From positions 3,404,501-3,468,500 of the forward strand of contig NZ_CP012154.1 in the NCBI RefSeq assembly GCF_001187785.1: a stretch of 64,000 nucleotides of DNA, given 5' to 3'. Below, one piece after another: positions 1-64,000 of the stretch (position 1 is its first letter; every line of letters begins with the position of its first letter). The position numbers and the translations under genes were made by a program. The notes below the pieces were generated by a model. The model ran no database searches. It was not told the DNA's origin and saw nothing but the letters and a program-made list of their open reading frames with translations. The DNA is from Wenzhouxiangella marina. GTDB lineage: Bacteria; Pseudomonadota; Gammaproteobacteria; Xanthomonadales; Wenzhouxiangellaceae.

Positions 1-217
1 GTTGGGAGCGAGGCACCTCGTCAACCGGCTCTTGAAGGCGGCAGCGAAGAACGCTGATCATCTCGCCCAGAAAGTGCGGAGTGTCCAACGTTCGCTCACC
101 AGCATCTGTCTCTCACCCCCCTTCGATCGTTCAGGGCCAGGGAACACCGGCGAAAAGCTCAGTCGTTGCGGCCAGGTGCGCTAGACTGCGGGCCGAATCC
201 TTGGCTCCGAAAATCTC

Positions 218-757
218 ATGGCCTTGAGTGCGACAACGTACAAGATGCACCTCGACCTATCCGATACGGATCGTGGCGTCTATGAAGAGCTCCGGCATAC
301 GGTAGCGCGCCACCCCTCGGAAACCGAGGAGCGGTTGACTGCTCGAATTCTGGCTTTTGGGCTGTTCTGGGACCCACGCATGCATTTCGGGCGCGGCCTA
401 TCAGACGTCGACGAGGCCGCCTTGTGGTCCAGGAACCTGGAGGGGCAGATCGAGCACTGGGTTGAGGTGGGTCGACCCGATGCTGATCGGCTGAAGCGGT
501 GTTCCAATCGGACGGATCGCTTGACTCTGCTGGCCTATGGCAACCAGGACGTGTGGGCCGCTCAGGTCCTGCCCAAAGTGGCAAATCTGGACAAGCTGGC
601 CATTGCTTCTCTGCCCCAGGCGCCGATGAACGAACTGGCCGTTGACCTGCCGCGCAGCATCCACTGGGGCCTGATGATTACAGACGACGTGCTCTACGTC
701 AGCGACGGCGATCGGCAAGTGGAGATCGCGCTCAGCTGGCTCAAGCGCTCAGGCTGA
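218..757 (+). CDS. yaeQ: YaeQ family protein
   Basis: The 179-aa product matches the YaeQ family in length and along its whole sequence: it opens MALSATTYKMHLDLSDTDRG, then has ARHPSETEERLTARILAF, the FGRGLSDVDEAALW segment and IEHWVEVGRPDADRL, all typical of YaeQ. The family is compact, has a PD-(D/E)xK-like fold and no settled biochemical role; early work on the homologue RfaH-suppressor suggested a link to transcription elongation but this is not firm. The protein has no signal peptide, so it should be cytosolic. It is a single gene; nothing on the same strand is close enough to form an operon. Family assignment is by recalled motifs and I am confident in it; function is open. Confidence 0.9.
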   Translation: MALSATTYKMHLDLSDTDRGVYEELRHTVARHPSETEERLTARILAFGLFWDPRMHFGRGLSDVDEAALWSRNLEGQIEHWVEVGRPDADRLKRCSNRTDRLTLLAYGNQDVWAAQVLPKVANLDKLAIASLPQAPMNELAVDLPRSIHWGLMITDDVLYVSDGDRQVEIALSWLKRSG

Positions 758-1086
758 CCCGAAACACTCAGGCTTGTTCAGGACATGCCCAGCCATCTTG
801 CTGATTTCAATGAGTTGACCGCTGGGCGACTCATTGATTCCGGGTCGGGTGGTCGGAAAGGTGGCCAATGCCGGGAAGGGCGGCATTGCATCCGTGCCTG
901 GACTTCGAGTTGCATTAGGGCGCACCGGGGATGCCTTGCTTCCAGCACGGATCCTTGATCTTCATGCCAGCTTCGACCTTATCAGGTTTCAAGCCCCCCT
1001 TTCGACAAGGCCCTTTTCTGGCCCAATGCCTGGCACCTTGAACTGTAGCCAAAGAATGCAGAGTCGATCATTCTGGAGAGACCGTT
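758..1086. other. intergenic stretch, no gene recognised
   Basis: About 330 bases between yaeQ and the next gene. A short open frame (834-1097) has no recognisable protein features and no ribosome binding site, so I do not call it. I see no RNA gene or clear promoter here. Confidence 0.4.
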
Positions 1087-2001
1087 TTGCAAAGTAGACA
1101 TCTGATCGTCAGTCTTGTGGCTTTGGTCGCTATATCTTCTGCGATCATTCTGTTCATTGATGGCCCATCTGAACCATCTTCAGAAGCAGGCAGTCTTGAG
1201 CTGGAGCACTCCGAGGAGACTGAACAGGGTCAGTTGGGGGATATTTCAGAGAATGCAGCCAGTCAAGTCGCCGCGATAAGCAGATCTCTTGAAAACGAGC
1301 TACTCACTGACGAAGCCCGACTTATCCAAGAGGATATCGCTAGGCTTAGAAGCCCCTCCTCCCTTTCAGAACTGATCGGAGTTGATGGCGATGCGATGGG
1401 TCATGGATCATTTCAGTCTGATCAAATTCTTGCAGCATGGGCATCGTGTTCACTGATAAACGAGCTGGACAGCAATGATCCGGCCAAACGACCTTGGCTC
1501 GAACGGCTCGAAAGCTTTTGCGATTTGGACGGTGACGAAGAGTATGTTTCCGAGGCGTGGGATAGTTCCGGCTACCACAACACGTTGCAACTCATTAATG
1601 CAGACCTGGATCTCAACCACCCAGAGGGAGCCATCGAAACGATACGCAGGACCATCGCGAATGCCTCTAGCATCGGTGAGTTGCGTGCTTCTGCTGCGTG
1701 GTTGATCGAGATTGCCTCTCAAGGCAAACACATCGAATCAGAAGTCTTGAATTTTGACGGAATTTCTTGGGAAGACGCCCACATTGCTGCGCAAGACGCT
1801 GTGTCGATATATTACTGCCAGATGAACGGAGGGTGCGGCACAGATCACTTTCTGACCTTTGCGGTTTGCTCCAATCTTGGGTGCGACTCATCGGTGAATG
1901 ATATCGAGTCGGCGATCTATCGAGGTAGGCCCCCAAGACACTTTGACGCTGTCAATCAGGTACTGTCGTTCTTCTATCAGGCAAGACGTTCTTCGCAATA
2001 G
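1087..2001 (+). CDS. hypothetical membrane-anchored periplasmic protein
   Basis: I do not recognise this 304-aa protein. The start is a TTG at 1087, chosen because GGAGAG lies about 8 bases upstream and the next residues form a signal anchor: MQSRHLIVSLVALVAISSAIILF. After one N-terminal hydrophobic segment comes a Glu/Ser-rich linker (about residues 28-60) and an acidic, helical soluble part. Cysteines at WASCSLI, ESFCDL, YYCQMNGGCG and VCSNLGCD suggest disulfides in a periplasmic domain. GC content looks lower than in its neighbours, which would fit recent transfer, but that was judged by eye. Similar alpha-helical proteins of unknown role are common in Lysobacterales. No operon partner. 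Confidence 0.6.
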   Translation: MQSRHLIVSLVALVAISSAIILFIDGPSEPSSEAGSLELEHSEETEQGQLGDISENAASQVAAISRSLENELLTDEARLIQEDIARLRSPSSLSELIGVDGDAMGHGSFQSDQILAAWASCSLINELDSNDPAKRPWLERLESFCDLDGDEEYVSEAWDSSGYHNTLQLINADLDLNHPEGAIETIRRTIANASSIGELRASAAWLIEIASQGKHIESEVLNFDGISWEDAHIAAQDAVSIYYCQMNGGCGTDHFLTFAVCSNLGCDSSVNDIESAIYRGRPPRHFDAVNQVLSFFYQARRSSQ

Positions 2002-2348
2002 TAATGGCGACTGACCTCGACCGGACGCCCATCGTTCGAGGAACAACCCTACGCTACGCTGCAGCCATATCCCGCTTCCAACTTCAGACGGGCTGTCAGA
2101 CTGACTGCACGACCCACCCCCGCAGCTCCATCTGCGCCCGTCCCGGTTTGTCGGCGCAGTACAAACCAGAACAGGACTCCCACATTGGACATGCGCCGAA
2201 GTACCGAGGCGAGATCCAGAAGCGCACAGCAGTTGCAGGGAGCGCCCCTTGAACTGGAATACCAAAGGGCGTTCCAGGAAGCCCTTTGCGCTGGGAGCCA
2301 AAGGCTCTACCCGGCTCCCGATTCTTCCATCACCCTCTGGTGCAGCGG
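2002..2348. other. intergenic stretch, no gene recognised
   Basis: About 350 bases between converging genes. A small inverted repeat AAAGGGC (2264-2270) / GCCCTTT (2281-2287) could form a hairpin, but no T-run follows, so it is not a convincing terminator. Overlapping short open frames here show no protein features. Confidence 0.35.
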
Positions 2349-4160
2349 TCAGGGCGGCGAGAGAACTTCGAATCGATCCTCGAAAAGGAGTTCGGGAAAC
2401 TCGAATGCACCAACATCACACTTTGGATCTCTTGGGATACCGCGTTGATCGACAAGCACGCCGAGTGTCGAGCAGTCACCGGCCACATCTAAAGCAATGC
2501 TACTGCGCTGCAAGGCGTGAGTCTGGGTAAATCCGCCGTTGTCGGCCAGCGGGAGCAGGGCCAGAGAAGCAGCATCTGCGCTGGTGCCCGTGCAGCTATC
2601 GTCCGTGACTAGACTTGCCGATGCCACATCGGCAGGCCGATTGCAGATTGAATCACTGGATGCATTGCTCAGCAACACATTGGTCAGCGTCAAATCGGTC
2701 ATTTGAGAACGAAACAAGGCGGATTGATCTGTCGAACTACTGCTCGCCAAGTTGTTGGCCATCGTCACATGCGTAAGCGTGAGATTGCCCTGGCCTCGCA
2801 GATCCATCACGAACCCGACACCCTCTGAAGTATCGATAGCACCGTCGAGTTGATTACCGGAAATCGTTACATTGGTCAATGCGAGATCCTCTGCTAGAGC
2901 TCCGATCGCGCCACCACGCTGGTATAGACCCTGGGCCACATTACTGCTGATCTCCGCTTCACTGATCACCGTGGTGCCGGTCTGCAGATAGAGCCCACCT
3001 CCGCCCACGAAATCGGAGACAAACGAGGCCAGCCGAATTGCCTGGTTCTCGCTGACCCGGCTATTTCGGACGACTGTGTCGCTTGATCGCGCAAAGATGC
3101 CGCCCCCCATTGCGTTACCGTAATTGTTCACTCGATTTCCACTGATCGTCGACCCGGCAACCAACAGGGAAGAATGCGCCACACCAATACCACCACCGTA
3201 TCCTGCGCCGGGCTGATCACTGTACAACTGATTCATGCTGACCTCGGAATCGATCAAGGTCACGAGTGAGCTATAGGCGCCGAGCCCGGCACCAAAGCCA
3301 AAATTACCACTGACTCGATTGTCTCGGATCTGGCTTCGATAAACGGACAACTCGGAGTAGCCAGCCAGGATGCCTGCTCCTGTTCCCGTTGCAATTTCAT
3401 TGCCTGAAACGATCGTATCCGTCAGCGTCACAGTGCTGTAACCCTGGGCGACAAGCCCACCGCCTCCGAAATGGTCAGCGAGATTGTTCGAGATACTCCC
3501 GCCCTCCACTGACAGATCGGCCTCATTGACTCCGATTCCACCACCAGAAGCCATAGGTCCGGTGGCGTTGTAGCTCACGACCGTGTTCTCGAGCGCAATC
3601 AATCCGGCAAATGCTCCGATTCCCGCCCACCCGAGCGAGGAATAGTTGGAGCTGACGAGTGAGTGGGTGATCGTCAGGTCGGCGAGACTACTGAAGACCC
3701 CGCCGCCCAATTCCGTGGTGTGGCCGCCAGTAATGGTCAGACTGTCCAACAGGACATCAATGTTTCCATCGACGGTGCCTTCTATGTCGAAGACCCGGGA
3801 CACGCCATTGCCATCGACGATCAAACCACCGTAGTCGCCCGGCACAGGCCCACCGATCACGAGCGAGCCCCTGATCTCGAACGGAGTATCGGGGCTGGCA
3901 ATCGTGATCGTACTGTTGACCAGCGCGGGATCGAACACGACCATGTCCAAGCCGTCCTGGCCAGCGATGCAGCCATCAACCGCCAGACCCGTATTCGCCG
4001 CTTCGATAGCAGCACGCAGGGTACACGCGGCAGGGTAAGTTCCCACTGGCCCGTCCAGCGCGCTGTCCACGGTGATCGTCGCCGCCTGCAGCGAACCCGC
4101 CGCCAGCACCGAACTTACCGCAACCGAAAGCGGCCACTGCCGCAGCTGATACTTGTTCAT
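2349..4160 (-). CDS. secreted CSLREA / choice-of-anchor Q beta-helix protein
   Basis: A 603-aa exported protein. The signal peptide is about residues 1-26 (MNKYQLRQWPLSVAVSSVLA, ending SLQAA). Next is a CSLREA-like domain with the signature CTLRAAIEAANT near residues 47-58, then a long right-handed beta-helix made of repeated turns such as ISGNRVNNYGNAMGGGIFA. The C-terminal part (QRGIPRD...CDVGAFEF) is the choice-of-anchor Q ending. The protein finishes in LLFEDRFEVLSPP, a motif shared with 18276-20096 and 4727-7705. Proteins of this type are surface or secreted, often polymorphic; a ligand is not known. It is a paralogue of the protein at 18276-20096, sharing signal peptide, order of domains and tail. 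Role (adhesion, matrix) is inference. Confidence 0.85.
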   Translation of the reverse strand: MNKYQLRQWPLSVAVSSVLAAGSLQAATITVDSALDGPVGTYPAACTLRAAIEAANTGLAVDGCIAGQDGLDMVVFDPALVNSTITIASPDTPFEIRGSLVIGGPVPGDYGGLIVDGNGVSRVFDIEGTVDGNIDVLLDSLTITGGHTTELGGGVFSSLADLTITHSLVSSNYSSLGWAGIGAFAGLIALENTVVSYNATGPMASGGGIGVNEADLSVEGGSISNNLADHFGGGGLVAQGYSTVTLTDTIVSGNEIATGTGAGILAGYSELSVYRSQIRDNRVSGNFGFGAGLGAYSSLVTLIDSEVSMNQLYSDQPGAGYGGGIGVAHSSLLVAGSTISGNRVNNYGNAMGGGIFARSSDTVVRNSRVSENQAIRLASFVSDFVGGGGLYLQTGTTVISEAEISSNVAQGLYQRGGAIGALAEDLALTNVTISGNQLDGAIDTSEGVGFVMDLRGQGNLTLTHVTMANNLASSSSTDQSALFRSQMTDLTLTNVLLSNASSDSICNRPADVASASLVTDDSCTGTSADAASLALLPLADNGGFTQTHALQRSSIALDVAGDCSTLGVLVDQRGIPRDPKCDVGAFEFPELLFEDRFEVLSPP

Positions 4161-4191
4161 TCGCCAACCCCGTCTACTTGCCGACGCAATC

Positions 4192-4653
4192 CTAACAGAT
4201 CACCGACCTGGCATCCCACGCCCGACCCGCAACCCATGACCTCGTCGGGAAAGAAGCTGCGCCGAGGATGCCCTGTTCGCCCAGCGGGGCGAGCGCGCTC
4301 AGATCGTACGCTTCGAAGTTGTCAGGCGCTGTCCAGGCACCCAGACGAAGCGAGCGAGACTGGGTGCTCGGCCCGCCCGCTGGATGATCCATGGCCCGGA
4401 TTTCCGCAGACGGCCGCTCCTCGATCCAGCCAGAGTGCAGGACGTTCGTCGGGCTGCCCGTATCGATCAGGAAACGAAGCGCCTGTCCGTCGATTTCACC
4501 ATCGATCATCAGATAGCGGTCGCCTGGAACGCGCGGCAGTTCAGCCTTTCCAGTGGCGGAGCAGACCTCGAGGTCGAGCTCGAAGCGGTCGTCAGAAGGC
4601 TCGTTTGTCAGCACCCGCTCGAGGACTACGGGACCGGTCTGGTTGTGCGGCAC
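4192..4653 (-). CDS. retropepsin-like aspartyl protease fragment
   Basis: The 153-aa product carries one retroviral-type aspartic protease half: RFLIDTGSPTNVLH holds the catalytic D-T-G, and LGEQGILGAASF corresponds to the conserved G-I-L-G-A segment before the end of the fold. Normally more strand follows this segment; here it ends in TRSWVAGRAWDARSVIC, which does not look like family sequence, so the 3' end may be frameshifted or truncated. The GTG start at 4653 is the only plausible one before the upstream metallopeptidase gene ends; no signal peptide precedes it although relatives are usually exported. It follows 4727-7705 by 73 bases on the same strand. Could be a decaying gene. Confidence 0.5.
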   Translation of the reverse strand: MPHNQTGPVVLERVLTNEPSDDRFELDLEVCSATGKAELPRVPGDRYLMIDGEIDGQALRFLIDTGSPTNVLHSGWIEERPSAEIRAMDHPAGGPSTQSRSLRLGAWTAPDNFEAYDLSALAPLGEQGILGAASFPTRSWVAGRAWDARSVIC

Positions 4654-4726
4654 GCGCGGCGCAGGTCGGGCCCGCGCCGAGCTTGCTCGGGCGGGGCTCC
4701 TGCGTCGCTGCGTCGCCCTCGCGGCC

Positions 4727-7705
4727 TCAGGGCTCGAAACGGTCCTGGAAGATCAGGGGTTCCTGCGGCGTCTGGATGATACAGACACGCAGGGACCAGG
4801 CATCGAGGCTGCCGCCGTCCTGATTCGCTCCGTCGTCGATGGTCAGCGTCCAGATGCCGTTGCTGTCCTGACCGTCAAGGGCCGACAGGGGGTTCTCGGG
4901 CTGGTAGCTCAGGCCATCGGTCGGTGGGCAGGGCCAGCTCAGAGGGCTGAGCTCGGACTCGTCATCGAAACCGATCGCCACATTGTTCTGGCTGCCGCAG
5001 GTCTGATCGAGCAGCACCACGGAACTACCCGCCGGGTTGGACAGGGTCACGGTCAGATCCTGCACGTAGCTGTGGGTGATGCCCAGTCCGACGAGGTCGA
5101 CATCGACGATGGTGCCGCCAGCCGCGAAGTCGAGCACCGAGCTGACCGTGGGCGTGCCGCTCGCGCTGATCGCCTTCGGCAGGTCGGTGCTGGCCACCGT
5201 CTGGCAGCTGATCGCCGAGGTGGTGAACTGGCGTGGAGCACCGGCTTGCAGGCCACAGCCGTTCTGCGAGCTGACCCGCCAGAAATAGTCCGTACTGCCC
5301 TGCAACAGGCCTTCGGGGACTTGCAGGCTGGTGCCCGTCACGGTTTGAGAAAGCACTGGCGAGGCAAAGTCGGACTGCTCGTCGACCTCGACGAGGTACT
5401 GATCCACACCGGAAACCGCCGCCCATTCCAGCAGGACCGTGACAGCGTCGATCGAGGCACCATCGGCCGGGCCGAGCAGGTCGGGTGCGGTCGCAGGCGG
5501 CGCGAGGACGGTCAGCGCCAGGTTGTCCTGGCGAGTCCCGCTACTGGCCGTGCCCGTCACGGTGACGTCGAAGACGCCCTCGACCAGTCCACCGAGCTCC
5601 AGCTCGCTGGTGAAGGGCGGCGCCTGGTCGTTCTGGGAGAACGCCGCGCTGCCGCCATGGCCGAGTGCCGCGAGCGACACCGTCTCGGCAAAGGCCCCGA
5701 TCTGCCCCACGGCCACATCGACCGCGGCCGTCTGTCCCACGCAGGCTTCCAGGGTCGCGGGCGAGACCACCACGCTGAAATCGTCATTACCGACTTCGAT
5801 GGTGAAGTCCGTATTGCTCAGGTCGAAGAAGATGTTGTCGCTGCAGCGAACGCGCAACCGGGCCTGCGAGGTCACCATGCCCGGCACGGTGATCGTTTCC
5901 GAGCCGTCGTTGGGGGTGCTGCTGGCCAGGCTGAGATCGAAGTTCTGCCCGCCGTCGGTGGACAGATCGATGTCCACAGCCGCGCAGGACACGGGCGCCT
6001 GATCGGTGCCCGCCACGTTCCAGGTGACCGTCTCGCTGGCACCACCAGCCCAGATCACGGCCGTGTTGGGGGCCGTCACGAGGAAAGGCCCCGAGCCGCC
6101 GTCGACGTCGAAGACGACTTCATCGTAGTCCACGCCCCCACCACCGGCGTGGTCGTCCAGGGCGGTCAGGCGGAAGCTCATCGTGCGTGAGCTCGTGGGC
6201 AGCGTCTCGCCCACGCTCGTGGTGTTGTTCAGCAGATCGTTCAGGCGCGGAAAGAGGCGCACCGGCTCGGCCGTCGCCGGGAAGGACCGGAACAGGGGCG
6301 GACCGTTGTCGCTGGTCAGATCGTGCTGCTCCCAGCGATAGCGCAGGCCATTGCCATCGGGGTCGGTGGCGCTGCCGGTCAGCATGAAGGGCGTTTCGGC
6401 CGGGATGGTAAATCCGCCGGTGCCGGCATCGACCGTCGGTGCCTGATTGTCCAGGCTGTCGACCGTACCGCAGCTGGCCCCGCCGGCCAGGAGAAAGGCA
6501 CTGATCTCGTCGAAGTTGCCGGTATGGAAATGGGCATCGGAATTGCTCTGCAGATTGGTGCTGCAGATGCCGGCATAGGCCATGATCGTCGATCCGCTGA
6601 AGGGCTCGTAGGGGATCGGCCCGACACTGCCGGAACAGTTGTTGAAGGTGTGGTTACCGCCAAACTGGTGGCCAATCTCGTGGGCGACGTAGTCGACGTC
6701 GAAGGGATCGCCCACTGGAGAGCCGAGGCCAGTCACGCCGCGCGCCTTGATGCCGGTACCGCAGACCGAACGGAGTCTGGCGATCCCGCCCCCGCCGGTC
6801 GAGAACACGTGGCCGATGTCGTAGTTGGCCGAGCCGATCACCGCGTCGAGATTGGCCTGGTTCTCGCCCAGCATCGTCGACCCGTTGTTGTTCGTGTAGG
6901 GGTCCGTGGCGCCATTGGTGTAGATCACATCGTCGGTATTGGCGATCAGGGTGAAGCTGACCGACAGCTCGTCCTCGTAGATGCCGCTGACGCGGTTCAT
7001 GGTGGTGACGATCGCGGCCAGGGCCAGGGGCACGGTGCCGCCGTGGAACTGGGTGTACTCGCCGGTGGCCGCCATGGCCAGACGATAGGTGCGAAGTTCG
7101 TCACCGCGGGCGCGCTGACCGGCAAAGCGCTCGATCACCTCGACCGAAAGGGGCTCGCCTTCGGGCGGCTGCAGGTTGGGAAGGTCGAGGGGCCGCGGCA
7201 GATCTTCGCGCCAGTAACTGACGTAGACGTCGCTTCGATCCCGCCAGTAAGGATCGATGAACCAGCTGCCGTCATGGCCACGCACCATCGCGTGAAAACC
7301 CTGTGGCGTGACATCGAGCCAGACCCGCTGACCGCTCCCATCGACGGCGACGCCGCGATAGGTCCGAATCTCCGGATAGCGCTTGGCCAGGCCCGGTGAA
7401 AGCAGCCCGCTGCGCTGCACCCGGAAATCGACGAAATGGCCGTCCGGGTGCGGCAGACTCAGCAACAGTTCGCGATCCGAACCCCGGACCTCGGCACCCT
7501 GGGCCGAGGCCCGCTCCAAGCGGTCACTCATGGCCGAAAGATCCAGGCTCAGCGAGCGGAAACGAATGGGCTCGACGGTTCGTTCAGCGCTCGCACTCAG
7601 GCCCGGCGCATCGACATCCGCCCACAGCGATTGCGAGGACTCGGCCTGTGCCGAAGAAACGAACAGGGCCGCCACCAGGGCGACCAGCATCACCGGGTTT
7701 TTCAT
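4727..7705 (-). CDS. secreted reprolysin-like (M12B-type) metallopeptidase with FnIII and P domains
   Basis: A 992-aa exported zinc protease. Signal peptide residues 1-21 (MKNPVMLVALVAALFVSSAQA). A propeptide-like region runs to about 200. The catalytic domain has HEIGHQFGGNH at residues 342-352, the HExxHxxGxxH metzincin zinc motif. Downstream are a region with IPAETPFMLTGSATDPDGNG (Ig/PKD-like), then a fibronectin-III-like module (LLEWAAVSGVDQYLVEVDEQ) and a C-terminal proprotein-convertase P domain (DLTVTLSNPAGSSVVLLDQ ... NGIWTLTIDD). It ends in LIFQDRFEP, the tail seen in two other exported proteins here. It is expected to act outside the cell on proteins; P domains commonly help folding or substrate binding. 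Possibly co-transcribed with the aspartyl protease-like gene downstream. Confidence 0.9.
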   Translation of the reverse strand: MKNPVMLVALVAALFVSSAQAESSQSLWADVDAPGLSASAERTVEPIRFRSLSLDLSAMSDRLERASAQGAEVRGSDRELLLSLPHPDGHFVDFRVQRSGLLSPGLAKRYPEIRTYRGVAVDGSGQRVWLDVTPQGFHAMVRGHDGSWFIDPYWRDRSDVYVSYWREDLPRPLDLPNLQPPEGEPLSVEVIERFAGQRARGDELRTYRLAMAATGEYTQFHGGTVPLALAAIVTTMNRVSGIYEDELSVSFTLIANTDDVIYTNGATDPYTNNNGSTMLGENQANLDAVIGSANYDIGHVFSTGGGGIARLRSVCGTGIKARGVTGLGSPVGDPFDVDYVAHEIGHQFGGNHTFNNCSGSVGPIPYEPFSGSTIMAYAGICSTNLQSNSDAHFHTGNFDEISAFLLAGGASCGTVDSLDNQAPTVDAGTGGFTIPAETPFMLTGSATDPDGNGLRYRWEQHDLTSDNGPPLFRSFPATAEPVRLFPRLNDLLNNTTSVGETLPTSSRTMSFRLTALDDHAGGGGVDYDEVVFDVDGGSGPFLVTAPNTAVIWAGGASETVTWNVAGTDQAPVSCAAVDIDLSTDGGQNFDLSLASSTPNDGSETITVPGMVTSQARLRVRCSDNIFFDLSNTDFTIEVGNDDFSVVVSPATLEACVGQTAAVDVAVGQIGAFAETVSLAALGHGGSAAFSQNDQAPPFTSELELGGLVEGVFDVTVTGTASSGTRQDNLALTVLAPPATAPDLLGPADGASIDAVTVLLEWAAVSGVDQYLVEVDEQSDFASPVLSQTVTGTSLQVPEGLLQGSTDYFWRVSSQNGCGLQAGAPRQFTTSAISCQTVASTDLPKAISASGTPTVSSVLDFAAGGTIVDVDLVGLGITHSYVQDLTVTLSNPAGSSVVLLDQTCGSQNNVAIGFDDESELSPLSWPCPPTDGLSYQPENPLSALDGQDSNGIWTLTIDDGANQDGGSLDAWSLRVCIIQTPQEPLIFQDRFEP

Positions 7706-7782
7706 CTGCGTGACCGATCTCGGGTATAGATTGGACCCGCAGCATATACCGAAGCCGTCACCGTCTCATCCAGAGCCTGGCG

Positions 7783-9855
7783 TCAGTCCTTGAGATACTC
7801 CGCCAGCCAGGCGTGGACCTCGTCCCAGAAGTACTTGGCTTCCTTGCCGTTCATGATCCAGTGGTTGGCGTCATGGAAGACGAGCAGGCGCGAGGGCACC
7901 TGCATGCGCTGAAGGTAGGACCAGGCGGCGATCGTCTGGTTGACCGGCACGCGGTAGTCGAGCTCGCCGATGGTCAGCATCGTCGGAGTCGAGAACTGGC
8001 CCGCGTAGGTCGAGGGGCTCTGCTCGCGCCAGACCGGGCTGTCGCCCCAGGGCGGGCCGCCGTTCATGCGCTCGCGATGGTAGATGCCGTCGCTGGTCGA
8101 GTACTGGCCTTCCAGATCGACCAGACCGGCGTGGCCGACCAGGGCGTCGAAGCGATCGGTGGTGGCCAGCAGCCAGTTGACCAGGTGGCCGCCGTAGCTG
8201 GCACCCGAGGCGGCCTGGCGCTCGGGGTCGATGAAGGCAAAGCGCTCGATGGCGGCGTCGGCGGCTTCGATCAGCTCCTCGCCAGGCGTCTTCAGCGGGT
8301 CGCCCTCGATGTTGCGCGAGAACTCGGCGCCGTAGCCGACCGAGCCCGTGTAGTCGGTCAGCAGCACGACGTAACCGGCCGAGGCCAGCAGGTGCGGGCT
8401 CCAGCGCACGTGGTCACTGTCCAGGGAGGAGCTGAAGGGGCCACCGTGGATGAACAGGACCAGGGGATAGCGCTCGTTCTCGTCGAAGCCGGGCGGCAGG
8501 GCGATCCAGTTGTGGATGCGACGGCCCTTCGAGCTGGTGAACCAGAACTCGCGGAAGGCCGGACGATCCAGGCCAGCGGCACGCTCGCTGTTGAACGAGG
8601 TCAGGGCCACGTGCTGTCCCGTGGCCGGATCGACCCGAACCAGCTCGGCCGGCGTGGTCGAGCTTTCCCAGACCGCCACCAGGGCATCGTCGCTGGCCAC
8701 CGGACTGCCGTAGACGCCCGAGGACTCGGCATCGAGCACGCGCACCTCACCGCCGGCCGCCGGCATGGCGAACAGGCGCGTGCGGCCATGATCGTGGGCA
8801 CTGAAGTAGAAGGTCTGGCCGTCCGGAGAGAGATCACCGCCGTTGACCGAGCGATCGAAGTCGGCGGTCAGCACCTCCAGCTCGCCGTCGATGCCCTCGC
8901 CGTTCCAGCGGGCACGGGCGATCTCCGTGTGGTTGTAGACGTACTCGTTGATCGGCTCCCAGGCGCAATAGAGGTAGTCACCGTCCGGCGAGAACATGGC
9001 GCCGGTGCAGCTGTAGTCCTGGCTGTCGGTGACGGCCTCGACCTCGCCTTCCAGCGAGATCCGGTAGAGATGCTGCCGAACGACCGCGTGGGCGGCTTCA
9101 TGCAGGTTCTCGGTGGCGGTGACGACGAGGGCCTGACCATCCGGCGTCCAGGCCGCATCCAGACCGCCCTCGTAACCGGGGCCGCTGACCAGGTCGGAAC
9201 CGAACATCAGATCGCGGACCTCCGCGCCCGGCTCGGCGGCGGTCACGAACAGGCGGGTCTGCTTTTCGTCGCGCCAGTGATCCCAGTCGCGAATCGGGAA
9301 GATCTCGTAGCGTGAGACGTTGACGCCCGCGTCTTCCTCGGCCTGCGCACGCTCGGCATTGGCCGCATCGTCGGCCGCGTCCGGCCAGACACGGCTCTCG
9401 AAGGCGATCATCGAGCCATCCGGGCTCCAGAGCGGGCTGGAGGCACCGGTGGACAAGGCGGTGATGGCGATCGCTTCGCCCGGGCCGTTCATCGGCAGCA
9501 CGTGGATCTGGGCTTTCGCATCCTCGTCCGTGCTCCGCTTGGCCGAGAAGGCGATGGCGCCGCCGTCGGGACGCCAGTCGACCCCGCTCTCGCCGCCCGG
9601 CGTGTGGGTCAGGCGGCGCGGCGGCACGGAGCCATCCACCGTGATCAGCCAGAGATCCGAGACTTCGCCGTCGTCCTCGTAGGACGGCTCGGTGACCGAG
9701 ACCACCGCCTGGCGCCCGTCCGGACTCAGCACCGGCGAGCCCAGGCGCTGCATCAGCCAGACATCCTCGTGGGTGACGGGGCGCAGTTCGGAGGGCTGGC
9801 TCCAGGCCAGGCCGCAGATCAGGGACAGGATCAGAACGGACAGCATTCGCAACAT
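7783..9855 (-). CDS. S9 family prolyl oligopeptidase-type peptidase
   Basis: A 690-aa serine peptidase of family S9 (acylaminoacyl/dipeptidyl peptidase type). It begins with a signal peptide (MLRMLSVLILSLICGLAWSQ), so it is periplasmic or secreted. Residues about 35-420 contain PD40/WD-like propeller repeats (LSPDGRQAVVSV, WSPDGSMIAF, WTPDGQALVV, FSPDGDYLYC). The alpha/beta hydrolase domain follows, with the nucleophile in GASYGG (Ser553), the acid in GELDYRVP (Asp633) and the base in DANHWIMN (His665). All three catalytic residues are present. The length is usual for the family. It would release dipeptides or trim peptides during protein catabolism, which fits the protease next to it. It is preceded by a 77-base gap from the metallopeptidase gene start. 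Confidence 0.92.
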   Translation of the reverse strand: MLRMLSVLILSLICGLAWSQPSELRPVTHEDVWLMQRLGSPVLSPDGRQAVVSVTEPSYEDDGEVSDLWLITVDGSVPPRRLTHTPGGESGVDWRPDGGAIAFSAKRSTDEDAKAQIHVLPMNGPGEAIAITALSTGASSPLWSPDGSMIAFESRVWPDAADDAANAERAQAEEDAGVNVSRYEIFPIRDWDHWRDEKQTRLFVTAAEPGAEVRDLMFGSDLVSGPGYEGGLDAAWTPDGQALVVTATENLHEAAHAVVRQHLYRISLEGEVEAVTDSQDYSCTGAMFSPDGDYLYCAWEPINEYVYNHTEIARARWNGEGIDGELEVLTADFDRSVNGGDLSPDGQTFYFSAHDHGRTRLFAMPAAGGEVRVLDAESSGVYGSPVASDDALVAVWESSTTPAELVRVDPATGQHVALTSFNSERAAGLDRPAFREFWFTSSKGRRIHNWIALPPGFDENERYPLVLFIHGGPFSSSLDSDHVRWSPHLLASAGYVVLLTDYTGSVGYGAEFSRNIEGDPLKTPGEELIEAADAAIERFAFIDPERQAASGASYGGHLVNWLLATTDRFDALVGHAGLVDLEGQYSTSDGIYHRERMNGGPPWGDSPVWREQSPSTYAGQFSTPTMLTIGELDYRVPVNQTIAAWSYLQRMQVPSRLLVFHDANHWIMNGKEAKYFWDEVHAWLAEYLKD

Positions 9856-10018
9856 GACGGCATCCTTTGGAAATCAGCCAACTATCGTACTGGACGGCCA
9901 TGGGGGAATGGTCACGGGACCCGTCGCCGACACCGGCCGGAATGATTGATCTCGCGCAATGCGCGCACCTGCTGCGATTGCTAGGCTGACACGAGCATCA
10001 GAATCGGAGGACTCAGAA

Positions 10019-10597
10019 ATGACTCGCCGCCCCCTTCATCGCCTGATCCCGTGCTTGTTGGTGTTGTTGCTGAGCGCCTGTGCCGCCGGCCCACGCTTCT
10101 ACACCCATGCCATGCCCGATGTCGACTTCGGCGCCTACCGGACCTTCGGCTGGCCCGAGCAACTCGGCACCGATCGCGGTGGCTACGAGACCTCCGTGAC
10201 GCAGTACTTCAAGGTCGCGGCCCGCCGCGAGATGGAAGCCCTGGGCTATCGCTATGCCGAAGAGAATCCCGACCTGCTGGTCAACTTCTACACCAACATC
10301 GAAGACAAGGAACGGACCTACCGGCGCACGACCATCGCGCCGACCCTGGCCACGGGCTACTACGGATACCGCTTCGGGATGTACACCGTCTGGCCGGTCT
10401 ACGCCACGGAAGTCGAGCACTTCCACTACCAGGTCGGCACCGCCAACATCGATGTGGTCGACGCCGCCGAGCGCCGCCTGATCTGGGAGGGCCGCGTCGA
10501 AGGTCGTCTGACCGACCGGGCCCTCAACGACCCGGCCGGCGCGATCTCGGATGCCGTGGCCGACATCTTCCAGCGCTTCCCGACGCACGCGCGCTGA
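10019..10597 (+). CDS. DUF4136 lipoprotein
   Basis: A 192-aa lipoprotein. I place the start at 10019 (MTRRPLHRLIPCLLVLLLSA) because CGGAGGA lies at 10006-10012; an upstream in-frame start would spoil the signal sequence. The lipobox is LLSAC, with Cys near residue 21. The rest fits DUF4136: DVDFGAYRTFGW at the N-terminal end of the domain, an Asn-Pro-Asp-Leu-Leu-Val-Asn-Phe strand, and a C-terminal IWEGRVEGRLTD...ISDAVADIFQRFP. DUF4136 proteins are outer-membrane or periplasmic lipoproteins of unknown role. No operon partner on this strand; the diguanylate cyclase starts 90 bases on. Confidence 0.87.
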   Translation: MTRRPLHRLIPCLLVLLLSACAAGPRFYTHAMPDVDFGAYRTFGWPEQLGTDRGGYETSVTQYFKVAARREMEALGYRYAEENPDLLVNFYTNIEDKERTYRRTTIAPTLATGYYGYRFGMYTVWPVYATEVEHFHYQVGTANIDVVDAAERRLIWEGRVEGRLTDRALNDPAGAISDAVADIFQRFPTHAR

Positions 10598-10687
10598 TCG
10601 AAGGGCGCTAATGGGCCAGCCCCACCGAAACCACCAGACGCCCTGCTAAGATTCGGCGTCTGGACGCAGGCTAATGGAGGCCGCCGC

Positions 10688-11779
10688 ATGGCGCGCGTGG
10701 AACCGCGGGACGACGCCGATCTGGATGCAGCGCGAGGCAGCGACTTCGGTGCCTGGCAGCGTGAACTGCGCGTCCCCCAGATTCGTCACGTCGCCTTTCT
10801 GACCGCGGGCCTCTACCTGCTCTATGCGCTGCTGGAGTGGCGGCTCGCCGAAGCCGGCACCCTGTCCCAATGGCAGATGCTGAGAGGGCTGAGTATCGCG
10901 GCCATCCTGATCAGCATCGGCCTGCTGAGCTTCCAGCCGCGCTACCACGCGCCGATGCGCGCCCTGTTGCTGATCGCCCCGGTGCTCGCCATCAGCGGCA
11001 ATCTGCTGCTGAGCCTGGGTGATCAGGATTTCGTGTCCTACGCGCCCGAACTCTATCTGGCCCTGATCTGGACCTTTTCCGTGTCCGGACTGACGCTGGG
11101 GCCGGCCACGGTCTCGGCCCTGATCTCCACGAGCCTGATCCTGGCGTTTACCGCGTTGTACGGGAACGATCAGACCCTGCCCGACCTGCACCTGCTCTGG
11201 GTCGGCTCGGCCTTCGCCTTCGGCCTGCTCGGCGCCGCCCAGCTCGAACGCAGCTCCCGGGAGATGTTCCTGGCCCAGGCGCAGCTGCAGCGCCAGGCGA
11301 CCTTCGATGACCTGACCGGCCTGTGGAACCGCCGCCAGCTGCGGGACGAACTGGCTCGAGAGATCGCTCGCTCGGAGCGCAACGCCGCGCCGCTGGCGTT
11401 GATCATGCTCGACATCGATCACTTCAAGCGGGTCAACGACGAACACGGCCATGCCGCCGGCGACGTCCTGCTGCGCGAGCTGGCCGAGCTGCTCCAGCAC
11501 CAGGTTCGCGGCGTCGACGCAGTCGGACGCTTCGGCGGCGAGGAATTCCTGATCGTGCTGCCCGACACCCGCGTCGACGCCGCCCGGACGGTGGCCGAGA
11601 AGCTGCGCGCGACGATCGAGTCCAATGCCTTCAGTGTCGGCGGCACCTGCACGGCCAGCTTCGGGGTGGCGGAGTACCGGCCGAGCGAAAGCCTGGATGC
11701 CTTCATCCAGCGCGCCGACGCCGCGCTCTACGGCGCCAAGCGCGCAGGCCGGAACCGGGTCTGGGTGTCCGGCGACTAG
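10688..11779 (+). CDS. membrane diguanylate cyclase (GGDEF)
   Basis: A 363-aa inner-membrane enzyme that makes cyclic di-GMP from two GTP. Residues about 35-190 hold five or six hydrophobic segments (for example HVAFLTAGLYLLYALLEW and LYLALIWTFSVSGLTLG), a sensor of unknown ligand. A short linker (QAQLQRQATFDDLTGLWNRR) leads to the GGDEF domain, with the active-site GGEEF at 283-287. An inhibitory I-site RxxD (RGVD) sits five residues before it, so product inhibition is expected. No EAL domain. The ATG at 10688 has GGAGG about 9 bases upstream. It would signal for biofilm or motility changes; the trigger cannot be read from the sequence. Confidence 0.93.
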   Translation: MARVEPRDDADLDAARGSDFGAWQRELRVPQIRHVAFLTAGLYLLYALLEWRLAEAGTLSQWQMLRGLSIAAILISIGLLSFQPRYHAPMRALLLIAPVLAISGNLLLSLGDQDFVSYAPELYLALIWTFSVSGLTLGPATVSALISTSLILAFTALYGNDQTLPDLHLLWVGSAFAFGLLGAAQLERSSREMFLAQAQLQRQATFDDLTGLWNRRQLRDELAREIARSERNAAPLALIMLDIDHFKRVNDEHGHAAGDVLLRELAELLQHQVRGVDAVGRFGGEEFLIVLPDTRVDAARTVAEKLRATIESNAFSVGGTCTASFGVAEYRPSESLDAFIQRADAALYGAKRAGRNRVWVSGD

Positions 11780-11837
11780 TGGGCCACGCGGGAAGTTGGG
11801 TGACACTCAGCGGACGCACTAGCCGAGCAGGGCCCGG

Positions 11838-12539
11838 TCAGTCCGACTCGACGGGCGGGGTCGGCAGGACCAGCAGTTCGTGCACGTCGACGTGCCTGGG
11901 CTGGCTGAGCGCATAGATCACGGAACGGGCCACGTCCTCGGCCTTCAGCGCGTCCGGCACCGGCCCCTTGAAGAAGGGCGTGTCGACCATGCCCGGCTCG
12001 ATCAGGGTCACGCGCACGCCCGTGCCCATGAGCTCCTCGCGCAGGCCGTAGCCGATCGCCGAGACCGCCCATTTGGTGGCCGAATACATGGACCCCGCCA
12101 GGGTCCGCCGACCAGCCACCGAACCGGTCAGCAGCACGTGGCCCCGGCGCTTCTTGACCTCGTCGAGGGTGGCTCGGAGCGTGTAGGCCGCACCCAGGAT
12201 ATTGACGTTGACCATCGTCTGCCAGCCCTCCACCGGCGCGCTGGCGAAACCCGGCGGCCGGGCGCCGGTGCCGGCGTTGGCGAAGACCACGTCGATGCGC
12301 CCGTAGTGGGCCAGCACCGCCTCGCTCATCCGGACCTGGTCCTCGTAATCGGTGACGTCGCAGGTCACGGCAAAGGCGCGGTTGGCACCGAGCTCGGCGA
12401 CCAGGGCATCGAGCTTGTCCTTCGATCGCGCCGTCAGGGCCAGTCGATAGCCCGCTTTCGCCACGTGGCGGGCCGTCTCGGCGCCGATGCCGCTGGAAGC
12501 GCCGGTGATCAGCATCACCTTGTCCTGGTTCTCGCTCAT
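11838..12539 (-). CDS. SDR family NAD(P)-dependent oxidoreductase
   Basis: A 233-aa classical short-chain dehydrogenase/reductase. Starting from MSENQDK at 12539 puts AGGAGG seven bases upstream, so I prefer it to the longer frame that starts at 12575. The Rossmann motif TGASSGIG lies near residue 12, the NAG motif in FANAGTG, the catalytic Ser in LLTGSVAGR and the Tyr-Lys pair in YSATKWA. The sequence resembles the YdfG/serine 3-dehydrogenase-like group, but the substrate cannot be named. An Asp ends the second strand (TCDVTDYEDQ is a later loop), so NAD versus NADP preference is not clear. It is convergent with the diguanylate cyclase and divergent from the MazG-like gene. Confidence 0.9.
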   Translation of the reverse strand: MSENQDKVMLITGASSGIGAETARHVAKAGYRLALTARSKDKLDALVAELGANRAFAVTCDVTDYEDQVRMSEAVLAHYGRIDVVFANAGTGARPPGFASAPVEGWQTMVNVNILGAAYTLRATLDEVKKRRGHVLLTGSVAGRRTLAGSMYSATKWAVSAIGYGLREELMGTGVRVTLIEPGMVDTPFFKGPVPDALKAEDVARSVIYALSQPRHVDVHELLVLPTPPVESD

Positions 12540-12652
12540 TGGTGGTCCTCCTGATTCAATCGAAGATGCGTCCAACGTTAGCAGTCTGGCCGGCCGGGAT
12601 CCATGAAGGACGGGCGGTTGCCAGCCGCCGGGTCAGGATCGATACTTCGGGC

Positions 12653-13042
12653 ATGACCGACAAGACCGACACCCAGCGCGGTGAATGGCCCGAGCTGGCC
12701 GCATTCAAGCAGCGCCTGCGCGCCTTCGTCGCCGAGCGCGACTGGCAGCAGTTCCACAGCCCGAAGAACCTCACCATGGCGCTGGCCGGTGAAGTGGGTG
12801 AACTGCTGGAACTGTTTCAATGGCTCAGCGAGGAAGAGAGCCAACAGCTCGACAACGAGACACTGCAGGCCGTCGCCCATGAAATCGCCGATATCCAGGT
12901 CTACCTGGCCAACCTGTCGGACCGCCTGGGCATTGCCATCGGCCCGGCCGTCGAGGCGAAGATGAAACTCAACGCCGAGAAGTACCCGGCCGACCTGGCG
13001 CGAGGCAAGGCGCTGAAATACAGCAAGCTGCCAAAGGCCTGA
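12653..13042 (+). CDS. MazG-like nucleotide pyrophosphohydrolase
   Basis: A 129-aa all-alpha NTP pyrophosphohydrolase. The metal-binding signature EVGELLELF and HEIADIQVYL (ExxE...ExxD) is present, preceded by FHSPKNLTMALAGE, as in the RS21-C6/dCTPase-like branch of the MazG superfamily. Such enzymes hydrolyse (d)NTPs to (d)NMP and pyrophosphate and cleanse non-canonical nucleotides. The start at 12653 (MTDKTDTQRGEW) begins the family-like sequence; longer upstream frame sequence overlaps the divergent SDR promoter. It converges with the photolyase gene, 17 bases away, leaving little space for a terminator. Confidence 0.88.
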   Translation: MTDKTDTQRGEWPELAAFKQRLRAFVAERDWQQFHSPKNLTMALAGEVGELLELFQWLSEEESQQLDNETLQAVAHEIADIQVYLANLSDRLGIAIGPAVEAKMKLNAEKYPADLARGKALKYSKLPKA

Positions 13043-13059
13043 GGATCCGTCCGAACGAC

Positions 13060-14598
13060 TCAGAACAGGCTCTGCTGGGGGGATTTCTCCACGGCCTTCT
13101 TCTTGCGCGGGCGACGGGTCGGCGCGATGCCCGATCGGCGGCTGCCGAGTTCGTGCTGGATGCGGTCGGCCTGGCCGCGGAAGCCGGGCTGCTTGCGAAA
13201 TTCGCCGACGATGCGCCGCGCCTCGCGAGCAGCCGCCTGGTGATCGACGATGGGTGGGGGATAGCCCTGGGCGCCGTAGCGCTTCAGATCGGCCTCGCCC
13301 AGTTTCCAGGGTTCGAAGATGGCGGCGGTCGGAACGCCTTCGAGCTCCGGCACCCAGCGGCGGACGAATTCGCCCTCCGGGTCCTGGTCCTGAGCCTGCT
13401 TGACCGGGTTGTAGATGCGAAGCGTATTGATGCCCGTGACCCCGTTCTGCATCTGGCACTGGCAATAGTGAATGCCCGGCTCGTAGTCGGTGAACAGACG
13501 AGCCAGGTGCAGGGCCGGCTCGCGCCAGTGCAGCCAGAGCTGGTAGCCGGCAAAGCTCATCAGCATGGCGCGCATGCGAAAGTTGAGCCATCCCGTGTGG
13601 GTCAGGAAGCGCATGCAGGCGTCGACCAGCGGATAGCCGGTGCGCCCTTCGGCCCAGGCCTCGAATTTCACCGGATCGAAGTCATCCTCGCGCATGCCAT
13701 CGAAGCCGGAATGCATGTTCCGGAATTCCAGCTCCGGGCGCTGCTCGAACTTCTGGATGAAGTGGCAGTGCCAGTGCAGGCGGCGGTCGAACTGCCTGAG
13801 GGAGCCGATCCAGCCGGCCGGCGGCTCGCCCTTGGCCCGGGCGATGCGCACGCGCGTGGCCTGGACGATGTGACGCAGGCTCAGGTTGCCGTAGGCGATG
13901 TAGGGGCTGAAGCGCGAGCCCGCCGTTTCCGCCGAAAGCGGGCTGGAGATGCCGCCGCGGTAATGGCGTCCTCGCTCGTTCAGAAAGCTGTCCAGGGTCG
14001 CCTGCGCCGCCTCGATGCCACCGCGCTGGCGGCCGGGCGTCGGCAGGCGCGAGGCGGGCTCGAGGCCGTCGAAGGGATCGACCGGTCGCGGGGTCTCGAC
14101 GACGGACGGCAGGCGCCCCGGCGCCATCACCAGGGTTTCGCCCATCAAGGCCTCCCAGCGCTTCGCCCAACCATCGCGATCACCCAGCGCCCGCACGACG
14201 CCGAACTGCGGCGTCTCGTGCAAGGGAATGCCCTGCTCGCGACACCAGGCCCGCACCCGCTTGTCGCGCTCGAAGGTCCATGCATTGCCGGTTTCTTCGT
14301 GGGCATGGATGGCGTCGATACGAAAGCGCCGATGCAGGTCGGCGAACACCTCGAGCACATCCCCGCGCTGCACGAGCAAGCCCTGCCCCATCGCTCGGAG
14401 CGCCCGGTCCAGATCACGCAGGGACTCGGCGATGAACGCCTGGTGCCGGCGCGCCGTATCCGGCTGCGCCCAGAGTTCGGGCTCGACCACGTAGACCGGC
14501 AGCACGGGACCCCGCCGCGCGGCCTCGACCAGTGGCACGTGATCGGCCACGCGAAGATCGCGCTTGAACCAGACGAGTTGGAGGGAAGATCGGGGCAT
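13060..14598 (-). CDS. cryptochrome/deoxyribodipyrimidine photolyase family flavoprotein
   Basis: A flavoprotein of about 512 aa. The N-terminal photolyase alpha/beta domain starts LQLVWFKRDLRVADHVPL and would bind an antenna chromophore. The C-terminal FAD-binding domain shows GRTGYPLVDACMRFLTHTGW and FRMRAMLMSFAGYQLW, and then EPGIHYCQCQMQNGVTGIN. These match a proteobacterial photolyase/cryptochrome subfamily different from classical E. coli PhrB. The C-terminus is a Lys/Arg-rich tail (TRRPRKKKAVEKSPQQ), perhaps for DNA contact. The function is light-driven repair of UV pyrimidine dimers or light sensing; which one cannot be settled. The start is uncertain: ATG 14598 begins directly at the domain, ATG 14625 is possible; neither has a strong ribosome binding site. 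Confidence 0.88.
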   Translation of the reverse strand: MPRSSLQLVWFKRDLRVADHVPLVEAARRGPVLPVYVVEPELWAQPDTARRHQAFIAESLRDLDRALRAMGQGLLVQRGDVLEVFADLHRRFRIDAIHAHEETGNAWTFERDKRVRAWCREQGIPLHETPQFGVVRALGDRDGWAKRWEALMGETLVMAPGRLPSVVETPRPVDPFDGLEPASRLPTPGRQRGGIEAAQATLDSFLNERGRHYRGGISSPLSAETAGSRFSPYIAYGNLSLRHIVQATRVRIARAKGEPPAGWIGSLRQFDRRLHWHCHFIQKFEQRPELEFRNMHSGFDGMREDDFDPVKFEAWAEGRTGYPLVDACMRFLTHTGWLNFRMRAMLMSFAGYQLWLHWREPALHLARLFTDYEPGIHYCQCQMQNGVTGINTLRIYNPVKQAQDQDPEGEFVRRWVPELEGVPTAAIFEPWKLGEADLKRYGAQGYPPPIVDHQAAAREARRIVGEFRKQPGFRGQADRIQHELGSRRSGIAPTRRPRKKKAVEKSPQQSLF

Positions 14599-14713
14599 GG
14601 GGTTTTCGGGAGTGAGAACGAGCATTGAACCACTCGGGACGGAAGGCCGGGTCAAGGGGTGGGGTTGAACGCGTGTCCCTTACACCTCCGGATGGCACGG
14701 GCACGATCTCCCT

Positions 14714-14761
14714 TACACCAACCGTCACCCCGGGCGAAGACCCGGGATGACGGATGGTGTA
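14714..14761. repeat. palindromic intergenic repeat, copy 1
   Basis: Two 21-base arms (TACACCAACCGTCACCCCGGG and the reverse complement of TACACCATCCGTCATCCCGGG with two differences) flank a six-base loop. It forms a strong hairpin just after the stop of the DUF305 gene and before the photolyase gene. It may act as a terminator or mRNA stabiliser. The same core occurs at seven other places in the window. Confidence 0.85.
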
Positions 14762-14773
14762 GCTGTATCTCGA

Positions 14774-17239
14774 TCACTGCAAATTTGCAGCGATCCCCTC
14801 CAGCACATTCACCAGTTTCTGCTTGCGTTCTGCTTCGGACGCGACTGGTGCGTCCGAGGCGCGCAGTGCGTCGGCCAGGCCGATCAGGGCGGCGGAGGTC
14901 TCTCGGTCACCGCGGCTTTCGGCCAGGGCCGCATCGGCCTGGGTCAAGGCTTCTTCCAGGCGCAGGACCATGGCCTCGTCGATGGCCATGGCTCGCATCA
15001 GCTGGTCGATGTAGGCGCGGGCCACGACCGGCACGTCGGGCCAGCTGATGGGGAACTGCTGCTGCGGGTTGAACAGGCCGCCGTCGATGGCCAGCTCGGC
15101 TGCGGCGATCTCGTTGGCGCTCAGGTGTTCGCTGGGCTCGAGGGCGAAGACGTCCAGGCCGCGCACGATTTCCGTGCCGTAGATGCGGCCGCGGTAGAAG
15201 TAGGTCGACCAATAGCCGGCCAGCACCAGCTCCTCTTCATCCAGCGGGCCACGGTCAAAGTAGGCGATCTCGATCGCCTCTTCGGAATCGCTGAAGTCCA
15301 TCACCGACAGACCGCCCTGGTACCAGGCCTGGGCGAACAGGTCGCGGCCCGGCACGGGGATGATCGAGCCGTTGTGGGCGACGCAGTTCTCGGTCTCGCT
15401 CTGCGGTGCCGGCAGCTTGTAATAGCCCTGGAACTCGAGCTGGCCGTCGACGATGTCGTAGATGGCGTTGGCGCCCCAGGTCTTCGGGTCGGACGGACGG
15501 CAGCGCGGTCGCATGCCACCGCCCCACTCGTCGGTGAACAGCACCTTGGTGCCGTCGTTGTTGAAGGTGGCCGAGTGCCAGTAGGCGAAGCCCGGGTCGA
15601 CGACGGCGTCGAGGCGCTTCGGATCCATCGGATCGCTGATGTCGAACAGGATGCCGTTGCCGGAACAGGCACCGGCAGCCAGGTTCAGGCTGGGGAAGAC
15701 GGTGATGTCGTGACAGTGGTCCGTGTCGTTCGTCTCCTGCGTTCCCTCACCGTGATCGCCACCGCGCCACAGGCCGGCCAGGGCACCGGATTCTTCATCG
15801 GCGAACACCGCCGGGCTGTCGACGATGCGGGCCGCGGCCGGGTCGTCGACGGGAATCTCGATCACGTCGATGCGGAACAGGGCCGTGCGCTCGTCGCCGG
15901 GCAGATCGTCGATGCAGATCGGGAGTTCCTCGGTCGCCCGGATCGGCGCCGTGCCGGAGTTGTAGACCACGATGCGATCCTCATCGGCCGAGACCACGGA
16001 ATGCGTGTGCGAGCCGCGGCAGGTCTGCACCGCACCCACCTGCTGCGGGGCCGCCAGATCGCTGATGTCGAAGATGCGAAGGCCCCGGAAGCGCTCGGGC
16101 GAGACATCGCCTTCCACGCCCTGGAGGCCGCAGTCGAGGCGGGCGCTGTTCTGCTCGACGGACATGATCAGCAGGTCGCCGACGATCGAGACATCGCCCT
16201 GCCCGCCCGGGCAGACCACCGAGCTGATCAGCGAAGGCGCGCCGTCATCGGCCAGACGGTAGATGTTGAAGCCGTGGTAGCTGCCCGCCACCAGCACGTC
16301 GCCGGAAAAGGCCATGTCGGTATTGGAGAAGCTCAGCAGGGGCCAGCGCGGCCGCTCATCGCCGCCCGAGCCGTCCTCGGCAGCGTCCTCGCTTGCGTCC
16401 TCGGCCTCGGTCGCCTCGTCGTCGCCCGCGTTCAGCTCCGCCAGGCGCTTCAGCGGCAGGTCGCCCGGGTTGTTCGGGTCGAAGAAGCCGGGCGGTCGCG
16501 GCAGGGAAGCCACCAGGCGCAGGTTGTCGATCGCCGATTCGGCGTCGTCGATGCCGGCGGCCAGGGTCGCGCGCGGGTCGCTGGAGATCTGCGACAGCAG
16601 CTCGTTCATCCGCTCGATTTCGGCCGTCTGATCGTTGACCACGTCGCTGGTGAACTCGAACAGGGTCGGGTCATAGGCCGAACCGGGTTGTTCGAGCAGC
16701 TCGTCGACCATGGTGATCGCGCCCTGGTGGTGGGCGATCATCAGCTCCAGGAACAGGCGATCGAAGTCGACGCCCTCCGAGTCGGCCAGCTCGGCCATCT
16801 GCTCCGGCGTGGCCATGCCGGCCATCTCGTGATTCATGTGCATGTGGTGATGCGCGGACGGATCCGGCACCGGCTGTCCGCGATCGGCCAGCCAGCCCTG
16901 CATGAACTCGATCTCGTCGGCCTGGGAGGCGTCGATGCGCCCGGCGATCTCGATCAGCGGCTCCCAGTTCGTGCGGTCCGCCACCAGGGCTGCCATCTGG
17001 GTGGCCTGGTGGTGGTGGGGAATCATGTCGGTCATGAATCGCACATCGGCCGGCGAGAACCGCGTACCGGCCAGACGGATGGCCTCGTCGGCCGACAGGG
17101 AGCGCGTCGCCTCACCGGGCGCGCCGGGCTGGACGATGGGCGCCTGGGCCAGAGTGGGGGCACTGACCGCGCCCAATACAACGCCAATCGCAGCGCCAAC
17201 CAGGGCCGTCATCAACAGGGAGTGGGTCTTGTTCATCAT
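14774..17239 (-). CDS. DUF305 domain fused to LVIVD-type beta-propeller
   Basis: An 821-aa exported protein. I use ATG 17239 (MMNKTHSLLMTALVGAAIGV), which begins a signal peptide and has GAAGAGA upstream; the longer frame adds unrelated residues. Residues about 45-215 form a DUF305 four-helix unit with the two His-rich turns MIPHHHQATQMA and MIAHHQGAITMV and a Met/His-rich linker (SAHHHMHMNHEMAGM), features of copper-handling proteins. After an acidic linker (ATEAEDASEDAAEDG) the C-terminal half is an LVIVD-repeat propeller (GLRIFDISDLAAPQQVG, GILFDISDPMDPKRL, SVMDFSDSEEAIEI). The final 60 residues are a helical pair. The metal and role are inferred, not proven. Probably its own transcription unit. 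Confidence 0.85.
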   Translation of the reverse strand: MMNKTHSLLMTALVGAAIGVVLGAVSAPTLAQAPIVQPGAPGEATRSLSADEAIRLAGTRFSPADVRFMTDMIPHHHQATQMAALVADRTNWEPLIEIAGRIDASQADEIEFMQGWLADRGQPVPDPSAHHHMHMNHEMAGMATPEQMAELADSEGVDFDRLFLELMIAHHQGAITMVDELLEQPGSAYDPTLFEFTSDVVNDQTAEIERMNELLSQISSDPRATLAAGIDDAESAIDNLRLVASLPRPPGFFDPNNPGDLPLKRLAELNAGDDEATEAEDASEDAAEDGSGGDERPRWPLLSFSNTDMAFSGDVLVAGSYHGFNIYRLADDGAPSLISSVVCPGGQGDVSIVGDLLIMSVEQNSARLDCGLQGVEGDVSPERFRGLRIFDISDLAAPQQVGAVQTCRGSHTHSVVSADEDRIVVYNSGTAPIRATEELPICIDDLPGDERTALFRIDVIEIPVDDPAAARIVDSPAVFADEESGALAGLWRGGDHGEGTQETNDTDHCHDITVFPSLNLAAGACSGNGILFDISDPMDPKRLDAVVDPGFAYWHSATFNNDGTKVLFTDEWGGGMRPRCRPSDPKTWGANAIYDIVDGQLEFQGYYKLPAPQSETENCVAHNGSIIPVPGRDLFAQAWYQGGLSVMDFSDSEEAIEIAYFDRGPLDEEELVLAGYWSTYFYRGRIYGTEIVRGLDVFALEPSEHLSANEIAAAELAIDGGLFNPQQQFPISWPDVPVVARAYIDQLMRAMAIDEAMVLRLEEALTQADAALAESRGDRETSAALIGLADALRASDAPVASEAERKQKLVNVLEGIAANLQ

Positions 17240-17388
17240 TCGATCATCTCTTCGGCAATCGGGGGTCGGCGACGCGCGCCAGCCCGGCAATCTACCAAAG
17301 CCCGGGCAACGGGATGTCGCAACGAAGAGCCGACATGACGAGCGAGGACCCGAGCGCTGCAAGCCCAGGCATGGAGATTTCTGATGTC

Positions 17389-17416
17389 TTGATGCTTTGC
17401 CAGTTGATGCTATGAT
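17389..17416 (+). promoter_or_regulatory. vapBC promoter with TTGATGC repeats, leaderless
   Basis: A -35 TTGATG at 17389-17394, a 16-base spacer and -10 TATGAT at 17411-17416. Position +1 should fall at or next to the A of the vapB ATG (17423), and no ribosome binding site precedes it, so the mRNA appears leaderless. TTGATGC is repeated at 17389 and 17404 with TGATGC at 17413, a plausible VapB binding array. Confidence 0.55.
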
Positions 17417-17422
17417 GCCCTG

Positions 17423-17692
17423 ATGCGCACCACGCTCACCATCGACGACGAACTGGCCCGCCAGCTCAAGCAGCGCGCCCTCGACACGGGGCGGAGTTTC
17501 AAGGACGTCGTCAACGATGCATTGCGGGACGGCCTGGCCAGGACCGGGGCCGCGAACCCCGGCCGCCCGTACCGCATCGAAACGGCCCGCCTGGGTCGAA
17601 CCCGACCGGGGATCGACCTGGACAAGTCACTGCAGCTGGCGGGCGAACTCGAGGACGAAGAAGTGCTGCGAAAGCTGGAGCAGCGCAAGTGA
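17423..17692 (+). CDS. vapB: VapB-type antitoxin (ribbon-helix-helix)
   Basis: An 89-aa antitoxin. The N-terminal MRTTLTIDDELARQLKQRAL is a ribbon-helix-helix DNA-binding start of the VapB/DUF2191 type. The middle ends in FKDVVNDALRDGL, followed by a Gly/Pro/Arg linker and an acidic C-terminal helix (SLQLAGELEDEEVLRKLEQ) that would wrap the toxin. It would neutralise the PIN ribonuclease encoded next and repress its own operon. The stop overlaps the toxin start (GTGA), the usual coupling. Transcription probably starts at the ATG itself. Confidence 0.92.
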   Translation: MRTTLTIDDELARQLKQRALDTGRSFKDVVNDALRDGLARTGAANPGRPYRIETARLGRTRPGIDLDKSLQLAGELEDEEVLRKLEQRK

Positions 17693-18150
17693 TCGTTCCA
17701 GACGTCAACCTGTTGATCTACGCCGTCAACGAGGATGCACCACAGCACGACCGCGCTCGCCGCTGGCTCGAAGAGGCCTTGTCCGGGACCTCACCGGTCG
17801 GCCTGCCCTGGCTGGTCATCATTGCCTTCCTGCGACTGAGCACCCACCCGCGCATCTTCGAATCCCCGCTGCCGACGGACACGGCGCTCAGACTGGTCAA
17901 TGGCTGGCTCGCCCAACCCTGCGCACGAGCTATCGAACCGGGGGAGCGACACTGGCTGATCCTGTCGCAGCTGCTGCGTGATTCAGGGACAGCGGGCAAC
18001 CTCAGCAACGATGCACATCTGGCGGCCATCGCCATCGAACACGATGCCTGCCTGCACAGCGCAGACCATGACTTCCGGCGCTTTGCCGGATTGCGTTGCC
18101 ACAACCCGCTCTCCGACTACACCGTACAGGAGCCTGGGGAAGCGTACTGA
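17689..18150 (+). CDS. vapC: VapC-type PIN ribonuclease toxin
   Basis: A 153-aa PIN-domain toxin, an Mg-dependent RNase. The start is GTG at 17689, overlapping the vapB stop. The sequence begins MIVPDVNLLIYAVNED with the first catalytic Asp5; the others are in LSNDAHLAAIA (Asp108) and HSADHDFRRF (Asp126, Asp128). The second acidic position usually found near residue 45 (W..v..f segment WLVIIAFLR) lacks a Glu, as in the VapC group that has an Asn or none here. The length is typical. Typical targets of VapC are tRNAs or rRNA; this one is unknown. It is held inactive by VapB. Confidence 0.92.
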   Translation: MIVPDVNLLIYAVNEDAPQHDRARRWLEEALSGTSPVGLPWLVIIAFLRLSTHPRIFESPLPTDTALRLVNGWLAQPCARAIEPGERHWLILSQLLRDSGTAGNLSNDAHLAAIAIEHDACLHSADHDFRRFAGLRCHNPLSDYTVQEPGEAY

Positions 18151-18275
18151 GCGCCGGTGAACTGGCCAGAGCGGTGGCCTGGGCGCCCGACTGGCACCCG
18201 ATCGCCGGCCATGGCCGCGCGCCAGCTTTCCCGGCAACTGCCGATCAGCCGGATCGCAACCGGGGCGCGGCAAGC

Positions 18276-20096
18276 TCAGGGTGGCAGCAGGGTCTCGAAG
18301 CGATCCTGGAACAGCGAGTCGGCGAATTCGAAGGCACCCAGATCGCACTGAGCATCGCGCGGGACACCGCGCTGATCGGTGAGCACGCCTAGATCCGTCG
18401 CGCAGTCACCGCCCGCGTCGATGGCGACGCTGCCGAGCCCCAGGGCCTGGGTCTGCGTCAAACCACCGTTCAGGGCCAGGGGGCCCAGGGCCAGGTCCGC
18501 AATGGCGGTGGCCGCCCCGGTACAGCTGACGTCGGTGACCAGGGTCGACACCGTCGTGCTGGCGCCCGTGTTGCAGACCTCGGCCGCGCCGGGACTGGTG
18601 AGGACTGAATTGATCAGTTCGAGCGTGGTGGTGGGCTCGCGATGGATGAGTACACGAGTGCCATAGGTGTCCGTGTTCTCTGCCAGGGTCACATGGACGA
18701 ATTCCACCGTGCTGGTGCCCGTCATATGGATGAGCGCGCCCACGTCCGGCGGCAGAATGTTGGGCCCGGTGATCTCGTTGCCCGAGATCGTCACGTTGCT
18801 GAGCGCAAGATCGTGATCGATGAATCGCCCCATGGAGGCACGCTGGTAGTCGCCGGAGACCAGGTTGTCGCTGATTTCCGTATCGCGAATGGTCATCGAG
18901 CCATTGCGCACGTAGAAGGCGCCACCGCCGCTTCCGAAATCCAGCGGCGATGAGGAATAGGCTGCGTTGGCGACAAAAGCGCTATTGCTGATCACGAGGT
19001 TGGAGCTGCGCGCAGCAATCCCTCCGCCGCTGGTGTAGTAGGAATCCGTCGAGTTACCCGTGACCTGGACACCGTCCATCTCGAGGGATGAGTTGATCAG
19101 GGACAGACCCGCACCGGTGCCACCGCCGAGCAGGTAGTAGCCCAGGGAATTGTTGCGAATCACGCTGTCGATGATCGTGACCTGCGAGCCGGTCGCGGCG
19201 ATGCCACCGCCGGAGCCGCCGGATGCGAAGCCATTGTTCCGGATGTCGCAGTAGTCGATCGTCACGGTCGAGTCGACCACATTGATGCCCGCACCGCGGC
19301 CACCGAAGTAGTTCTGCCCCGAATTGCCCCGGATCTGGGCCCCCGTGATGTAGGCCGTGGAATTCGATCGCAGCGTCATTCCGGCACCATCGTAGGCGGC
19401 GAAATTGTCGCGAACCACGCCGCCAGCCATGTCGAGCGTCCCGGCCGTCACGACGAGCCCACCGCCGACCCCGAAATAGCCGGTGCTGTTGTCCCGAATC
19501 GCCGTCTCGACCATCGTCAGGCTACCGTTGGCGAAATCGATGCCGGAGTGGCCGTAGTAGGCATAGTGACCCAGGAGCGAGACATAGCTCAGGGACAGGT
19601 TGGCATTGTCACTGGCGATGCCCGCACCCAGCTCGTCATCGAAGCCCATCCCGACGAACCCGTTCTCGATGCCCAGGCTGGCCATCGACACGTCGATCGA
19701 ACCAGGCGACGTACCCTCGATGCCGAACACCCGCGAGATGCCGCCGCCGTCGATCAGGATGCCCTCATAAGGACCGGGCACGGGCCCGCTGATCTGGACC
19801 GAATCGGTGATCACGAAGGGGGAATCGGCCGTGGCGATGGTGATCACGCTTTCGTTGAGCACCGGGTCGAACTCGATCTGATCGAGCCCCGGCTCGCCCG
19901 CCGCGCAGCCGTCCACGACCACATCGGTATTGGCCGCCGCGATCGCCGCGCGCAGCGTGCACTCGGCCGGGAAACTGCCCAGGGGGCCGTCATTGAGACT
20001 GTCGACGGTGATCGTGGCCGCCTGCAGAGAACCCGCCGCCAGCACCGAACTCACCGCCACGGTCAGCGGCAGCTGCCGCGCCTGATACTTGTTCAT
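18276..20096 (-). CDS. secreted CSLREA / choice-of-anchor Q beta-helix protein, paralogue
   Basis: A 606-aa exported beta-helix protein. I start it at ATG 20096 (MNKYQARQLPLTVAVSSVLA) because AGGGGA lies just upstream and it aligns with the paralogue at 2349-4160 from the first residue; a longer frame is not supported. After the signal peptide come CTLRAAIAAANTDVVVDGC, then repeated turns (IRGNSGQNYFGGRGAGINV, IRNNGFASGGSGGGIAATG). The ending is DQRGVPRDAQCDLGAFEF and then FQDRFETLLPP. The sequence is higher in GC than the paralogue's, but the two share order and length (606 versus 603). It is likely surface-displayed or secreted; function not known. Confidence 0.87.
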   Translation of the reverse strand: MNKYQARQLPLTVAVSSVLAAGSLQAATITVDSLNDGPLGSFPAECTLRAAIAAANTDVVVDGCAAGEPGLDQIEFDPVLNESVITIATADSPFVITDSVQISGPVPGPYEGILIDGGGISRVFGIEGTSPGSIDVSMASLGIENGFVGMGFDDELGAGIASDNANLSLSYVSLLGHYAYYGHSGIDFANGSLTMVETAIRDNSTGYFGVGGGLVVTAGTLDMAGGVVRDNFAAYDGAGMTLRSNSTAYITGAQIRGNSGQNYFGGRGAGINVVDSTVTIDYCDIRNNGFASGGSGGGIAATGSQVTIIDSVIRNNSLGYYLLGGGTGAGLSLINSSLEMDGVQVTGNSTDSYYTSGGGIAARSSNLVISNSAFVANAAYSSSPLDFGSGGGAFYVRNGSMTIRDTEISDNLVSGDYQRASMGRFIDHDLALSNVTISGNEITGPNILPPDVGALIHMTGTSTVEFVHVTLAENTDTYGTRVLIHREPTTTLELINSVLTSPGAAEVCNTGASTTVSTLVTDVSCTGAATAIADLALGPLALNGGLTQTQALGLGSVAIDAGGDCATDLGVLTDQRGVPRDAQCDLGAFEFADSLFQDRFETLLPP

Positions 20097-20249
20097 ACGT
20101 CTGGTCCCCTGGGAAAGCCGCGAGTCTTCATGCCCCAGCATAGCCGGACAGGACTGGCGATGCGAACAGAATCCGCCCACCGGCATCCAGGCCAGCCTTC
20201 GATAGAATGGACCGCACAAGGAACCGCCCCGGCAAGAACCCGCCCCGCC

Positions 20250-20501
20250 ATGGCCAAGCCCAACAAGAAAGGACCGGTGCAGACCGTCCAGATCTCCTGC
20301 CTGCAGTGCAAGACCCTGCTCTTCAAATATCGAAAGGGCGGGAAAGGCGCGCTCGTAAAATGCTTCATCGAACGCATCGTCGAAGACCACACCGACGAGC
20401 CCTGCACCTGCCCGGGCTGCGGCCGGAGCTTCGCCCGCGAGACGATGATCCGCGGCACGCCGGCCTACAAGATGATCGGCGGCAAGGTGCACATGAAATA
20501 G
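20250..20501 (+). CDS. small zinc-ribbon protein
   Basis: An 83-aa cytosolic protein (MAKPNKKGPVQTVQISCLQC...). It holds two Cys pairs, SCLQCKT near residue 17 and CTCPGCGRSF near residue 56, which would bind one zinc ion; between them is a basic stretch KYRKGGKGALVKCFIERI. Small proteins with this arrangement occur in many gammaproteobacteria, annotated only as hypothetical zinc ribbons. The start at 20250 sits at the beginning of the Lys-rich N-terminus. Nucleic-acid or protein binding is likely from the fold but unproven. It is followed 54 bases later by another small gene on the same strand. Confidence 0.75.
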   Translation: MAKPNKKGPVQTVQISCLQCKTLLFKYRKGGKGALVKCFIERIVEDHTDEPCTCPGCGRSFARETMIRGTPAYKMIGGKVHMK

Positions 20502-20555
20502 GCATCGTTCCGGCGCATAATCCAGCCACCGTCGACATCAATGAGGGATTACCCG

Positions 20556-20906
20556 ATGCCGTCCAACCCGAAGACCAGCAAGGACTGGGCCTACGACTTT
20601 GCCAGCGAACTGAGCATGGAAGCCATGCTCGAGGCCCTGGAAAAGGCCGGCCCCTGGACCTGGACCCAGCGCGAGAACTACGTCGAAGGCAGCTACCTCA
20701 ACACCCGGCCCGCCGAAGGCGTCCACATCAAGATCAACGAACACCCGCAGGCCTTCGTCGACCGAGGAGACCAGGCCGGCTTCTCGGCCCTGCTGAGAAC
20801 CCGATCGGACGACCCCGCCTTCCGCCAGGAACTCGACCAAACCCTGATCGAGCTATTGAAGCGCGTGGGCGCAAGCGAACTGGTAGCGATCGACCCCTAC
20901 GATTGA
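20556..20906 (+). CDS. hypothetical protein
   Basis: I do not recognise this 116-aa protein. I start it at ATG 20556 (MPSNPKTSKDWAYDFASEL) because GAGGGA lies about ten bases upstream; an ATG five codons earlier is possible. It is soluble and mixed alpha/beta, with a central WTWTQRENYVEGSYLNTRP and a C-terminal helix DQTLIELLKRVGASELVAIDPYD. There is no signal peptide, no Cys and no metal motif. It lies 54 bases after the zinc-ribbon gene, which may mean an operon. It ends before a repeat-rich stretch that leads into the accessory island. Confidence 0.65.
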   Translation: MPSNPKTSKDWAYDFASELSMEAMLEALEKAGPWTWTQRENYVEGSYLNTRPAEGVHIKINEHPQAFVDRGDQAGFSALLRTRSDDPAFRQELDQTLIELLKRVGASELVAIDPYD

Positions 20907-20939
20907 TCGAAGCCACTAGGCCCCTGCGTAAGAACTCAA

Positions 20940-21285
20940 TACACCATCCGTCATCTGACGATATAGGCGTAGCGATATCGTCATCCCGGACCTGATCCGG
21001 GACCTAGTGACTTAAGTGCCTGATCAAAGCCACTGGGCCCCGGGTCTCCGCCCGGGGTGACGGAGTGGCAATAGAGCTAATGTCGCTGACTGAGAACCCA
21101 CTACACCACCCGCCACCCCGGCCCCAATCTCCCTACACCACCCGTCATCCCAGCCCCAATCTCCCTACACCACCCGTCATCCCAGCCCCAAAATCCCCAC
21201 ACCATCCGTCATCCCGGCCTTGAGAAGCCTGTGCTGAACTTGATTCAGTAGGACCTAGCGGCTCAAGTGCCCGATCAAAGCCCCA
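20940..21285. repeat. composite repeat region, copy 2
   Basis: A cluster of the TACACCATCCGTCATCCCGG family. It includes a degenerate first unit (20940), a GTCATCCCGGAC/GTCCCGG stretch, the four-unit tandem array at 21101-21228, and a terminal segment (CTGTGCTGAACTTGATTCAG and on) that recurs inverted at 48119-48199. No gene lies here. It borders the accessory island on the left. Confidence 0.75.
21101..21228. repeat. 32-bp direct tandem repeat, four units
   Basis: Units begin at 21101, 21133, 21165 and 21197. Each starts CTACACCACCCGTCATCCCA or near variant and ends in a CCCCAATCTCC spacer. The spacing of exactly 32 bases is seen between all four. It sits inside repeat copy 2. It is not a CRISPR array: the repeats are contiguous with no unique spacers. 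Confidence 0.8.
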
Positions 21286-21320
21286 GCCCCCGCAAACAAA
21301 CCGCACCAACTCACACCCCA

Positions 21321-21349
21321 TTGCCAAAGTCCCAAAACGGGACTAGAAT
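21321..21349 (+). promoter_or_regulatory. higBA promoter and operator, leaderless
   Basis: A -35 TTGCCA (21321-21326), 17-base spacer and -10 TAGAAT (21344-21349). A perfect inverted repeat AGTCCC-aaaac-GGGACT (21328-21344) fills the spacer, where a bound HigA would block RNA polymerase. Transcription should start at about the GTG of higB (21356), so the message would lack a leader; there is no ribosome binding site upstream. Confidence 0.65.
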
Positions 21350-21355
21350 CGAACT

Positions 21356-21658
21356 GTGCGCATCATCGCCTTGTCCACGCTGAAAGCATTCTGGGCCAGC
21401 TCCCCGGATTATTCCGATTCGATCGAGCCGGGGATGGCCTGGTACCGGGAAACCCTCAAGGCAGATTGGGCCAACCCGAACGAGCTGAAGGCGCAATTTG
21501 CCAGCGCCAGCATCCTCAAGGACGGCCGCGTCGTGTTCAACATCGCTGGCAACAAGTACCGGCTGGTAGCTTGGGTCAATTACCCCTACCGGGTCGTTTA
21601 CATTCGGTTCATCGGTACGCACAAGCAGTACGACCAGATCGATGCGCAAACCATTTGA
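21356..21658 (+). CDS. higB: HigB-type mRNA interferase toxin
   Basis: A 100-aa toxin of the RelE/HigB fold. It begins MRIIALSTLKAFWASSPDYS from a GTG start (21356). The core strands ASILKDGRVVFNIAGNKYR and VAWVNYPYRVVYIRFIGTH are typical, ending HKQYDQID. HigB toxins cleave mRNA on the ribosome. The expected catalytic and basic residues (Lys/Arg on strand 2, His in IGTHKQYD) are present. It comes before its antitoxin, as is usual for higBA; the gap to higA is 8 bases. The start codon is chosen because the sequence after it fits the family and because the promoter is placed to begin at it. Confidence 0.93.
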   Translation: MRIIALSTLKAFWASSPDYSDSIEPGMAWYRETLKADWANPNELKAQFASASILKDGRVVFNIAGNKYRLVAWVNYPYRVVYIRFIGTHKQYDQIDAQTI

Positions 21659-21666
21659 GGTGACTA

Positions 21667-22047
21667 ATGGAAATTCGACCCATCAAGAATGAAGCCGACT
21701 ATCAAGCCGCATTGAAGGAAATCGAGGGGCTGATGTCGGCCGAAATGGATAGCCCCGAAGGCGATCGCCTGGATGTGCTGGTCACGCTGGTCGAAGCCTA
21801 TGAGCGCAAGCATTACCCGATCGAGTTCCCAGACCCGGTGGAAGCCATCAAATTCCGCATGGAACAGCAAGGTCTGACCGTGGATGACCTGGTGCCCGCC
21901 ATTGGCCGCAAGAACCGCGTTTACGAAATCCTGGCCGGCAAGCGCCCCCTGACGCTCAGAATGATCGAAAACCTGCATGACGCCTTCGACATCCCCGCCG
22001 AAAGCCTGCTCAAGCACAGTCGAAATCAGGAACACCACCCGGCGTAG
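21667..22047 (+). CDS. higA: HigA-type antitoxin (XRE helix-turn-helix)
   Basis: A 126-aa antitoxin. The N-terminal half (MEIRPIKNEADYQAALKEIE) is helical and forms the HigA N-terminal region; the C-terminal half has the helix-turn-helix (RMEQQGLTVDDLVPAIGRKN, RVYEILAGKRPLTLRMIENL) that would bind the operator at 21328-21344. It neutralises HigB and represses the operon. The length and layout fit HigA with its DNA-binding domain at the C-terminal side. Eight bases downstream of higB, so the two are co-transcribed. Confidence 0.93.
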   Translation: MEIRPIKNEADYQAALKEIEGLMSAEMDSPEGDRLDVLVTLVEAYERKHYPIEFPDPVEAIKFRMEQQGLTVDDLVPAIGRKNRVYEILAGKRPLTLRMIENLHDAFDIPAESLLKHSRNQEHHPA

Positions 22048-22134
22048 GGGCCAGGAACACCTCGTACCGCCGCTCTCAGCCCTTGCTCCACCCTCGCGCG
22101 CCACGCTCCATTGCTCAATTCTTGATGAGGATGC

Positions 22135-22257
22135 TTGGACCGCGTCGACCACATCGAACCTTTCGATACGAACGACGCGCCAGCGCATCTGAAGATCAGC
22201 GTGCAAGTGCCGGTGAGCTGGAGCTATCGGCAGCGCTTGAAGGAGCGCTTGGCATAG
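22135..22257 (+). CDS. possible small ORF or gene remnant
   Basis: A 40-codon frame with a TTG start encodes a mostly polar peptide ending in VQVPVSWSYRQRLKERLA. It has no strong ribosome binding site and I do not recognise it. It lies in the stretch between higA (ends 22047) and the NERD gene (starts 22428), together with a repeat copy; I see nothing else there. It may be a remnant of a deleted gene. Low confidence. Confidence 0.2.
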   Translation: MDRVDHIEPFDTNDAPAHLKISVQVPVSWSYRQRLKERLA

Positions 22258-22294
22258 GTGCCCGCGATAGTTCTACGGCACAACTGTTTTCAAT

Positions 22295-22336
22295 CTACAA
22301 CCACCCCCTCCCGTCATCCCGGGCCTGACCCGGGAT
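22295..22336. repeat. palindromic intergenic repeat, copy 3
   Basis: A divergent copy: CCCGTCATCCCGGG, short loop, then CCCGGGAT. It retains the GTCATCCCGG core and a hairpin but has lost the second distal arm. Confidence 0.65.
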
Positions 22337-22427
22337 CCAGCGCCTGGAGTGCTCGACCCGCTCTGGGTACACCGCGACTCCCTAAAACGGCGCATAATCT
22401 GCAGAGGCGAAGGTGGACTAATCAACA

Positions 22428-23222
22428 ATGGGGAAAGATCCAAACAAGCGTTCTCCGCTGAAAGACCCGGCGATGCGCAATCCGGGGCAGTCACTGGCCG
22501 AGGCGAGAAGGAGAGTCTGGGACGACTATGGGCAGACGCCCGCATTAGCGACTGCAAGCCTCGTATTCCTAGCCATGATGAAATGGATCGAACGCTGGAT
22601 GGACGAGGCCACCTCCCCATGGTTATGGACAGTGCTAGCGCTTATGGCGTTTGCCTGGCTAGTCACGCGGATATTTAAAGCAAAACCCATCATCTATGCC
22701 CTGGAGCAGGGCGAACAAGGAGAACGCGCCGTCGGCCAATACCTGGAGCGCCTACGCGAACAGGGCTACCAGGTCTTCCATGACCTGATCGGCGACGGCT
22801 TCAACCTGGACCACGTCATCATCGGCCCCGCCGGCATCTTCAGCATCGAAACCAAGACCTGGAGCAAGCCCGCCCAAGGCGAGCCCAAGATCGTCTTCAA
22901 CGGCGAACACCTGAGCCTCCCCGGCCGAAATGATGAACGCCGCCCGCTGATCCAGGCCCAAGCCCAGGCCAGCTGGCTCAAGACCCTGCTCAGCGAAAGC
23001 ATCGGGCGAAGCCTGGACGTCCGCCCCGTCGTGCTCTTCCCCGGCTGGTTCATCGACAGCAAGCAGGCTCGCCAAAGCCCAATCTGGGTTCTCAACCCAA
23101 AGGCCCTGCCCACCTTTCTAGGCAACGCGCCCCAGCGCCTGAGCTCGGAAGACATCAAGCTCTTCAGCTTTCATCTGAGCCGGTGGATTCGGTCAGAGGA
23201 ATCTCGATCGCTTCGACTTTGA
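22428..23222 (+). CDS. NERD domain membrane protein
   Basis: A 264-aa protein with a nuclease-related (NERD) domain. Residues about 40-85 contain two hydrophobic stretches (LATASLVFLAMMKWIE and WLWTVLALMAFAWLV) that anchor it in the inner membrane. The NERD domain begins GEQGERAVGQYLERLREQGY and contains the strands VFHDLIGDGFNLDHVIIGPA and FSIETKTWSKP, where the Asp and Glu/Lys correspond to the D...ExK nuclease-like core. NERD proteins are thought to act on DNA or signalling; activity is rarely demonstrated. No partner on this strand in an operon; its location between a toxin-antitoxin and an HNH pair suggests a defence role. Confidence 0.78.
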   Translation: MGKDPNKRSPLKDPAMRNPGQSLAEARRRVWDDYGQTPALATASLVFLAMMKWIERWMDEATSPWLWTVLALMAFAWLVTRIFKAKPIIYALEQGEQGERAVGQYLERLREQGYQVFHDLIGDGFNLDHVIIGPAGIFSIETKTWSKPAQGEPKIVFNGEHLSLPGRNDERRPLIQAQAQASWLKTLLSESIGRSLDVRPVVLFPGWFIDSKQARQSPIWVLNPKALPTFLGNAPQRLSSEDIKLFSFHLSRWIRSEESRSLRL

Positions 23223-23237
23223 GTCGTTCTAGGACGC

Positions 23238-24026
23238 CTAATCGACTATTTGGAAAGCTTCCAACACCTGCTCAACCCAAGACGACTCATCCTTCCCCTG
23301 TGGATACGAAGCAACAACAAATGGGATCGAGGCCCACTTTGCGGGCAGTTCAATTGACCCTCGGGCCTCCACTAAGCCCGGCATCGCCTGCAAACGGCCC
23401 CCCAAGCCCTTCATGAACGGCCAGGCCCAGTTCATGCCCGTGAGGAACAGCGCACGCTCAGGCGCATACTCGATCAGCTCCTGCCGGAGCAGCTCGATGC
23501 AGCCGGGCTCCTGTAGCTCACAGAGCTTATTTGAGGGGTTTCCGCCCGCTTGCGGGGAGAGCTTGTAAAGGTTGCTCCAGACCAGGCGCGACGACCAATG
23601 GCCTTCATCTTCCTCGCCCCAAACGCCCAAGTCCTTTGAAACCAACTTGACTACCCGCCAGAAGGCAGAGCTATAGGTGTTATAGCCGTCACTTTGGCCA
23701 GCTGACTGAGCTACCCAGGCCATTTTGCAGTCGCCAGCACACTCATGGATGGAATCAGCAAAATCACCCCATGTCGATCGATTCCGAAGCTCAGAGACCG
23801 TCAGGCCGTCACCCCAGCTGTTCACCGCCCGCCCAACGACCATCAGCTTTCTGCTCTTGGCAAAGTCACGGCCCTCCATGGCCATAAAGCCGCTGAGACG
23901 CTCATGATGCTTGCCGTATTTGTCGGCAACAGGAGCTAGCACTCTCTGCTGGAAAATTTCTCTCTGCTTGTCACCAATTTCCAACGGCAATTCCCCACTA
24001 CCCCTGCACTTCCAAAAACTGCTCAA
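23238..24026 (-). CDS. hypothetical protein, possible uracil-DNA-glycosylase-like fold
   Basis: I do not recognise this 262-aa protein with certainty. The order of motifs resembles the uracil-DNA glycosylase superfamily: a first strand KLMVVGRAVNSWGDG, a central SRLVWSNLYKLSP (like the Asn-containing segment), ALFLTGMNWAWPF, and a late SIPFVVASYPQGKD that could hold the His/loop region, but the catalytic His and Asp motifs are not clear. There is no signal peptide. Its start overlaps by 29 bases the stop of the HNH gene at 23998, so the two are co-translated and probably act together. Alternative: an unrelated phage-derived protein. Confidence in the gene is high, in the fold low. Confidence 0.6.
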   Translation of the reverse strand: MSSFWKCRGSGELPLEIGDKQREIFQQRVLAPVADKYGKHHERLSGFMAMEGRDFAKSRKLMVVGRAVNSWGDGLTVSELRNRSTWGDFADSIHECAGDCKMAWVAQSAGQSDGYNTYSSAFWRVVKLVSKDLGVWGEEDEGHWSSRLVWSNLYKLSPQAGGNPSNKLCELQEPGCIELLRQELIEYAPERALFLTGMNWAWPFMKGLGGRLQAMPGLVEARGSIELPAKWASIPFVVASYPQGKDESSWVEQVLEAFQIVD

Positions 24027-24924
24027 ACCGCATCGCCAGGCCGTCCCGGTCGGGTCGATCGGCCACCCGAGAAGGCACCGTCAATCGCAGCCCGTGCATA
24101 TCCTTCAGTCCATGCTGCAGCATCGGCCCGTCGCTTTCCTCCAGCAAGTCCCGCCGGATATGGATCACGCCATCCGGGTTGATCCCCAGGAAATGCCTGT
24201 CAAAAGCAGTGTGGTGGATCTTGCACAGCGACAATCCATTGGACACGCTCGGTTCGCCTCGCTCGTGTCGGTCCGGAATGATATGGCTCGCATCGAGCAA
24301 CTCGCGGTGCTTCAAGCGGCACAGTGCACATTGCTCTCGATAAGCCTTCAGCACCCGCTCCCGGAAGCCACGCTGGTGCAAGCGCACCTGAACGGCGGCA
24401 GTGATGTACTGCCGGCGCGGCGCATCTTGCTCGCGCTCAGCCTCTTGGCCCGCGCCCGCCATTAGAGTATCGGCGATGCTCTGCTGGTCATCCGCCATCA
24501 CAGTAAATCGCAGACGTCCGGGATCATCGCCAACCACGAATACCGGCCAAATCGGCAAATAGCGCCCAGGCACCAGTCCGAAGAGGTAAATCAGCGGCGT
24601 GCGCCGTCGCTTTGCCTCTCGCAGACCGACATTGTCTGGATGCAAGGGGTTCTTTCCCCGATACCGGTACTCCAAGCGATGATCATCGGCAAAGCTGTCG
24701 TCATATGGACTATTGGGTGAAGTCGTGATCGTGAGTGGGATCTCGGGCAAGACCGCTGGCCGAAAAATCCCGTTGGGTGCGACCAGTGGCACCCGCCGCC
24801 CCTCGAACTCGAACCCCTGGGACAACAAATCGCGCGGCAAAACGTCGCCATGCAGCATCGTCTGGCGCTCCAGCCAGTCGAAGGCCATTTTCCGAACTCG
24901 CGCATCCTGAGCATCTGCCAACAT
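23998..24924 (-). CDS. HNH endonuclease
   Basis: A protein of about 308 aa. I start it at ATG 24924 (MLADAQDARVRKMAFDWLER); the frame goes further back but without family sequence. The C-terminal HNH motif is clear: CALCRLKHRELLDASHIIPD, then HERGEPSVSNGLSLCKIHHT and AFDRHFLGI. The N-terminal domain (YRYRGKNPLHPDNVGLREAK, TPLIYLFGLVPGRYLPIWPV) is of the kind seen in DNA-modification-dependent HNH nucleases. It would nick or cut DNA. It overlaps the next gene (29 bases) and is probably an operon with it. A broken copy of its 5' end lies at 27295-27402. Confidence 0.87.
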   Translation of the reverse strand: MLADAQDARVRKMAFDWLERQTMLHGDVLPRDLLSQGFEFEGRRVPLVAPNGIFRPAVLPEIPLTITTSPNSPYDDSFADDHRLEYRYRGKNPLHPDNVGLREAKRRRTPLIYLFGLVPGRYLPIWPVFVVGDDPGRLRFTVMADDQQSIADTLMAGAGQEAEREQDAPRRQYITAAVQVRLHQRGFRERVLKAYREQCALCRLKHRELLDASHIIPDRHERGEPSVSNGLSLCKIHHTAFDRHFLGINPDGVIHIRRDLLEESDGPMLQHGLKDMHGLRLTVPSRVADRPDRDGLAMRFEQFLEVQG

Positions 24925-25289
24925 GCCACCAGGATACCTGCCGGCGGATGACAAGCCCAGAGCGCTCGACGCGCGCCCACTTCGCCTGCAATCTCGGCTC
25001 AGAACTCCACAATTTGGTGTTCGGGACCCTGGCGCGGCTCGGTCCAGGCGGAGCGAGCTCGGCATTTCTCTGAGCGCCGATCACGTCCCACAATAAACCC
25101 AAGCTTTAATGTAGAGGCCTGATCCATTCCTTGTTAACGGTTAGGCAATGCAAGCCAGCGAAATTCGGTGAATCCCCAAGGTTCCTAGCTTGGTCGGGAC
25201 ATTGAAGCCGAATATCGAGCCCCTCTAGTCGATCTGGCGCCGGGATCGGCGTTGCATTCCGCCACCTGGGAACGGCAGGAAAGCCGATA
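24925..25289. other. intergenic stretch, no gene recognised
   Basis: About 365 bases between the divergent HNH gene and the abiE operator. It contains an AT-rich part near 25090-25140 (likely promoter material) but no coding sequence or RNA gene that I can support. Confidence 0.35.
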
Positions 25290-25346
25290 TTTGTCCACTA
25301 TTGAATCGTGTCCACGAATCATGGACAATGCCAATTAATGGACAAA
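25290..25346 (+). promoter_or_regulatory. abiE operator, nested inverted repeats
   Basis: TTTGTCCA (25290-25297) pairs with TGGACAAA (25339-25346), and inside it TGTCCA (25309-25314) pairs with TGGACA (25322-25327). Both pairs share the same centre, 25318. The start codon 25338 lies within the outer arm. A -35 TTGAAT (25301-25306) and -10 GACAAT (25324-25329), spaced by 17, would start transcription at or within a few bases of this start codon. AbiEi is known to bind inverted repeats and repress its own operon. Confidence 0.65.
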
Positions 25347-26366
25347 TCGACAAAAAACCAATTGGAAGCGACGCTGGAGCACGCCATGGCTGCTCTGGAG
25401 CGGCATGGGCTGACCGTCAAAGCCCAGCGAAATGCTCGGCCCCGCAAAAATCAGCGCGTCGACGCCGAATTGACCATCGAATACTCAGGGAAGCGCTTGA
25501 GCTGCGCGGTCGAGTTGAAACATCACCTCCGCCCGGCAACCTTGGGAGCGACACTGCAGCAGCTTCGAACACTGCCCGGAAAGCCGATGATTGTGGCCGA
25601 CTACGTTGCGCCCCCTATGGCCGAGCGCCTGAGAGAACTGGGAGTGTGGTTTGCCGATGCTGGGGGGAATATCTATCTAGAGGACCCGCCATTGCTTGTC
25701 TGGGTGACGGGCCGCCCGCGACCCAAGCTGCAAATACAAAAGCCCAGAGCCCGCGCGTTCCAGCCAAGCGGCCTGCAGGTCTTGTTCGCACTGCTATGCA
25801 AGCCAGAGCTAGCGGACCAACCCTATCGGGAGATTGCCCGGCAAGCCGGAGTCGCCCATGGCACCGTCGGTTGGGTGATGGCGGAACTGCCGGCAATGGA
25901 CTTCCTTGCCGAATATCGCAACCGGCGGATATTAACGAACTACGACAAGCTGCTCACCCAGTGGGCCGAGGCCTACGCCCGTACCCTAAGACCCAAGCTC
26001 CAGCTGGCCAGATACCAAGCGCCCCGGGTCGACTGGTGGAAGGAATTCAATGCCAATGAGTTCGACTATGTGCTTGGTGGGGAGCCTGCGGGCGCCTTGA
26101 TCGTCGGCCACCTCAAGCCCGAACGGATCACACTGTACGGCCGCAGGGAAATCAAAAAGTTTATGACTCAGTTCGCCCTGCACCCGGCCGCGGATGGCAA
26201 CGTAGAACTTCTCGAGCGTTTCTGGAATTTCACCGAAGATCGCGCAGGGACAGCACCTGCCCCCCTAGTCTACGCAGACCTACTCGCCGAAGGCGACACC
26301 CGGTGCATTGAATCTGCCGAGTTGATTTATCAGGATCTCGTCGATGGATTTAAGCAACAGGCCTGA
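25338..26366 (+). CDS. abiEi: AbiEi-type antitoxin of a type IV toxin-antitoxin system
   Basis: A 342-aa AbiEi family antitoxin counted from ATG 25338 (MDKSTKNQLEATLEHAMAAL). A GTG at 25308 would add ten residues; I prefer the ATG because the proposed promoter starts there. The N-terminal part resembles an AbiEi transcriptional regulator, with a helix-turn-helix in QPYREIARQAGVAHGTVGWV near residue 175 and the YVLGGEPAGALIVGHLKPE stretch typical of the C-terminal antitoxin domain. AbiEi neutralises the nucleotidyltransferase toxin without binding it directly, and represses the operon. Its stop overlaps the toxin gene (26344-26366). No ribosome binding site is visible, consistent with a leaderless message. 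Confidence 0.87.
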   Translation: MDKSTKNQLEATLEHAMAALERHGLTVKAQRNARPRKNQRVDAELTIEYSGKRLSCAVELKHHLRPATLGATLQQLRTLPGKPMIVADYVAPPMAERLRELGVWFADAGGNIYLEDPPLLVWVTGRPRPKLQIQKPRARAFQPSGLQVLFALLCKPELADQPYREIARQAGVAHGTVGWVMAELPAMDFLAEYRNRRILTNYDKLLTQWAEAYARTLRPKLQLARYQAPRVDWWKEFNANEFDYVLGGEPAGALIVGHLKPERITLYGRREIKKFMTQFALHPAADGNVELLERFWNFTEDRAGTAPAPLVYADLLAEGDTRCIESAELIYQDLVDGFKQQA

Positions 26367-27198
26367 GCTTGCCTATCTTGGTGAGCTGGCTGGAGTCATT
26401 CACTCCGGGCTGGGCAACACCTCGTGGCTAGTCATCGGCGCCACAGCCAGGGACCTACTCATGCAATACGGACATGGCATCCAGGTGCGCCGGGCGACTG
26501 ATGACATCGATCTTGCTATTGCCGTGGAGGATTGGTCCCACTTTCACCGTGTACGTCAGCAGTTGCTCGATTCTGATGCGTTCGAGGAAGTGCCAGGTGT
26601 TGTGCATCAGCTCAGATCGGAAGTCGGGATTCGCTTTGACCTAATCCCTTTCGGCGGGGTCGAGCGGGAAAACGGAACCATCGCCTGGCCTCCGGACGGA
26701 ACACCGGAACTGACCGTTGGCGGGTTCACGGAGGCACTCGAAAACGCACAGACCGTTTTCCTGCCTGGCAATCAGCGAATCCGGGTCATCAGCCTGCCGA
26801 TGCTCGTTCATATGAAAATCATCGCCAGCGCCGAGCGCCACCTGCGCCGACCGGGCGTTGACTTATCCGACGTCGTGTTCATTTTGGCCAACTATCTTGA
26901 ATGTGGACATCGACAAAGACTCTTCGAAGACGAGAACGATCTCCTGGACACCCCAGACTTCGACTATCAATTGGCCGGCGCCATCCTTGCGGGAAGAGAC
27001 CTCGGCCGAATTTGGGTAGCCGCCGACTCAACCCGCCAAATCGAAGCCTTGAAAACAATCCTTCTACCGCAAATCGCCGATGACCGCCCTGGCCCCCTGC
27101 TGAGCCAGCTACCCGCTCCGCAGCTCGAACAATCAGCCCAGCTGCTGGAAAGCTTCCTTCATGGCCTGGCCGGCACGCTCAAAAACGATCAAAGATGA
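26344..27198 (+). CDS. abiEii: AbiEii-type nucleotidyltransferase toxin
   Basis: A 284-aa toxin of the AbiEii/AbiGii family. The nucleotidyltransferase signature is present: WLVIGATARDLLM and later RRATDDIDLAIAVEDW, giving the paired Asp metal ligands; the third acid may be in GIRFDLIPFGG. Such enzymes transfer nucleotides to tRNA or other acceptors and stop growth on phage infection. It overlaps abiEi by 23 bases, so the two are co-translated. A helical C-terminal part (PQLEQSAQLLESFLHGLAG) follows. It is part of the defence island; the next gene on this strand is an HNH nuclease. Confidence 0.87.
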   Translation: MDLSNRPELAYLGELAGVIHSGLGNTSWLVIGATARDLLMQYGHGIQVRRATDDIDLAIAVEDWSHFHRVRQQLLDSDAFEEVPGVVHQLRSEVGIRFDLIPFGGVERENGTIAWPPDGTPELTVGGFTEALENAQTVFLPGNQRIRVISLPMLVHMKIIASAERHLRRPGVDLSDVVFILANYLECGHRQRLFEDENDLLDTPDFDYQLAGAILAGRDLGRIWVAADSTRQIEALKTILLPQIADDRPGPLLSQLPAPQLEQSAQLLESFLHGLAGTLKNDQR

Positions 27199-27294
27199 AA
27201 ACACCAGGCTCGCCGAATGGGGAGACCAGATCGACCTGGCCGCACGCCCGAACAGGCCAATCAGACCCGCCCGCTGATCCTCGAACTGAAACCC

Positions 27295-27402
27295 CTAGAA
27301 CAGCAAATCGCGCGGCAAGACATCGCCATGCAGCATTGTCTGGCGCTCCAGCCAGTCGAAGGCCATCTTCCGAACTCGAGCATCCTGTGCCTCACCACCC
27401 AT
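27295..27402 (-). pseudogene. broken 5' copy of the HNH endonuclease gene
   Basis: On this strand the frame reads MGGEAQDARVRKMAFDWLER and continues QTMLHGDVLPRDLLF before a TAG stop. The match to the HNH gene at 24801-24909 covers 27279-27387 without gaps and with about ten base differences by eye. Only the first 35 codons survive, and sequence beyond is diverged. It lies in the 339-base gap between abiEii and the second HNH gene, inside which I see no other gene. Confidence 0.8.
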
Positions 27403-27537
27403 ATGCCCAGCATACTCTGCTGGAATCTCTTCTCAAAGCTCCCCGCCCTAATGCGAATCAGCGCCCTGACTGCCCCGGTGGAAAGCGCCCGTAGAAAAAG
27501 ACATAATCGGAGACGGCGTAGTTTGGGGGTTGGCTCT

Positions 27538-28455
27538 GTGGCAAAGCGTTTCTACATCGGTGTGACCGATTCAAGGTGGTACCACTATCTGGCCGCCCAG
27601 CAGCCGGATGAAGTCAATTTCTGGATGCCCGGCGCCTCTGGGTTCCGTGCCCTACCCGAAGCCGGCCTGTTCTTGTTCAAGCTCAAGCACCCGCACAATG
27701 CCATCGTCGGCGGAGGCTTCTTCGTGCGCTATACCCGCCTGCCGCTGATGTTGGCCTGGGAGGCCTTCGGCCAGAAAAACGGCGTCGAGAGCCTGCCGCA
27801 GCTCCTGAAAATTCTGAGATCACTGCGGCCTGAGATTCACCCAGCTGACGAAATCGGTTGCTGCATTCTGGCCCAACCGTTTTTCTTCCCCAGAGAGAGC
27901 TGGATACCCACGCCGGCCGACTGGTCGAAAAATATCGTTCGCGGCAAGGGCTACGACAGCGATTCACTCGAAGGCGCAAAGCTCCTCGATGCCGTCCGCG
28001 AACGGATGCCAGTTGTCGGAGACACCGATGGCCTACTTGACCCCACTGGCGACCCTGAGCGGCCGCTCCGCATCATCCGCGGCCGGCTCGGCCAGGGCGC
28101 CTTCCGGTCCCTGGTCACCGATGCCTACACCCGGCGCTGCGCGATCTCCGGCGAGCGGACGCTGCCCGCGCTCGAAGCCGCCCACATCAAGCCCTATGCC
28201 GACTCCGGCCCCAACCGCACGGAAAACGGCCTATTGCTGCGCTCCGACCTGCATCGCTTGTTCGACGCGGGCTACGTCACGGTCACGCCCGAGCGCCGGA
28301 TCGAGGTTAGCGGACGGATCAAGGAAGAATTCGAGAATGGCCGCGATTACTACCGCTTCCATGGAGAAAAGCTGATGGTCGAACCAGGCAACCCGGCGGA
28401 AAGGCCCGATGCCGTCTACCTCAGCTGGCACAATGAGCGGGTATTCAGGCCGTGA
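27538..28455 (+). CDS. HNH endonuclease (second)
   Basis: A 305-aa HNH nuclease. The GTG start at 27538 (MAKRFYIGVTDSRWYHYLAA) has GGGGG about ten bases upstream. The N-terminal domain (FLFKLKHPHNAIVGGGFFVR) is a conserved module in a group of HNH proteins found near toxin-antitoxin and restriction genes. The HNH core is CAISGERTLPALEAAHIKPY, then ENGLLLRSDLHRLFDAGY. The Cys pairs of zinc-bound HNH enzymes are absent; this class does not need them. It is likely a phage- or methylation-directed DNA nuclease. It precedes hsdM by 72 bases on the same strand but has its own ribosome binding site. Confidence 0.87.
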   Translation: MAKRFYIGVTDSRWYHYLAAQQPDEVNFWMPGASGFRALPEAGLFLFKLKHPHNAIVGGGFFVRYTRLPLMLAWEAFGQKNGVESLPQLLKILRSLRPEIHPADEIGCCILAQPFFFPRESWIPTPADWSKNIVRGKGYDSDSLEGAKLLDAVRERMPVVGDTDGLLDPTGDPERPLRIIRGRLGQGAFRSLVTDAYTRRCAISGERTLPALEAAHIKPYADSGPNRTENGLLLRSDLHRLFDAGYVTVTPERRIEVSGRIKEEFENGRDYYRFHGEKLMVEPGNPAERPDAVYLSWHNERVFRP

Positions 28456-28527
28456 GGCGCTTCGATAGTTCGATCACCGAACAGTCTAGATGTGTTGCTA
28501 CATGAAAACGATAGGATCGAGAGTCTG

Positions 28528-30510
28528 ATGGAACAAGTCCAGCTCAACTGGATCACCAACTTCATCTGGGGCATCGCGGATGATGTGCTGCGCGACCTGT
28601 ACGTGCGCGGCAAATACCGCGACGTCATTCTGCCGATGACGGTGCTGCGGCGACTCGACGCCGTGCTGGAGCCGACCAAGCAGGCGGTGCTGGAGATGAA
28701 GGCCTCGCTCGACGAGGCCGGGATCGTTCAGCAGGATGCAGCCCTGCGCCAGGCCGCCGGGCAGGCCTTCTACAACACCTCGAAGTTCACGCTCCGGGAT
28801 CTTCGGTCGCGCGCCAGCCAGCAACAGCTTCGCGCCGATTTCGAGGCCTACCTTGATGGGTTCTCGCCAAACGTCCAGGACATCCTCGAAAACTTCGAAT
28901 TCCGCAACCAGATCCCGCGCCTGTCGAAGGCGGATGCGCTCGGCACGCTGATCGAGAAGTTCCTCTCGTCGGACATCAACCTTAGCCCGAATCCAGTCAT
29001 GAATGGGAACGGCTCGGTCAAGCAAGCCGCGCTCGACAATCATGCCATGGGCACCCTGTTCGAGGAACTCGTCCGCCGCTTCAACGAAGACAACAACGAA
29101 GAGGCCGGCGAGCACTGGACGCCGCGCGACGCTGTCAAGCTCATGGCCAAGCTGATCTTCCTGCCCATCGCCGACGAGATCCAGTCCGGCACCTACCTGC
29201 TCTATGACGGTGCCTGCGGCACCGGCGGTATGCTGACCGTCGCCGAGGAAACGCTACAGCAGCTTGCCGAAGACCACGGCAAGCAGGTCGCGACCCACCT
29301 TTTCGGCCAGGAAATCAACGCCGAGACCTACGCCATTTGCAAGGCCGACCTGCTGCTGAAGGGCGAAGGCGACGCGGCGGACAATATCATCGGCGGCCCC
29401 GAGCACTCGACACTCGCCAACGATGCCTTCCCGTCTCGCGAATTTGACTTCATGCTCTCCAATCCGCCCTACGGCAAGAGCTGGAAGTCAGACCTTGAGC
29501 GCATGGGCGGCAAGAAGGGTGTCAAGGACCCGCGTTTCCTCATCCAGCACGCGGGCGACCCGGAGTACTCACTGCTGACTCGCTCCAACGATGGCCAGAT
29601 GTTGTTCCTGGCTAACATGCTCGCGAAAATGAAGCAGGGCACGAAGATGGGCAGCCGCATCGCCGAGGTGCACAACGGTTCCTCTCTCTTCACCGGCGAC
29701 GCCGGCCAGGGCGAGAGCAACATCCGCCGCTGGATTATCGAGAACGACTGGCTCGAAGCGATCGTCGCCCTTCCGCTCAACATGTTCTACAACACCGGCA
29801 TCGCGACCTACATCTGGGTGCTCACCAACCGCAAGCCGGAACATCGAAAAGGGCAGGTCCAACTAATCGATGCAACCCAGTGGTACAAGCCGCTGCGCAA
29901 GAACTTAGGAAAAAAGAACTGCGAACTTTCCGAGCAGGACATCCAGCGCATCTGCGACGCCTTCCTCGCCTTCGAAGAAACCGTGCAGTCGAAGATCTTC
30001 CCGAACGAGGCCTTCGGGTACTGGAAAGTGACGGTCGAGCGGCCGCTCCGCCTGGCGGGCATCGATCCCGAGCGCGCCTACAAGGCGGCAGAAATCAAGA
30101 AACTCAAAGAGACCTGCGAACGGGTCGACGACGCCCCACCGGTCATCAAAAAGATCCACAAGAAGGGCACCGAGGCTGATCCCCTGCGCGGCCTGTTCGA
30201 GGCAACGATTGCCGGCAAGACCGCCGTGGTTGAATACGAGCCGGACACCGAATTGCGCGACACGGAACAGGTGCCATTGCTCGAAGAGGGCGGCATCGAA
30301 GCCTTTATCAAGCGCGAGGTATTGCCCCACGCGCCCGATGCCTGGTACGTCCCCGGCAGCGTCAAGACAGGCTACGAGATCAGCTTCACCCGCTACTTCT
30401 ACAAGCCGAAGCCGTTGCGCTCGCTGGAGGAGATTCGGGCTGACATTCTGGCGCTGGAGAAAGAGACCGAGGGGCTGCTGGGCGAGATCATCGGGGAGAA
30501 AGCGCCATGA
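28528..30510 (+). CDS. hsdM: type I restriction-modification methyltransferase subunit HsdM
   Basis: A 660-aa N6-adenine DNA methyltransferase, starting at ATG 28528 (MEQVQLNWITNFIWGIADDV) with GAGAG upstream. The N-terminal helical domain runs to about 180. The SAM-binding motif is DGACGTGGM at 227-235, and the adenine-specific motif NPPYG at 312-316. The C-terminal part (EIRADILALEKETEGLLGEI) is the usual coiled segment that contacts HsdS. It would protect host DNA at sites chosen by the HsdS gene downstream. It overlaps the next gene by ATGA, so the whole string of embedded genes is coupled to it. Confidence 0.95.
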   Translation: MEQVQLNWITNFIWGIADDVLRDLYVRGKYRDVILPMTVLRRLDAVLEPTKQAVLEMKASLDEAGIVQQDAALRQAAGQAFYNTSKFTLRDLRSRASQQQLRADFEAYLDGFSPNVQDILENFEFRNQIPRLSKADALGTLIEKFLSSDINLSPNPVMNGNGSVKQAALDNHAMGTLFEELVRRFNEDNNEEAGEHWTPRDAVKLMAKLIFLPIADEIQSGTYLLYDGACGTGGMLTVAEETLQQLAEDHGKQVATHLFGQEINAETYAICKADLLLKGEGDAADNIIGGPEHSTLANDAFPSREFDFMLSNPPYGKSWKSDLERMGGKKGVKDPRFLIQHAGDPEYSLLTRSNDGQMLFLANMLAKMKQGTKMGSRIAEVHNGSSLFTGDAGQGESNIRRWIIENDWLEAIVALPLNMFYNTGIATYIWVLTNRKPEHRKGQVQLIDATQWYKPLRKNLGKKNCELSEQDIQRICDAFLAFEETVQSKIFPNEAFGYWKVTVERPLRLAGIDPERAYKAAEIKKLKETCERVDDAPPVIKKIHKKGTEADPLRGLFEATIAGKTAVVEYEPDTELRDTEQVPLLEEGGIEAFIKREVLPHAPDAWYVPGSVKTGYEISFTRYFYKPKPLRSLEEIRADILALEKETEGLLGEIIGEKAP

Positions 30511-31940
30511 CAGTCGAGGAACTGAAGACATTGCTGGGGAGCGATGGCCAGATACTGAAGACGCGCGATGACCACTCACCTGTTCTCTTAAATCGCCCGT
30601 CGGACGCGACGGGAGTCGATCAGTTCACCGTGCCGACCGACTCGACGTGCTCATGGGCGAAGCCAGCCGAACCGTTCGGCGCCGAGATAATCCGGCCGCG
30701 AATCGAGCCGTGGCTGACGGCACTGGCTCAGTCCGAGCATCTTTCCCTGTTGGTCGGCTCGGGGTTGACCCACGCCGTCCATGGGATGGCCACGAATCAG
30801 CCCCTGCCCGGCATGGGCGCCGTCATTTTCGACGTCCTGAACGACGAAATCACGTCCGAGGCTAAGTGTGCGGCCAGCGCGGCCGGGCGCGAGGACGGAA
30901 ACTTCGAGGACCAGATCCGCGTCGCCAACGAAGTGCTTCGAGGTCTGGAGATCCTTGTAGCAAAGAAGCCAGCAGACGCACCTGAGCGACAACAAGCAGC
31001 GGCCCTGCGAGGTGGCCTGACGGCAGCCCTGCAATCATTCGCCGGCTCCATTCTTACGGGCGAACGAAACCTCGCGACGGCGGAAACCGAGCAGCGCGAA
31101 GAGGCGTTCAACTACCTCGTCAGCTTCCTGATGAGCTTTGCCAGCCGTGCCGGTACCCGCGAGCGCCTGCAGCTTTTCACGACAAACTACGACCGTTACA
31201 TCGAGGCGGGTGCAGATGTGGCTGGCTTGCGTCTCATCGATCGTTTCGTCGGCACCCTGGTGCCAGTCTTCCGCGCATCGCGCCTCGATGTGGATCTGCA
31301 CTACAACCCGCCGGGCATCCGCGGGGAACCGCGCTACCTCGAAGGCGTCGCGCGTTTCACCAAGCTCCACGGCTCGGTGGACTGGCTCGACTGCGCAGGT
31401 TCGATCCGGCGCATCGGCCTCCCTTTCGGCGCAATGGACGCGGCCCCCTATCTCGCCGCGCCTGGACTGAAGGGCGTCGATGCAACGCGGCTGATGATCT
31501 ACCCCAACGCCGCCAAGGATCGCGAAACGACGGCATACCCCTATATCGAACTCTTCCGCGACTTCGCCGCTTCAATCTGCCGCCCGAACAGCACGTTGGT
31601 CTGCTACGGCTACAGCTTCGGCGACGAACACATCAATCGCGTGATCGAGGACATGCTGACTATCCCGTCCGCGCACCTGGTCATTATTGCCCACGGCGAT
31701 CCGCTTGGGCGCATCATGAGCACGTACGAGCGTCTGGGTAGGCATGCGCAGATCACGCTATTGATCGGTAACCATCTCGGTAACCTGAAAGTCTTGGTCG
31801 ATCATTACCTGCCGAAGCCGGCAATCGACCGCACGACCTTCCGCATGGCGGAACTGCTCAAGGCGCGCTGGGGCACGGAGCCTCGCGCCCAAGCGGATGC
31901 CGAGGACGCGCCGACACAAGAAGGGAGTTCGCCGTCTTGA
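30507..31940 (+). CDS. SIR2-domain protein of a SIR2-HerA defence pair
   Basis: A 477-aa protein with a SIR2-like NAD-binding core. The N-terminal nucleotide motif is VGSGLT (83-88); FTTNYDRYIE contains Asn227, KLHGSVDW contains His288 (the expected catalytic base), and GYSFGD lies at 368-373. In antiphage SIR2 proteins these residues hydrolyse NAD+, killing the infected cell. The start overlaps hsdM by four bases (ATGA) and the stop overlaps herA (TTGA). The first 60 residues (MTVEELKTLLGSDGQILKTR) are an extra region before the core. SIR2 next to a HerA ATPase matches the SIR2-HerA (Nezha) system. That NAD is the substrate is by family. Confidence 0.87.
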   Translation: MTVEELKTLLGSDGQILKTRDDHSPVLLNRPSDATGVDQFTVPTDSTCSWAKPAEPFGAEIIRPRIEPWLTALAQSEHLSLLVGSGLTHAVHGMATNQPLPGMGAVIFDVLNDEITSEAKCAASAAGREDGNFEDQIRVANEVLRGLEILVAKKPADAPERQQAAALRGGLTAALQSFAGSILTGERNLATAETEQREEAFNYLVSFLMSFASRAGTRERLQLFTTNYDRYIEAGADVAGLRLIDRFVGTLVPVFRASRLDVDLHYNPPGIRGEPRYLEGVARFTKLHGSVDWLDCAGSIRRIGLPFGAMDAAPYLAAPGLKGVDATRLMIYPNAAKDRETTAYPYIELFRDFAASICRPNSTLVCYGYSFGDEHINRVIEDMLTIPSAHLVIIAHGDPLGRIMSTYERLGRHAQITLLIGNHLGNLKVLVDHYLPKPAIDRTTFRMAELLKARWGTEPRAQADAEDAPTQEGSSPS

Positions 31941-34039
31941 GCCAGGCACCCTTCGAGCAGGCCGGCAGTTTGCGCATCGGCGCGGTGGAATTCGTCTCGC
32001 CAGATGAAATCAAGGTGGGTCTCGATATCGAGGCACCCGAGTCCGTTGCCCTGAATGCCGGAGGCCCGCGGCCATTTCCCAGGGTCAACGGCTACCTGCT
32101 GATTCCAGTGGATGACGCTTTCCTCGTCGGCCAAGTCGAGTGGATGACCGTCGAGCGCTCACCCTTTCCGAAGCGGCGCGGCATGCAGGACTTCGGATTG
32201 GTGGATCTTCCCTATCCTCTTCGCAGATTGAGGCTCAACCCCCTCGGCACGCTTCGCAGGCGTTCGCCGGATGGCGCGTACGACTTCAGGCGCGGCGCCG
32301 ACGCCTTGCCATCGATTGGCGCAGCTGTCCTCCTGCCCACCGAAAAGCAACTCTGCTCCATCGTCGAGTCTGGAGAGCGTCGCAGGGTAAAGATCGGCAC
32401 GAGTCCGCTCGCAGGTGATGCGGAGGTATCTATCGATCCCAATCGCCTGTTCGGGCGGCACCTTGCCGTGTTGGGCAACACGGGTAGCGGCAAGTCCTGC
32501 TCCGTCGCCGGATTGATTCGCTGGAGCCTGGAACAGGCATCGCAGGCGCGAGGAGGAGGACGACCCAACGCCCGGTTTATTGTGCTTGACCCGAATGGCG
32601 AGTATGCACGCGCCTTCAGCGGCGCCGAAAAGATAAAGGCGCGAATCTTCAAGGTGAACCCGGCTGAAGGTGAAAAGGCTCTGAAAGTGCCGCTGTGGTT
32701 CTGGAACAGCGCGGAGTGGTGCTCGTTCACGCAGGCCAGCGCGCGGACGCAGCGGCCTACACTGATGCACGCCCTTCGCTTCGTTCGGGACGGCCAGACC
32801 GAGCCGACGCCTGATACAAGTCACGACATGCGACGGTTCCTTCGAACTATGGTGACGACCATTCGCATCGAGCAGAACTCCGGCGGACCATGGGGTGCGT
32901 TCCCAAAGCCGAAGGCGTTTTTCGAGAAGCTGGAGAAGTGGAAGTCGGGATTGGAGTCCGACTTGTCATCGTTCGCTGGTGACCCTCAAGCCCGACTCCA
33001 AGCGCTCGTCGCCAAGATCGAAGGGCTCTGTCAGCCGCGTCGCGTTCAATACCCCCACTATGACTTCACTAGGGATGAAGTCCGGGATCTGCTCGTGGCT
33101 GCTAGCGAGACTCATTCCGCATTCGGCGGGACAGATTCAGACATAGTTCCGGCAGATGTCGACGCACCGCGTCCATTCGAGGGCGCATCGCTGCTTCGAG
33201 CCGTCGAGGCGGCGGGAGAGCTGCTGAACGTCTCCGAGCACGTCGAAACGCTGCTCGTCAGGATCCGTGCGCTGCTGACGGACACCCGCTTGAAGCCGAT
33301 CATGGGAAGCGAACACGACGTGGCCTTGGACGAGTGGCTTTCGAGCTACATCGGCAGCGACGACACCGATGACGGTTGCATATCGGTAATTGACCTTTCA
33401 CTGGTGCCTACCGAAGTCATTCACGTCATCACCGCCGTCATCGCGCGCATTACGTTCGAGTCGCTACAACGCTACGTGAAGCTGAACGGTGTCGCGCTGC
33501 CCACCGTGCTGGTTATGGAAGAGGCCCACACCTTCATCAAGCGCTACAAGGAGGACGTCGAGAATCAGGACGCGGCCAGCATCTGCTGTCAGGTCTTCGA
33601 GCGCATCGCCCGTGAGGGCCGGAAGTTCGGCCTCGGCCTTGTCCTCTCGTCGCAGCGCCCATCCGAACTGTCGCCCACCGTGCTATCGCAGTGCAACACC
33701 TTCCTGCTCCACCGGATCAGCAACGACCGTGACCAGGAACTGGTCCACCGGCTCGTGCCGGACAACCTTCGCGGTCTCCTCCGCGAGCTGCCTTCGCTGC
33801 CATCCCAAAATGCCATCCTGCTCGGCTGGGCCTCGGAACTTCCGGTGCTGGTGAAGATGAACGAACTTCCAAAGTCCCAGCAGCCTCGGTCCGACGATCC
33901 AGAGTTCTGGGGTGTATGGATCGGCGAGGATGCAGATGGCAATCCGGTATCGCGGAGTTCGGACTGGGCTCCGATCGCTGATGACTGGCAGTCTGTTCCA
34001 GCAGGTCAACCGGAAGGCGACGGGGAGGCGGAGGCATGA
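31937..34039 (+). CDS. herA: HerA-type ATPase of the SIR2-HerA pair
   Basis: A 700-aa ATPase of the HerA/FtsK superfamily. It begins at a TTG (31937, overlapping the SIR2 stop), with AAGGGAG about 11 bases upstream. An N-terminal HAS-barrel-like region (residues about 10-120) precedes Walker A GNTGSGKS (180-187). Walker B is VLVMEEAHTF with Glu528/Glu529, followed by an Arg-finger region EGRKFGLGLVLSSQRPSEL. It would form a hexamer and move DNA or control the SIR2 partner. In the known SIR2-HerA system the two form a large complex. This copy seems to carry an insertion of about 150 residues between the two Walker motifs. Confidence 0.9.
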   Translation: MSQAPFEQAGSLRIGAVEFVSPDEIKVGLDIEAPESVALNAGGPRPFPRVNGYLLIPVDDAFLVGQVEWMTVERSPFPKRRGMQDFGLVDLPYPLRRLRLNPLGTLRRRSPDGAYDFRRGADALPSIGAAVLLPTEKQLCSIVESGERRRVKIGTSPLAGDAEVSIDPNRLFGRHLAVLGNTGSGKSCSVAGLIRWSLEQASQARGGGRPNARFIVLDPNGEYARAFSGAEKIKARIFKVNPAEGEKALKVPLWFWNSAEWCSFTQASARTQRPTLMHALRFVRDGQTEPTPDTSHDMRRFLRTMVTTIRIEQNSGGPWGAFPKPKAFFEKLEKWKSGLESDLSSFAGDPQARLQALVAKIEGLCQPRRVQYPHYDFTRDEVRDLLVAASETHSAFGGTDSDIVPADVDAPRPFEGASLLRAVEAAGELLNVSEHVETLLVRIRALLTDTRLKPIMGSEHDVALDEWLSSYIGSDDTDDGCISVIDLSLVPTEVIHVITAVIARITFESLQRYVKLNGVALPTVLVMEEAHTFIKRYKEDVENQDAASICCQVFERIAREGRKFGLGLVLSSQRPSELSPTVLSQCNTFLLHRISNDRDQELVHRLVPDNLRGLLRELPSLPSQNAILLGWASELPVLVKMNELPKSQQPRSDDPEFWGVWIGEDADGNPVSRSSDWAPIADDWQSVPAGQPEGDGEAEA

Positions 34040-34095
34040 TCATCGACCTCAATCACCCCCACCTTGTGTGGCTTGAGAGAGGAGTCGGTCCATGA
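34036..34095 (+). CDS. 19-codon coupling ORF
   Basis: A tiny frame MIIDLNHPHLVWLERGVGP starts on the A of the herA stop (ATGA) and ends with TGA inside the ATGA of the next gene. It contains the ribosome binding site of that gene (GAGGAG, 34079-34084 region). Both overlaps are exact. It may be only a translational link, or a real micro-peptide; nothing else in it identifies a function. Confidence 0.5.
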   Translation: MIIDLNHPHLVWLERGVGP

Positions 34096-35135
34096 ACGAA
34101 CGAACGGCGCTGCTCGCGTCCATTGCGGAGACGATCAAAGACTACCGGTCGGGTGAATTACCCCCTCCCACACCTGAACACGTTGATCGTTGGATCCAGC
34201 AATTCGACAGAGAAGTTCAACTCCAAATGCTGCGGGAGATGGATTATGTACTCAAGCAAACATACTTTTCGCTCGCGAACGTTACGAACTTCCTGCGAGA
34301 CCTAGTCCGGACTGAAAAGCTCGTCGGCCAAGATCCTTGCGCTTTTTGGCGCACCGTGAACTTCCTTGATATCCAGCAAGGTGGGAACAGCCAGACCGAA
34401 ATGTTAGAGCTGTTTGACAAAGTGCTTCAAGAACAATGTGGATTCAGGGTTACCGAGTGCGGGGTCGAAAGCGCTGTCTATCTCTACCTGGACGACGGAC
34501 TCTTCACCGGTAACCGTGTTCGGCGAGATCTGGAAGCGTGGATAGCAACCGACTCGCCTGCCGCGGCCTCGTTGCACGTCGTGACCATTGCCCTCCACTC
34601 GGGCGGTCAGCACTACGCCAATGGGAGGATTAGGAACGCGCTCACAGCAACGCGCAAGGAATGCGCCATAACGTGGTGGCGAGCGATCGAGCTCGAGGAT
34701 CGGAAGGCATACAGCGACACTGCCGACGTTCTGCGACCGACGAGCATTCCCGACGACGCGGCCGTGCAGGACTACGTTAGAGGGATGAGACATCCGCCAA
34801 CCCTTAGGCGGCCTGGGAATGTTGGTGGCAAGTCTCTGTTCAGTAGTGATGCAGGGAAGCAGCTGCTCGAGCAGGAATTTCTGAAGGCGGGCGCACGAAT
34901 TCGCGGTCTCTGCCAAAATCTGGGCGACACACAGCGACCTCTAGGTCACATGACCCTGGAGACCCTCGGATTCGGATCTCTCATCGTTACGTTCCGAAAT
35001 TGCCCGAACAATGCGCCTTTGGCGCTTTGGGTTGGTGATCCGTGGTACCCGCTGTTCCGGCGAACCACAAACAGCCAGACGGCCATCAAGCACTTGTTTG
35101 AGGACCTGACAAGAGATGCGGGCGATGAGCGCTGA
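34092..35135 (+). CDS. PRTase-CE-like phosphoribosyltransferase
   Basis: A 347-aa protein I assign to the conflict-system phosphoribosyltransferase group (PRTase-CE). The PRPP-binding signature is YLYLDDGLFTGNRV, with Asp134-Asp135 and Thr139-Gly140; upstream FWRTVNFLDIQQGGNSQTEM fits the fold and downstream HVVTIALHSGGQHYANGRI completes it. The N-terminal 80 residues are helical and the C-terminal part ends in NAPLALWVGDPWYPLFRR. It would use PRPP-like or nucleotide substrates; the reaction is unknown. It is embedded between herA and a NADAR-HsdS gene with overlaps on both sides. The family call is from memory of motifs; I could not test it. Confidence 0.65.
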   Translation: MNERTALLASIAETIKDYRSGELPPPTPEHVDRWIQQFDREVQLQMLREMDYVLKQTYFSLANVTNFLRDLVRTEKLVGQDPCAFWRTVNFLDIQQGGNSQTEMLELFDKVLQEQCGFRVTECGVESAVYLYLDDGLFTGNRVRRDLEAWIATDSPAAASLHVVTIALHSGGQHYANGRIRNALTATRKECAITWWRAIELEDRKAYSDTADVLRPTSIPDDAAVQDYVRGMRHPPTLRRPGNVGGKSLFSSDAGKQLLEQEFLKAGARIRGLCQNLGDTQRPLGHMTLETLGFGSLIVTFRNCPNNAPLALWVGDPWYPLFRRTTNSQTAIKHLFEDLTRDAGDER

Positions 35136-37308
35136 CCAGACACGCACTTATCGCCGGGAAGAATGCATCGTCTTCCTGAAGACCGACGAACCGTTCGGTG
35201 GGCTGTCCAATATGGCTGGCGGGTTCCCGTTGTGCGTGAATGGTCTTGAAATCCGCACATCCGAGGCGCTCTACCAGGCCTGTCGCTTTCCGCATCTGCC
35301 CGAAGTGCAGAAGCTGATCATCGTGCAGAAGAGCCCGATGACGGCCAAGATGAAGAGCAAGCCGCATCGCAAGCACTCCCGACCGGACTGGGACCGGGTG
35401 CGGGTCAAGATCATGCGCTGGTGTTTGCGGGTAAAGCTCGCGCAGAACTGGGCAACGTTCAGCACGCTTCTGCAGGAGACAGGAGACCGCCCGATCGTCG
35501 AAGAGTCGCGCAAGGACGCGTTCTGGGGCGCGAAGCCGGTAGACGCTGACACGCTCGTCGGCATGAATGTGCTGGGGCGGTTGCTCATGGAATTGAGGGC
35601 TGCGATTGAAGGCGAGGGGCGGGAAGCGCTCCTTAAGGTGGACAGTCTCGATATCCCAGGCTTCCGGCTGGCGGGGCACCCGATTGAAACGGTCATCGCG
35701 GAAAACCCAGCGATGGCGCCGACCGAACCGCTTGACCAGAGCCCGCGCCCTGGTGAAGCGAGTTCGCCAAGGGAGTATCAGCCATCCCTGTTCGATTCGC
35801 CCAAGGGTCCGGACACAATGGTCCGCGATTCAGCGGCGGAGCAGCACGCAAGGGCGGGTATCGCCAGCCTCAAGCCCTATCCCGCGTTGAAAGACTCCGG
35901 CGTGCCGTGGCTGGGGGAGGTGCCGGAGCATTGGGAGGTGCGTAAGCTTCGTCATGTCCTTCGGCGCCGTACGGAGCGAAATCGGCCCGACCTTCCCCTG
36001 CTTTCGGTTGTTCGTGAGAAGGGCGTGATACGGCGGGATACGACGAGTGCCGATGAGAACCACAACTACATTCCCGACGATCTGACCAACTATAAGGTCG
36101 TGCGACCAGGGCAGTTTGCCATGAACAAGATGAAGGCTTGGCAAGGATCGTACGGCGTATCCCGATACGATGGAATCGTCAGCCCGGCCTACTTCGTATT
36201 CGATTTATGGGGCGTAGATGGCAACTTCTTCCACGCTGCAATCCGCTCCCGCGCATATGTACCCCAATTTACGCGGGCATCTGATGGCGTGCGCATCGGT
36301 CAGTGGGACTTAGCGGAGTCGCGGATGCGGGAGATCCCGTTCCTTGTCCCGCCTCTCCCAGAACAAGCAGCTATCGTCCGCTTCCTCGATCACGCAGACC
36401 GGCGGATTCGGCGGTACGTCCGCGCCAAGCAGAAGTTGATCAAGCTGCTGGAGGAGCAGAAGCAGGCCATCATCCACCGCGCCGTCACCCGCGGGCTCGA
36501 CCCCAACGTCCGCCTCAAGCCCTCCGGCGTGGAGTGGGTGGGGGAGGTGCCGGCGCATTGGGAAGTATTGCGCCTGAAATCACTGATTTCCAGACTAGAC
36601 CAAGGAGTAAGCCCTCAAGCAGAGAATCGTGTTGCAGAAGCGGGCTCTTGGGGTGTATTGAAAGCAGGCTGCGTAAATCGAGGCGTATTCCGTGAGAAGG
36701 AACATAAGCGGCTACCGGAAGGCTTCATATTCGACGAAAAACTTGCCATCTCGGAAGGTGACGTACTTGTCTCGAGGGCAAGCGGTTCGCCCCACCTGGT
36801 TGGATCAGTCGGCCGTGTAGCGGAACTGACATCCAACTTGATTCTCTCTGACAAGATTTTTCGGCCTGTATTTGTACCGAATGCTAGACCAGAGTACATG
36901 GTGCTGGCCATGAACAGCCGCTACTATCGACTTCAAGTTGAGCAAGCGATTAGCGGTGCTGAGGGTCTTGCGAATAATTTGCCCTCTTCATCGCTTCGTA
37001 GGTTTGTGTTTGCCGTTCCACCCGTTAAGGAGCAGCTTGACATTGCAGAGTCGCTGCGTTCCGCTATTGACGACGTTAGTGCGACTGTGGAACGATCCGA
37101 AAGAGAGATCGAGCTGCTCAACGAATTCCGCACTCGCCTGTTTGCTGACGCCGTAACGGGCAAGTTAGACGTGCGGGAGGCGGCGGCGAAGCTTCCGGAT
37201 TTGGAGGAAAATCCGGGGATGGCCGAGCCGTTAGATGAGCTGGCTGCTGGCGAGGCCGCGGAGTTCGATGACGAGTTGGACGTGGAAGCGGAGGAGGCCG
37301 GGGCGTGA
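35116..37308 (+). CDS. hsdS: NADAR domain fused to type I specificity subunit HsdS
   Basis: A 730-aa fusion. Residues about 15-175 are a NADAR (YbiA-like) domain: FGGLSNMAGGFPLCVNGLEI, RTSEALYQACRF, SPMTAKMKSKPHRKHS and KDAFWGAK match YbiA motif by motif, ending NVLGRLLMELR. After a linker (PSLFDSPKGPDTM) comes HsdS, with two target-recognition repeats opening PWLGEVPEHWEVRKL (about 262) and EWVGEVPAHWEVLRL (about 475), each followed by a coiled spacer. HsdS gives the DNA sequence; NADAR acts on ADP-ribose-type linkages. The frame is unbroken. An internal ATG at 35818 has AAGGG ten bases upstream, so separate HsdS could also be made. The start is 35116 or 35125; both overlap the PRTase gene. 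Confidence 0.88.
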   Translation: MRAMSADQTRTYRREECIVFLKTDEPFGGLSNMAGGFPLCVNGLEIRTSEALYQACRFPHLPEVQKLIIVQKSPMTAKMKSKPHRKHSRPDWDRVRVKIMRWCLRVKLAQNWATFSTLLQETGDRPIVEESRKDAFWGAKPVDADTLVGMNVLGRLLMELRAAIEGEGREALLKVDSLDIPGFRLAGHPIETVIAENPAMAPTEPLDQSPRPGEASSPREYQPSLFDSPKGPDTMVRDSAAEQHARAGIASLKPYPALKDSGVPWLGEVPEHWEVRKLRHVLRRRTERNRPDLPLLSVVREKGVIRRDTTSADENHNYIPDDLTNYKVVRPGQFAMNKMKAWQGSYGVSRYDGIVSPAYFVFDLWGVDGNFFHAAIRSRAYVPQFTRASDGVRIGQWDLAESRMREIPFLVPPLPEQAAIVRFLDHADRRIRRYVRAKQKLIKLLEEQKQAIIHRAVTRGLDPNVRLKPSGVEWVGEVPAHWEVLRLKSLISRLDQGVSPQAENRVAEAGSWGVLKAGCVNRGVFREKEHKRLPEGFIFDEKLAISEGDVLVSRASGSPHLVGSVGRVAELTSNLILSDKIFRPVFVPNARPEYMVLAMNSRYYRLQVEQAISGAEGLANNLPSSSLRRFVFAVPPVKEQLDIAESLRSAIDDVSATVERSEREIELLNEFRTRLFADAVTGKLDVREAAAKLPDLEENPGMAEPLDELAAGEAAEFDDELDVEAEEAGA

Positions 37309-38771
37309 CCGGCGACCGGCCTTCCGAATATCTCGCGAGCTTGATTCGGGAGCTCTGTGCTCTGCCGCGCGAAACGGAGTGGGCCGAGTTCAAGGTCAAC
37401 GACGCAGAACCCCAAGCCATTGGCGAGTACATCTCGGCACTCGCGAATGCGGCCGCCCTGGCCGGCAAGGCCTTCGCCTATCTCGTCTGGGGTGTGCGCG
37501 ATGACGATCATGCGGTCGTGGGCACGACCTTCGATCCGAGCGCAGCGAAGGTCGGTAATGAGGAGCTGGAGAATTGGCTCTTGCGCACCATGGAGCCCAA
37601 GATCGACTTCCGGTTCCTGCGTGTCGACCTGGACGGCGCGCCGGTCGTGCTCCTCGAAATCACTCGAGCCGCGCGTCATCCGGTGCGCTTTTCCGGTCAG
37701 GAGTTCATCCGCGTTGGTTCCTACAAAAAGAAGCTCAAGGATTTCCCCGAGAAGGAACGGGCGTTGTGGCGCATTTTCGACCAGACGCCGTTCGAAGACG
37801 GTATCGCCGCTGAGCGGGCGACGGGCAACGAGGTCCTGAGGCTGCTGGATTACCCGGCCTACTTCGAGCTGCTCGAACGGTCGTTACCAGCGAATCGGGA
37901 CGGGATCCTGGAGGCCCTGGCCGATGATCGGCTAGTCCGTGGCAGCGACGCCGGCGGATGGGACATCACCAACCTTGGTGCTGTGCTGTTCGCCAAGCGA
38001 CTCGATGGCTTTCATACGCTGCGTCGCAAAGCCGTGCGCGTTGTGCAATATCGCGGCAACGGCCGCACCGAGACGCTCAGAGAGCAGGAAGGTGGCAAAG
38101 GTTACGCCAGCGGCTTTGAGGGCCTGATCGGCTACATCAATGGCCTACTGCCCGCGAACGAGGTCATCGGCAAGGCGCTGCGCCGGAGCGTGCCGATGTT
38201 CCCCGAGCTGGCAGTGCGCGAGTTGGTGGCCAACGCTCTCATCCACCAAGACTTTCTCGTGGCCGGGGCGGGCCCGATGGTGGAGATCTTCGACGATCGG
38301 ATCGAGATCACGAATCCCGGCGAGCCGCTCGTCGACACCCAGCGTTTTGTGGACACGCCGCCGCGCTCGCGCAACGAGGCCCTTGCCTCGCTGATGCGCC
38401 GGTTCCGGATCTGCGAGGAACGCGGCAGCGGTATCGACAAGGTCGTCTCCCAGGTGGAGCTGTTCCAGCTGCCCGCGCCCCTGTTCGAGAGCCCGAAAGG
38501 CTTTACGCGGGCGGTTCTGTTCGCGCACAAGCCTCTGACGGCGATGGATCGAATGGACCGTGTGAGGGCCTGCTATCTCCATGCCTGCCTGAAATGGGTG
38601 ACGCGGGACTATCTGACCAATGCGTCCCTCAGAGAGCGGTTTGGCGTAGAAGAGAAGAACAAAGCCGCCGTCTCGCGTTACATCCGAGAGGCAGTCGAAT
38701 CCGGCATGATCAGGCCATTCGATGAGGGCGCGGCCAAAAAACTGATGAAATATGTCCCGTTTTGGGCGTGA
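37305..38771 (+). CDS. AlbA_2 / GHKL ATP-binding protein
   Basis: A 488-aa protein of the COG2865 type. The N-terminal AlbA_2 domain begins ETEWAEFKVNDAEPQAIGEY and includes FSGQEFIRVGSYKKKLKDFP. The C-terminal GHKL ATPase-like domain has the N-box in ELVANALIHQDFLV, the FDDRIEITNPGEP box and the G-box in ERGSGIDKVV, then a helix-turn-helix at the end (REAVESGMIRPFDEGA). Such proteins often sit beside type I restriction genes as regulators or accessory factors; function is unproven. Start GTG 37305 overlaps the HsdS stop (GTGA), so it belongs to the same unit. It ends 112 bases before hsdR. Confidence 0.8.
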   Translation: MTGDRPSEYLASLIRELCALPRETEWAEFKVNDAEPQAIGEYISALANAAALAGKAFAYLVWGVRDDDHAVVGTTFDPSAAKVGNEELENWLLRTMEPKIDFRFLRVDLDGAPVVLLEITRAARHPVRFSGQEFIRVGSYKKKLKDFPEKERALWRIFDQTPFEDGIAAERATGNEVLRLLDYPAYFELLERSLPANRDGILEALADDRLVRGSDAGGWDITNLGAVLFAKRLDGFHTLRRKAVRVVQYRGNGRTETLREQEGGKGYASGFEGLIGYINGLLPANEVIGKALRRSVPMFPELAVRELVANALIHQDFLVAGAGPMVEIFDDRIEITNPGEPLVDTQRFVDTPPRSRNEALASLMRRFRICEERGSGIDKVVSQVELFQLPAPLFESPKGFTRAVLFAHKPLTAMDRMDRVRACYLHACLKWVTRDYLTNASLRERFGVEEKNKAAVSRYIREAVESGMIRPFDEGAAKKLMKYVPFWA

Positions 38772-38883
38772 TTTTTGATTGATGGACGCTTGAATTAAGA
38801 CTTGCCAGATGCGCTTTTTTTATAAATATTTTTTCGAAACAGTATCTTACAGCTCCGAGTTTAATTGATGGGTAATTGATTCA
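38772..38883 (+). promoter_or_regulatory. AT-rich gap before hsdR
   Basis: 112 bases, clearly richer in A and T than anything near it (TTTTTTATAAATATTTTTTC at about 38815-38834). This is the only real gap in the restriction locus, so hsdR probably has its own promoter here. A TTGCCA lies at 38802 and TATAAA at 38821, but the spacing of 13 is not standard, so I do not fix the elements. Confidence 0.4.
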
Positions 38884-41800
38884 ATGCCGCCGACAACCAC
38901 GGACACCAGCGAACGCGGGCTCGAACAGCTGGTCTGCACGGCCCTGACCGGCTCGCCCTGCGACCCGGGGGCGGAACCCCAGGGCCCTACTCGGGAGCGG
39001 CCAGCCGCTTACGCGGCCGGCTGGATCGGCGGGCATCCGAACGACTACGACCGAGAGCACTGCGTGGACCTGGTGCAGCTTGCGGATTTTCTGCAAGAGA
39101 CCCAGCCGGAGGTCGCAGAGGCGCTGAGCCTGGGGGTCGACGGACCGACCCGGCGCAAGTTCCTGGCGCGCCTGCAGGGCGAAATTACCAGGCGCGGGAC
39201 GATCGACGTGCTGCGTCGTGGCATCAAGCACGGCCCGAACGATATCGATCTTTTCTACGGCACGCCGTCACCCGGGAATGAGACGGCCGCCGTTCGCTAC
39301 GCCGCCAACCGCTTCAGCGTCACCCGCCAGCTTCGTTACAGCCGCGACGAAACCCAGCTTGCGCTGGATCTCGGCCTGTTCATCAATGGTCTTCCCGTGG
39401 CCACTTTCGAGCTGAAAAACAGCCTGACCAAGCAGACAGTGGACGATGCCGTCGAGCAGTACAAGCGCGATCGCAGCCCGCGCGAAAAGCTGTTCGAGTT
39501 TGGCCGCTGCGTTGCGCACTTTGCCGTTGACGATCATGAGGTCCGATTCTGCACGCATTTGAAGGGCAAGAACTCGTGGTTCCTGCCCTTCAATCAGGGC
39601 TGGGGTCACGGCGCCGGCAATCCGCCGAATCCGAATGGCCTGAAGACCGACTATCTCTGGAACCGCATACTGACCCGCGACAGTCTGACGGACATTCTCG
39701 AAAACTACGCCCAGGTCGTCGAATTCAAGGACGAGAAGACCGGCCGCAAGAAGGCCACGCAGATCTGGCCGCGCTTTCACCAGCTCGATGTCGTGCGCCG
39801 GCTTCTGGCGGATGCCGGCGAGCGCGGCGCAGGGCACCGTTACCTGATTCAGCATTCGGCCGGTAGCGGCAAGTCGAATTCCATCGCCTGGCTCGCTCAC
39901 CAGCTCATTGGACTGTCCAGAGACGATTCGATGGTGTTCGACTCCATTATCGTGGTCACGGACCGACGCATTCTCGACAAGCAGATCCGCGACACGATCA
40001 AGCAGTTTGCGCAGGTAGGTGCGACAGTCGGGCACGCCGAACGCTCCGGCGATCTGCGCAAGTTCATCGCCGAGGGCAAGAAGATCATCATCTCGACGGT
40101 GCAGAAGTTTTCGTTCATTCTCGACGAGATCGGCAACGAGCATCGCGGCCGGCGCTTCGCGATCATCATTGACGAGGCCCATTCAAGCCAAGGTGGGCGC
40201 ACTTCGGCAGCGCTCTCCGTCGCGCTATCCGGTACCGGTGACGGGGAAGACGATGAGACCCTCGAAGACAGCATCAATCGCCTGATGGAGGCCAAGAAGC
40301 TGCTGCCGAACGCGAGCTATTTTGCCTTCACAGCCACGCCGAAGAACAAGACGCTAGAGATTTTCGGCAAACCTGAGCCGCAATCCGACGGCAGCGTGCG
40401 GCACCGCCCGTTTCACAGCTATACGATGAAGCAGGCGATCGAGGAAGGCTTCATCCTGGACGTGTTGCGCCACTACACCCCAGTGGAGAGCTACTACCGG
40501 CTGGTCAAGAAGGTCGAGGGCGATCCGAAGTTTGACACCAAGCGGGCCAAGAAGAAGCTGCGCCGCTACGTCGAGAGCCATGACCATGCCATTCGCCTGA
40601 AAGCTGAGATCATGGTGGACCACTTCCATGAGCAGGTGATCGGGCTTAACAAGATCGGCGGAAAGGCCCGGGCGATGGTGGTGACCAGCGGCATCGAGCG
40701 AGCCATCCAGTATTTCCACGCCATCCGCGATTACCTCGCCGACCGCAAGAGCCCCTATCAGGCCATCGTGGCCTTCTCCGGGGAGCATGAATATGGCGGC
40801 ACGAAAGTCACCGAGGCGTCGCTTAACGGATTCCCAGCCAGCCAGATCGCCGACAAGATCGAACAGGACCCCTACCGATTCCTGATCTGCGCGGACAAGT
40901 TCCAGACCGGTTACGACGAGCCGCTGTTGCACACGATGTACGTGGACAAGGTTCTCTCGGGCATCAAAGCGGTGCAGACCCTCTCCCGCCTGAACCGAGC
41001 GCATCCGCAGAAGCACGACGTGTTCGTGCTCGACTTCATGAACGACGCCGACACGATCAAGGCCTCATTCGCCGACTACTACCGCACCACCATCCTGGCC
41101 GAAGAGACCGATCCGGATAAGCTGCATGACCTGAAGGCGGCGCTTGACGGAGCCCAGGTTTACACGGCAGAGAAAATCGATGAGCTCGTCACGTTGTATC
41201 TTGGCGGCGCGGACCGGGACTGTCTCGATCTGATTCTCGATGCCTGCGTCGCAGACTATCGGGAACAGCTCGACGAGGATGGCCAGGTCGACTTCAAGGG
41301 CAAGGCCAAGGCGTTCCTGCGAGCCTATGGCTTCCTGTCCCAGGTCCTGCCTTACACGAACGCTGATTGGGAGAAGCTCTCGATCTTTCTGACTTTCCTC
41401 GTTCCGAAGCTACCGGCGCCGGTCGAGGAGGATCTCTCTCGCGGCATCCTGGACGCCATCGACATGGACAGCTACCGGGTCGAGAAGCAGACCGCCATCC
41501 GCATCCAGCTCCCGGACGCCGACGCCGAAATCGAGCCGTTGCCGACAAGCGGCGGCGGCCGCAGGCCCGAACCGGAACTCGATCGCCTCTCCAACATCAT
41601 CAAGACCTTCAACGACCAGTTCGGGAACATCGCCTGGAGCGACGCGGATCGCGTGCACAGGCTGATCACCGAGGACATTCCGAGTCGAGTCGCTGCCGAT
41701 GAAGCCTACCGCAACGCGAAGCTGAACTCGGACAAGCAGAACGCCCGCATCGAGCACGACAAGGCCCTGGCGCGGGTGATGACTGCCGTACTAAAAGACG

Positions 41801-41898
41801 ACACGGAACTGTTCAAGCAGTTCATGGACAATGACTCTTTCCGCCGCTGGATGACGGACACGGTGTTTGGATTGACTTACGAATCAGCGAGAAGCTAG
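38884..41898 (+). CDS. hsdR: type I restriction endonuclease subunit HsdR
   Basis: A 1004-aa restriction subunit. The PD-(D/E)xK nuclease lies in the N-terminal third: Asp162 in ALDLGLFINGLP and Glu176-x-Lys178 in FELKNSL. The motor domain has Walker A SAGSGKS (325-331) and DEAH at 430-433 (IIIDEAHSS), followed by SF2 motifs such as YFAFTATPKNKTLEIF and ADKFQTGYDEPLLHTM. The final 250 residues contact HsdM. It translocates and cuts unmodified DNA with HsdM2S. All the key residues are present, so it should be active. It is separated from the rest by an AT-rich gap. Its stop overlaps by four bases the stop of the convergent nucleotidyltransferase gene. Confidence 0.95.
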   Translation: MPPTTTDTSERGLEQLVCTALTGSPCDPGAEPQGPTRERPAAYAAGWIGGHPNDYDREHCVDLVQLADFLQETQPEVAEALSLGVDGPTRRKFLARLQGEITRRGTIDVLRRGIKHGPNDIDLFYGTPSPGNETAAVRYAANRFSVTRQLRYSRDETQLALDLGLFINGLPVATFELKNSLTKQTVDDAVEQYKRDRSPREKLFEFGRCVAHFAVDDHEVRFCTHLKGKNSWFLPFNQGWGHGAGNPPNPNGLKTDYLWNRILTRDSLTDILENYAQVVEFKDEKTGRKKATQIWPRFHQLDVVRRLLADAGERGAGHRYLIQHSAGSGKSNSIAWLAHQLIGLSRDDSMVFDSIIVVTDRRILDKQIRDTIKQFAQVGATVGHAERSGDLRKFIAEGKKIIISTVQKFSFILDEIGNEHRGRRFAIIIDEAHSSQGGRTSAALSVALSGTGDGEDDETLEDSINRLMEAKKLLPNASYFAFTATPKNKTLEIFGKPEPQSDGSVRHRPFHSYTMKQAIEEGFILDVLRHYTPVESYYRLVKKVEGDPKFDTKRAKKKLRRYVESHDHAIRLKAEIMVDHFHEQVIGLNKIGGKARAMVVTSGIERAIQYFHAIRDYLADRKSPYQAIVAFSGEHEYGGTKVTEASLNGFPASQIADKIEQDPYRFLICADKFQTGYDEPLLHTMYVDKVLSGIKAVQTLSRLNRAHPQKHDVFVLDFMNDADTIKASFADYYRTTILAEETDPDKLHDLKAALDGAQVYTAEKIDELVTLYLGGADRDCLDLILDACVADYREQLDEDGQVDFKGKAKAFLRAYGFLSQVLPYTNADWEKLSIFLTFLVPKLPAPVEEDLSRGILDAIDMDSYRVEKQTAIRIQLPDADAEIEPLPTSGGGRRPEPELDRLSNIIKTFNDQFGNIAWSDADRVHRLITEDIPSRVAADEAYRNAKLNSDKQNARIEHDKALARVMTAVLKDDTELFKQFMDNDSFRRWMTDTVFGLTYESARS

Positions 41899-42395
41899 AA
41901 CACGCAGGTAAGCGCCTCGACATCCTGCAGTCGTCTGATCAAGGTTGCCTGATCCAATAGCCCTGCACGGATCAGGGCTGCGTTGAACTCGAGGTCCTTC
42001 GGCCGGCCCGCACCGTACTTCGATAACGCCAGGTCATGTACCTCCATGCAAAGCCCGGTGAACTTGCCAGCCTTGACCGGATTGGCTCTCTGCATCCAGT
42101 CCTTCGGCGCGTACTGCGGTGTACTGCTCGACAGACCTTGGGCGTAGTAGTGGTTCTCGATCTCGAAGTCGGAACCTTCGCCAAGCACCCAATCGATCCG
42201 ATCGCTGACCCGACGCTCCTCCTCTGGATCATCCAGGCCTGGCACGACATCCATATCACGCGTCTGGACCAGCGCTGCTTCGGCTGAGTCTTCGATGACA
42301 GCCAGAACGGCCGAAGCGCCGATGATGTAGAAGTACTCGAGGCCAGTTCGTCTGCCGACCTCCGCAATCAAGTGCTCGAGTTGATCACGAGTCAC
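41895..42395 (-). CDS. DUF6036-type nucleotidyltransferase, likely toxin
   Basis: A 166-aa nucleotidyltransferase-fold protein from a GTG start at 42395. It has YIIGASAVLAVIEDSAEAA, then LVQTRDMDVVPGLDD, which supplies the D-x-D of the nucleotidyltransferase active site, and a C-terminal DLALSKYGAGRPKDLEFNAA segment typical of DUF6036. The start overlaps the stop of the winged-helix gene (GTGA), so they form a pair arranged like a toxin-antitoxin unit. Related minimal nucleotidyltransferases modify tRNA and block translation. Whether this one is toxic is inference. It converges with hsdR, the two stops overlapping. Confidence 0.78.
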   Translation of the reverse strand: MTRDQLEHLIAEVGRRTGLEYFYIIGASAVLAVIEDSAEAALVQTRDMDVVPGLDDPEEERRVSDRIDWVLGEGSDFEIENHYYAQGLSSSTPQYAPKDWMQRANPVKAGKFTGLCMEVHDLALSKYGAGRPKDLEFNAALIRAGLLDQATLIRRLQDVEALTCVF

Positions 42396-42901
42396 GCGAC
42401 TTGACCGAGATTTTCAAAAATCCGGCGCCGCTCTTCTGGACGGATCAATGCCGTGAATGGGGACTCCTTGCGGAGAAGATCTGCGTCTTCAGAGTCTTCA
42501 GTCATCTTGCGGAGCAAGCGAGGTCGGGGGCCTGCGATCAGCTGCCTCCAGCGCTCGTGATAGGGATGACCAGCGGGGTTCGCGGATTCGAGCGCAGCGA
42601 GCCTGGCTTCAGCCTGCTGCAGCAGCTGCGGTGTTTTCACCAGGCGATGAGCAATTGCTTCATGAAGGCGACGGCGACGCAGATCGGCAAGACCCGCACG
42701 CCCCCCAACCCAGTGGTACCGAGAGCTTCTCGCCCTGCCCTCGGCAATCACCAGGCCGCGCGCCTGAAGGCGTAACAGCATTCGGGACAGGGTCGGCTGG
42801 CTGATGCCCAGAAGCGCTGCCAGCTCCGGCGCATGCCCCCCGTCCGGCATGGCGGCCAGATGTCCGATGAGTCGATCCAAGAGGTCTGTGCGTTCGGGCA
42901 T
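42392..42901 (-). CDS. winged-helix regulator, likely antitoxin
   Basis: A 169-aa protein counted from ATG 42901 (MPERTDLLDRLIGHLAAMPD); a longer frame upstream is not supported because the promoter lies within it. The winged helix is clear in HAPELAALLGISQPTLSRML and LRLQARGLVIAEGRARSSRY. The C-terminal half is helical and Arg-rich. It overlaps the nucleotidyltransferase gene (GTGA), which suggests that it represses the operon and counters the enzyme. It would bind the direct repeats at 42913-42934. Similar HTH-plus-DUF6036 pairs occur in many bacteria. The role as antitoxin is inferred from arrangement. Confidence 0.72.
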   Translation of the reverse strand: MPERTDLLDRLIGHLAAMPDGGHAPELAALLGISQPTLSRMLLRLQARGLVIAEGRARSSRYHWVGGRAGLADLRRRRLHEAIAHRLVKTPQLLQQAEARLAALESANPAGHPYHERWRQLIAGPRPRLLRKMTEDSEDADLLRKESPFTALIRPEERRRIFENLGQVA

Positions 42902-42912
42902 CGCTCGACATG

Positions 42913-42934
42913 TGAATAGATACTGAATAGATAA
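42913..42934 (-). repeat. 11-bp direct repeat, likely operator
   Basis: Read on the minus strand, TTATCTATTCA is followed at once by GTATCTATTCA. The pair lies 12 bases upstream of the winged-helix gene start, overlapping its -10 region, and fits a binding site for that protein. Confidence 0.6.
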
Positions 42935-42959
42935 TAGGAGCCTTCGATCCCGTAGACAA
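42931..42959 (-). promoter_or_regulatory. promoter of the winged-helix/nucleotidyltransferase pair
   Basis: On the minus strand: -35 TTGTCT (42959-42954), 17-base spacer, -10 TATTAT (42936-42931). It overlaps the direct repeats, so occupancy of the repeats would stop transcription. Confidence 0.55.
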
Positions 42960-43095
42960 GGCCCAGGTACGCTCAACCGACGGCCTGCCCACCTTGGAGC
43001 CATGAGCAGCGGCTGTCCCATGAGCGACCGTAGCGCGAGGAACGGGGATGACACAGCGTCCCCGGCCTCCAGAAACAGGACAGAGGTGCAGCGCC

Positions 43096-43656
43096 CTAGT
43101 GTCCCTGATCGAGAAGAAAGTCCCGCATCGCCTGCTTCGGCCAGAGGCACTCCTTGCCGCCCTTGACCATGCAGGGCCGGTCGGCCAGCCAGGCGCCCTG
43201 GCGGTAGCCGGTCAGCTCGTTGACCGGAGTACGGTCGTCATCGAACAGGTAGTCCAGGTCCTGCCCCATCTGGTTCATCGTGCCCTGCACGGAACGGTCG
43301 CAGACGCTGTCGCACACCAGCGGTGCCAGGGCCGCCTGCGCGCGATCCATGAGTTCATTGTCGGCGCCGGTCTTGAGCAGGGTGTTCATGAAGCTGGTCG
43401 AGAAGTGGTAATCCAGCGCAGCAAAAACCGCTTTCAGTACGGCCGGAACAAACACCGGAAAGCGGGTTGCATCGTGCACGAACAGCAGGCACTGGCGCCG
43501 CTGGATCAACAAGCGCTTCGCGTGCCAGCCGCTCAAGCGGGTTTCAAGATCATCGTCGTTGGCGGCGACGCGGCTGTGGCGCGGGGTTCGGATCCGCCCG
43601 TTGGCCTGCAGGGGCAGGCGCTTCAGCAGATCTTTCGTGCAATGAAGTCGGATCAT
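43096..43656 (-). CDS. DUF6933 family protein
   Basis: A 186-aa cytosolic protein that starts MIRLHCTKDLLKRLPLQANG, the hallmark of DUF6933 (a short LHCT/IRCT-K-LL opening followed by a strand-rich domain). The region LIQRRQCLLFVHDATRFPVF is a family core segment. Length suits the family. I choose ATG 43656 because family sequence begins there, although an open frame continues for 136 codons upstream, overlapping the exonuclease gene on the other strand. Function is not known. It is not obviously linked to the restriction locus. Confidence 0.78.
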   Translation of the reverse strand: MIRLHCTKDLLKRLPLQANGRIRTPRHSRVAANDDDLETRLSGWHAKRLLIQRRQCLLFVHDATRFPVFVPAVLKAVFAALDYHFSTSFMNTLLKTGADNELMDRAQAALAPLVCDSVCDRSVQGTMNQMGQDLDYLFDDDRTPVNELTGYRQGAWLADRPCMVKGGKECLWPKQAMRDFLLDQGH

Positions 43657-43791
43657 TCGCCGTGTCCGCCCGAGTGTCGATGACGAGAGCCCCCAGACTA
43701 ATCCAGTTGGCCGGGCTTTCGGAAGACGGCGGACAAGCGGATCCGATAAGCTTCGGGGCATACCGCAAGCAAGGATCGTCACGGGCAGGCC

Positions 43792-44779
43792 ATGATCAGG
43801 AATCAGTACTCGGTCATCGATTTCGAAACCACCGGCCTCTCGCCGGCCTGTGGCGCTCGCCCGACGGAGATCGCGGTGGTGCGGATCCGTGGTGGCGAGA
43901 TCGTGGATCGCTACCAGAGCCTGATGAACCCCGGCGTGCCGATCCCCTATGACATCCAGGCCTTTACCGGGATCACCGATGCAATGGTGCGGCGGGCACC
44001 ACCCGTCGAGGCGGTGATGGCCCAGGCGGTCGACTTCGTCGGTGGCGATCCGATCGTGGCGCACAAAGGGAACCTCTGAACAATTATCCTCGGAGCGCGT
44101 TTCTGTCGGAAAAGCCGCAGATCGTGTGTTGCGACACGAGTGACAGTAGCCTTAGCTACGGCCGAGTGGCGCGACGCGCGAGATGCGGCCTTTCCGGCGA
44201 AACCCGGTAGGGACAGGCCTTTGCGGGGCCTCCGCCTCGTTTGGGCTCGCTTATTTGGAATGACCAAACCGCACGCGCTGATCGTTTCGTCACCAGGCGC
44301 TTCTTGCCTTCGGCAAACCGCACCTGGCACGAAACGGCGCTCGCCCAAGCCAAGCCGGAGACTCCCGCAAAGACCTGTCGCGCCCGAGCATAATTGTTCA
44401 GAGGTTCCCTAGCTTCGATCGGAAATTCTGGGAGCAGGAGTCGAGGTCCCGGGTCGGCGGCGAGTCGAGCTTGTTCCTGTGCTCCTTGCTACTCGCGCGT
44501 CGGCTGTTCCCCGACGCACCCAACCACAAGCTCGCCACCCTGGTCCGCACCCTTGGCCTGCCCAGCAGCGGGCGCTATCACCGCGCCCTGGCCGATGCGG
44601 AATGCACGGCGCATCTGTTCATTCGGCTGCAGGAGGAGATCGGGTACCGCTTCCAGATGGAGGCGCCCGACTGTGGCCTGTTGTTGAAACTGCAGAAGGC
44701 CAATCGGCGTCAGCTGGAGCGCTGCGTGGAGCGGCATTTGGGGGAGATTGGGACGGTGCAGACTGCGACAGGGAGCTGA
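43792..44779 (+). pseudogene. DnaQ-like 3'-5' exonuclease gene split by a MITE
   Basis: Two halves of a DEDDh exonuclease. The first, 43792-44067, begins MIRNQYSVIDFETTGLSPAC (catalytic D-x-E) and runs to DPIVAHK. The second, 44410-44779, resumes SFDRKFWEQESRSRVGGESS (third Asp), then HRALADAECTAHLF (His and last Asp). Between them lies a 342-base element with perfect 20-base terminal inverted repeats. The first half reads into the element and stops after a few codons (GNL). All catalytic motifs survive on either side, so excision could restore function. As it stands the protein would be truncated and inactive. Such stand-alone epsilon-like exonucleases degrade single-stranded DNA. Confidence 0.88.
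44068..44409. mobile_element. MITE, 342 bp
   Basis: The ends are GGGAACCTCTGAACAATTAT (44068-44087) and its exact reverse complement (44390-44409); imperfect pairing continues a further ten bases or so inward. It has no transposase, so it must be mobilised by a full element elsewhere. It contains no recognisable gene. A target duplication is not evident: the left flank reads ...GCGCACAAA, the right TAGCTTCG.... It interrupts the exonuclease gene. Confidence 0.88.
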
Positions 44780-44783
44780 GTCG

Positions 44784-44887
44784 CTGGATCCCGGCTCAAG
44801 GCCGGGATGACGGGAGGGGTTTCTGGGTGCTGGGCGCCGTAGTCCTGAATCAAGTGCAGTCCGGCTTGCTCAAGTGCGGGATGACGA
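44784..44887. repeat. palindromic intergenic repeat, copy 4
   Basis: A diverged copy: GGATCCCGGCTCAAGGCCGG hairpin and GATGACGGGAGGGG, then a segment (CTGAATCAAGTGCAGTCCGG) that resembles the tail seen at 48119-48199, ending GGGATGACG. Confidence 0.6.
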
Positions 44888-44897
44888 AACGCTTCGC

Positions 44898-46001
44898 TTA
44901 GTCTGCTTTTAGCCGAATCACATGCCCGATCGCCGGATCGGTTCGGCCGTCGAGCATTTCCGTCAGAACCTCACGTGCCGCTTCGAAGCCCTGCTGCTCG
45001 CGGATTTCGATCAGCCGATGCTTCATGACGTGCTGGAAGAAGGCGGCGACGGCTTCACCCACTCGGCGATTGAACTCTTCCGGGCCCCATTCCTTTTGGC
45101 GACGGGCGACCCAGACCGGGGCAAAGAAGAAGACGGGTCGGGCGCCGGGCAGGTCCTCATCGGGCTGCGGGGGTTCGTGCGTGTGGGCGGCGCCCAGGGC
45201 CGCGTCGTGGACCAGCTGCTCGCCGAAGTGCTGGTGGACGCGGCGCTGGACTTCCGTGTTGCCGGCTACGTCCACGTACACGGTCGGGCGATCGGGATCG
45301 AGCTGCTCCAGGTCGTCGTAGGCCAGCACCTTGGAATACAGCCCCAGGCCCTCGACGAAGTCGCGGTGGCCGGCTGAGGTCAGGCCGATCAGTTCGATGT
45401 CTTCGCTCTGCATGCGAAGGCTGAATGCTTCTGAATACCCCGTGCGGCTCGAAGCGCTGGAGATGACCACTTGTTTGGCGCCGAAGAAATTCTCGTCGGC
45501 CAGGAAATCCGACAGGCCGAAGGCGGTGACGAACAGGGGCCGGAAGATGGCGTGGAGGGACTCGGCGGCTTCACTCTGAAAGGGGTCGTTGTCGCTGCGC
45601 TGGTACCAGTTGTAGACCTCGGGCAGGTCCGCTCGATGGGCGGACTCGTCGCGGAAGCTGCGCGCGCCGGTCTTGCCGGGCTTCACGACCAGGTGCGTGG
45701 CCGAGGGGAAGTAGCCGAAGTAGCGCTGGCCCACCTCGATGCCCTCGACCTCCGAGTCCACCACGTTCGCATAGCCCCAGACGGGCAGCAGGCCCTGGCC
45801 GTCGATGCCGGTCGGGAAGAAGTCCCAGTAGCGCAAGGCTTCGCCGAAGGCCGCGTAGGTGACGTTGTTGACGGTGAGCGAAAAGCGGTCGAGCGCGAGG
45901 ACCACCTCGCCGTCCTTCGCGCTCGGTGCCGGCGTCGAGTCGACGTGCATGTCCTCGAAGCGCTGGCGGTTCATCAGCAGGCGGGTCTGGGTCTCGGTCA
46001 T
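44898..46001 (-). CDS. DUF2855 family protein
   Basis: A 367-aa soluble protein of the DUF2855 family. Landmarks are VNNVTYAAFGEALRYWDFFP near residue 45, WGYANVVDSEVEGIEVGQRY, FRPLFVTAFGLSDFLADENF, and a nucleotide-like glycine stretch VVISSASSRTGYSEAFSLRM. These give it a zinc-less quinone-reductase-like (MDR) appearance. The family is annotated only by number; it probably binds NADPH. The length is typical. It is divergent from the M41-like peptidase gene. The start (MTETQTRLLMNRQRFEDMHV) is the only good one. Confidence 0.85.
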   Translation of the reverse strand: MTETQTRLLMNRQRFEDMHVDSTPAPSAKDGEVVLALDRFSLTVNNVTYAAFGEALRYWDFFPTGIDGQGLLPVWGYANVVDSEVEGIEVGQRYFGYFPSATHLVVKPGKTGARSFRDESAHRADLPEVYNWYQRSDNDPFQSEAAESLHAIFRPLFVTAFGLSDFLADENFFGAKQVVISSASSRTGYSEAFSLRMQSEDIELIGLTSAGHRDFVEGLGLYSKVLAYDDLEQLDPDRPTVYVDVAGNTEVQRRVHQHFGEQLVHDAALGAAHTHEPPQPDEDLPGARPVFFFAPVWVARRQKEWGPEEFNRRVGEAVAAFFQHVMKHRLIEIREQQGFEAAREVLTEMLDGRTDPAIGHVIRLKAD

Positions 46002-46127
46002 GGGGCTGGCTCGCGATTCTGGTGTCTCGGCATCCTAACCGACGTCAGACAGCACGCTGTCCTTTCTCGTCTTCTGAGAAGCACTCCGTTCACACTTGGC
46101 TTCGCTTTGCAAGACGTAGCCGCCGTC

Positions 46128-46754
46128 ATGCCACAACACGGACCCAGAACCTGGATCACCCTCACCGCCTGGCACGAGGCGGGGCATGCCCTGGCGGCCA
46201 TGCGGGAAGGACGCTGCGTGGTCGGCGCCAGTGTCTCCTTCGAACGACCGGGATTCGGTACGACGCGGATGGTGACCCAGGACCGACCCAATCACTTCAA
46301 TCCGATGGCCAGCCCGGGCAACGCCCGCGCCTCCTGGGAAGACAGCCTGGCGCGCTACCTCTCCGAGCTGCGCATCCTGCTGGCCGGCCCTCTGGCCGAG
46401 GCCAAGGCCGTCGGCAAACCCCTGCGCAGCATGGGCGGCACCAGCGATCTGAATCGCTGCGATCGACTGGCTGAACGCCTGCAGGTGCTGCGCGAATTCG
46501 TCGAGGCCCAGGGCGTGGCCTGCGGCCCGGACATCCCGGCCCGCTTCAATCACGAGCGCGACCGCGTCCGCCGCTGGCTGGGGCGGCGCGAGATCTGGAA
46601 CACCATCGAACGCATCGCCGCCCAGCTGATGGACACGCAACGCGTGAGCGCGCAGGACGTGTTCGGCCACTATCTGGCCGCTCGGGGCGAGCGGCAGCAC
46701 AGCCTGCCCCTGACCTGGCAGGTAGGGAGTCGGGCCTGGGACGGGATGCCGTGA
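46128..46754 (+). CDS. stand-alone M41-like (FtsH-type) metallopeptidase
   Basis: A 208-aa protein with the peptidase half of FtsH but no AAA ATPase. The zinc motif HEAGHALAAMREGRCVVGAS is at residues 14-18 (HExxH), and the third ligand region is ILLAGPLAEAKAVGK. I place the start at ATG 46128 (MPQHGPRTWITLTAWHEAGH); the open frame extends far upstream without family sequence. No membrane segment. Stand-alone M41-like domains occur in several bacteria and also in phage-related islands; substrates are unknown. It lies alone on the plus strand, divergent from DUF2855. Confidence 0.82.
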   Translation: MPQHGPRTWITLTAWHEAGHALAAMREGRCVVGASVSFERPGFGTTRMVTQDRPNHFNPMASPGNARASWEDSLARYLSELRILLAGPLAEAKAVGKPLRSMGGTSDLNRCDRLAERLQVLREFVEAQGVACGPDIPARFNHERDRVRRWLGRREIWNTIERIAAQLMDTQRVSAQDVFGHYLAARGERQHSLPLTWQVGSRAWDGMP

Positions 46755-46797
46755 TCCGATCGAAGTCGAGCTGAAAGCTCTGTCGCCTGAGCTCGGA

Positions 46798-47097
46798 CTA
46801 CTCTGCGGTCTGCGGATCGGCCCAGTCTTCGTGCCCGTGGCGGACTCGGATGATCAGAATTTCACCGTCATCCTCGATCAGATAAATCACCAGATGAGAC
46901 TGCAGCGGGTGAATCCGAACGGGCGGTGTCAACTCGGTTCGCTGCCACGCGGCATGGGGATTGGCGGCCAGGAATTCGAAGGTACGCTGCAACAGCGCAT
47001 GGTAGGCATCTGCCTGCTCGGGGCCGAAGCGCTCGGCGCCGAAGGCGTAGATATTCAGAACGTCATCGGCCGCTTTACGCGTCAGCCGGTAGGCCAT
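46798..47097 (-). CDS. parE: ParE/RelE-type toxin
   Basis: A 99-aa toxin of the ParE family. It begins MAYRLTRKAADDVLNIYAFG and has AERFGPEQADAYHALLQRTF, then the core ELTPPVRIHPLQSHLVIYLI and ILIIRVRHGHEDW ending. ParE toxins inhibit DNA gyrase. The gene follows parD by four bases, so it is made with it. The length is typical. Confidence 0.9.
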   Translation of the reverse strand: MAYRLTRKAADDVLNIYAFGAERFGPEQADAYHALLQRTFEFLAANPHAAWQRTELTPPVRIHPLQSHLVIYLIEDDGEILIIRVRHGHEDWADPQTAE

Positions 47098-47101
47098 GGA
47101 A

Positions 47102-47341
47102 TCAGGACTGCGCTTGCTTTCGGGCAGCTTGCAGCAGATCGGACATAGTCATTTCACTGGGTCCGCTCTCTACGCCTTCTTTCACCAGGGCCTGCAGATC
47201 GGCAATTTTCGCCTGCCGCTCCTGATCTCGGCGGATCAGGTCGCGGACGTAGTCACTGGAGTTGCCAAAGCGCCCCGTCTTGCGCTGGTCTTCCACCCAG
47301 CGCTTCATTTCTTCGGGGATGGATACGTTCATCGTCGCCAA
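47102..47341 (-). CDS. parD: ParD-type antitoxin
   Basis: A 79-aa ribbon-helix-helix antitoxin. I start it at TTG 47341, which puts AGGAG six bases upstream and yields the family opening M-A-T-MNVSIPEEMKRWVE; the ATG at 47332 is nine bases further and its spacing to AGGAG is poor. The protein continues RFGNSSDYVRDLIRRDQERQ and ends in an acidic then basic helix that contacts ParE. It represses the operon. The -35/-10 elements upstream support this unit. Confidence 0.9.
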   Translation of the reverse strand: MATMNVSIPEEMKRWVEDQRKTGRFGNSSDYVRDLIRRDQERQAKIADLQALVKEGVESGPSEMTMSDLLQAARKQAQS

Positions 47342-47372
47342 GTGCTGCTCCTTCCTGGATGACCCTATCCGG

Positions 47373-47401
47373 ATGATCGCCCCAATGGCAAAGTTTGTCA
47401 A
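47373..47401 (-). promoter_or_regulatory. parDE promoter
   Basis: On the minus strand: -35 TTGACA (47401-47396), a 17-base spacer and -10 GATCAT (47378-47373). The transcript would begin near 47366, leaving a leader with an AGGAG ribosome binding site before parD. Confidence 0.55.
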
Positions 47402-47488
47402 AAATGATTCTGAGCGGCGCTGACTGGTTCCAGAAAGGGAAAGCGCAGCAGCGCTATCATCAAATAACCATCGCCACCTGCAGGTCCC

Positions 47489-48070
47489 ATGCGAGGCATC
47501 GAACAGATCCCCTGGCTCTATGACGCCCTGATGCGACTGGCGCCCGGCATCGAGCGCTGGCGCGGTCAGCTTGTGGCCGAGGCCCGTGGGCGGGTGCTGG
47601 AGGTCGGTTGCGGCACGGGGCGCGGCCTGCCGGACTACGCCAAGGACGTCGAGCTGTTCGCCTTCGACATCAATTTCGAATCCCTGTACCGGGCGCAGCG
47701 CAGACGCGAGGGCGCGCGCATCGTCTGCGCCTCGGCCGAGGCCATTCCCTTTGCCGATCACAGCTTCGACTGCGTCGTGTCCTCGCTGGTGTTCTGCAGC
47801 GTGCCGGACGCGGATCGGGGTCTTGCGGAGATCAGGCGTGTGCTCAAGCCCGATGGGCGGCTGCTGATGCTCGAGCATGTGCAGGCGCGCTCGAGGTTCT
47901 GGGCCTGGCTGCTGGATCGGATCCAGCCGACCTGGACCCGGGTGAGCGGGGGCTGTCATCCGAATCGGGACACGGTGGCCGCGGTGCAGCAAGCGGGGTT
48001 CATGATCGAGGAGGGGTCGTTTCGGGAGCGGGGGTTGATGCGGTGGTTTGTGGCAAGGATTGGGGATTAA
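47489..48070 (+). CDS. class I SAM-dependent methyltransferase
   Basis: A 193-aa methyltransferase. Motif I is RVLEVGCGTGRGLPDYA near residue 35, motif II is LFAFDINFESLYRAQ, motif III-like ARIVCASAEAIPFADHSFDC, and motif IV VVSSLVFCSVPDADRGLAEIRRV, followed by LKPDGRLLMLEHVQ, as in UbiE/small-molecule methyltransferases. The substrate cannot be identified. The start is ATG 47489 (MRGIEQIPWLYDALMRLAPG); upstream sequence is non-coding. It is divergent from parDE and ends just before a repeat element. Confidence 0.9.
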   Translation: MRGIEQIPWLYDALMRLAPGIERWRGQLVAEARGRVLEVGCGTGRGLPDYAKDVELFAFDINFESLYRAQRRREGARIVCASAEAIPFADHSFDCVVSSLVFCSVPDADRGLAEIRRVLKPDGRLLMLEHVQARSRFWAWLLDRIQPTWTRVSGGCHPNRDTVAAVQQAGFMIEEGSFRERGLMRWFVARIGD

Positions 48071-48118
48071 GGGTTTTGTTGTGAGTGGGGTTGGTGATGA
48101 CTTGGGGTTTTTTGTTCT

Positions 48119-48199
48119 GATCGGGCTTCTAAGCCGCTAGGTCCTACTGAATCAAGTTCAGCACAGGCTTGATCGGGTCCGGGATGACGGATGGTGTAG
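48119..48199. repeat. palindromic intergenic repeat, copy 5
   Basis: In inverted orientation it repeats the composite seen at 21195-21285: GGTCCTACTGAATCAAGTTC then GGGATGACGGATGGTGTAG. The two copies match closely for about 70 bases. It lies between the methyltransferase gene and the Cys-rich protein gene. Confidence 0.75.
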
Positions 48200-48298
48200 G
48201 GAATGCGGGGGTGGTTGGGGTTCGGTTGGTGCGCTCTCCGGTGTCCGGAAAAACTCTCTCGATCTTGTAGGAAATCTTAGTATTTTGCTTTTTGGCTA

Positions 48299-48326
48299 TT
48301 GACTTAGATTTTTTTGTGTGTAGTTT
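48299..48326 (+). promoter_or_regulatory. candidate promoter of the Cys-rich secreted protein gene
   Basis: An AT-rich stretch with TTGACT (48299-48304) and, after 16 bases, TAGTTT (48321-48326). The -10 match is poor, so the call is tentative. Confidence 0.35.
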
Positions 48327-48362
48327 CTTTAGGCGGGGAGGACACATAACGGGAGTTTGATG

Positions 48363-48989
48363 ATGAAATTACCAAGATTACTTTTTGTTCTGATCGTCGG
48401 GATGTCGGGCATGGGAGCGGCATTCGGGGATGAAGTCTCCATCGACGTGGTCCCGACGAACAGTTGGGGCGAGTTCCAGGAGGGGTTCATAAACCTGCAG
48501 TATTGGGACGGAAGCGCTCAGAGCATTCCATATTCCGGTTACTTCAACACGGCAACCAATACGGGGGACTTCTACAGCGCCGAAACCAGCAACTTTCCGA
48601 CCGTCGCGACTTCGTTCACCGCCAGACCGCTGAGCGGCGGGGGTGAATGTGATCCGATCACCGGGATCTGCTATGACCCACAAGGCGGGAACCAGACACA
48701 AGGCCTTCCTCTTTTGGTCGCTTCATGTCTTATCAACGCGATGGCACTGAAGACCGCCTGTGACATGGCTTGTGGAAGCCGAGGGGCACGAGTCAACTCT
48801 GTCGGAGAGTACTGCGGCCTTCCTCATACCTGCATTTGCAACCCACCTCGCCCCAGTGTTCCACCGACGCCGCCCACCCCTCCTCCGCAGGTGCCCGGCA
48901 GCTGCCTTGGCGGCTGGATGGCTTGTACGCCCTGGACGAACGTAGGGTCCTTCGCGATCCCTGACCAGTGGCTGATCACTGGCAATTGA
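48363..48989 (+). CDS. hypothetical secreted Cys-rich protein
   Basis: I do not recognise this 208-aa exported protein. The start ATG 48363 follows GGGAG by seven bases and gives a signal peptide MKLPRLLFVLIVGMSGMGAA ending at FGDE. The mature part has an N-terminal beta-rich domain (NSWGEFQEGFINLQYWDGSA), then cysteine pairs at GGGECDPITGICYDPQ, VASCLINAMALKTACDMACG and EYCGLPHTCICNPPRP, a Pro-rich linker (PPTPPTPPPQVPGS) and a Trp/Cys tail. The linker suggests a protein that crosses or reaches beyond the envelope. A strong terminator follows the stop by five bases. Base composition is lower in GC than neighbours. Confidence 0.68.
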   Translation: MKLPRLLFVLIVGMSGMGAAFGDEVSIDVVPTNSWGEFQEGFINLQYWDGSAQSIPYSGYFNTATNTGDFYSAETSNFPTVATSFTARPLSGGGECDPITGICYDPQGGNQTQGLPLLVASCLINAMALKTACDMACGSRGARVNSVGEYCGLPHTCICNPPRPSVPPTPPTPPPQVPGSCLGGWMACTPWTNVGSFAIPDQWLITGN

Positions 48990-48994
48990 AGTAT

Positions 48995-49024
48995 CGGGCC
49001 CGCCCAGGCGGGCCCGTCTTTTCT
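48995..49024 (+). terminator. rho-independent terminator
   Basis: CGGGCCCGCC, a three-base loop and GGCGGGCCCG (48995-49016 region), followed by TCTTTTCT. It follows the Cys-rich protein gene by five bases. Confidence 0.85.
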
Positions 49025-49047
49025 GCTGATCATTCAATGCCCGATCG

Positions 49048-50007
49048 ATGATGAGGAAATTAGCGCCAATTCAACTCGCACGAGACTTGAGCCTGTTCGG
49101 GTTCTTTTTGTTTGCAGTCAACATGACGGGCTTGATTTCCTCGACCCTGATGGATGTCTCGCAAACAGTCCAACTGAGCACGCAACCCGTACTTGGGTCA
49201 GAACAGTTCACCGAGGAGCATTGGATCCAGGCGCTACTGACCATCGATGGCGTGATCGGCGTGGAGGCAATCGATAGCGGCATGGAGATAAACGATGAGC
49301 CGTTCTGTACTGCCAGAGCTTCGCACTATCGGGTTTCCACGCTTGGGACCCTGCTGGAGCAGGCACCACGAATCGACCGAATCGGAGAACATTCGGAGGC
49401 ACAAGGGCGCTACATCTGCAGGCTGGGGATCGCAACCCACTTCATTTCGCGCGAAACCTCCGGACAGATCCTGCTCTTGGGCGCAGTCCCTGCGCTATTG
49501 ATATTAGCGCTAGCACTCGGCCTGTCTCGCGTGAATCGCCGCATCAATAAACTCTTGTTCGATTGGGAGACTCGCCTTGGCACCGCTCGCGCAATCGGGC
49601 TTGGTGTTCTTACCGGATTGCTGACCTTCATCCCGATCACCGCGTTGCTGAACTCGGGCTGGCTCGATCTCGACGAAGGGTTGTTCGCCGGCATCGAGCA
49701 GCTGAACCTGTGGCTCTATGCTTTCGTCGTCGGCCTGGCCGCACCCGTGGTCGAGGAGTATCTGTTCCGTGCCTTGCTGCAGGAGCGGCTCAGCCGCCAC
49801 CTCGGTGACATCGCCGGGTGGTTGCTCGCCTCGACGGTCTTCGCCATCGCACACTTTCCCGCGGACCTGACGACCGGGGTGATCCTGGGCATCACCGGCC
49901 TGGTGTTCGGCTGGCTGTGGATGCGCACGCGTTCCTACCTGGCTTGTGTACTGGCACACTCGGCGTACAACCTGGCAGGCGTCGCGCTGTTTGCCTTGGC
50001 GGGGTAA
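49048..50007 (+). CDS. CPBP family intramembrane metalloprotease
   Basis: A 319-aa membrane protease of the Abi/CPBP (CAAX-protease-like) family. Catalytic motifs are EEYLFRALLQERLSRHL (Glu-Glu and Arg), FAIAHFPADLTTG (His) and LAHSAYNLAGVALF (His-Asn). The N-terminus (residues about 1-35) is a hydrophobic anchor and about 160 residues follow that are periplasmic, with VIGVEAIDSGMEINDEPFCT; five further hydrophobic segments make up the protease. The large periplasmic insert is unusual for the family. CPBP proteases may act in bacteriocin immunity or signal-peptide work. Start MMRKLAPIQLARDL at 49048 is not marked by a good ribosome binding site. Confidence 0.85.
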   Translation: MMRKLAPIQLARDLSLFGFFLFAVNMTGLISSTLMDVSQTVQLSTQPVLGSEQFTEEHWIQALLTIDGVIGVEAIDSGMEINDEPFCTARASHYRVSTLGTLLEQAPRIDRIGEHSEAQGRYICRLGIATHFISRETSGQILLLGAVPALLILALALGLSRVNRRINKLLFDWETRLGTARAIGLGVLTGLLTFIPITALLNSGWLDLDEGLFAGIEQLNLWLYAFVVGLAAPVVEEYLFRALLQERLSRHLGDIAGWLLASTVFAIAHFPADLTTGVILGITGLVFGWLWMRTRSYLACVLAHSAYNLAGVALFALAG

Positions 50008-50868
50008 TCACCCGCCCAGATCGTCGGGCGCCTCATCGGCAGCCATGCGCTCGCGCTCTTCTTCGCGGGCGGCGTCGATGATGGCCATCAGGTGTTCCAG
50101 GTTGACGTCGGTTTCCTCGGGCTCGCAGCGGCCGGTGAGCTCGCTGTCGGGGCGCAGGCGGCCGGCGGCGTAAAGGGCCCAGATTTCCTTGCCGTATTCC
50201 GTCTCCAGCAGGGCGGGCTCGTAGCGGCCGAAGTGGTGGCGCAGGCGGTCGACGTCGCGGATCAGCAGCATGGCGGCGGAGTTGTTGGCTGCGGCATTGA
50301 CGGCCTGGGGCAGGTCGATCACCACCGGGCCCTGCGCGTCGACGAGGATATTGAATTCCGACAGGTCACCATGGATCAGGCCTGCCAGGAGCATGCGGAC
50401 GACCTCGCCGAGCAGGCGTTGGTGGTAGTCGCGGGCCGTGGCCGCGTCGAGCTCGACGTCATCAAGGCGCGGTGCGACGCTGCCGTCCTCGGCCGTGATC
50501 AGCTCCATCAGCAACACGCCGTCGATGAAGGTGTGCGGCTGGGGCACGCGCACGCCGGCGGCGGAGAGCTTGTAGAGTGCATCGACCTCGGCGCTGACCC
50601 AGAGCTCTTCCTGCTCCCGCTGGCCGAACTTCGAGCGCTTCGACAGGGCCCGGGCGCGGCGGCTGTTTCGCACCTTGCGGCCTTCCTGGTACATCACGTC
50701 CTGCTTGAAGCTGCGGTGCCGGGCTTCCTTGAAGATCTTGGCGCAGCGCCTGTCCTCGCCACAGCGGACAACGAAGACGTCAGCCTCCTTGCCGCTTTTC
50801 AGTGGGCGGAGGACCTCGTCGATCAGGCCGTCTTCGACCAGCGAGCGCAGCCGCGCAGGGGTTTTCAT
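50008..50868 (-). CDS. RIO1-like (PA4780 family) serine kinase
   Basis: A 286-aa RIO-type kinase from ATG 50868 (MKTPARLRSLVEDGLIDEVL). The nucleotide loop is SGKEADVFVVRCGED, the Lys in ARCAKIF-like CAKIFKEARHRSFKQD, the catalytic loop is LIHGDLSEFNILVD, and the metal segment is VVIDLPQAV, where the DFG of other kinases is IDL. Bacterial RIO proteins may act in ribosome assembly or translation; the exact target is unknown. The tail is acidic. It ends directly beside the CPBP gene, the two converging with no gap. The upstream frame extends without family sequence. Confidence 0.88.
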   Translation of the reverse strand: MKTPARLRSLVEDGLIDEVLRPLKSGKEADVFVVRCGEDRRCAKIFKEARHRSFKQDVMYQEGRKVRNSRRARALSKRSKFGQREQEELWVSAEVDALYKLSAAGVRVPQPHTFIDGVLLMELITAEDGSVAPRLDDVELDAATARDYHQRLLGEVVRMLLAGLIHGDLSEFNILVDAQGPVVIDLPQAVNAAANNSAAMLLIRDVDRLRHHFGRYEPALLETEYGKEIWALYAAGRLRPDSELTGRCEPEETDVNLEHLMAIIDAAREEERERMAADEAPDDLGG

Positions 50869-50947
50869 TCCATGAGCCAGAAAGATAAAGCGGGCGGCAT
50901 TGTAGCGCGCCGCCGCCGCCGGGGCCTGGCCCCGCGCGTTCAAGGGT

Positions 50948-51274
50948 TCAGGAATTCCAGCTGTGAAATTCCGAGTCGATGCCGTTGGCCTCGAGCCATT
51001 CCTGGAAGCTGGCGTGGGAGTCGAAGCGTTCCTTGATGAGTCCGAGCAGCACGCGGGGGACGTCGGCCTTGTCGATGCGGCGCCAGTATTCGTACTCCGG
51101 CTTGCCCCAGAACTTCTTCGGCGTCTCTCCCAGGTCGCGGCCGGCGATGAGGAGGTCACCCTTCCTTTCCAGAGTGACGGTTTCGGTGCTGGTGTCGGTG
51201 TCCGTGCGGCGATCGAAGAGGGTGATTTCCTTGACGCCCCGAGGCGGGGCAGTGGGTTCGGGCTGATCGGTCAT
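50948..51274 (-). CDS. hypothetical protein
   Basis: I do not recognise this 108-aa protein. I start it at ATG 51274 (MTDQPEPTAPPRGVKEITLF) because AGGAAG lies eight bases upstream. It has a disordered N-terminus, a strand-rich middle (LERKGDLLIAGRDLGETPKK), and a helical end (LLGLIKERFDSHASFQEWLE). It is small and cytosolic. The spacing to the RIO kinase gene (79 bases) on the same strand suggests a common transcript. Domains of this appearance occur widely in proteobacteria without a known role. Confidence 0.7.
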   Translation of the reverse strand: MTDQPEPTAPPRGVKEITLFDRRTDTDTSTETVTLERKGDLLIAGRDLGETPKKFWGKPEYEYWRRIDKADVPRVLLGLIKERFDSHASFQEWLEANGIDSEFHSWNS

Positions 51275-51443
51275 CTGGGCTTCCTGTGAGGTCGCGATTG
51301 CTCGCCGCCGATTATGAAGGCAAGGGTGGGATAGCGCATTGGGGTTCAGGCCATCCTTGGCGTCGGTTGCCGCTGAAGACCGTCGGGCGGCATACTCGGA
51401 GCGCTCGGCATCGGCCGGGCTCAATCCATCCAGGGGTCTCCAC

Positions 51444-52505
51444 ATGTCTCGATTCGTTTTGCTGGCATCCGCATTCTGGTTCATCACCCTGCCGGCCTTC
51501 GGCAGCGAAGACGATTGCAGCGCGGTCGGTGACATCGACTTCGTCTGCGGTCCGGTCAATGCCGAAGACCTGGTGCATGTGCCGGACTCGCGCTGGATCA
51601 TCGCCAGCCGCGCGATTCCGAACGGCAGCCTCGCCCTGATCGATACGGAAACGCGGTCCTGGGGCGTGGCCGATCTCCTGGCACCCGCGCTGGATGCGGA
51701 ACGCTACCCCGACTGCACCGAGCCACCGATTGCCGAAGCCTTCGCCAGCCATGGCCTGAGCCTGCGCCGCCTGGACGACGGCACCCTGACGCTCGCGGTG
51801 GTCGGCCATGGCGCTCGCGAATCCATCGAGATCTACGCGGTCGATCTGTCCGCAGCCAAGCCGATGCTGGAATGGCGGGGCTGCATCCTGACGCCCGGCG
51901 CCCTGGCCGCCAACAGCGTCAGCCTGGCCAGCGACGGTTCCCTGCTCGCCACCATTCCCCTGGACGCCGGTCGGACCATCCCCGAGGCCATCACCGGCGC
52001 CGCCACCGGTGCCGTCTACGCCTGGGCGCCGGGCGATGCCGGCATGACCCGCCTGGAAGGCACCGAGCTGCCCTACCCCAACGGCATCGAAATCGCCGAG
52101 GATGGCCAGCATTTCTACGTCGTGACTTCGGGCGGCGGGCAATTCATCGAGTTCGCCAACACGCGACCGGTGGCGGAGCGGCGGCGCTCGGACCGACTGG
52201 ACTTCGTGCCCGACAATCTGCGACGGGCGCCCGATGGCCGGATGCTGACGGCCGGGCTGGTCGCGTCCGACGAGGTCTGCGGCGACGTCTGGGATGGCGA
52301 GGTCTTCGATCTGGCCGCCTTCGCCGCCTGCCCCCGGCCCTTCGTCGTCCGCGCCATCGATCCCGAGACCTTCGACGGCGAGGACCTGCTGCGCGGCCCC
52401 CGCATCGAGACCTTCAGCAATCTGACGATCGGTATCGTCATCGGTGAATCGATCTGGATGGGGACCTTCGCGGGAGATCGCGTCGCCTTGTTCGAGATGG
52501 ACTGA
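51444..52505 (+). CDS. secreted beta-propeller protein (SMP-30/strictosidine-synthase-like)
   Basis: A 353-aa exported protein. The start ATG 51444 (MSRFVLLASAFWFITLPAFG) gives a signal peptide and has AGGGG nine bases before it. The mature protein is a six-blade-like propeller with repeated turns: VPDSRWIIASRAIPNGSLAL, LASDGSLLATIPLD, LPYPNGIEIAEDGQHFYVVT. The segment LPYPNGIEIAEDG resembles the catalytic region of SMP-30/gluconolactonase and strictosidine-synthase-like families, but the metal ligands are not all clear. Cysteines (DDCSAVGDIDFVCGP, PDCTEP, EVCGDV, AACPRP) suggest disulfides. It is probably an ester- or lactone-hydrolase; this is inference. Confidence 0.72.
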   Translation: MSRFVLLASAFWFITLPAFGSEDDCSAVGDIDFVCGPVNAEDLVHVPDSRWIIASRAIPNGSLALIDTETRSWGVADLLAPALDAERYPDCTEPPIAEAFASHGLSLRRLDDGTLTLAVVGHGARESIEIYAVDLSAAKPMLEWRGCILTPGALAANSVSLASDGSLLATIPLDAGRTIPEAITGAATGAVYAWAPGDAGMTRLEGTELPYPNGIEIAEDGQHFYVVTSGGGQFIEFANTRPVAERRRSDRLDFVPDNLRRAPDGRMLTAGLVASDEVCGDVWDGEVFDLAAFAACPRPFVVRAIDPETFDGEDLLRGPRIETFSNLTIGIVIGESIWMGTFAGDRVALFEMD

Positions 52506-52714
52506 ATTGCTAGCCCCGATGCATTCGCCGAAGCCCGAGTCCGGCTGCTAGAATCCGTCACGGCGTTGGGTGTGGGGGGCTGGAGCTGACCGGTAGGCAG
52601 CGGTCTTCCCCGCACTCTCGTTTCCATCGACACCGATCTCCGGCGAGCGCTTCCGAAGCGCCGCGCCGGCGGCCCGTGTCCGATAACTTCGAACACAAAG
52701 GGAGACCCATTCCA

Positions 52715-53299
52715 ATGAACCGTTCTACTTTCCGACTCGGCCTGATGGCCCTGCTGATCTTTCTGGGCACGGGCTGCGCCCACCAGGTGGCGTTCCAGGA
52801 CGTGGACTACGCGGTCGATGAAGACCTGCGCAGCGAACCGCTGGTGACCGTCATCAGCGAGGCCGAGCGCACGCGCGTGGTGCCGGTGCGCTCCTTCATG
52901 ACCGGGATCGCGCACTCCTGGGAGGCCGAGCCGGGCGTGATGCTGGTGCAGGTGGCCGAGATCGAACTGCCGCAGATGTTCGAGCGCCACCGCCTGGCCC
53001 ACGCCGCGTCCACCGACGGCGGCCTGCTGCATCTGCACCTGTCGGTGCCGCGCTACCTGTTCGAGGACTTCAAGGCCAAGCTGACCATGCACGCCCGTCT
53101 GGTCGACGAGAACGGCAACACCCTGCTCGACGAGCTCTACGAAGCCGAGGGCCCGGGTCGCGGTGGACGGATGTTCTTCGGTGGCGCCTTCGCGATGAAG
53201 TCGGCCATGCGGACCTCCTCGCTCGAGGCCTTCAAGATCGCCTTTGAATCGCTCAGAGCCGACCTTGGCGAAGCCCTGGATGCTCGCGACGAGGGTTGA
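52715..53299 (+). CDS. hypothetical lipoprotein
   Basis: A 194-aa lipoprotein. The start ATG 52715 (MNRSTFRLGLMALLIFLGTG) has AAAGGGAGA upstream and leads to the lipobox LGTGC. The mature part has a beta-rich domain (VPVRSFMTGIAHSWEAEPGV) and strands VPRYLFEDFKAKLTMHARLV; it ends EAFKIAFESLRADLGEALDA. It resembles other short lipoproteins of this kind that have no known role. It is alone on its transcript: the gene before ends 210 bases upstream, and a repeat element follows. Confidence 0.72.
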   Translation: MNRSTFRLGLMALLIFLGTGCAHQVAFQDVDYAVDEDLRSEPLVTVISEAERTRVVPVRSFMTGIAHSWEAEPGVMLVQVAEIELPQMFERHRLAHAASTDGGLLHLHLSVPRYLFEDFKAKLTMHARLVDENGNTLLDELYEAEGPGRGGRMFFGGAFAMKSAMRTSSLEAFKIAFESLRADLGEALDARDEG

Positions 53300-53352
53300 T
53301 GAGGGTCGACACTGAGACCCCAGCTTCGAGCTTGACTAGCCGCGTAGAACTC

Positions 53353-53476
53353 CGTCGCCCCGGGCGTAGACCCGGGGCCCAGTGGCTTTGATCGGGCACT
53401 TCAGCCGCTAGGTCCCGGCTCTTCGGCCGGGATGACGGCATCGCTTCGCAATACCGCCAGATGACGGATGGTGTAG
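53353..53476. repeat. palindromic intergenic repeat, copy 6
   Basis: A composite: CCCCGGGCGTAGACCCGGGG hairpin, then GGCTTTGATCGGGCACTTCAG, GGTCCCGGCTCTTCGGCCGG, and finally GATGACGGATGGTGTAG. It contains both the core and the tail segments of the family. It lies between the lipoprotein and hydrolase genes. Confidence 0.75.
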
Positions 53477-53497
53477 GTGGTTTTGTGCGAGAGGGTG

Positions 53498-54910
53498 CTA
53501 CTGCCCCATCCTTTCCAGCCACTCCAGCATCACCTGGGCGGCGCGCTCGTCGTAGCGTTTGCCCGGGTTGATGGCGCTGTGGCTGCCGTCGGCCATGGCG
53601 GCCATCAGTTCCTCGCGGCTGTCGTAGACGACGAAGCCGTGCTCGGCGCCTTCGAGAATGACCGCTTCGGCGATGCGCCCGCCCCCGGTACTGGCCGCCT
53701 CGACCAGGGCGTCGGTCCAGCTCGAATCGATCGCCTGGATGTCCAGTGATCCGTGCATGGCCAGGGCATGGCTGTCGATGCTGGCCCAGGCCTCGGCGAG
53801 GTCGTAGCGGTTCAGGCCGCGGAAGAAGCGGTAGTTGCGACCGAACACGCGATCGCCTTGGATCGGCAGCAGGCCGGACTCGATGCCCGCCTGGAGTTCG
53901 GGGTCGGCCATGATGTCGTCCCAGGAACGGTCCGTGGTCAGCCAGGCGTCGATCAGGGGCTGGATGGTATCGCGGTTGGCCAGGGCCTCTTCTTCGCTGG
54001 TGCCGTAGAGCAAAGCCTGCTTGCCGAACAGATCCAGCATGTAATCGCGCCAGGACTTGATGCCGGCTCCGTAGACCATGATCGAGGCCACCGACTGCTC
54101 CGTGGCCAGCAAGGGGCCCTGGATGCCGCCGAGGGAATGGCCGAAGATGTGCACCTGCTCAGCGTCGACAAAGGGCAGTTCGCGCAGGGTCTTCAGGCCA
54201 TCGCGGAAGCCGGCCAGCTCGGACTCGAAGTCGATGTCCGCGCAGTTCTCGCCCTGGCTGTCTCCGACGCCAGGCTTTTCCTGCTTGTAGACCACGTAAC
54301 CGGCCTCGGCCAGGGTGACGAGGATCTGGTGCATGGTCAGCTCGGGAACCGCCGCGTAGTCGACGGAGCTGCAGGTGTAACCCTGGATGTAATAGACGAC
54401 GGGCTGCGGCGTCTCGGCCGTGGCGCCCGGCGGGCGGTAGACGATGCTGCGCAGCCGGTTGGGGCCGGAATCGACGACGCCGTAGATGACCTCGTAGGCC
54501 TCGCTCGTCTCGCGCGGCCGGCCCTGCAGGGGACCGGTCAACTGGAATGGATCGGCCTCGCCGCGAAATACCGTGACGGTGATGTCCTGGCCGACCTCGA
54601 GCCCGCCGATGGTCTGAACGAGATCCTGAAAGTCGTCGATCAGCTCGCCGTTGACCGCGTAGATACGGTCCCCGGACTGCAGACCCAGGGCCGCACCGGT
54701 GCCACCGGGCAGGACCTGTCCCAGCACCGCCGGCGGCGGGCTGCCCGGCTCCGCACCCTCGGCCGGCGGCGCTGGCGCCACGCCCATGAAGGGCCGGGGC
54801 GGGAGACCGGTCTCCGCCTGCGCATCGCGGCCGAGCAGGCAGGAGCCCAGGGCCAGCAGCGCCAGGGGGATCAGGAAGAAGGGCTTGGGTTTCTGACGAA
54901 AGGTGTCCAT
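53498..54910 (-). CDS. secreted PDZ plus alpha/beta hydrolase
   Basis: A 470-aa exported enzyme from ATG 54910 (MDTFRQKPKPFFLIPLALLA, signal peptide ending in DAQA). Residues about 55-115 form a PDZ domain (PAVLGQVLPGGTGAALGLQS, GDRIYAVNGELIDDFQDL). The alpha/beta hydrolase follows: the oxyanion region YYIQGYTCSSVD, nucleophile GHSLGG, an acid in LAMHGSLDIQA and a His in EGAEHGFVVYD. PDZ plus hydrolase in one chain is rare; the PDZ may place the enzyme on a peptide tail. Substrate unknown (ester, peptide or lipid). The start is supported by the signal peptide; the longer frame has no family sequence. Confidence 0.83.
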   Translation of the reverse strand: MDTFRQKPKPFFLIPLALLALGSCLLGRDAQAETGLPPRPFMGVAPAPPAEGAEPGSPPPAVLGQVLPGGTGAALGLQSGDRIYAVNGELIDDFQDLVQTIGGLEVGQDITVTVFRGEADPFQLTGPLQGRPRETSEAYEVIYGVVDSGPNRLRSIVYRPPGATAETPQPVVYYIQGYTCSSVDYAAVPELTMHQILVTLAEAGYVVYKQEKPGVGDSQGENCADIDFESELAGFRDGLKTLRELPFVDAEQVHIFGHSLGGIQGPLLATEQSVASIMVYGAGIKSWRDYMLDLFGKQALLYGTSEEEALANRDTIQPLIDAWLTTDRSWDDIMADPELQAGIESGLLPIQGDRVFGRNYRFFRGLNRYDLAEAWASIDSHALAMHGSLDIQAIDSSWTDALVEAASTGGGRIAEAVILEGAEHGFVVYDSREELMAAMADGSHSAINPGKRYDERAAQVMLEWLERMGQ

Positions 54911-55010
54911 GGGCTCGGCTCGTTGGTCCTGACGGGGGCGATGATCCAGCAGGCTAGCAGTGGGCCAGGTCCGGGGCTTGTGCCACAGGTCATGGGGCAC
55001 GGGGACCCGC

Positions 55011-55040
55011 GACACCGACCCCGGGATGACGGATGGTGTA
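55011..55040. repeat. palindromic intergenic repeat, copy 7
   Basis: A short copy: GACACCGACC, then GGGATGACGGATGGTGTA. It lies upstream of the hydrolase gene and next to the permease-like gene. Confidence 0.6.
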
Positions 55041-55058
55041 GCGGGGATCTGGGGGTAT

Positions 55059-55724
55059 CTATTTGCCTTCGATGTAGTCCCGGTCATCGAAGGATCGGAC
55101 CCACTCCGGCTTGAACGCGGTCAGCATGGTCATGATGGCGCCGTTGATGAAGCCTTCGGGCAGCATGGCGACGGGGATGAAGACAAGGTAGTCGTAGCTG
55201 ATCCGGCTCCACGGATACACGCCGAGCAGCCAGAGCAGAAGGGCTCCAGTGAGCATGGTCGCGACGATGACGATCATCGAGGTGAAGTGTGCGGCCACGA
55301 TCACGTAGACGAAGTAATGCTTCGGGAACCAGAAATACACCAGAGCGTGCAGCCGATCGGCGAGTAACACGGGCAGAGCCACGGTGATCAGTCCGTTGAC
55401 CCCCAGAGCCCACCAGTCGTAAACGCCGGCCGCCGTCAGCAGACCCAGTGCCAGTGCGCCGCCGACCATCGACAGACGCCAGCCGAACACCAGCACCATG
55501 GCGCTCAGGCCCAGAAAGTGCAGCTGCAGGCCCGCCACCGCCTCGGCCTTCAGCCACCACAAGCCGGTCAGCAATCCGATCGCCAGCACGTAGACCCATT
55601 CGAGACGATTGACCAGCAGCAGCTGCCAACCCGAACCCCAGACCTGCCAGGCGAACAAACCGAGAAACACGACCAGCGCGGGAACCATCAGCCAGAAAGG
55701 GAGCAGATCGGCGGGAATGTTCAT
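55059..55724 (-). CDS. CbiM-like integral membrane protein (ECF-type permease family)
   Basis: A 221-aa membrane protein with six or seven hydrophobic segments (LLPFWLMVPALVVFLGLFAW, WVYVLAIGLLTGLWWL, LHFLGLSAMVLVFGWRLSMV, VNGLITVALPVLLADRLHAL and others). The segment LHFLGLSAMVLVFGWRLSMV resembles the CbiM/COG3235 energy-coupling factor permease family. The last segment ends FKPEWVRSFDDRDYIEGK. It may take up a metal or cofactor, but no ATPase partner is beside it. The His that starts the CbiM metal site is not at its N-terminus, so I do not name a substrate. Confidence 0.75.
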   Translation of the reverse strand: MNIPADLLPFWLMVPALVVFLGLFAWQVWGSGWQLLLVNRLEWVYVLAIGLLTGLWWLKAEAVAGLQLHFLGLSAMVLVFGWRLSMVGGALALGLLTAAGVYDWWALGVNGLITVALPVLLADRLHALVYFWFPKHYFVYVIVAAHFTSMIVIVATMLTGALLLWLLGVYPWSRISYDYLVFIPVAMLPEGFINGAIMTMLTAFKPEWVRSFDDRDYIEGK

Positions 55725-55823
55725 TGAACGATCGAGCGTCCGGGGAAACTGAACCGAAGTGTATCGGCCCCATGTGCAGAGCAGTTGAGCTGGCTCAAAG
55801 GAGCCCGAACACCCAGATTTCTG

Positions 55824-55845
55824 CTACACCATCCGTCATCCCGCT
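55824..55845. repeat. palindromic intergenic repeat, copy 8
   Basis: TACACCATCCGTCATCCCG followed by CTACACG; a single arm of the family, without the second arm. It sits between the CbiM-like gene and the BLUF-like gene. Confidence 0.65.
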
Positions 55846-55851
55846 ACACGT

Positions 55852-56340
55852 TCAATCCCGATGCACGCCCATCAGCGCGGCGGGATCGCTGGGGCGGTCG
55901 AAGGCCAGGTCGATGAAGTCGGCCAGGGCTTCGGGGGTGAAGGTGTAGGGGTCGAAGGTGCTCAGGCCGTGGCGGGTCTGGATGGCCTGCAGTTCCTTGT
56001 GTGAGCCGACGTAGCGCATGCTGCCCGGAGGGAATCGCTGGGACTGGATGGCTTCCCGGTGGATGACTTCGACGCGCTGGTGGCGGTCGTCCTGCTCCAG
56101 GTGCTCGAGGTACCAGGCCAGGTGCTCCACCGGGCCTTCCAGGCACTGCAGGTAGTAACGGTTGCCGGCGTGGAAGATGCCGCCGATGGATTCGTGATGG
56201 GCGGTGCGGGGTGCCGGGTAGAGAATGCGCGCCACTTCGACTTCCGAGCCCCTGGGGTCGGCCCAGCTGGAGAAATTGGCCTCGGAACAGCAGGCGACAC
56301 GTAGCAGGGTGTCGGGCGGGAAGGTCTCGATCAGGTTCAT
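55852..56340 (-). CDS. BLUF-domain protein lacking the photoactive Tyr
   Basis: A 162-aa protein that is mostly one BLUF domain, a flavin-binding blue-light sensor fold. The start ATG 56340 (MNLIETFPPDTLLRVACCSE) begins the domain. Conserved Gln and the LEG motif are seen in GNRYYLQCLEGP, and DDRHQRVEVIHREAI matches the later helix and strand. But the Tyr of the usual LxYxS opening is replaced by Cys in LLRVACCS, and the Asn of the N...ITG segment seems to be His (TAHHESIGGIF). With neither Tyr nor Asn the normal photocycle should fail. It may be a light-independent flavin or redox sensor. It is alone on its strand. Confidence 0.78.
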   Translation of the reverse strand: MNLIETFPPDTLLRVACCSEANFSSWADPRGSEVEVARILYPAPRTAHHESIGGIFHAGNRYYLQCLEGPVEHLAWYLEHLEQDDRHQRVEVIHREAIQSQRFPPGSMRYVGSHKELQAIQTRHGLSTFDPYTFTPEALADFIDLAFDRPSDPAALMGVHRD

Positions 56341-56474
56341 GAGCGCGCTCCGTTGGCCGTTTCGACCAGTATGCGCCCTCGCCCGCGCTGCAGGAATTGA
56401 TCGAACGCAAAAGCTCTGGCAGGCAGCGCTGCAGAATTTCGTAACTGCAGTCAACAAGCCTGGAGGAGAGCACG

Positions 56475-57005
56475 ATGCGAAATGAAATTCTCGGCCTGCT
56501 CGGCCTGACCCTGGTGGCCTGCGGCGCGTCCGACGGAGAGTCCAGCAGCGCGGCGAGCGGCGGCAGCCAGCTGGCCGATGGCGGTTCCTTCACCGTCAGC
56601 GACACCCTGGGTGGCGGCTTCGACAGCAGCTCACCGCGGGCTCGGGCCCGCTTCGTCAGCGGCGACCTGATCGAGCTGCGCGGCGGCAACCACATGGTTC
56701 GCGCCCAGGTCAGCGGCATGCCCGACAGCGGCCCCGGCGAATCCACCGATTTCATCCGCAACAACACCATGTACTCGACGGAGATCGAGATCGATGGGCA
56801 GATGCTGCGGGTGGGCTGCCGCCCCGGCGACCCGATCGAAGGCCGCTTTCAGCGCAGTGCGTTCAGCGACAGCCATATGAGCGGCGAACTCGAGTTCGTC
56901 CTGGTCAGCTGCGACAACTTCGTCAGCGGCGAGCCGGTCGAGGTGCCCGGCCTGCCGATGACCGTCTCGGCCAGCTTCGAAGACCTGCCGATCGCCAGTC
57001 CCTGA
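56475..57005 (+). CDS. hypothetical lipoprotein
   Basis: A 176-aa lipoprotein from ATG 56475 with GGAGAG upstream. The lipobox is LTLVAC, so Cys16 would be acylated. The rest is a Ser/Gly-rich linker (SSSAASGGSQLADGGSF) and a beta-rich domain with a Cys pair (MLRVGCRPGDP and VLVSCDNFVSG). No family recognised. A strong terminator follows at 57078-57110. It is divergent from the BLUF-like gene. Confidence 0.72.
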   Translation: MRNEILGLLGLTLVACGASDGESSSAASGGSQLADGGSFTVSDTLGGGFDSSSPRARARFVSGDLIELRGGNHMVRAQVSGMPDSGPGESTDFIRNNTMYSTEIEIDGQMLRVGCRPGDPIEGRFQRSAFSDSHMSGELEFVLVSCDNFVSGEPVEVPGLPMTVSASFEDLPIASP

Positions 57006-57077
57006 TGGGCCATGCGACCCATTCGGTAACGCTCGGAGCCACTGGTCCGACTCCGGACAGAACGAGGAGAACCAGAA

Positions 57078-57110
57078 AAAACCGGCGGGGAGACCCGCCG
57101 GTTTTCCTTT
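57078..57110. terminator. bidirectional rho-independent terminator
   Basis: AAAACCGGCGGG, loop GAGA, CCCGCCGGTTTT with T/A runs on both sides (57078-57105 for the stem). It serves the lipoprotein gene (+) and the large repeat protein gene (-), which converge here. Confidence 0.9.
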
Positions 57111-57153
57111 GCCCGGAGGCCGCCGGCTCGAGTGCGCCGGCGGCTGAAGCCGC

Positions 57154-60100
57154 TCAAGCGAAAAGTCGGCGCTGGCCGATCACCAGCATCAGACCCATCA
57201 GCAGCATCAGCGTGAGCAGACCCCAGTTCGACAGGGTCGGCACCGGGAAGGCCATCACGCTCAGCCCCGCCGTGGCATCGGAGCTCGGGGAGCTTCCCAG
57301 ATCCGAATTCAAGGTCGAGCTCAGGGTGTAAGCACCACTCGCTGCGGTGACCTGGACGCTGATGCTGCAGCTGTCATTGGCCGGCACGCTGCCACCGCTG
57401 TAGCTCAGCGTGTCGCCCACGACGCTGACCGTCCCACCCGTGCAGGTATCGACCGGAGCGACCGGCTCGACGAACCAGAGGCCCGGCGGCAGGGTCACGC
57501 TGAAGGCCAGGCCGGTGGCGGCGATCGGCGTCGAGCCGTTGTCGATCGTGAAGGTGACCGTCGACGGTTCGCTCGGCGCGATGGTGGTCGGGTTGAAGCC
57601 GATCGTGAACTGCGGCGGCGTGCCCAGGATCATCAGGCTGGCGCTCGCCGGACCGCTGTTGCCCAGGCTGGAGGTCAGATCGCCGGTGAGGTTGGTGATG
57701 TCACCCGGCAGATTGCTGACCACGCTCACCGAGATCGTGCAGCTGCCCGAGGCCGGCACCGAACCACCCGAGAGGGTCACCGTGCCGTTGCCCGGCCCCG
57801 CGTCGAAGATGCCGCCGCAGGTGTTGCTGACATTGGCCGGATTGGCCACGACCAGGCCGGCCGGCATCGGGTCGGTGAACGTCGCGTTGCTGGCCGGCGC
57901 GGCATTGGCCGAATTGTCCAGGGTGAAGATCAGGTTGACTGGCGCACCCACCGGCGTCATCGGGGCGCCGAAGGCCTTGTGAAACACCGGCACATCACCG
58001 ATGACCGTCAGCGTGGCTTGCGCCGAGGAGTTCGTCCCGAAGCTGGTCGTCAGCGTGCTCGTGGTGTTGGTGTAGACCCCGGGGATGGCGCTGACCAGAT
58101 CGACTTCGACCGTGCAGCTGCCGTTGGCCGGGATCGTGCCACCACTCAAGCTGACCGTGCCCGCGGCCGCCGTCAGCGTACCGCCACAGGTATTGCTGGC
58201 GTTGGGCACCGCCGCCACTGCCAGATTCGCCGGCAAGGCGTTGCCGAAGGCCGCGTCCAGTGCCGGGGCGGCATTGGTCGTATTGTCCAGGGTCAGGGTC
58301 ATCGTCGAGGGCACACCCACCGGCGTGCTGACCGGCGTGAAGACCATGGTCAGGGACGGCACGTCCGCGCCGACGATCAGCTGCGCCGTGGCCGGTGCGC
58401 TGGTGCCCATATTGGACGTCAGGTTGCCGGTGATGTTGTCGAAGATGCCGGGCTGGTCGCTGACCACATCGACGGAGATGACACAGAAATCCGACGCCGG
58501 GACTTCGCCGCCGGTCAGTTCGATCGTCCCACTTCCCGGGTTGGCCACCAGGGTCGATGCGATGCAGCTGTTGGTCGCATTGGCCGGGTTGGCCACGACC
58601 AGACCTGCCGGCATCACGTCGGTGAAGGCCAGACTCAGGGCCTGGGCCGCATTGGGGTTGTCGATCGTGAAACTCAGGGTGGCCGGCACGCCGACATCGG
58701 TGCCGACGGGGGCGAAGGACTTGCTGAAGTCCAGCGGCACGGAATCGACGACCAGGGTGTCCGTGGCCGGACCCGAGTTGCCCAGGCTGCTGGTCAGGTC
58801 ACCGGACGTGTTCAGATAGTTGCCCGGTTCCTGGACCACCACATCGACCGAGACGCTGCAGACCGTGCCAAGGTCGACGCTGCCGCCGGTATAGCTGATC
58901 GAGGACGAGCCGGCCGCTGCCGTGATCGAGCCGCCGAGGCAGGTGGTCGATGCATTGGCAGGCGTGGCCACGACCATGCCGGCGGGCAACGGATCGGTGA
59001 AGTCCAGGGCCGTCACGCTCACGACGTTGTCCAGATTGTCGATCGTGAAGCTCAGGGTCGAGGGCACGCCCACCTGGGTCGGGTTGGGCCCGAAGGCCTT
59101 GGTGAAGATCGGCAGATCGGTCACGATCAGGGTGGCCTCGGCCGGGCCGCTGTTGCCCGCCGACGAGGTGGCATCGCCACTGATGTTGACCAGGCCGCCG
59201 GGCAGCGAAGTCACGACATCGACGGTGACCGTGCAGCTGGTGCCGGCCGGAACGGTGCCACCGGTGTAGATAATGACCGCGGCTCCGTCGGAGGCCGTGA
59301 GCGTGCCACCGGCGCAGTCGGTGCTGGCGTTGGACGGCGTGGCCACGTTCATGCCCGCCGGCAGGTTGTCGATGAAATCGACCCCCATCGAGTCCAGAGT
59401 GCCGTTGTTGTTGTTCAGGAAGAAGGTCAGGGTCGAGCTGTCACCCAGGGCCACGAGACTCGGCGCGAAGGCCTTGCTGAACTTCAGCGAGGGGCCGACC
59501 ACGATGTCATCGAGGCTGATGCCATCGGTGTTGATCGGGAAGTTATCGGTCTGGGAAAAGCGGAGCTGCGCCTGGTCGGTGAGCGTCTGGGTGTTGGCGG
59601 TCAGGAAGGCCGTCAGTTCGATGCCGTTGACATTGGTCCAGGCGCCGTTGTTGGAATTGGCCGCGAAGTCGTAGATCTCGATCCAGGGGTCGAGGGGCGA
59701 ACCGCGCAGCTCGACGATGTCCTGGAAATCGCCCTCATCGCCGTGGTCGTACCAGTTGAAGTCCAGGAAGATTTCCTGACCGGCCGGAATCGAGGTGGCA
59801 TCGAAGCTCAGGATCGTGTGGTTCAGACCACCAGCGCCCGGGTTATCCATGGACAGGATGCGCTGGCCGTCCGGGTCGAAATCCGTCCGCAGGGTGATGC
59901 GCCCACCGGCAGAACTCTGGAGGTAGCTGAAGCCCGGGACCTCGGGCAACAAGCTGTCCTGCTGATAGCTCGCAACCGTGCGGCCTTCGAAGTCTTCCTT
60001 GACCGGGCTGGTCCGCCAGGCGTCCGAGATGAAGGTATCGTTGGCCAGGTTGGAACTCGGCGTGGTCGCTTCGAAGGCGAAGGCGCTGTCCGCGCTCAGA

Positions 60101-60765
60101 TCGAAGGCATTGGCGGTGGTGTAGATCAACGTGGTGTTGGCGGGCACCAGGGCGATCGTTTCGGACACGGTCACGGTGCCGCTGTTGGTGCCGGTCACGC
60201 TGATCTCGATGGGCGCGTTGACGGCATCCGTGGCGCTCAGGTTCTGAACCGCGATGTCCAGGGTGCTGGCCGCGGTCAGGCTGGGCGCATAGATGCCGGT
60301 CACGGAGAGGTTCTGGTCGATGACCGCCACCAGGGTGGCCGAGGCCGTGCCGCTGTTGCCGAAGCTGCTGGTCAGATCACCCGAGGTGGTCGGGTAGCTG
60401 CCGATGGCATTGACGACCACCGCCACGCTGACGGTACAGCTGGCGCTCGCGGGGATTTCCCCGCCCGTATAGGAGAAGGTATCGGTGGCGGCGACGGCCG
60501 TCAGCGTTCCGCCGATGCAGGTGGTCGCTTCACTGGGCGTCGGCGCGATGGTCATGCCGGGCGGGAAGACTTCGGTGAAATCCACCGCCGTCGCGGCTGC
60601 ACCATTGGCCGAGTTGTCGAGCGTGTAGACCAGCGTCGACTGGCCCGACACGGTGATCGTCGGCGGCGTGAAGCCCTTGCTGAACACCGGCGGCGTCTGC
60701 GCCAGCACGGGCACGGCCAGGCTGGCCGCAGCGATGGCGACCAGCGCCAGGATCCATCGAAACAT
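57154..60765 (-). CDS. large secreted repeat protein with IPTL-CTERM
   Basis: A 1203-aa exported protein. Signal peptide residues 1-22 (MFRWILALVAIAAASLAVPVLAQ). Seven repeats of about 120 residues open with an F-[ST]-K-x-F-like strand (PVFSKGFTPPTITVSGQSTL, PIFTKAFGPNPTQVGVPSTL, FSKSFAPVGTDVGVPATLSF, VFHKAFGAPMTPVGAPVNLI) and end with a Cys-containing GGTVPAGTSCTVTVDVV-like strand; this is the DUF11/DUF7933 class of beta-sandwich. An inserted non-repeat domain lies between repeats one and two (about 230-430, EDFEGRTVASYQQDSLLPE). The end VPTLSNWGLLTLMLLMGLM plus RRLF is an IPTL-CTERM sorting signal. It is likely a cell-surface protein handled by an exosortase-like system; role in adhesion is a guess. 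Confidence 0.87.
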   Translation of the reverse strand: MFRWILALVAIAAASLAVPVLAQTPPVFSKGFTPPTITVSGQSTLVYTLDNSANGAAATAVDFTEVFPPGMTIAPTPSEATTCIGGTLTAVAATDTFSYTGGEIPASASCTVSVAVVVNAIGSYPTTSGDLTSSFGNSGTASATLVAVIDQNLSVTGIYAPSLTAASTLDIAVQNLSATDAVNAPIEISVTGTNSGTVTVSETIALVPANTTLIYTTANAFDLSADSAFAFEATTPSSNLANDTFISDAWRTSPVKEDFEGRTVASYQQDSLLPEVPGFSYLQSSAGGRITLRTDFDPDGQRILSMDNPGAGGLNHTILSFDATSIPAGQEIFLDFNWYDHGDEGDFQDIVELRGSPLDPWIEIYDFAANSNNGAWTNVNGIELTAFLTANTQTLTDQAQLRFSQTDNFPINTDGISLDDIVVGPSLKFSKAFAPSLVALGDSSTLTFFLNNNNGTLDSMGVDFIDNLPAGMNVATPSNASTDCAGGTLTASDGAAVIIYTGGTVPAGTSCTVTVDVVTSLPGGLVNISGDATSSAGNSGPAEATLIVTDLPIFTKAFGPNPTQVGVPSTLSFTIDNLDNVVSVTALDFTDPLPAGMVVATPANASTTCLGGSITAAAGSSSISYTGGSVDLGTVCSVSVDVVVQEPGNYLNTSGDLTSSLGNSGPATDTLVVDSVPLDFSKSFAPVGTDVGVPATLSFTIDNPNAAQALSLAFTDVMPAGLVVANPANATNSCIASTLVANPGSGTIELTGGEVPASDFCVISVDVVSDQPGIFDNITGNLTSNMGTSAPATAQLIVGADVPSLTMVFTPVSTPVGVPSTMTLTLDNTTNAAPALDAAFGNALPANLAVAAVPNASNTCGGTLTAAAGTVSLSGGTIPANGSCTVEVDLVSAIPGVYTNTTSTLTTSFGTNSSAQATLTVIGDVPVFHKAFGAPMTPVGAPVNLIFTLDNSANAAPASNATFTDPMPAGLVVANPANVSNTCGGIFDAGPGNGTVTLSGGSVPASGSCTISVSVVSNLPGDITNLTGDLTSSLGNSGPASASLMILGTPPQFTIGFNPTTIAPSEPSTVTFTIDNGSTPIAATGLAFSVTLPPGLWFVEPVAPVDTCTGGTVSVVGDTLSYSGGSVPANDSCSISVQVTAASGAYTLSSTLNSDLGSSPSSDATAGLSVMAFPVPTLSNWGLLTLMLLMGLMLVIGQRRLFA

Positions 60766-60881
60766 CTTGAGCTCCCAAAAAAAGTCTAACGATTGGGGGG
60801 TCTAGCGATTTCGATCGGAAAATTGTGCCACGCGGTCGACGGGGCATAATGGCGTCGAACCCGAACACGGAAGTCCAGCGC

Positions 60882-61361
60882 ATGCAATCGACCCCCGATC
60901 TCTGTGATGCTCACGCCGAACACGTCCGCGTGGTCACCGGCCTGCACTGGCAAAGCTACGGTGGCCGCAAGCGCTTCGGAGGACCCATCTCGACCGTGAA
61001 GTGCTTCGAGGACAACTCCCGGGTCAAGGAACGCCTCGCCGAGCCCGGCGAAGGCCGCGTGCTCGTGGTCGACGGCGGCGGCTCGCTCCGCCACGCCCTG
61101 ATCGGCGACATGATCGCGGCAAAAGCCGCCGAACAGGGCTGGGCCGGAGTGATCATCCACGGCGCCTGCCGCGACGTCGAGGTGCTGGCCGAGATCGATT
61201 TCGGCGTCTTCGCCCTGGGCTCCGTGCCGATCAAGAGCGTTCGCCGCGACGAGGGCCAGCTCGATGTTCCCGTGCACTTCGGCGGAGTCCGATTCGAGCC
61301 GGGCGAGCATGTCTACGCCGACGCCAACGGCATCATCGTGGCCGATCGCGCCCTCGACTGA
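60882..61361 (+). CDS. rraA: RraA, regulator of RNase E activity
   Basis: A 159-aa protein close in length and motif to E. coli RraA. The start ATG 60882 gives MQSTPDLCDAHAEHVRVVTG, matching the family N-terminus; two upstream ATG/GTG are possible but off-pattern. The core SYGGRKRFGGPISTVKCFED, then RVLVVDGGGSLRHALIGDMI and HGACRDVEVLAEIDFGVFAL, is strongly conserved, ending HVYADANGIIVADRALD. RraA binds RNase E and slows its action; it may also be a 4-hydroxy-4-methyl-2-oxoglutarate aldolase-like enzyme. It is 68 bases upstream of nfeD and may be co-transcribed. Confidence 0.93.
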   Translation: MQSTPDLCDAHAEHVRVVTGLHWQSYGGRKRFGGPISTVKCFEDNSRVKERLAEPGEGRVLVVDGGGSLRHALIGDMIAAKAAEQGWAGVIIHGACRDVEVLAEIDFGVFALGSVPIKSVRRDEGQLDVPVHFGGVRFEPGEHVYADANGIIVADRALD

Positions 61362-61388
61362 GGCGCCGGGAACAGCTCCGGATCGGTC

Positions 61389-61394
61389 TATAAT
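61389..61394 (+). promoter_or_regulatory. -10 box before nfeD
   Basis: A perfect TATAAT 35 bases before the nfeD start. No good -35 element is seen 17 bases upstream, so it is only a weak case for a separate nfeD promoter. The ribosome binding site GGGGAG lies nine bases before the ATG. Confidence 0.35.
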
Positions 61395-61429
61395 CGAGAG
61401 CGTTCTTTCATTGTTCAGGGGAGCAGCTC

Positions 61430-61903
61430 ATGGTCGAGCAATCGTGGTTCTGGCTGATTCTTGGCGCCCTGTTGATCCTCTCGGAGTTCTTCCTGACCGG
61501 GATCATCGCGGTGTTCTTCGGCGTCGGTGCTCTGCTGGTCGGCATCCTGACCGCCTTCGGCCTGCTGAACGAGCTGCCCGAGCAGATCGTGGTCTTCGCC
61601 GTCCTGTCGGTGGGCGCGCTGCTGTTCGCCCGTGATCGGATCAAGGTCTGGTTCCGCGGCAAGGTCTCGGATCGCTGGGACGGCGACAAGGACCTGATCG
61701 CCAGCCGCGGTGAGCGTGTCACCGTGACCCGCGCCTTCAACGACGGCGTCGGTCAGGTGCGCCTGAGCGGGGTCGAATGGAAGGCCGAGAGCGAGGACGG
61801 CGATCATGCCGAAGGCGCCACGGTCTGGGTCATCGGCCATCGTGGCATCACCCTGCAGGTCTCGGCCCAGCGCCCCACCGCCGAGCCGCCAGCGGACGAT
61901 TGA
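61430..61903 (+). CDS. nfeD: NfeD family protein
   Basis: A 157-aa membrane protein. The N-terminal half has three hydrophobic segments (WFWLILGALLILSEFFL, IAVFFGVGALLVGILTAFGL, EQIVVFAVLSVGALLFAR). The C-terminal OB-fold domain starts LIASRGERVTVTRAFNDGVG and continues VRLSGVEWKAESEDG to VIGHRGITLQVSAQ. NfeD works with SPFH proteins such as QmcA at the inner membrane, perhaps in microdomain or membrane-protease control. The SPFH gene starts 44 bases downstream, as expected for this pair. Length is usual for the short NfeD form. Confidence 0.92.
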   Translation: MVEQSWFWLILGALLILSEFFLTGIIAVFFGVGALLVGILTAFGLLNELPEQIVVFAVLSVGALLFARDRIKVWFRGKVSDRWDGDKDLIASRGERVTVTRAFNDGVGQVRLSGVEWKAESEDGDHAEGATVWVIGHRGITLQVSAQRPTAEPPADD

Positions 61904-61947
61904 ATCCCCCAACCCTTTTCTGATCATCCATTCGGGAGCCAACACTC

Positions 61948-62874
61948 ATGGATTTCGCCACCATTCTTTCCCTGATCGTCCTGGCCATCGTGGTCGTGGC
62001 GATCGCCAAGACCGCCCAGATCGTGCCGCAGCGATCGGCCTACGTGGTCGAGCGACTCGGTCGCTTCCACAGCGTGCTCGACGCCGGTTTCCACCTGATG
62101 ATTCCCTTCATCGACAAGGTGGCCTACAAGCACACGCTGAAGGAAGAAGCGATCGACGTGCCGCAGCAGGCCTGTGTCACCAAGGACAACATCCAGATCC
62201 ACGTCGACGGCGTGATCTACATGCAGGTCATCGACCCCAAGCTGGCCTCCTACGGCATCGCCGACTACCGCTTCGCCGCCATGCAGCTGGCCCAGACCAC
62301 CCTGCGCTCGGTGATCGGCAAGATCGACCTCGACAAGAGCTTCGAGGAGCGCGTCGTCATCAACGAGAAGGTCGTCGAAGTGCTGTCGGAAGCCTCCGAG
62401 CCCTGGGGCATCAAGGTGCTGCGCTATGAAGTCGCCGACATCGTGCTGCCGGAAACGATCCGCGATGCCCTCGAGAAGCAGATGCGCGCCGAGCGCGAGC
62501 GTCGCGCCGTGGTCGCCGAGTCCGAGGGTGCCCGCGAGGCCAAGATCAACGTCTCCGAGGGCATGAAGCAGGAGACGATCAACGTCTCCGAAGGTGACAT
62601 GCAGAAGCAGATCAACGAAGCCAAGGGTCAGGCCGAGGAAATCACCCTGATCGCCGAGGCCACCGCTGCCGGGATCGAGCGCATCGCCGCCGCCATCAAC
62701 CAGCCGGGCGGTTCGGATGCGGTCAGCCTGCGCATTGCCGAGCAGTACGTGAAGGAGTTCGGCAAGCTCGCCAAGGAGAACAACACCCTGATCCTGCCGG
62801 CCGAGCTGACCGATATCGGTTCGGTCGTGGCCAGCCTGAGCAAGACCCTGTCGGTCACTCAGAACAAGGGCTGA
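61948..62874 (+). CDS. qmcA: SPFH/band 7 protein QmcA
   Basis: A 308-aa SPFH protein. Residues 1-22 (MDFATILSLIVLAIVVVAIA) are a single anchor. The band 7 domain follows (TAQIVPQRSAYVVERLGRFH, HLMIPFIDKVAYKHTLKEEA, DVPQQACVTKDNIQIHVDGV). A coiled region (KQMRAERERRAVVAESEGAR, MKQETINVSEGDMQKQINEA) precedes the C-terminal part. QmcA/HflK-type proteins form cage-like assemblies at the inner membrane and govern FtsH. It pairs with NfeD upstream. The start and length fit. Confidence 0.94.
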   Translation: MDFATILSLIVLAIVVVAIAKTAQIVPQRSAYVVERLGRFHSVLDAGFHLMIPFIDKVAYKHTLKEEAIDVPQQACVTKDNIQIHVDGVIYMQVIDPKLASYGIADYRFAAMQLAQTTLRSVIGKIDLDKSFEERVVINEKVVEVLSEASEPWGIKVLRYEVADIVLPETIRDALEKQMRAERERRAVVAESEGAREAKINVSEGMKQETINVSEGDMQKQINEAKGQAEEITLIAEATAAGIERIAAAINQPGGSDAVSLRIAEQYVKEFGKLAKENNTLILPAELTDIGSVVASLSKTLSVTQNKG

Positions 62875-62925
62875 TCACCCGGCGCCGGACCGCCTTCGGC
62901 TCGGCGCCCTTCCCTTCGGCCCGGC

Positions 62926-63471
62926 TCAGAACGAGGAGTCGGGCCCCTTCAGAAAGTCGATTTCTTCGGGCGTGGACCTGCGCCCGAGGATGGCATTGCG
63001 GTGCGGGTAGCGCCCGAAGCGGTCGATGATCACCTTGTGCTTGTGTTCGAACTCCAGGTTGTATTCCAGGCCCGGGGCTGAGTACAGGCGCACGGCCTCC
63101 TCGTGGATGCGCGCGGATTCGGAGTGCATGTAGGGCAGGTAGAGAAAGGCCTTCTCCGTCGTGCTCAGTTCCGCGTCGTGCCCCCCGGCCACGGCCTCCT
63201 GAGCCAGGGCCAGGGCCATGCCATCGGCCGCGAAGGCGGCGGCTGAATCGCGATGGATATTGCGCGAGAACTGATCGATCACGATCACTTCGGCCAGGCG
63301 GCCTCGCGGCGTCGAGCGCCATGCGAACAGTTCGCCCTGGCAGGCGCGAGCGTGCAGCTCGCCGAAACGCTCGGCGATCCGGCGATCCAGTTCGGTGTCC
63401 TTCTGCCACCACTGGGCGGGCTCGAGCTCCTCGAACCAGAAGTGGAGCACGTCATCAGGAGAATGGGGCAT
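62926..63471 (-). CDS. DUF924 family protein
   Basis: A 181-aa soluble alpha-helical protein from ATG 63471 (MPHSPDDVLHFWFEELEPAQ). DUF924 hallmarks are HFWFEELEPAQWWQKDTELD, then RRIAERFGELHARACQGEL, WRSTPRGRLAEVIVIDQFSR and FGRYPHRNAILGRRSTPEE, with the well-conserved NIHRDSAAAFAADGMALALA. The family has an all-alpha, TPR-like appearance and no assigned reaction. Length is usual. An open frame continues upstream with some plausible residues, but family sequence begins here. It converges with qmcA and is divergent from the sirtuin gene. Confidence 0.9.
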   Translation of the reverse strand: MPHSPDDVLHFWFEELEPAQWWQKDTELDRRIAERFGELHARACQGELFAWRSTPRGRLAEVIVIDQFSRNIHRDSAAAFAADGMALALAQEAVAGGHDAELSTTEKAFLYLPYMHSESARIHEEAVRLYSAPGLEYNLEFEHKHKVIIDRFGRYPHRNAILGRRSTPEEIDFLKGPDSSF

Positions 63472-63776
63472 GGGGCGATCCACCTTGGGCAAAGCTGCAT
63501 CATACATATCGCCCCCCGCGTAGGTCGGGCCCACGTGCCCGACGGTCCATGTCGCCGTCTTCTCCGTCAATTCGACGACAGGAGGCATGAATGGAATCCA
63601 GACCAGGAAACCCACCGCCGCAGATTTCCGGATTCTCCGGTCGTCGGCCGCGTGGGGCCGACCTACGGCGCGGGCGCCGGGAGCTCGATGCGGATCGAAG
63701 CCCCATCGCGTTCGCCCGATGACCGGACCGCGGCGCCTCCGACCTGGCCTTGTCAGGGGCTGCATATACTCTCGCC

Positions 63777-64000
63777 ATGGCCAGTTCCAAACTCATCCGC
63801 GTACCGAGCCTGCAGGTCGGCGACCAGTCCGATGCGCCCAGCGCGACGCTCGATGATCTGCGTGCCTTCGTCGATGCTCACCCTCGCCTGCTGGTGCTGA
63901 CGGGGGCAGGCCTGAGTACCCGCTCGGGCATTCCGGCCTATCGCAACGCGCAGGGCAAATGGCTGCGTCGCGATCCGATCCTGTACCAGGACTTCATCGC
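63777..64000 (+). CDS. sirtuin (SIR2 family) NAD-dependent deacetylase, partial
   Basis: The first 74 codons of a classical sirtuin, cut by the window edge. It opens MASSKLIRVPSLQVGDQSDA and reaches RLLVLTGAGLSTRSGIPAYR, which is the G-A-G-x-S NAD-binding motif with the following G-I-P-x-Y/F-R. It then has WLRRDPILYQDFI. The catalytic His lies beyond the edge. It is unlike the defence SIR2 at 30507, which has a very different sequence and length. The enzyme removes acyl groups from lysines using NAD. Confidence 0.88.
   Translation, partial: MASSKLIRVPSLQVGDQSDAPSATLDDLRAFVDAHPRLLVLTGAGLSTRSGIPAYRNAQGKWLRRDPILYQDFI

Follow-up and report, generated by a model that had tools for sequence, protein, structure and literature searches.

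A type I restriction operon of Wenzhouxiangella marina carrying SIR2-HerA and a NADAR-HsdS fusion: a mosaic locus and a possible writer-eraser pair

Which of the genes enclosed in a type I restriction operon of Wenzhouxiangella marina belong together, and what could they do there? The operon lies in a stretch of 64,000 nucleotides (contig NZ_CP012154.1, positions 3,404,501 to 3,468,500), here called the window, and a first-pass annotation had read it as a single NAD/ADP-ribose-themed gene set. Our analysis indicates that the locus is very probably a mosaic operon, composed of a type I chassis (hsdM/hsdS/hsdR) and two cassettes that also occur apart, namely the DS32 PRTase-NADAR pair, with the NADAR fused to HsdS, and the SIR2-HerA pair. 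As the best explanation overall we tentatively combine this mosaic with a role of DS32 as a writer-eraser pair, a mechanism we infer and hold at slightly below an even chance.

Genes and junctions of the operon

All features lie on the plus strand. The first gene, hsdM (28492..30510), encodes a type I N6-adenine methyltransferase (Pfam N6_Mtase and HsdM_N; PADLOC MTase_I, 811 bits); its likely start is the ATG at 28528, codon 13 of the listed open reading frame, and the protein carries NPPY at residue 324, as the type I motif NPP[FYW] demands. It is followed by the gene for a SIR2 protein (30507..31940; Pfam SIR2_2; PADLOC SIR2, E 3.6e-155; PDB 8j4u chain E 2.1e-20), in which the motifs TNYD and LHGS are present and aligned to PDB 8j4u, and by the gene for its partner, a HerA-type ATPase (31937..34039; Pfam DUF87; PADLOC HerA, E 3.4e-250) with the Walker A motif GNTGSGKS. 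An open reading frame of 19 codons, seen in the sequence at 34036..34095, overlaps the HerA stop and the start of the next gene by 4 nt each and probably serves translational coupling. This next gene encodes a PRTase-CE phosphoribosyltransferase, the predicted writer (34092..35135; Pfam PRTase-CE, 201 bits, cut-off 27).

The NADAR-HsdS fusion spans 35116-37308. Its N-terminus is the NADAR domain, the predicted eraser (35116..35700; Pfam NADAR, 84.3 bits, cut-off 35.1), and the HsdS part (35866..37308) matches PADLOC Specificity_I over residues 251-691 (E 9.3e-106, 352 bits) as well as Pfam Methylase_S, which identifies it as the specificity subunit of a type I system; two mixed domains and two long helices are predicted for its structure. 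The last two genes encode a protein with the Pfam domains SLFN_AlbA_2 and HATPase_c_4 (37305..38771) and HsdR, the restriction and translocase subunit (38884..41898; Pfam HSDR_N, SWI2_SNF2 and ResIII), which has the N-terminal nuclease domain and motor of type I enzymes, with GSGKS and DEAH. Overlaps of 4 nt join hsdM to SIR2, SIR2 to HerA and the fusion to the AlbA_2 gene. With the first ATG as NADAR start, the PRTase and NADAR genes overlap by 20 nt, and a gap of 112 nt separates the AlbA_2 gene from hsdR. Gene identities and order are thus confirmed by Pfam, PADLOC and the expected motifs, the overlap noted earlier at every junction from hsdM to the AlbA_2 gene is right, and the view of an anti-phage-like locus, with accessory defence genes inside a type I operon and the NADAR joined to HsdS, holds.

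A type I chassis with exchangeable cargo

We compared the locus with PRTase relatives from other genomes, assigning type I contexts by tblastn of the window proteins; 38 type I loci were found among the best-matching relatives. SIR2-HerA is present in the window and without a match in the other 37 (tblastn), and locus L176 has an hsdM–SIR2–HerA–hsdS–hsdR operon that lacks both PRTase and NADAR. For both reasons SIR2-HerA is an independent cassette. Like the known SIR2-HerA anti-phage pair, the window has a SIR2 protein with TNYD and LHGS adjacent to a HerA with Walker A. It differs in being enclosed by a type I operon, a setting shared with L176, and in staying below the NCBIfam equivalog cut-offs for SIR2_antiphage (123 vs 500 bits) and HerA_antiphage (217 vs 850 bits). 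The proposed single NAD circuit, with SIR2-HerA as back-up arm of restriction, is not supported, because the two cassettes occur apart; the PRTase has a PRPP-type loop. Free mixing of the embedded genes beside restriction loci had been named beforehand as the result that would speak against a joint system; this is largely what we see for SIR2-HerA, the AlbA_2 gene is found in 2/38 type I PRTase loci among the best-matching relatives (tblastn), and the PRTase-NADAR pair stays together. The AlbA_2/GHKL gene, also present in L045 (best segment 72%), is a third, optional insert.

The chassis itself was sampled within the class. HsdM identity was at least 68% at 19 places, 13 of which gave a complete reading between hsdM and hsdR; G212 (broken hsdR match), G234 and G341 (short contigs), G130 (no HsdS/HsdR match), G247 and G115 lie outside the 13, and G280 (HsdM 53%) was examined but kept out of the count. 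PRTase-NADAR occurs in three of the 13 operons, SIR2-HerA in two, and both in one, the window. The equivalent slots of relatives carry GmrSD, DarT-DarG, Abi_2, YhcG, HTH/IrrE, AAA and PLD-like genes. GmrSD (c4) is found in 14/38 type I loci by tblastn, that of L056 being a fragment at most since the gap measures only about 0.5 kb, and DarT is separate cargo in L049 and L188. The type I context is mobile as well: starred branches of the tree (L038 excluded) force at least six changes, and parsimony counts 10. The type I operon is hence seen as a multi-slot carrier for inserted genes of eight or more kinds, mostly of defence or toxin-antitoxin families, and this holds even if the marking idea developed below fails.

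Could the hsd operon be a mere insertion site, in which PRTase-NADAR, SIR2-HerA and AlbA_2 are stacked passively and work independently of the restriction complex? The other genes found in the same slots, the separate occurrence of the two cassettes, and the existence of solo pairs, which are named anti-phage by themselves, agree with this. The NADAR and HsdS matches, however, share one open reading frame in 38/38 type I loci (tblastn; among the best-matching relatives), which is more than neighbourhood, and a second, different NADAR fusion exists (to DUF1156). We therefore regard passive stacking as unlikely and retain the reading of a mosaic operon with a writer-eraser pair tied to the restriction complex.

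Linkage and distribution of the PRTase-NADAR pair

The feature of the locus that goes beyond chance is the linkage of PRTase and NADAR, which almost certainly form an obligate pair. A NADAR gene lies downstream of the PRTase in 83/84 loci, including the best 80 of 159 relatives; the contig of L071 stops 84 nt past the PRTase, and in L089 the NADAR follows a second PRTase copy. The 80 genome-contig loci were retrieved with patterns from four PRTases, and as all four adjoin a NADAR the sample leans to NADAR-linked loci. The profile count over 279 genomes of the phylum is unbiased and comprises three positive genomes: DS32_1 and DS32_2 exceed their cut-offs in the same 3/279, adjacent to each other, two of the three belonging to one genus. 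The class sample contains four NADARs at 64-100% identity, and these lie in the four PRTase-bearing genomes. NADAR also follows PRTase in 33/33 viral-contig loci, some of which repeat genome-contig loci, down to 25-30% PRTase identity; INPHARED phage records gave no PRTase match, and PLSDB gave three, all below 60% identity. Mirror-tree co-evolution of the two proteins was weak in 34 type I loci (Spearman 0.28 for PRTase-NADAR, 0.82 for HsdM-HsdR, 0.55 for NADAR-HsdM), so that they are not tightly co-adapted. The distant PRTase-CE loci L012 and L013 gave no match to the window NADAR and no NADAR among five genes scanned each, and the coupling therefore seems confined to this PRTase subfamily. 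A reverse transcriptase is near L012; the neighbours of L013 include an ORC-CDC6-like protein, a weak HAD match and a PfkB gene.

In NCBIfam the two window proteins score above the cut-offs of families annotated as antiphage, NF053875 (DS32_1; 428.8 bits, cut-off 250) for the PRTase and NF053876 (DS32_2; 281.1 bits, cut-off 240) for the fusion, and the pair is thus already named. SIR2-HerA, PRTase-NADAR and a type I operon are met together in the window alone. The anti-phage role of DS32 is NCBIfam annotation. To judge from the name, the pair is probably DS-32 of DefensePredictor, although 'DS-32' was not found in the main text of that paper, and the literature passages on the pair state no mechanism that we could find. 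The window shares with DS32 the gene order, with the NADAR directly downstream. It differs in the type I setting of the pair and in having the NADAR as the N-terminal part of the HsdS protein rather than as one half of a free-standing two-protein unit. Since 37 of the 84 loci (including the best 80 of 159 relatives) are solo, the NCBIfam families span fused and solo forms.

A locus counts as solo when neither an hsd nor a DUF1156 match lies on its strand; several such contigs are short on one side (for example L047, L063 and L091), and weak HsdM/HsdR matches are present on the opposite strand in L076. The other contexts include the 38 type I operons and four loci with a fusion of NADAR and DUF1156 methylase (tblastn, with Pfam on one, L037; among the best-matching relatives), all four with a match to an SNF2-type helicase and three to DUF499. 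This recalls the BREX-related DUF1156/DUF499 systems as described in the available parts of PMC12839542, from whose main text the word NADAR is absent; the window itself is of type I. Neighbour clustering of the 37 solo loci, among the best-matching relatives, revealed no common third gene; an SNF2-type helicase lies near in L065, L075 and L077, and L055, L058 and L059 have common flanks.

PRTases normally act on small molecules, which would suit a PRTase that makes a diffusible nucleotide signal on infection, with the NADAR as off switch and SIR2-HerA or another neighbour as effector. Small riboflavin intermediates are given as NADAR substrates in the accessible portions of PMC9503650, and PRTases are proposed as signal makers in Ter systems in those of PMC7824862. 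Against it, the solo loci share no third gene, and SIR2-HerA is present in 1/38 type I loci among the best-matching relatives; moreover, fusion to HsdS or a methylase is unexpected for a hydrolase of a soluble signal. We consider this slightly less probable than passive stacking, and return to a writer and an eraser of a mark on bases.

A possible writer and a targeted eraser

The PRTase was modelled by AF2 with a pLDDT of 93. Its best PDB folds in Foldseek are type I PRTases (best E 3.6e-3), with no PDB match at E <= 0.001, and acceptor specificity is for this reason unreadable from the fold. The PRPP-binding-loop-like motif YLYLDDGLFTG (residues 130-140; 34479..34511) is highly conserved: D134, D135 and G140 are present in 84/84 loci and R142 in 81/84 (including the best 80 of 159 relatives), while 21 E. 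coli and distant viral-contig forms have K in place of R142. The intact loop would also suit a metabolic effector that stops nucleotide synthesis by depleting PRPP or by modifying free bases, the NADAR reversing or limiting the damage, and the toxin-antitoxin-like gene order, with PRTase and NADAR genes overlapping or adjoining in many loci, agrees with this. It leaves the fusions to DNA-modification subunits and a recurrent tail peptide of the NADAR unexplained, and we judge it quite improbable beside a writer-eraser pair acting on DNA.

The NADAR domain is modelled with ten-residue blocks mostly at pLDDT 85-95. By its residues it belongs to the YbiA type and not to the DarT1-linked type, following the classes in the available part of PMC11125620; its match to NCBIfam TIGR02464 is below the cut-off. 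E50, R57 and E129 are conserved in 82/82 sequences among the best-matching relatives and in 35/35 in a separate count. For comparison 47 other NADAR loci were taken, of which 31 were counted (11 had no blast hit and five were DS32 members; L100 and L212 represent one NADAR twice, and the hit of L112 is doubtful). At the position of R57, K was found in 25/29 and R in 3/29 of the controls with a residue there; a smaller first control had given K in 9/9, and R57 as a unique marker is weakened by the three. To judge from these alignments, Arg57 is clade-fixed where most other NADARs have Lys. The relevant passages of PMC11543638 report that exchange of K for R in a DarT1-linked NADAR preserved activity in vitro and abolished rescue. 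DarT1-NADAR (DarTG1) resembles the window in that the gene for a ribosyl-adding enzyme adjoins a NADAR gene. The window partner is, however, a PRTase-CE and not an ADP-ribosyltransferase, and its YbiA-type NADAR has Glu129, not the BC4488-type Asp, and Arg57 for the catalytic Lys; on these grounds a DarT1-type antitoxin was rejected. That NADAR-HsdS relieves a block of restriction by clearing base marks made by the phage, ADP-ribose or others, with the PRTase as accessory, is very unlikely: NADARs can reverse guanine ADP-ribosylation on DNA (PMC11543638, in the part available), but those above the DS32_2 cut-off, or of at least 64% identity, occur only in PRTase-bearing genomes, and the Lys usual in other NADARs is replaced by R57.

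Between the NADAR domain and HsdS lies a linker (residues 197-247) predicted to be disordered (pLDDT < 50), and comparison of tail patterns points to QPSLF (residues 222-226; 35779..35793) in it as a candidate sliding-clamp-binding motif. It matches Q..[LM]F and not the revised clamp consensus with its aliphatic second residue; the reference motif is near QL[S/D]LF. The pattern Q..[LM]F, composed like its extension after inspection of the tails, occurs in 22/60 non-redundant tails (L038 excluded; shuffle mean 0.37, maximum 4), and Q..[LM]F or Q.[LM].[LM]F in 25/60 (shuffle mean 0.39, maximum 3). The second position is often P, G or S, and the strict consensus, found in 5/60 tails, does not exceed the shuffle maximum (mean 0.78, maximum 5). 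The five- or six-letter motif is missing from 24/35 solo, 3/17 HsdS-fused and 4/4 DUF1156-fused tails (L072 was left out of the solo subset; L054, L072, L089 and L118 are in none of the three), and it is found in 0/31 other NADARs, most of which have almost no tail. Docking of the tail to the clamp is accordingly a tentative proposal, a possibility that the motif raises.

The intact PRPP loop, the clade-fixed Arg, the fusions to DNA-modification subunits and QPSLF together suggest the writer-eraser reading. The PRTase would use PRPP to place a phosphoribosyl group on an exocyclic amine of bases in nucleic acid, DNA being the likeliest; PRPP-dependent base marking is possible, if somewhat doubtful. 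NADARs take ADP-ribose off guanine according to the parts of PMC11543638 and PMC11125620 at hand, and act as ribosyl N-glycosidases on riboflavin intermediates according to those of PMC9503650. As a member of a family that cleaves exocyclic N-ribosyl bonds, the NADAR would remove the mark, harmful where it persists, from self DNA. Its two fusions to DNA-modification subunits (type I and DUF1156) point to DNA as substrate, and that it acts on DNA is slightly more likely than not. A short clamp-peptide-like tail or the fusion to HsdS, elsewhere to the DUF1156 methylase, would tie it to self DNA and so keep this clean, and the mark would stay on invader DNA, or in cells in which an anti-restriction protein of a phage has put the restriction complex out of action.

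The arrangement would be analogous to DarT-NADAR, with PRPP replacing NAD, and would be tied to type I restriction much as PrrC is. PrrC is a guard effector embedded in type I restriction loci; the window likewise ties an extra effector to the type I complex, and differs in having no anticodon nuclease and in carrying the accessory enzyme fused to HsdS rather than as a separate protein. SIR2-HerA would act as a second, independent effector, with NAD depletion predicted from its family. Taken to its full extent, namely that a reversible phosphoribosyl DNA mark written from PRPP is an immune weapon, that a clamp-riding or subunit-welded NADAR cleans the host, and that the replication or modification machinery serving the DNA distinguishes self from non-self, the proposal is speculative and on balance doubtful. 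Were it right, bacterial immunity would gain a new cofactor and a new mode of self/non-self discrimination. Fusions, Arg57 and tail motif make PRPP-dependent base marking with a targeted eraser a testable idea, and the type I and DUF1156 versions are natural experiments on the NADAR substrate.

The pairs of E. coli prophages share with the window the NADAR residues E, R, E and N and the PRTase residues D, D and G; they differ in consisting of two free proteins in lambdoid prophages. In 6/6 regions, which are related prophages and not independent, the pair is located shortly after replication gene P. It is broken in L198, which has no NADAR left and a PRTase gene truncated beside an IS1. A broken MT-A70 methyltransferase gene lies between gene P and the pair in 2/6 regions.

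Gene content and naming of the operon

Re-reading of the window bore out what the first-pass annotation had observed in gene order and junctions. The genes follow one another as hsdM, SIR2, HerA, a 19-codon ORF, the phosphoribosyltransferase (PRTase), the NADAR-hsdS fusion and the AlbA_2/GHKL gene, with an overlap at every junction from hsdM onwards, the 19-codon ORF counted in, and hsdR starts 112 nt beyond the AlbA_2 gene. Sequence motifs expected of active enzymes were found in HsdM, SIR2, HerA, PRTase and HsdR. Just upstream of the operon lies an AbiEi_2 regulator and AbiEii-like nucleotidyltransferase pair (type IV toxin-antitoxin; 25308-27198, + strand), with an HNH_2 endonuclease-domain protein that also matches PADLOC HNH models on one side (27217-28455, + strand) and a second HNH_2 protein on its other flank (23998-25065, - strand). 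Given this AbiEi/AbiEii pair and the HNH_2 gene upstream, the operon appears to sit in a defence island. Convergent with hsdR, a DUF6036 nucleotidyltransferase-like gene and an overlapping MarR/IclR-like HTH gene (41895-43150, - strand) are possibly another toxin-antitoxin unit; the HTH gene is in turn overlapped by the gene of a DUF6933 domain protein (43096-44064, - strand).

The PRTase-NADAR pair is already named. The window PRTase scores 428.8 bits against NCBIfam DS32_1_antiphage (cut-off 250); its NADAR domain, within the fusion, scores 281 bits against DS32_2_antiphage (cut-off 240). Some E. coli genomes in RefSeq carry these anti-phage names. The DefensePredictor paper reports 42 validated systems named DS-n; 'PRTase' appears in one of its figure legends and NADAR domains are mentioned, while the name 'DS-32' is absent from its main text (PMC13092281). 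We infer that the NCBI DS32 is its DS-32. PRTase-CE was not found by name in the open-licence literature searched.

Pairing, spread and fusions of PRTase and NADAR

The PRTase was present in 4 of 369 genomes of the class searched, window included, and a NADAR-domain match in 19 of 340, namely the four PRTase genomes at 64-100% identity and 15 others at 35% or less. Across 279 genomes of the phylum, matches over the cut-off to DS32_1 and DS32_2 occurred adjacent to each other in the same three, two of which are of one genus, and 27 other genomes had weaker NADARs only. The search of genome_contigs found 159 PRTase relatives; the best 80 were fetched and, together with three further loci (L009-L011) and the window, gave a set of 84. 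NADAR lies downstream of PRTase in 83 of these 84 loci (the best 80 of 159 relatives plus four). Type I operons account for 38 loci, while 37 are 'solo', matching neither hsd nor DUF1156 on that strand, and in four a DUF1156 methylase is joined to NADAR. The contig end cuts NADAR in two loci, two (L054, L089) have a longer NADAR protein, and in L071 the contig stops 84 nt past PRTase. On IMG/VR contigs, part of which duplicate genome_contigs loci, NADAR adjoins PRTase in 33 of 33 loci, at PRTase identities down to 25-30%. PRTase-NADAR is the conserved core of the locus. It is also a mobile unit, since in the PRTase tree the type I context must change at least six times on starred branches, and ten times by parsimony, across several phyla.

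NADAR and HsdS match within a single ORF in 38 of the 38 type I loci. In L037, L050, L053 and L062 NADAR forms the N-terminus of the DUF1156 methylase (in L037 by Pfam, NADAR 95 bits and DUF1156 76 bits); all four loci contain a SNF2-type helicase match and three also a DUF499 match. No description of either fusion was found in the open-licence literature searched, and the passage naming hsdS in PMC11543638 is a strain list. The pair in the window is a known one; its fused setting is new.

Of 5426 E. coli genomes, 63 had a match to one allele in distant mode and 62 to a second allele in near mode; among the matches listed (25 of 63, distant mode), NADAR was named under the match in 24. In each of the six regions viewed, a lambdoid prophage carries the pair, or what is left of it, shortly downstream of its replication gene P; these prophages are related and do not count as independent cases. 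A broken MT-A70 family methyltransferase gene separates gene P from PRTase in two of the six (L180 7276-7860, L199 2776-3360), and in another of the six, the one listed match without a NADAR, the PRTase gene is shortened beside an IS1 and NADAR is missing (L198 3572-4742).

Two unusual arrangements were also seen. In L089 (9995-13730), tandem PRTase genes precede a single longer NADAR protein, which follows the second copy. In L012 (9014-11555), from a genome of the same order, a reverse transcriptase gene stands shortly downstream of a distant PRTase-CE protein, near which no NADAR match was found; this is possibly a separate RT-linked system.

Active sites, the NADAR tail and a proposed mechanism

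The PRTase structure model (pLDDT 93) is nearest, weakly, to solved uracil, orotate and hypoxanthine-guanine PRTases (best E 3.6e-3). Its PRPP-like loop has D134, D135 and G140 in 84 of 84 rows and R142 in 81 of 84; in the readable viral-contig and E. coli rows position 142 is K (21/34) or R (13/34). NADAR retains E50 and E129, the latter aligning with the YbiA glutamate, and R57 takes the place of the YbiA lysine. This arginine is found in 82/82 and 35/35 members; in other NADARs with a residue at that position it is K in 25/29, R in 3/29 and L in 1/29. The riboflavin substrates of NADARs are phosphoribosyl-amino compounds, and the bond that PRTase is predicted to make on a base amine would be of the kind that NADARs break. 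NADARs are ribosyl N-glycosidases on riboflavin intermediates (PMC9503650) and remove ADP-ribose from guanine in DNA and RNA (PMC11543638, PMC11125620, PMC11833690). In a DarT1-linked NADAR the lysine matching R57 is required for rescue, and its K-to-R mutant keeps activity in vitro and loses rescue (PMC11543638).

The tail after the NADAR domain (residues 197-247 of the window fusion) is disordered in the model. Q..[LM]F occurs in 22 of 60 non-redundant tails (shuffle mean 0.37, maximum 4), Q..[LM]F or Q.[LM].[LM]F in 25 (mean 0.39, maximum 3) and a wider set adding Q..LL and L.LWG-like ends in 35, the patterns, the wider set most so, having been written after the tails were seen, so that the shuffle figures are not a blind test. 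The 25 tails comprise 14 of 17 HsdS-fused, 11 of 35 solo and 0 of 4 DUF1156-fused ones, and 10 of the 11 solo tails have the motif no more than two residues from the C-terminus. Among controls, it was found in 1 of 49 PRTase tails and in 0 of 31 other NADARs, most of these nearly tail-less. These tail patterns are candidate sliding-clamp-binding motifs. Clamp binding classically relies on QL[S/D]LF, and QLGLF, QLNLF and QADMF are among its natural variants (PMC3716654, PMC13254535). Only 5 of 60 tails fit the revised clamp form, whose second residue is aliphatic (shuffle mean 0.78, maximum 5). The candidate motif is non-canonical in most members, and its five- or six-letter form is missing in 35 of 60; alternatively, the tail could bind PRTase.

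As our best reading, PRTase and NADAR would be a writer-eraser pair. The writer would put phosphoribose from PRPP on nucleic-acid bases, and NADAR would remove the mark where it is within reach, on DNA served by the host clamp or a host modification complex. Lambdoid prophages replicate with the host clamp, and by the same rule their own DNA would be spared as well. In the window the eraser would be part of the restriction complex; a phage protein disabling the complex would therefore also disable the eraser and free the writer, which would amount to a PrrC-like back-up. This base-marking mechanism is put forward as a testable, unusual hypothesis. The weak PRTase-NADAR distance correlation (0.28; HsdM-HsdR 0.82, NADAR-HsdM 0.55) counts against it, as do the non-canonical form of the candidate clamp motif in most members and its absence from 35 of the 60 tails.

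SIR2-HerA and interchangeable cargo

The first-pass annotation had suggested that SIR2-HerA may be the NAD-depleting arm of one system with PRTase, NADAR and the restriction genes. Its interpretation as a whole was supported in part; the single circuit was not supported. SIR2-HerA is a separate cassette, since neither SIR2 nor HerA was matched in the remaining 37 type I loci with PRTase-NADAR, and in L176 hsdM, SIR2, HerA, hsdS and hsdR form an operon of overlapping genes that lacks both PRTase and NADAR. L176 and L177, a SIR2-HerA pair without an hsd match, are the two closest (66% and 55%) of the HerA matches in 30 of 340 class genomes. Thirteen operons of the same chassis were readable from hsdM to hsdR: PRTase-NADAR was found in three, SIR2-HerA in two and both in one, the window only. 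The combination, seen once, may be chance. Judged by its family, SIR2-HerA would deplete NAD and form an independent layer on top.

The type I operon acts as a carrier whose cargo, placed between hsdM and hsdS or between hsdS and hsdR, is interchangeable. Besides GmrSD nucleases, the slots contain DarT-DarG (macrodomain) pairs, between hsdS and hsdR (L049 13223-14939, L188 4604-6312), Abi_2 with Hypoth_Ymh (L183), YhcG (L187), an HTH/IrrE protein (L191), AAA proteins (L044, L185), a PLD-like protein slightly below the Pfam cut-off (L010) and AlbA_2 (L045). What sets PRTase-NADAR apart from the other cargo is the fusion of its NADAR to HsdS. Just before PRTase, 14 loci, mostly from alphaproteobacteria, have a protein of constant length, 598 aa (L022 8163-9959 and relatives), which on L022 is GmrSD_N by Pfam; in four loci a different GmrSD-like family is encoded upstream of hsdM.
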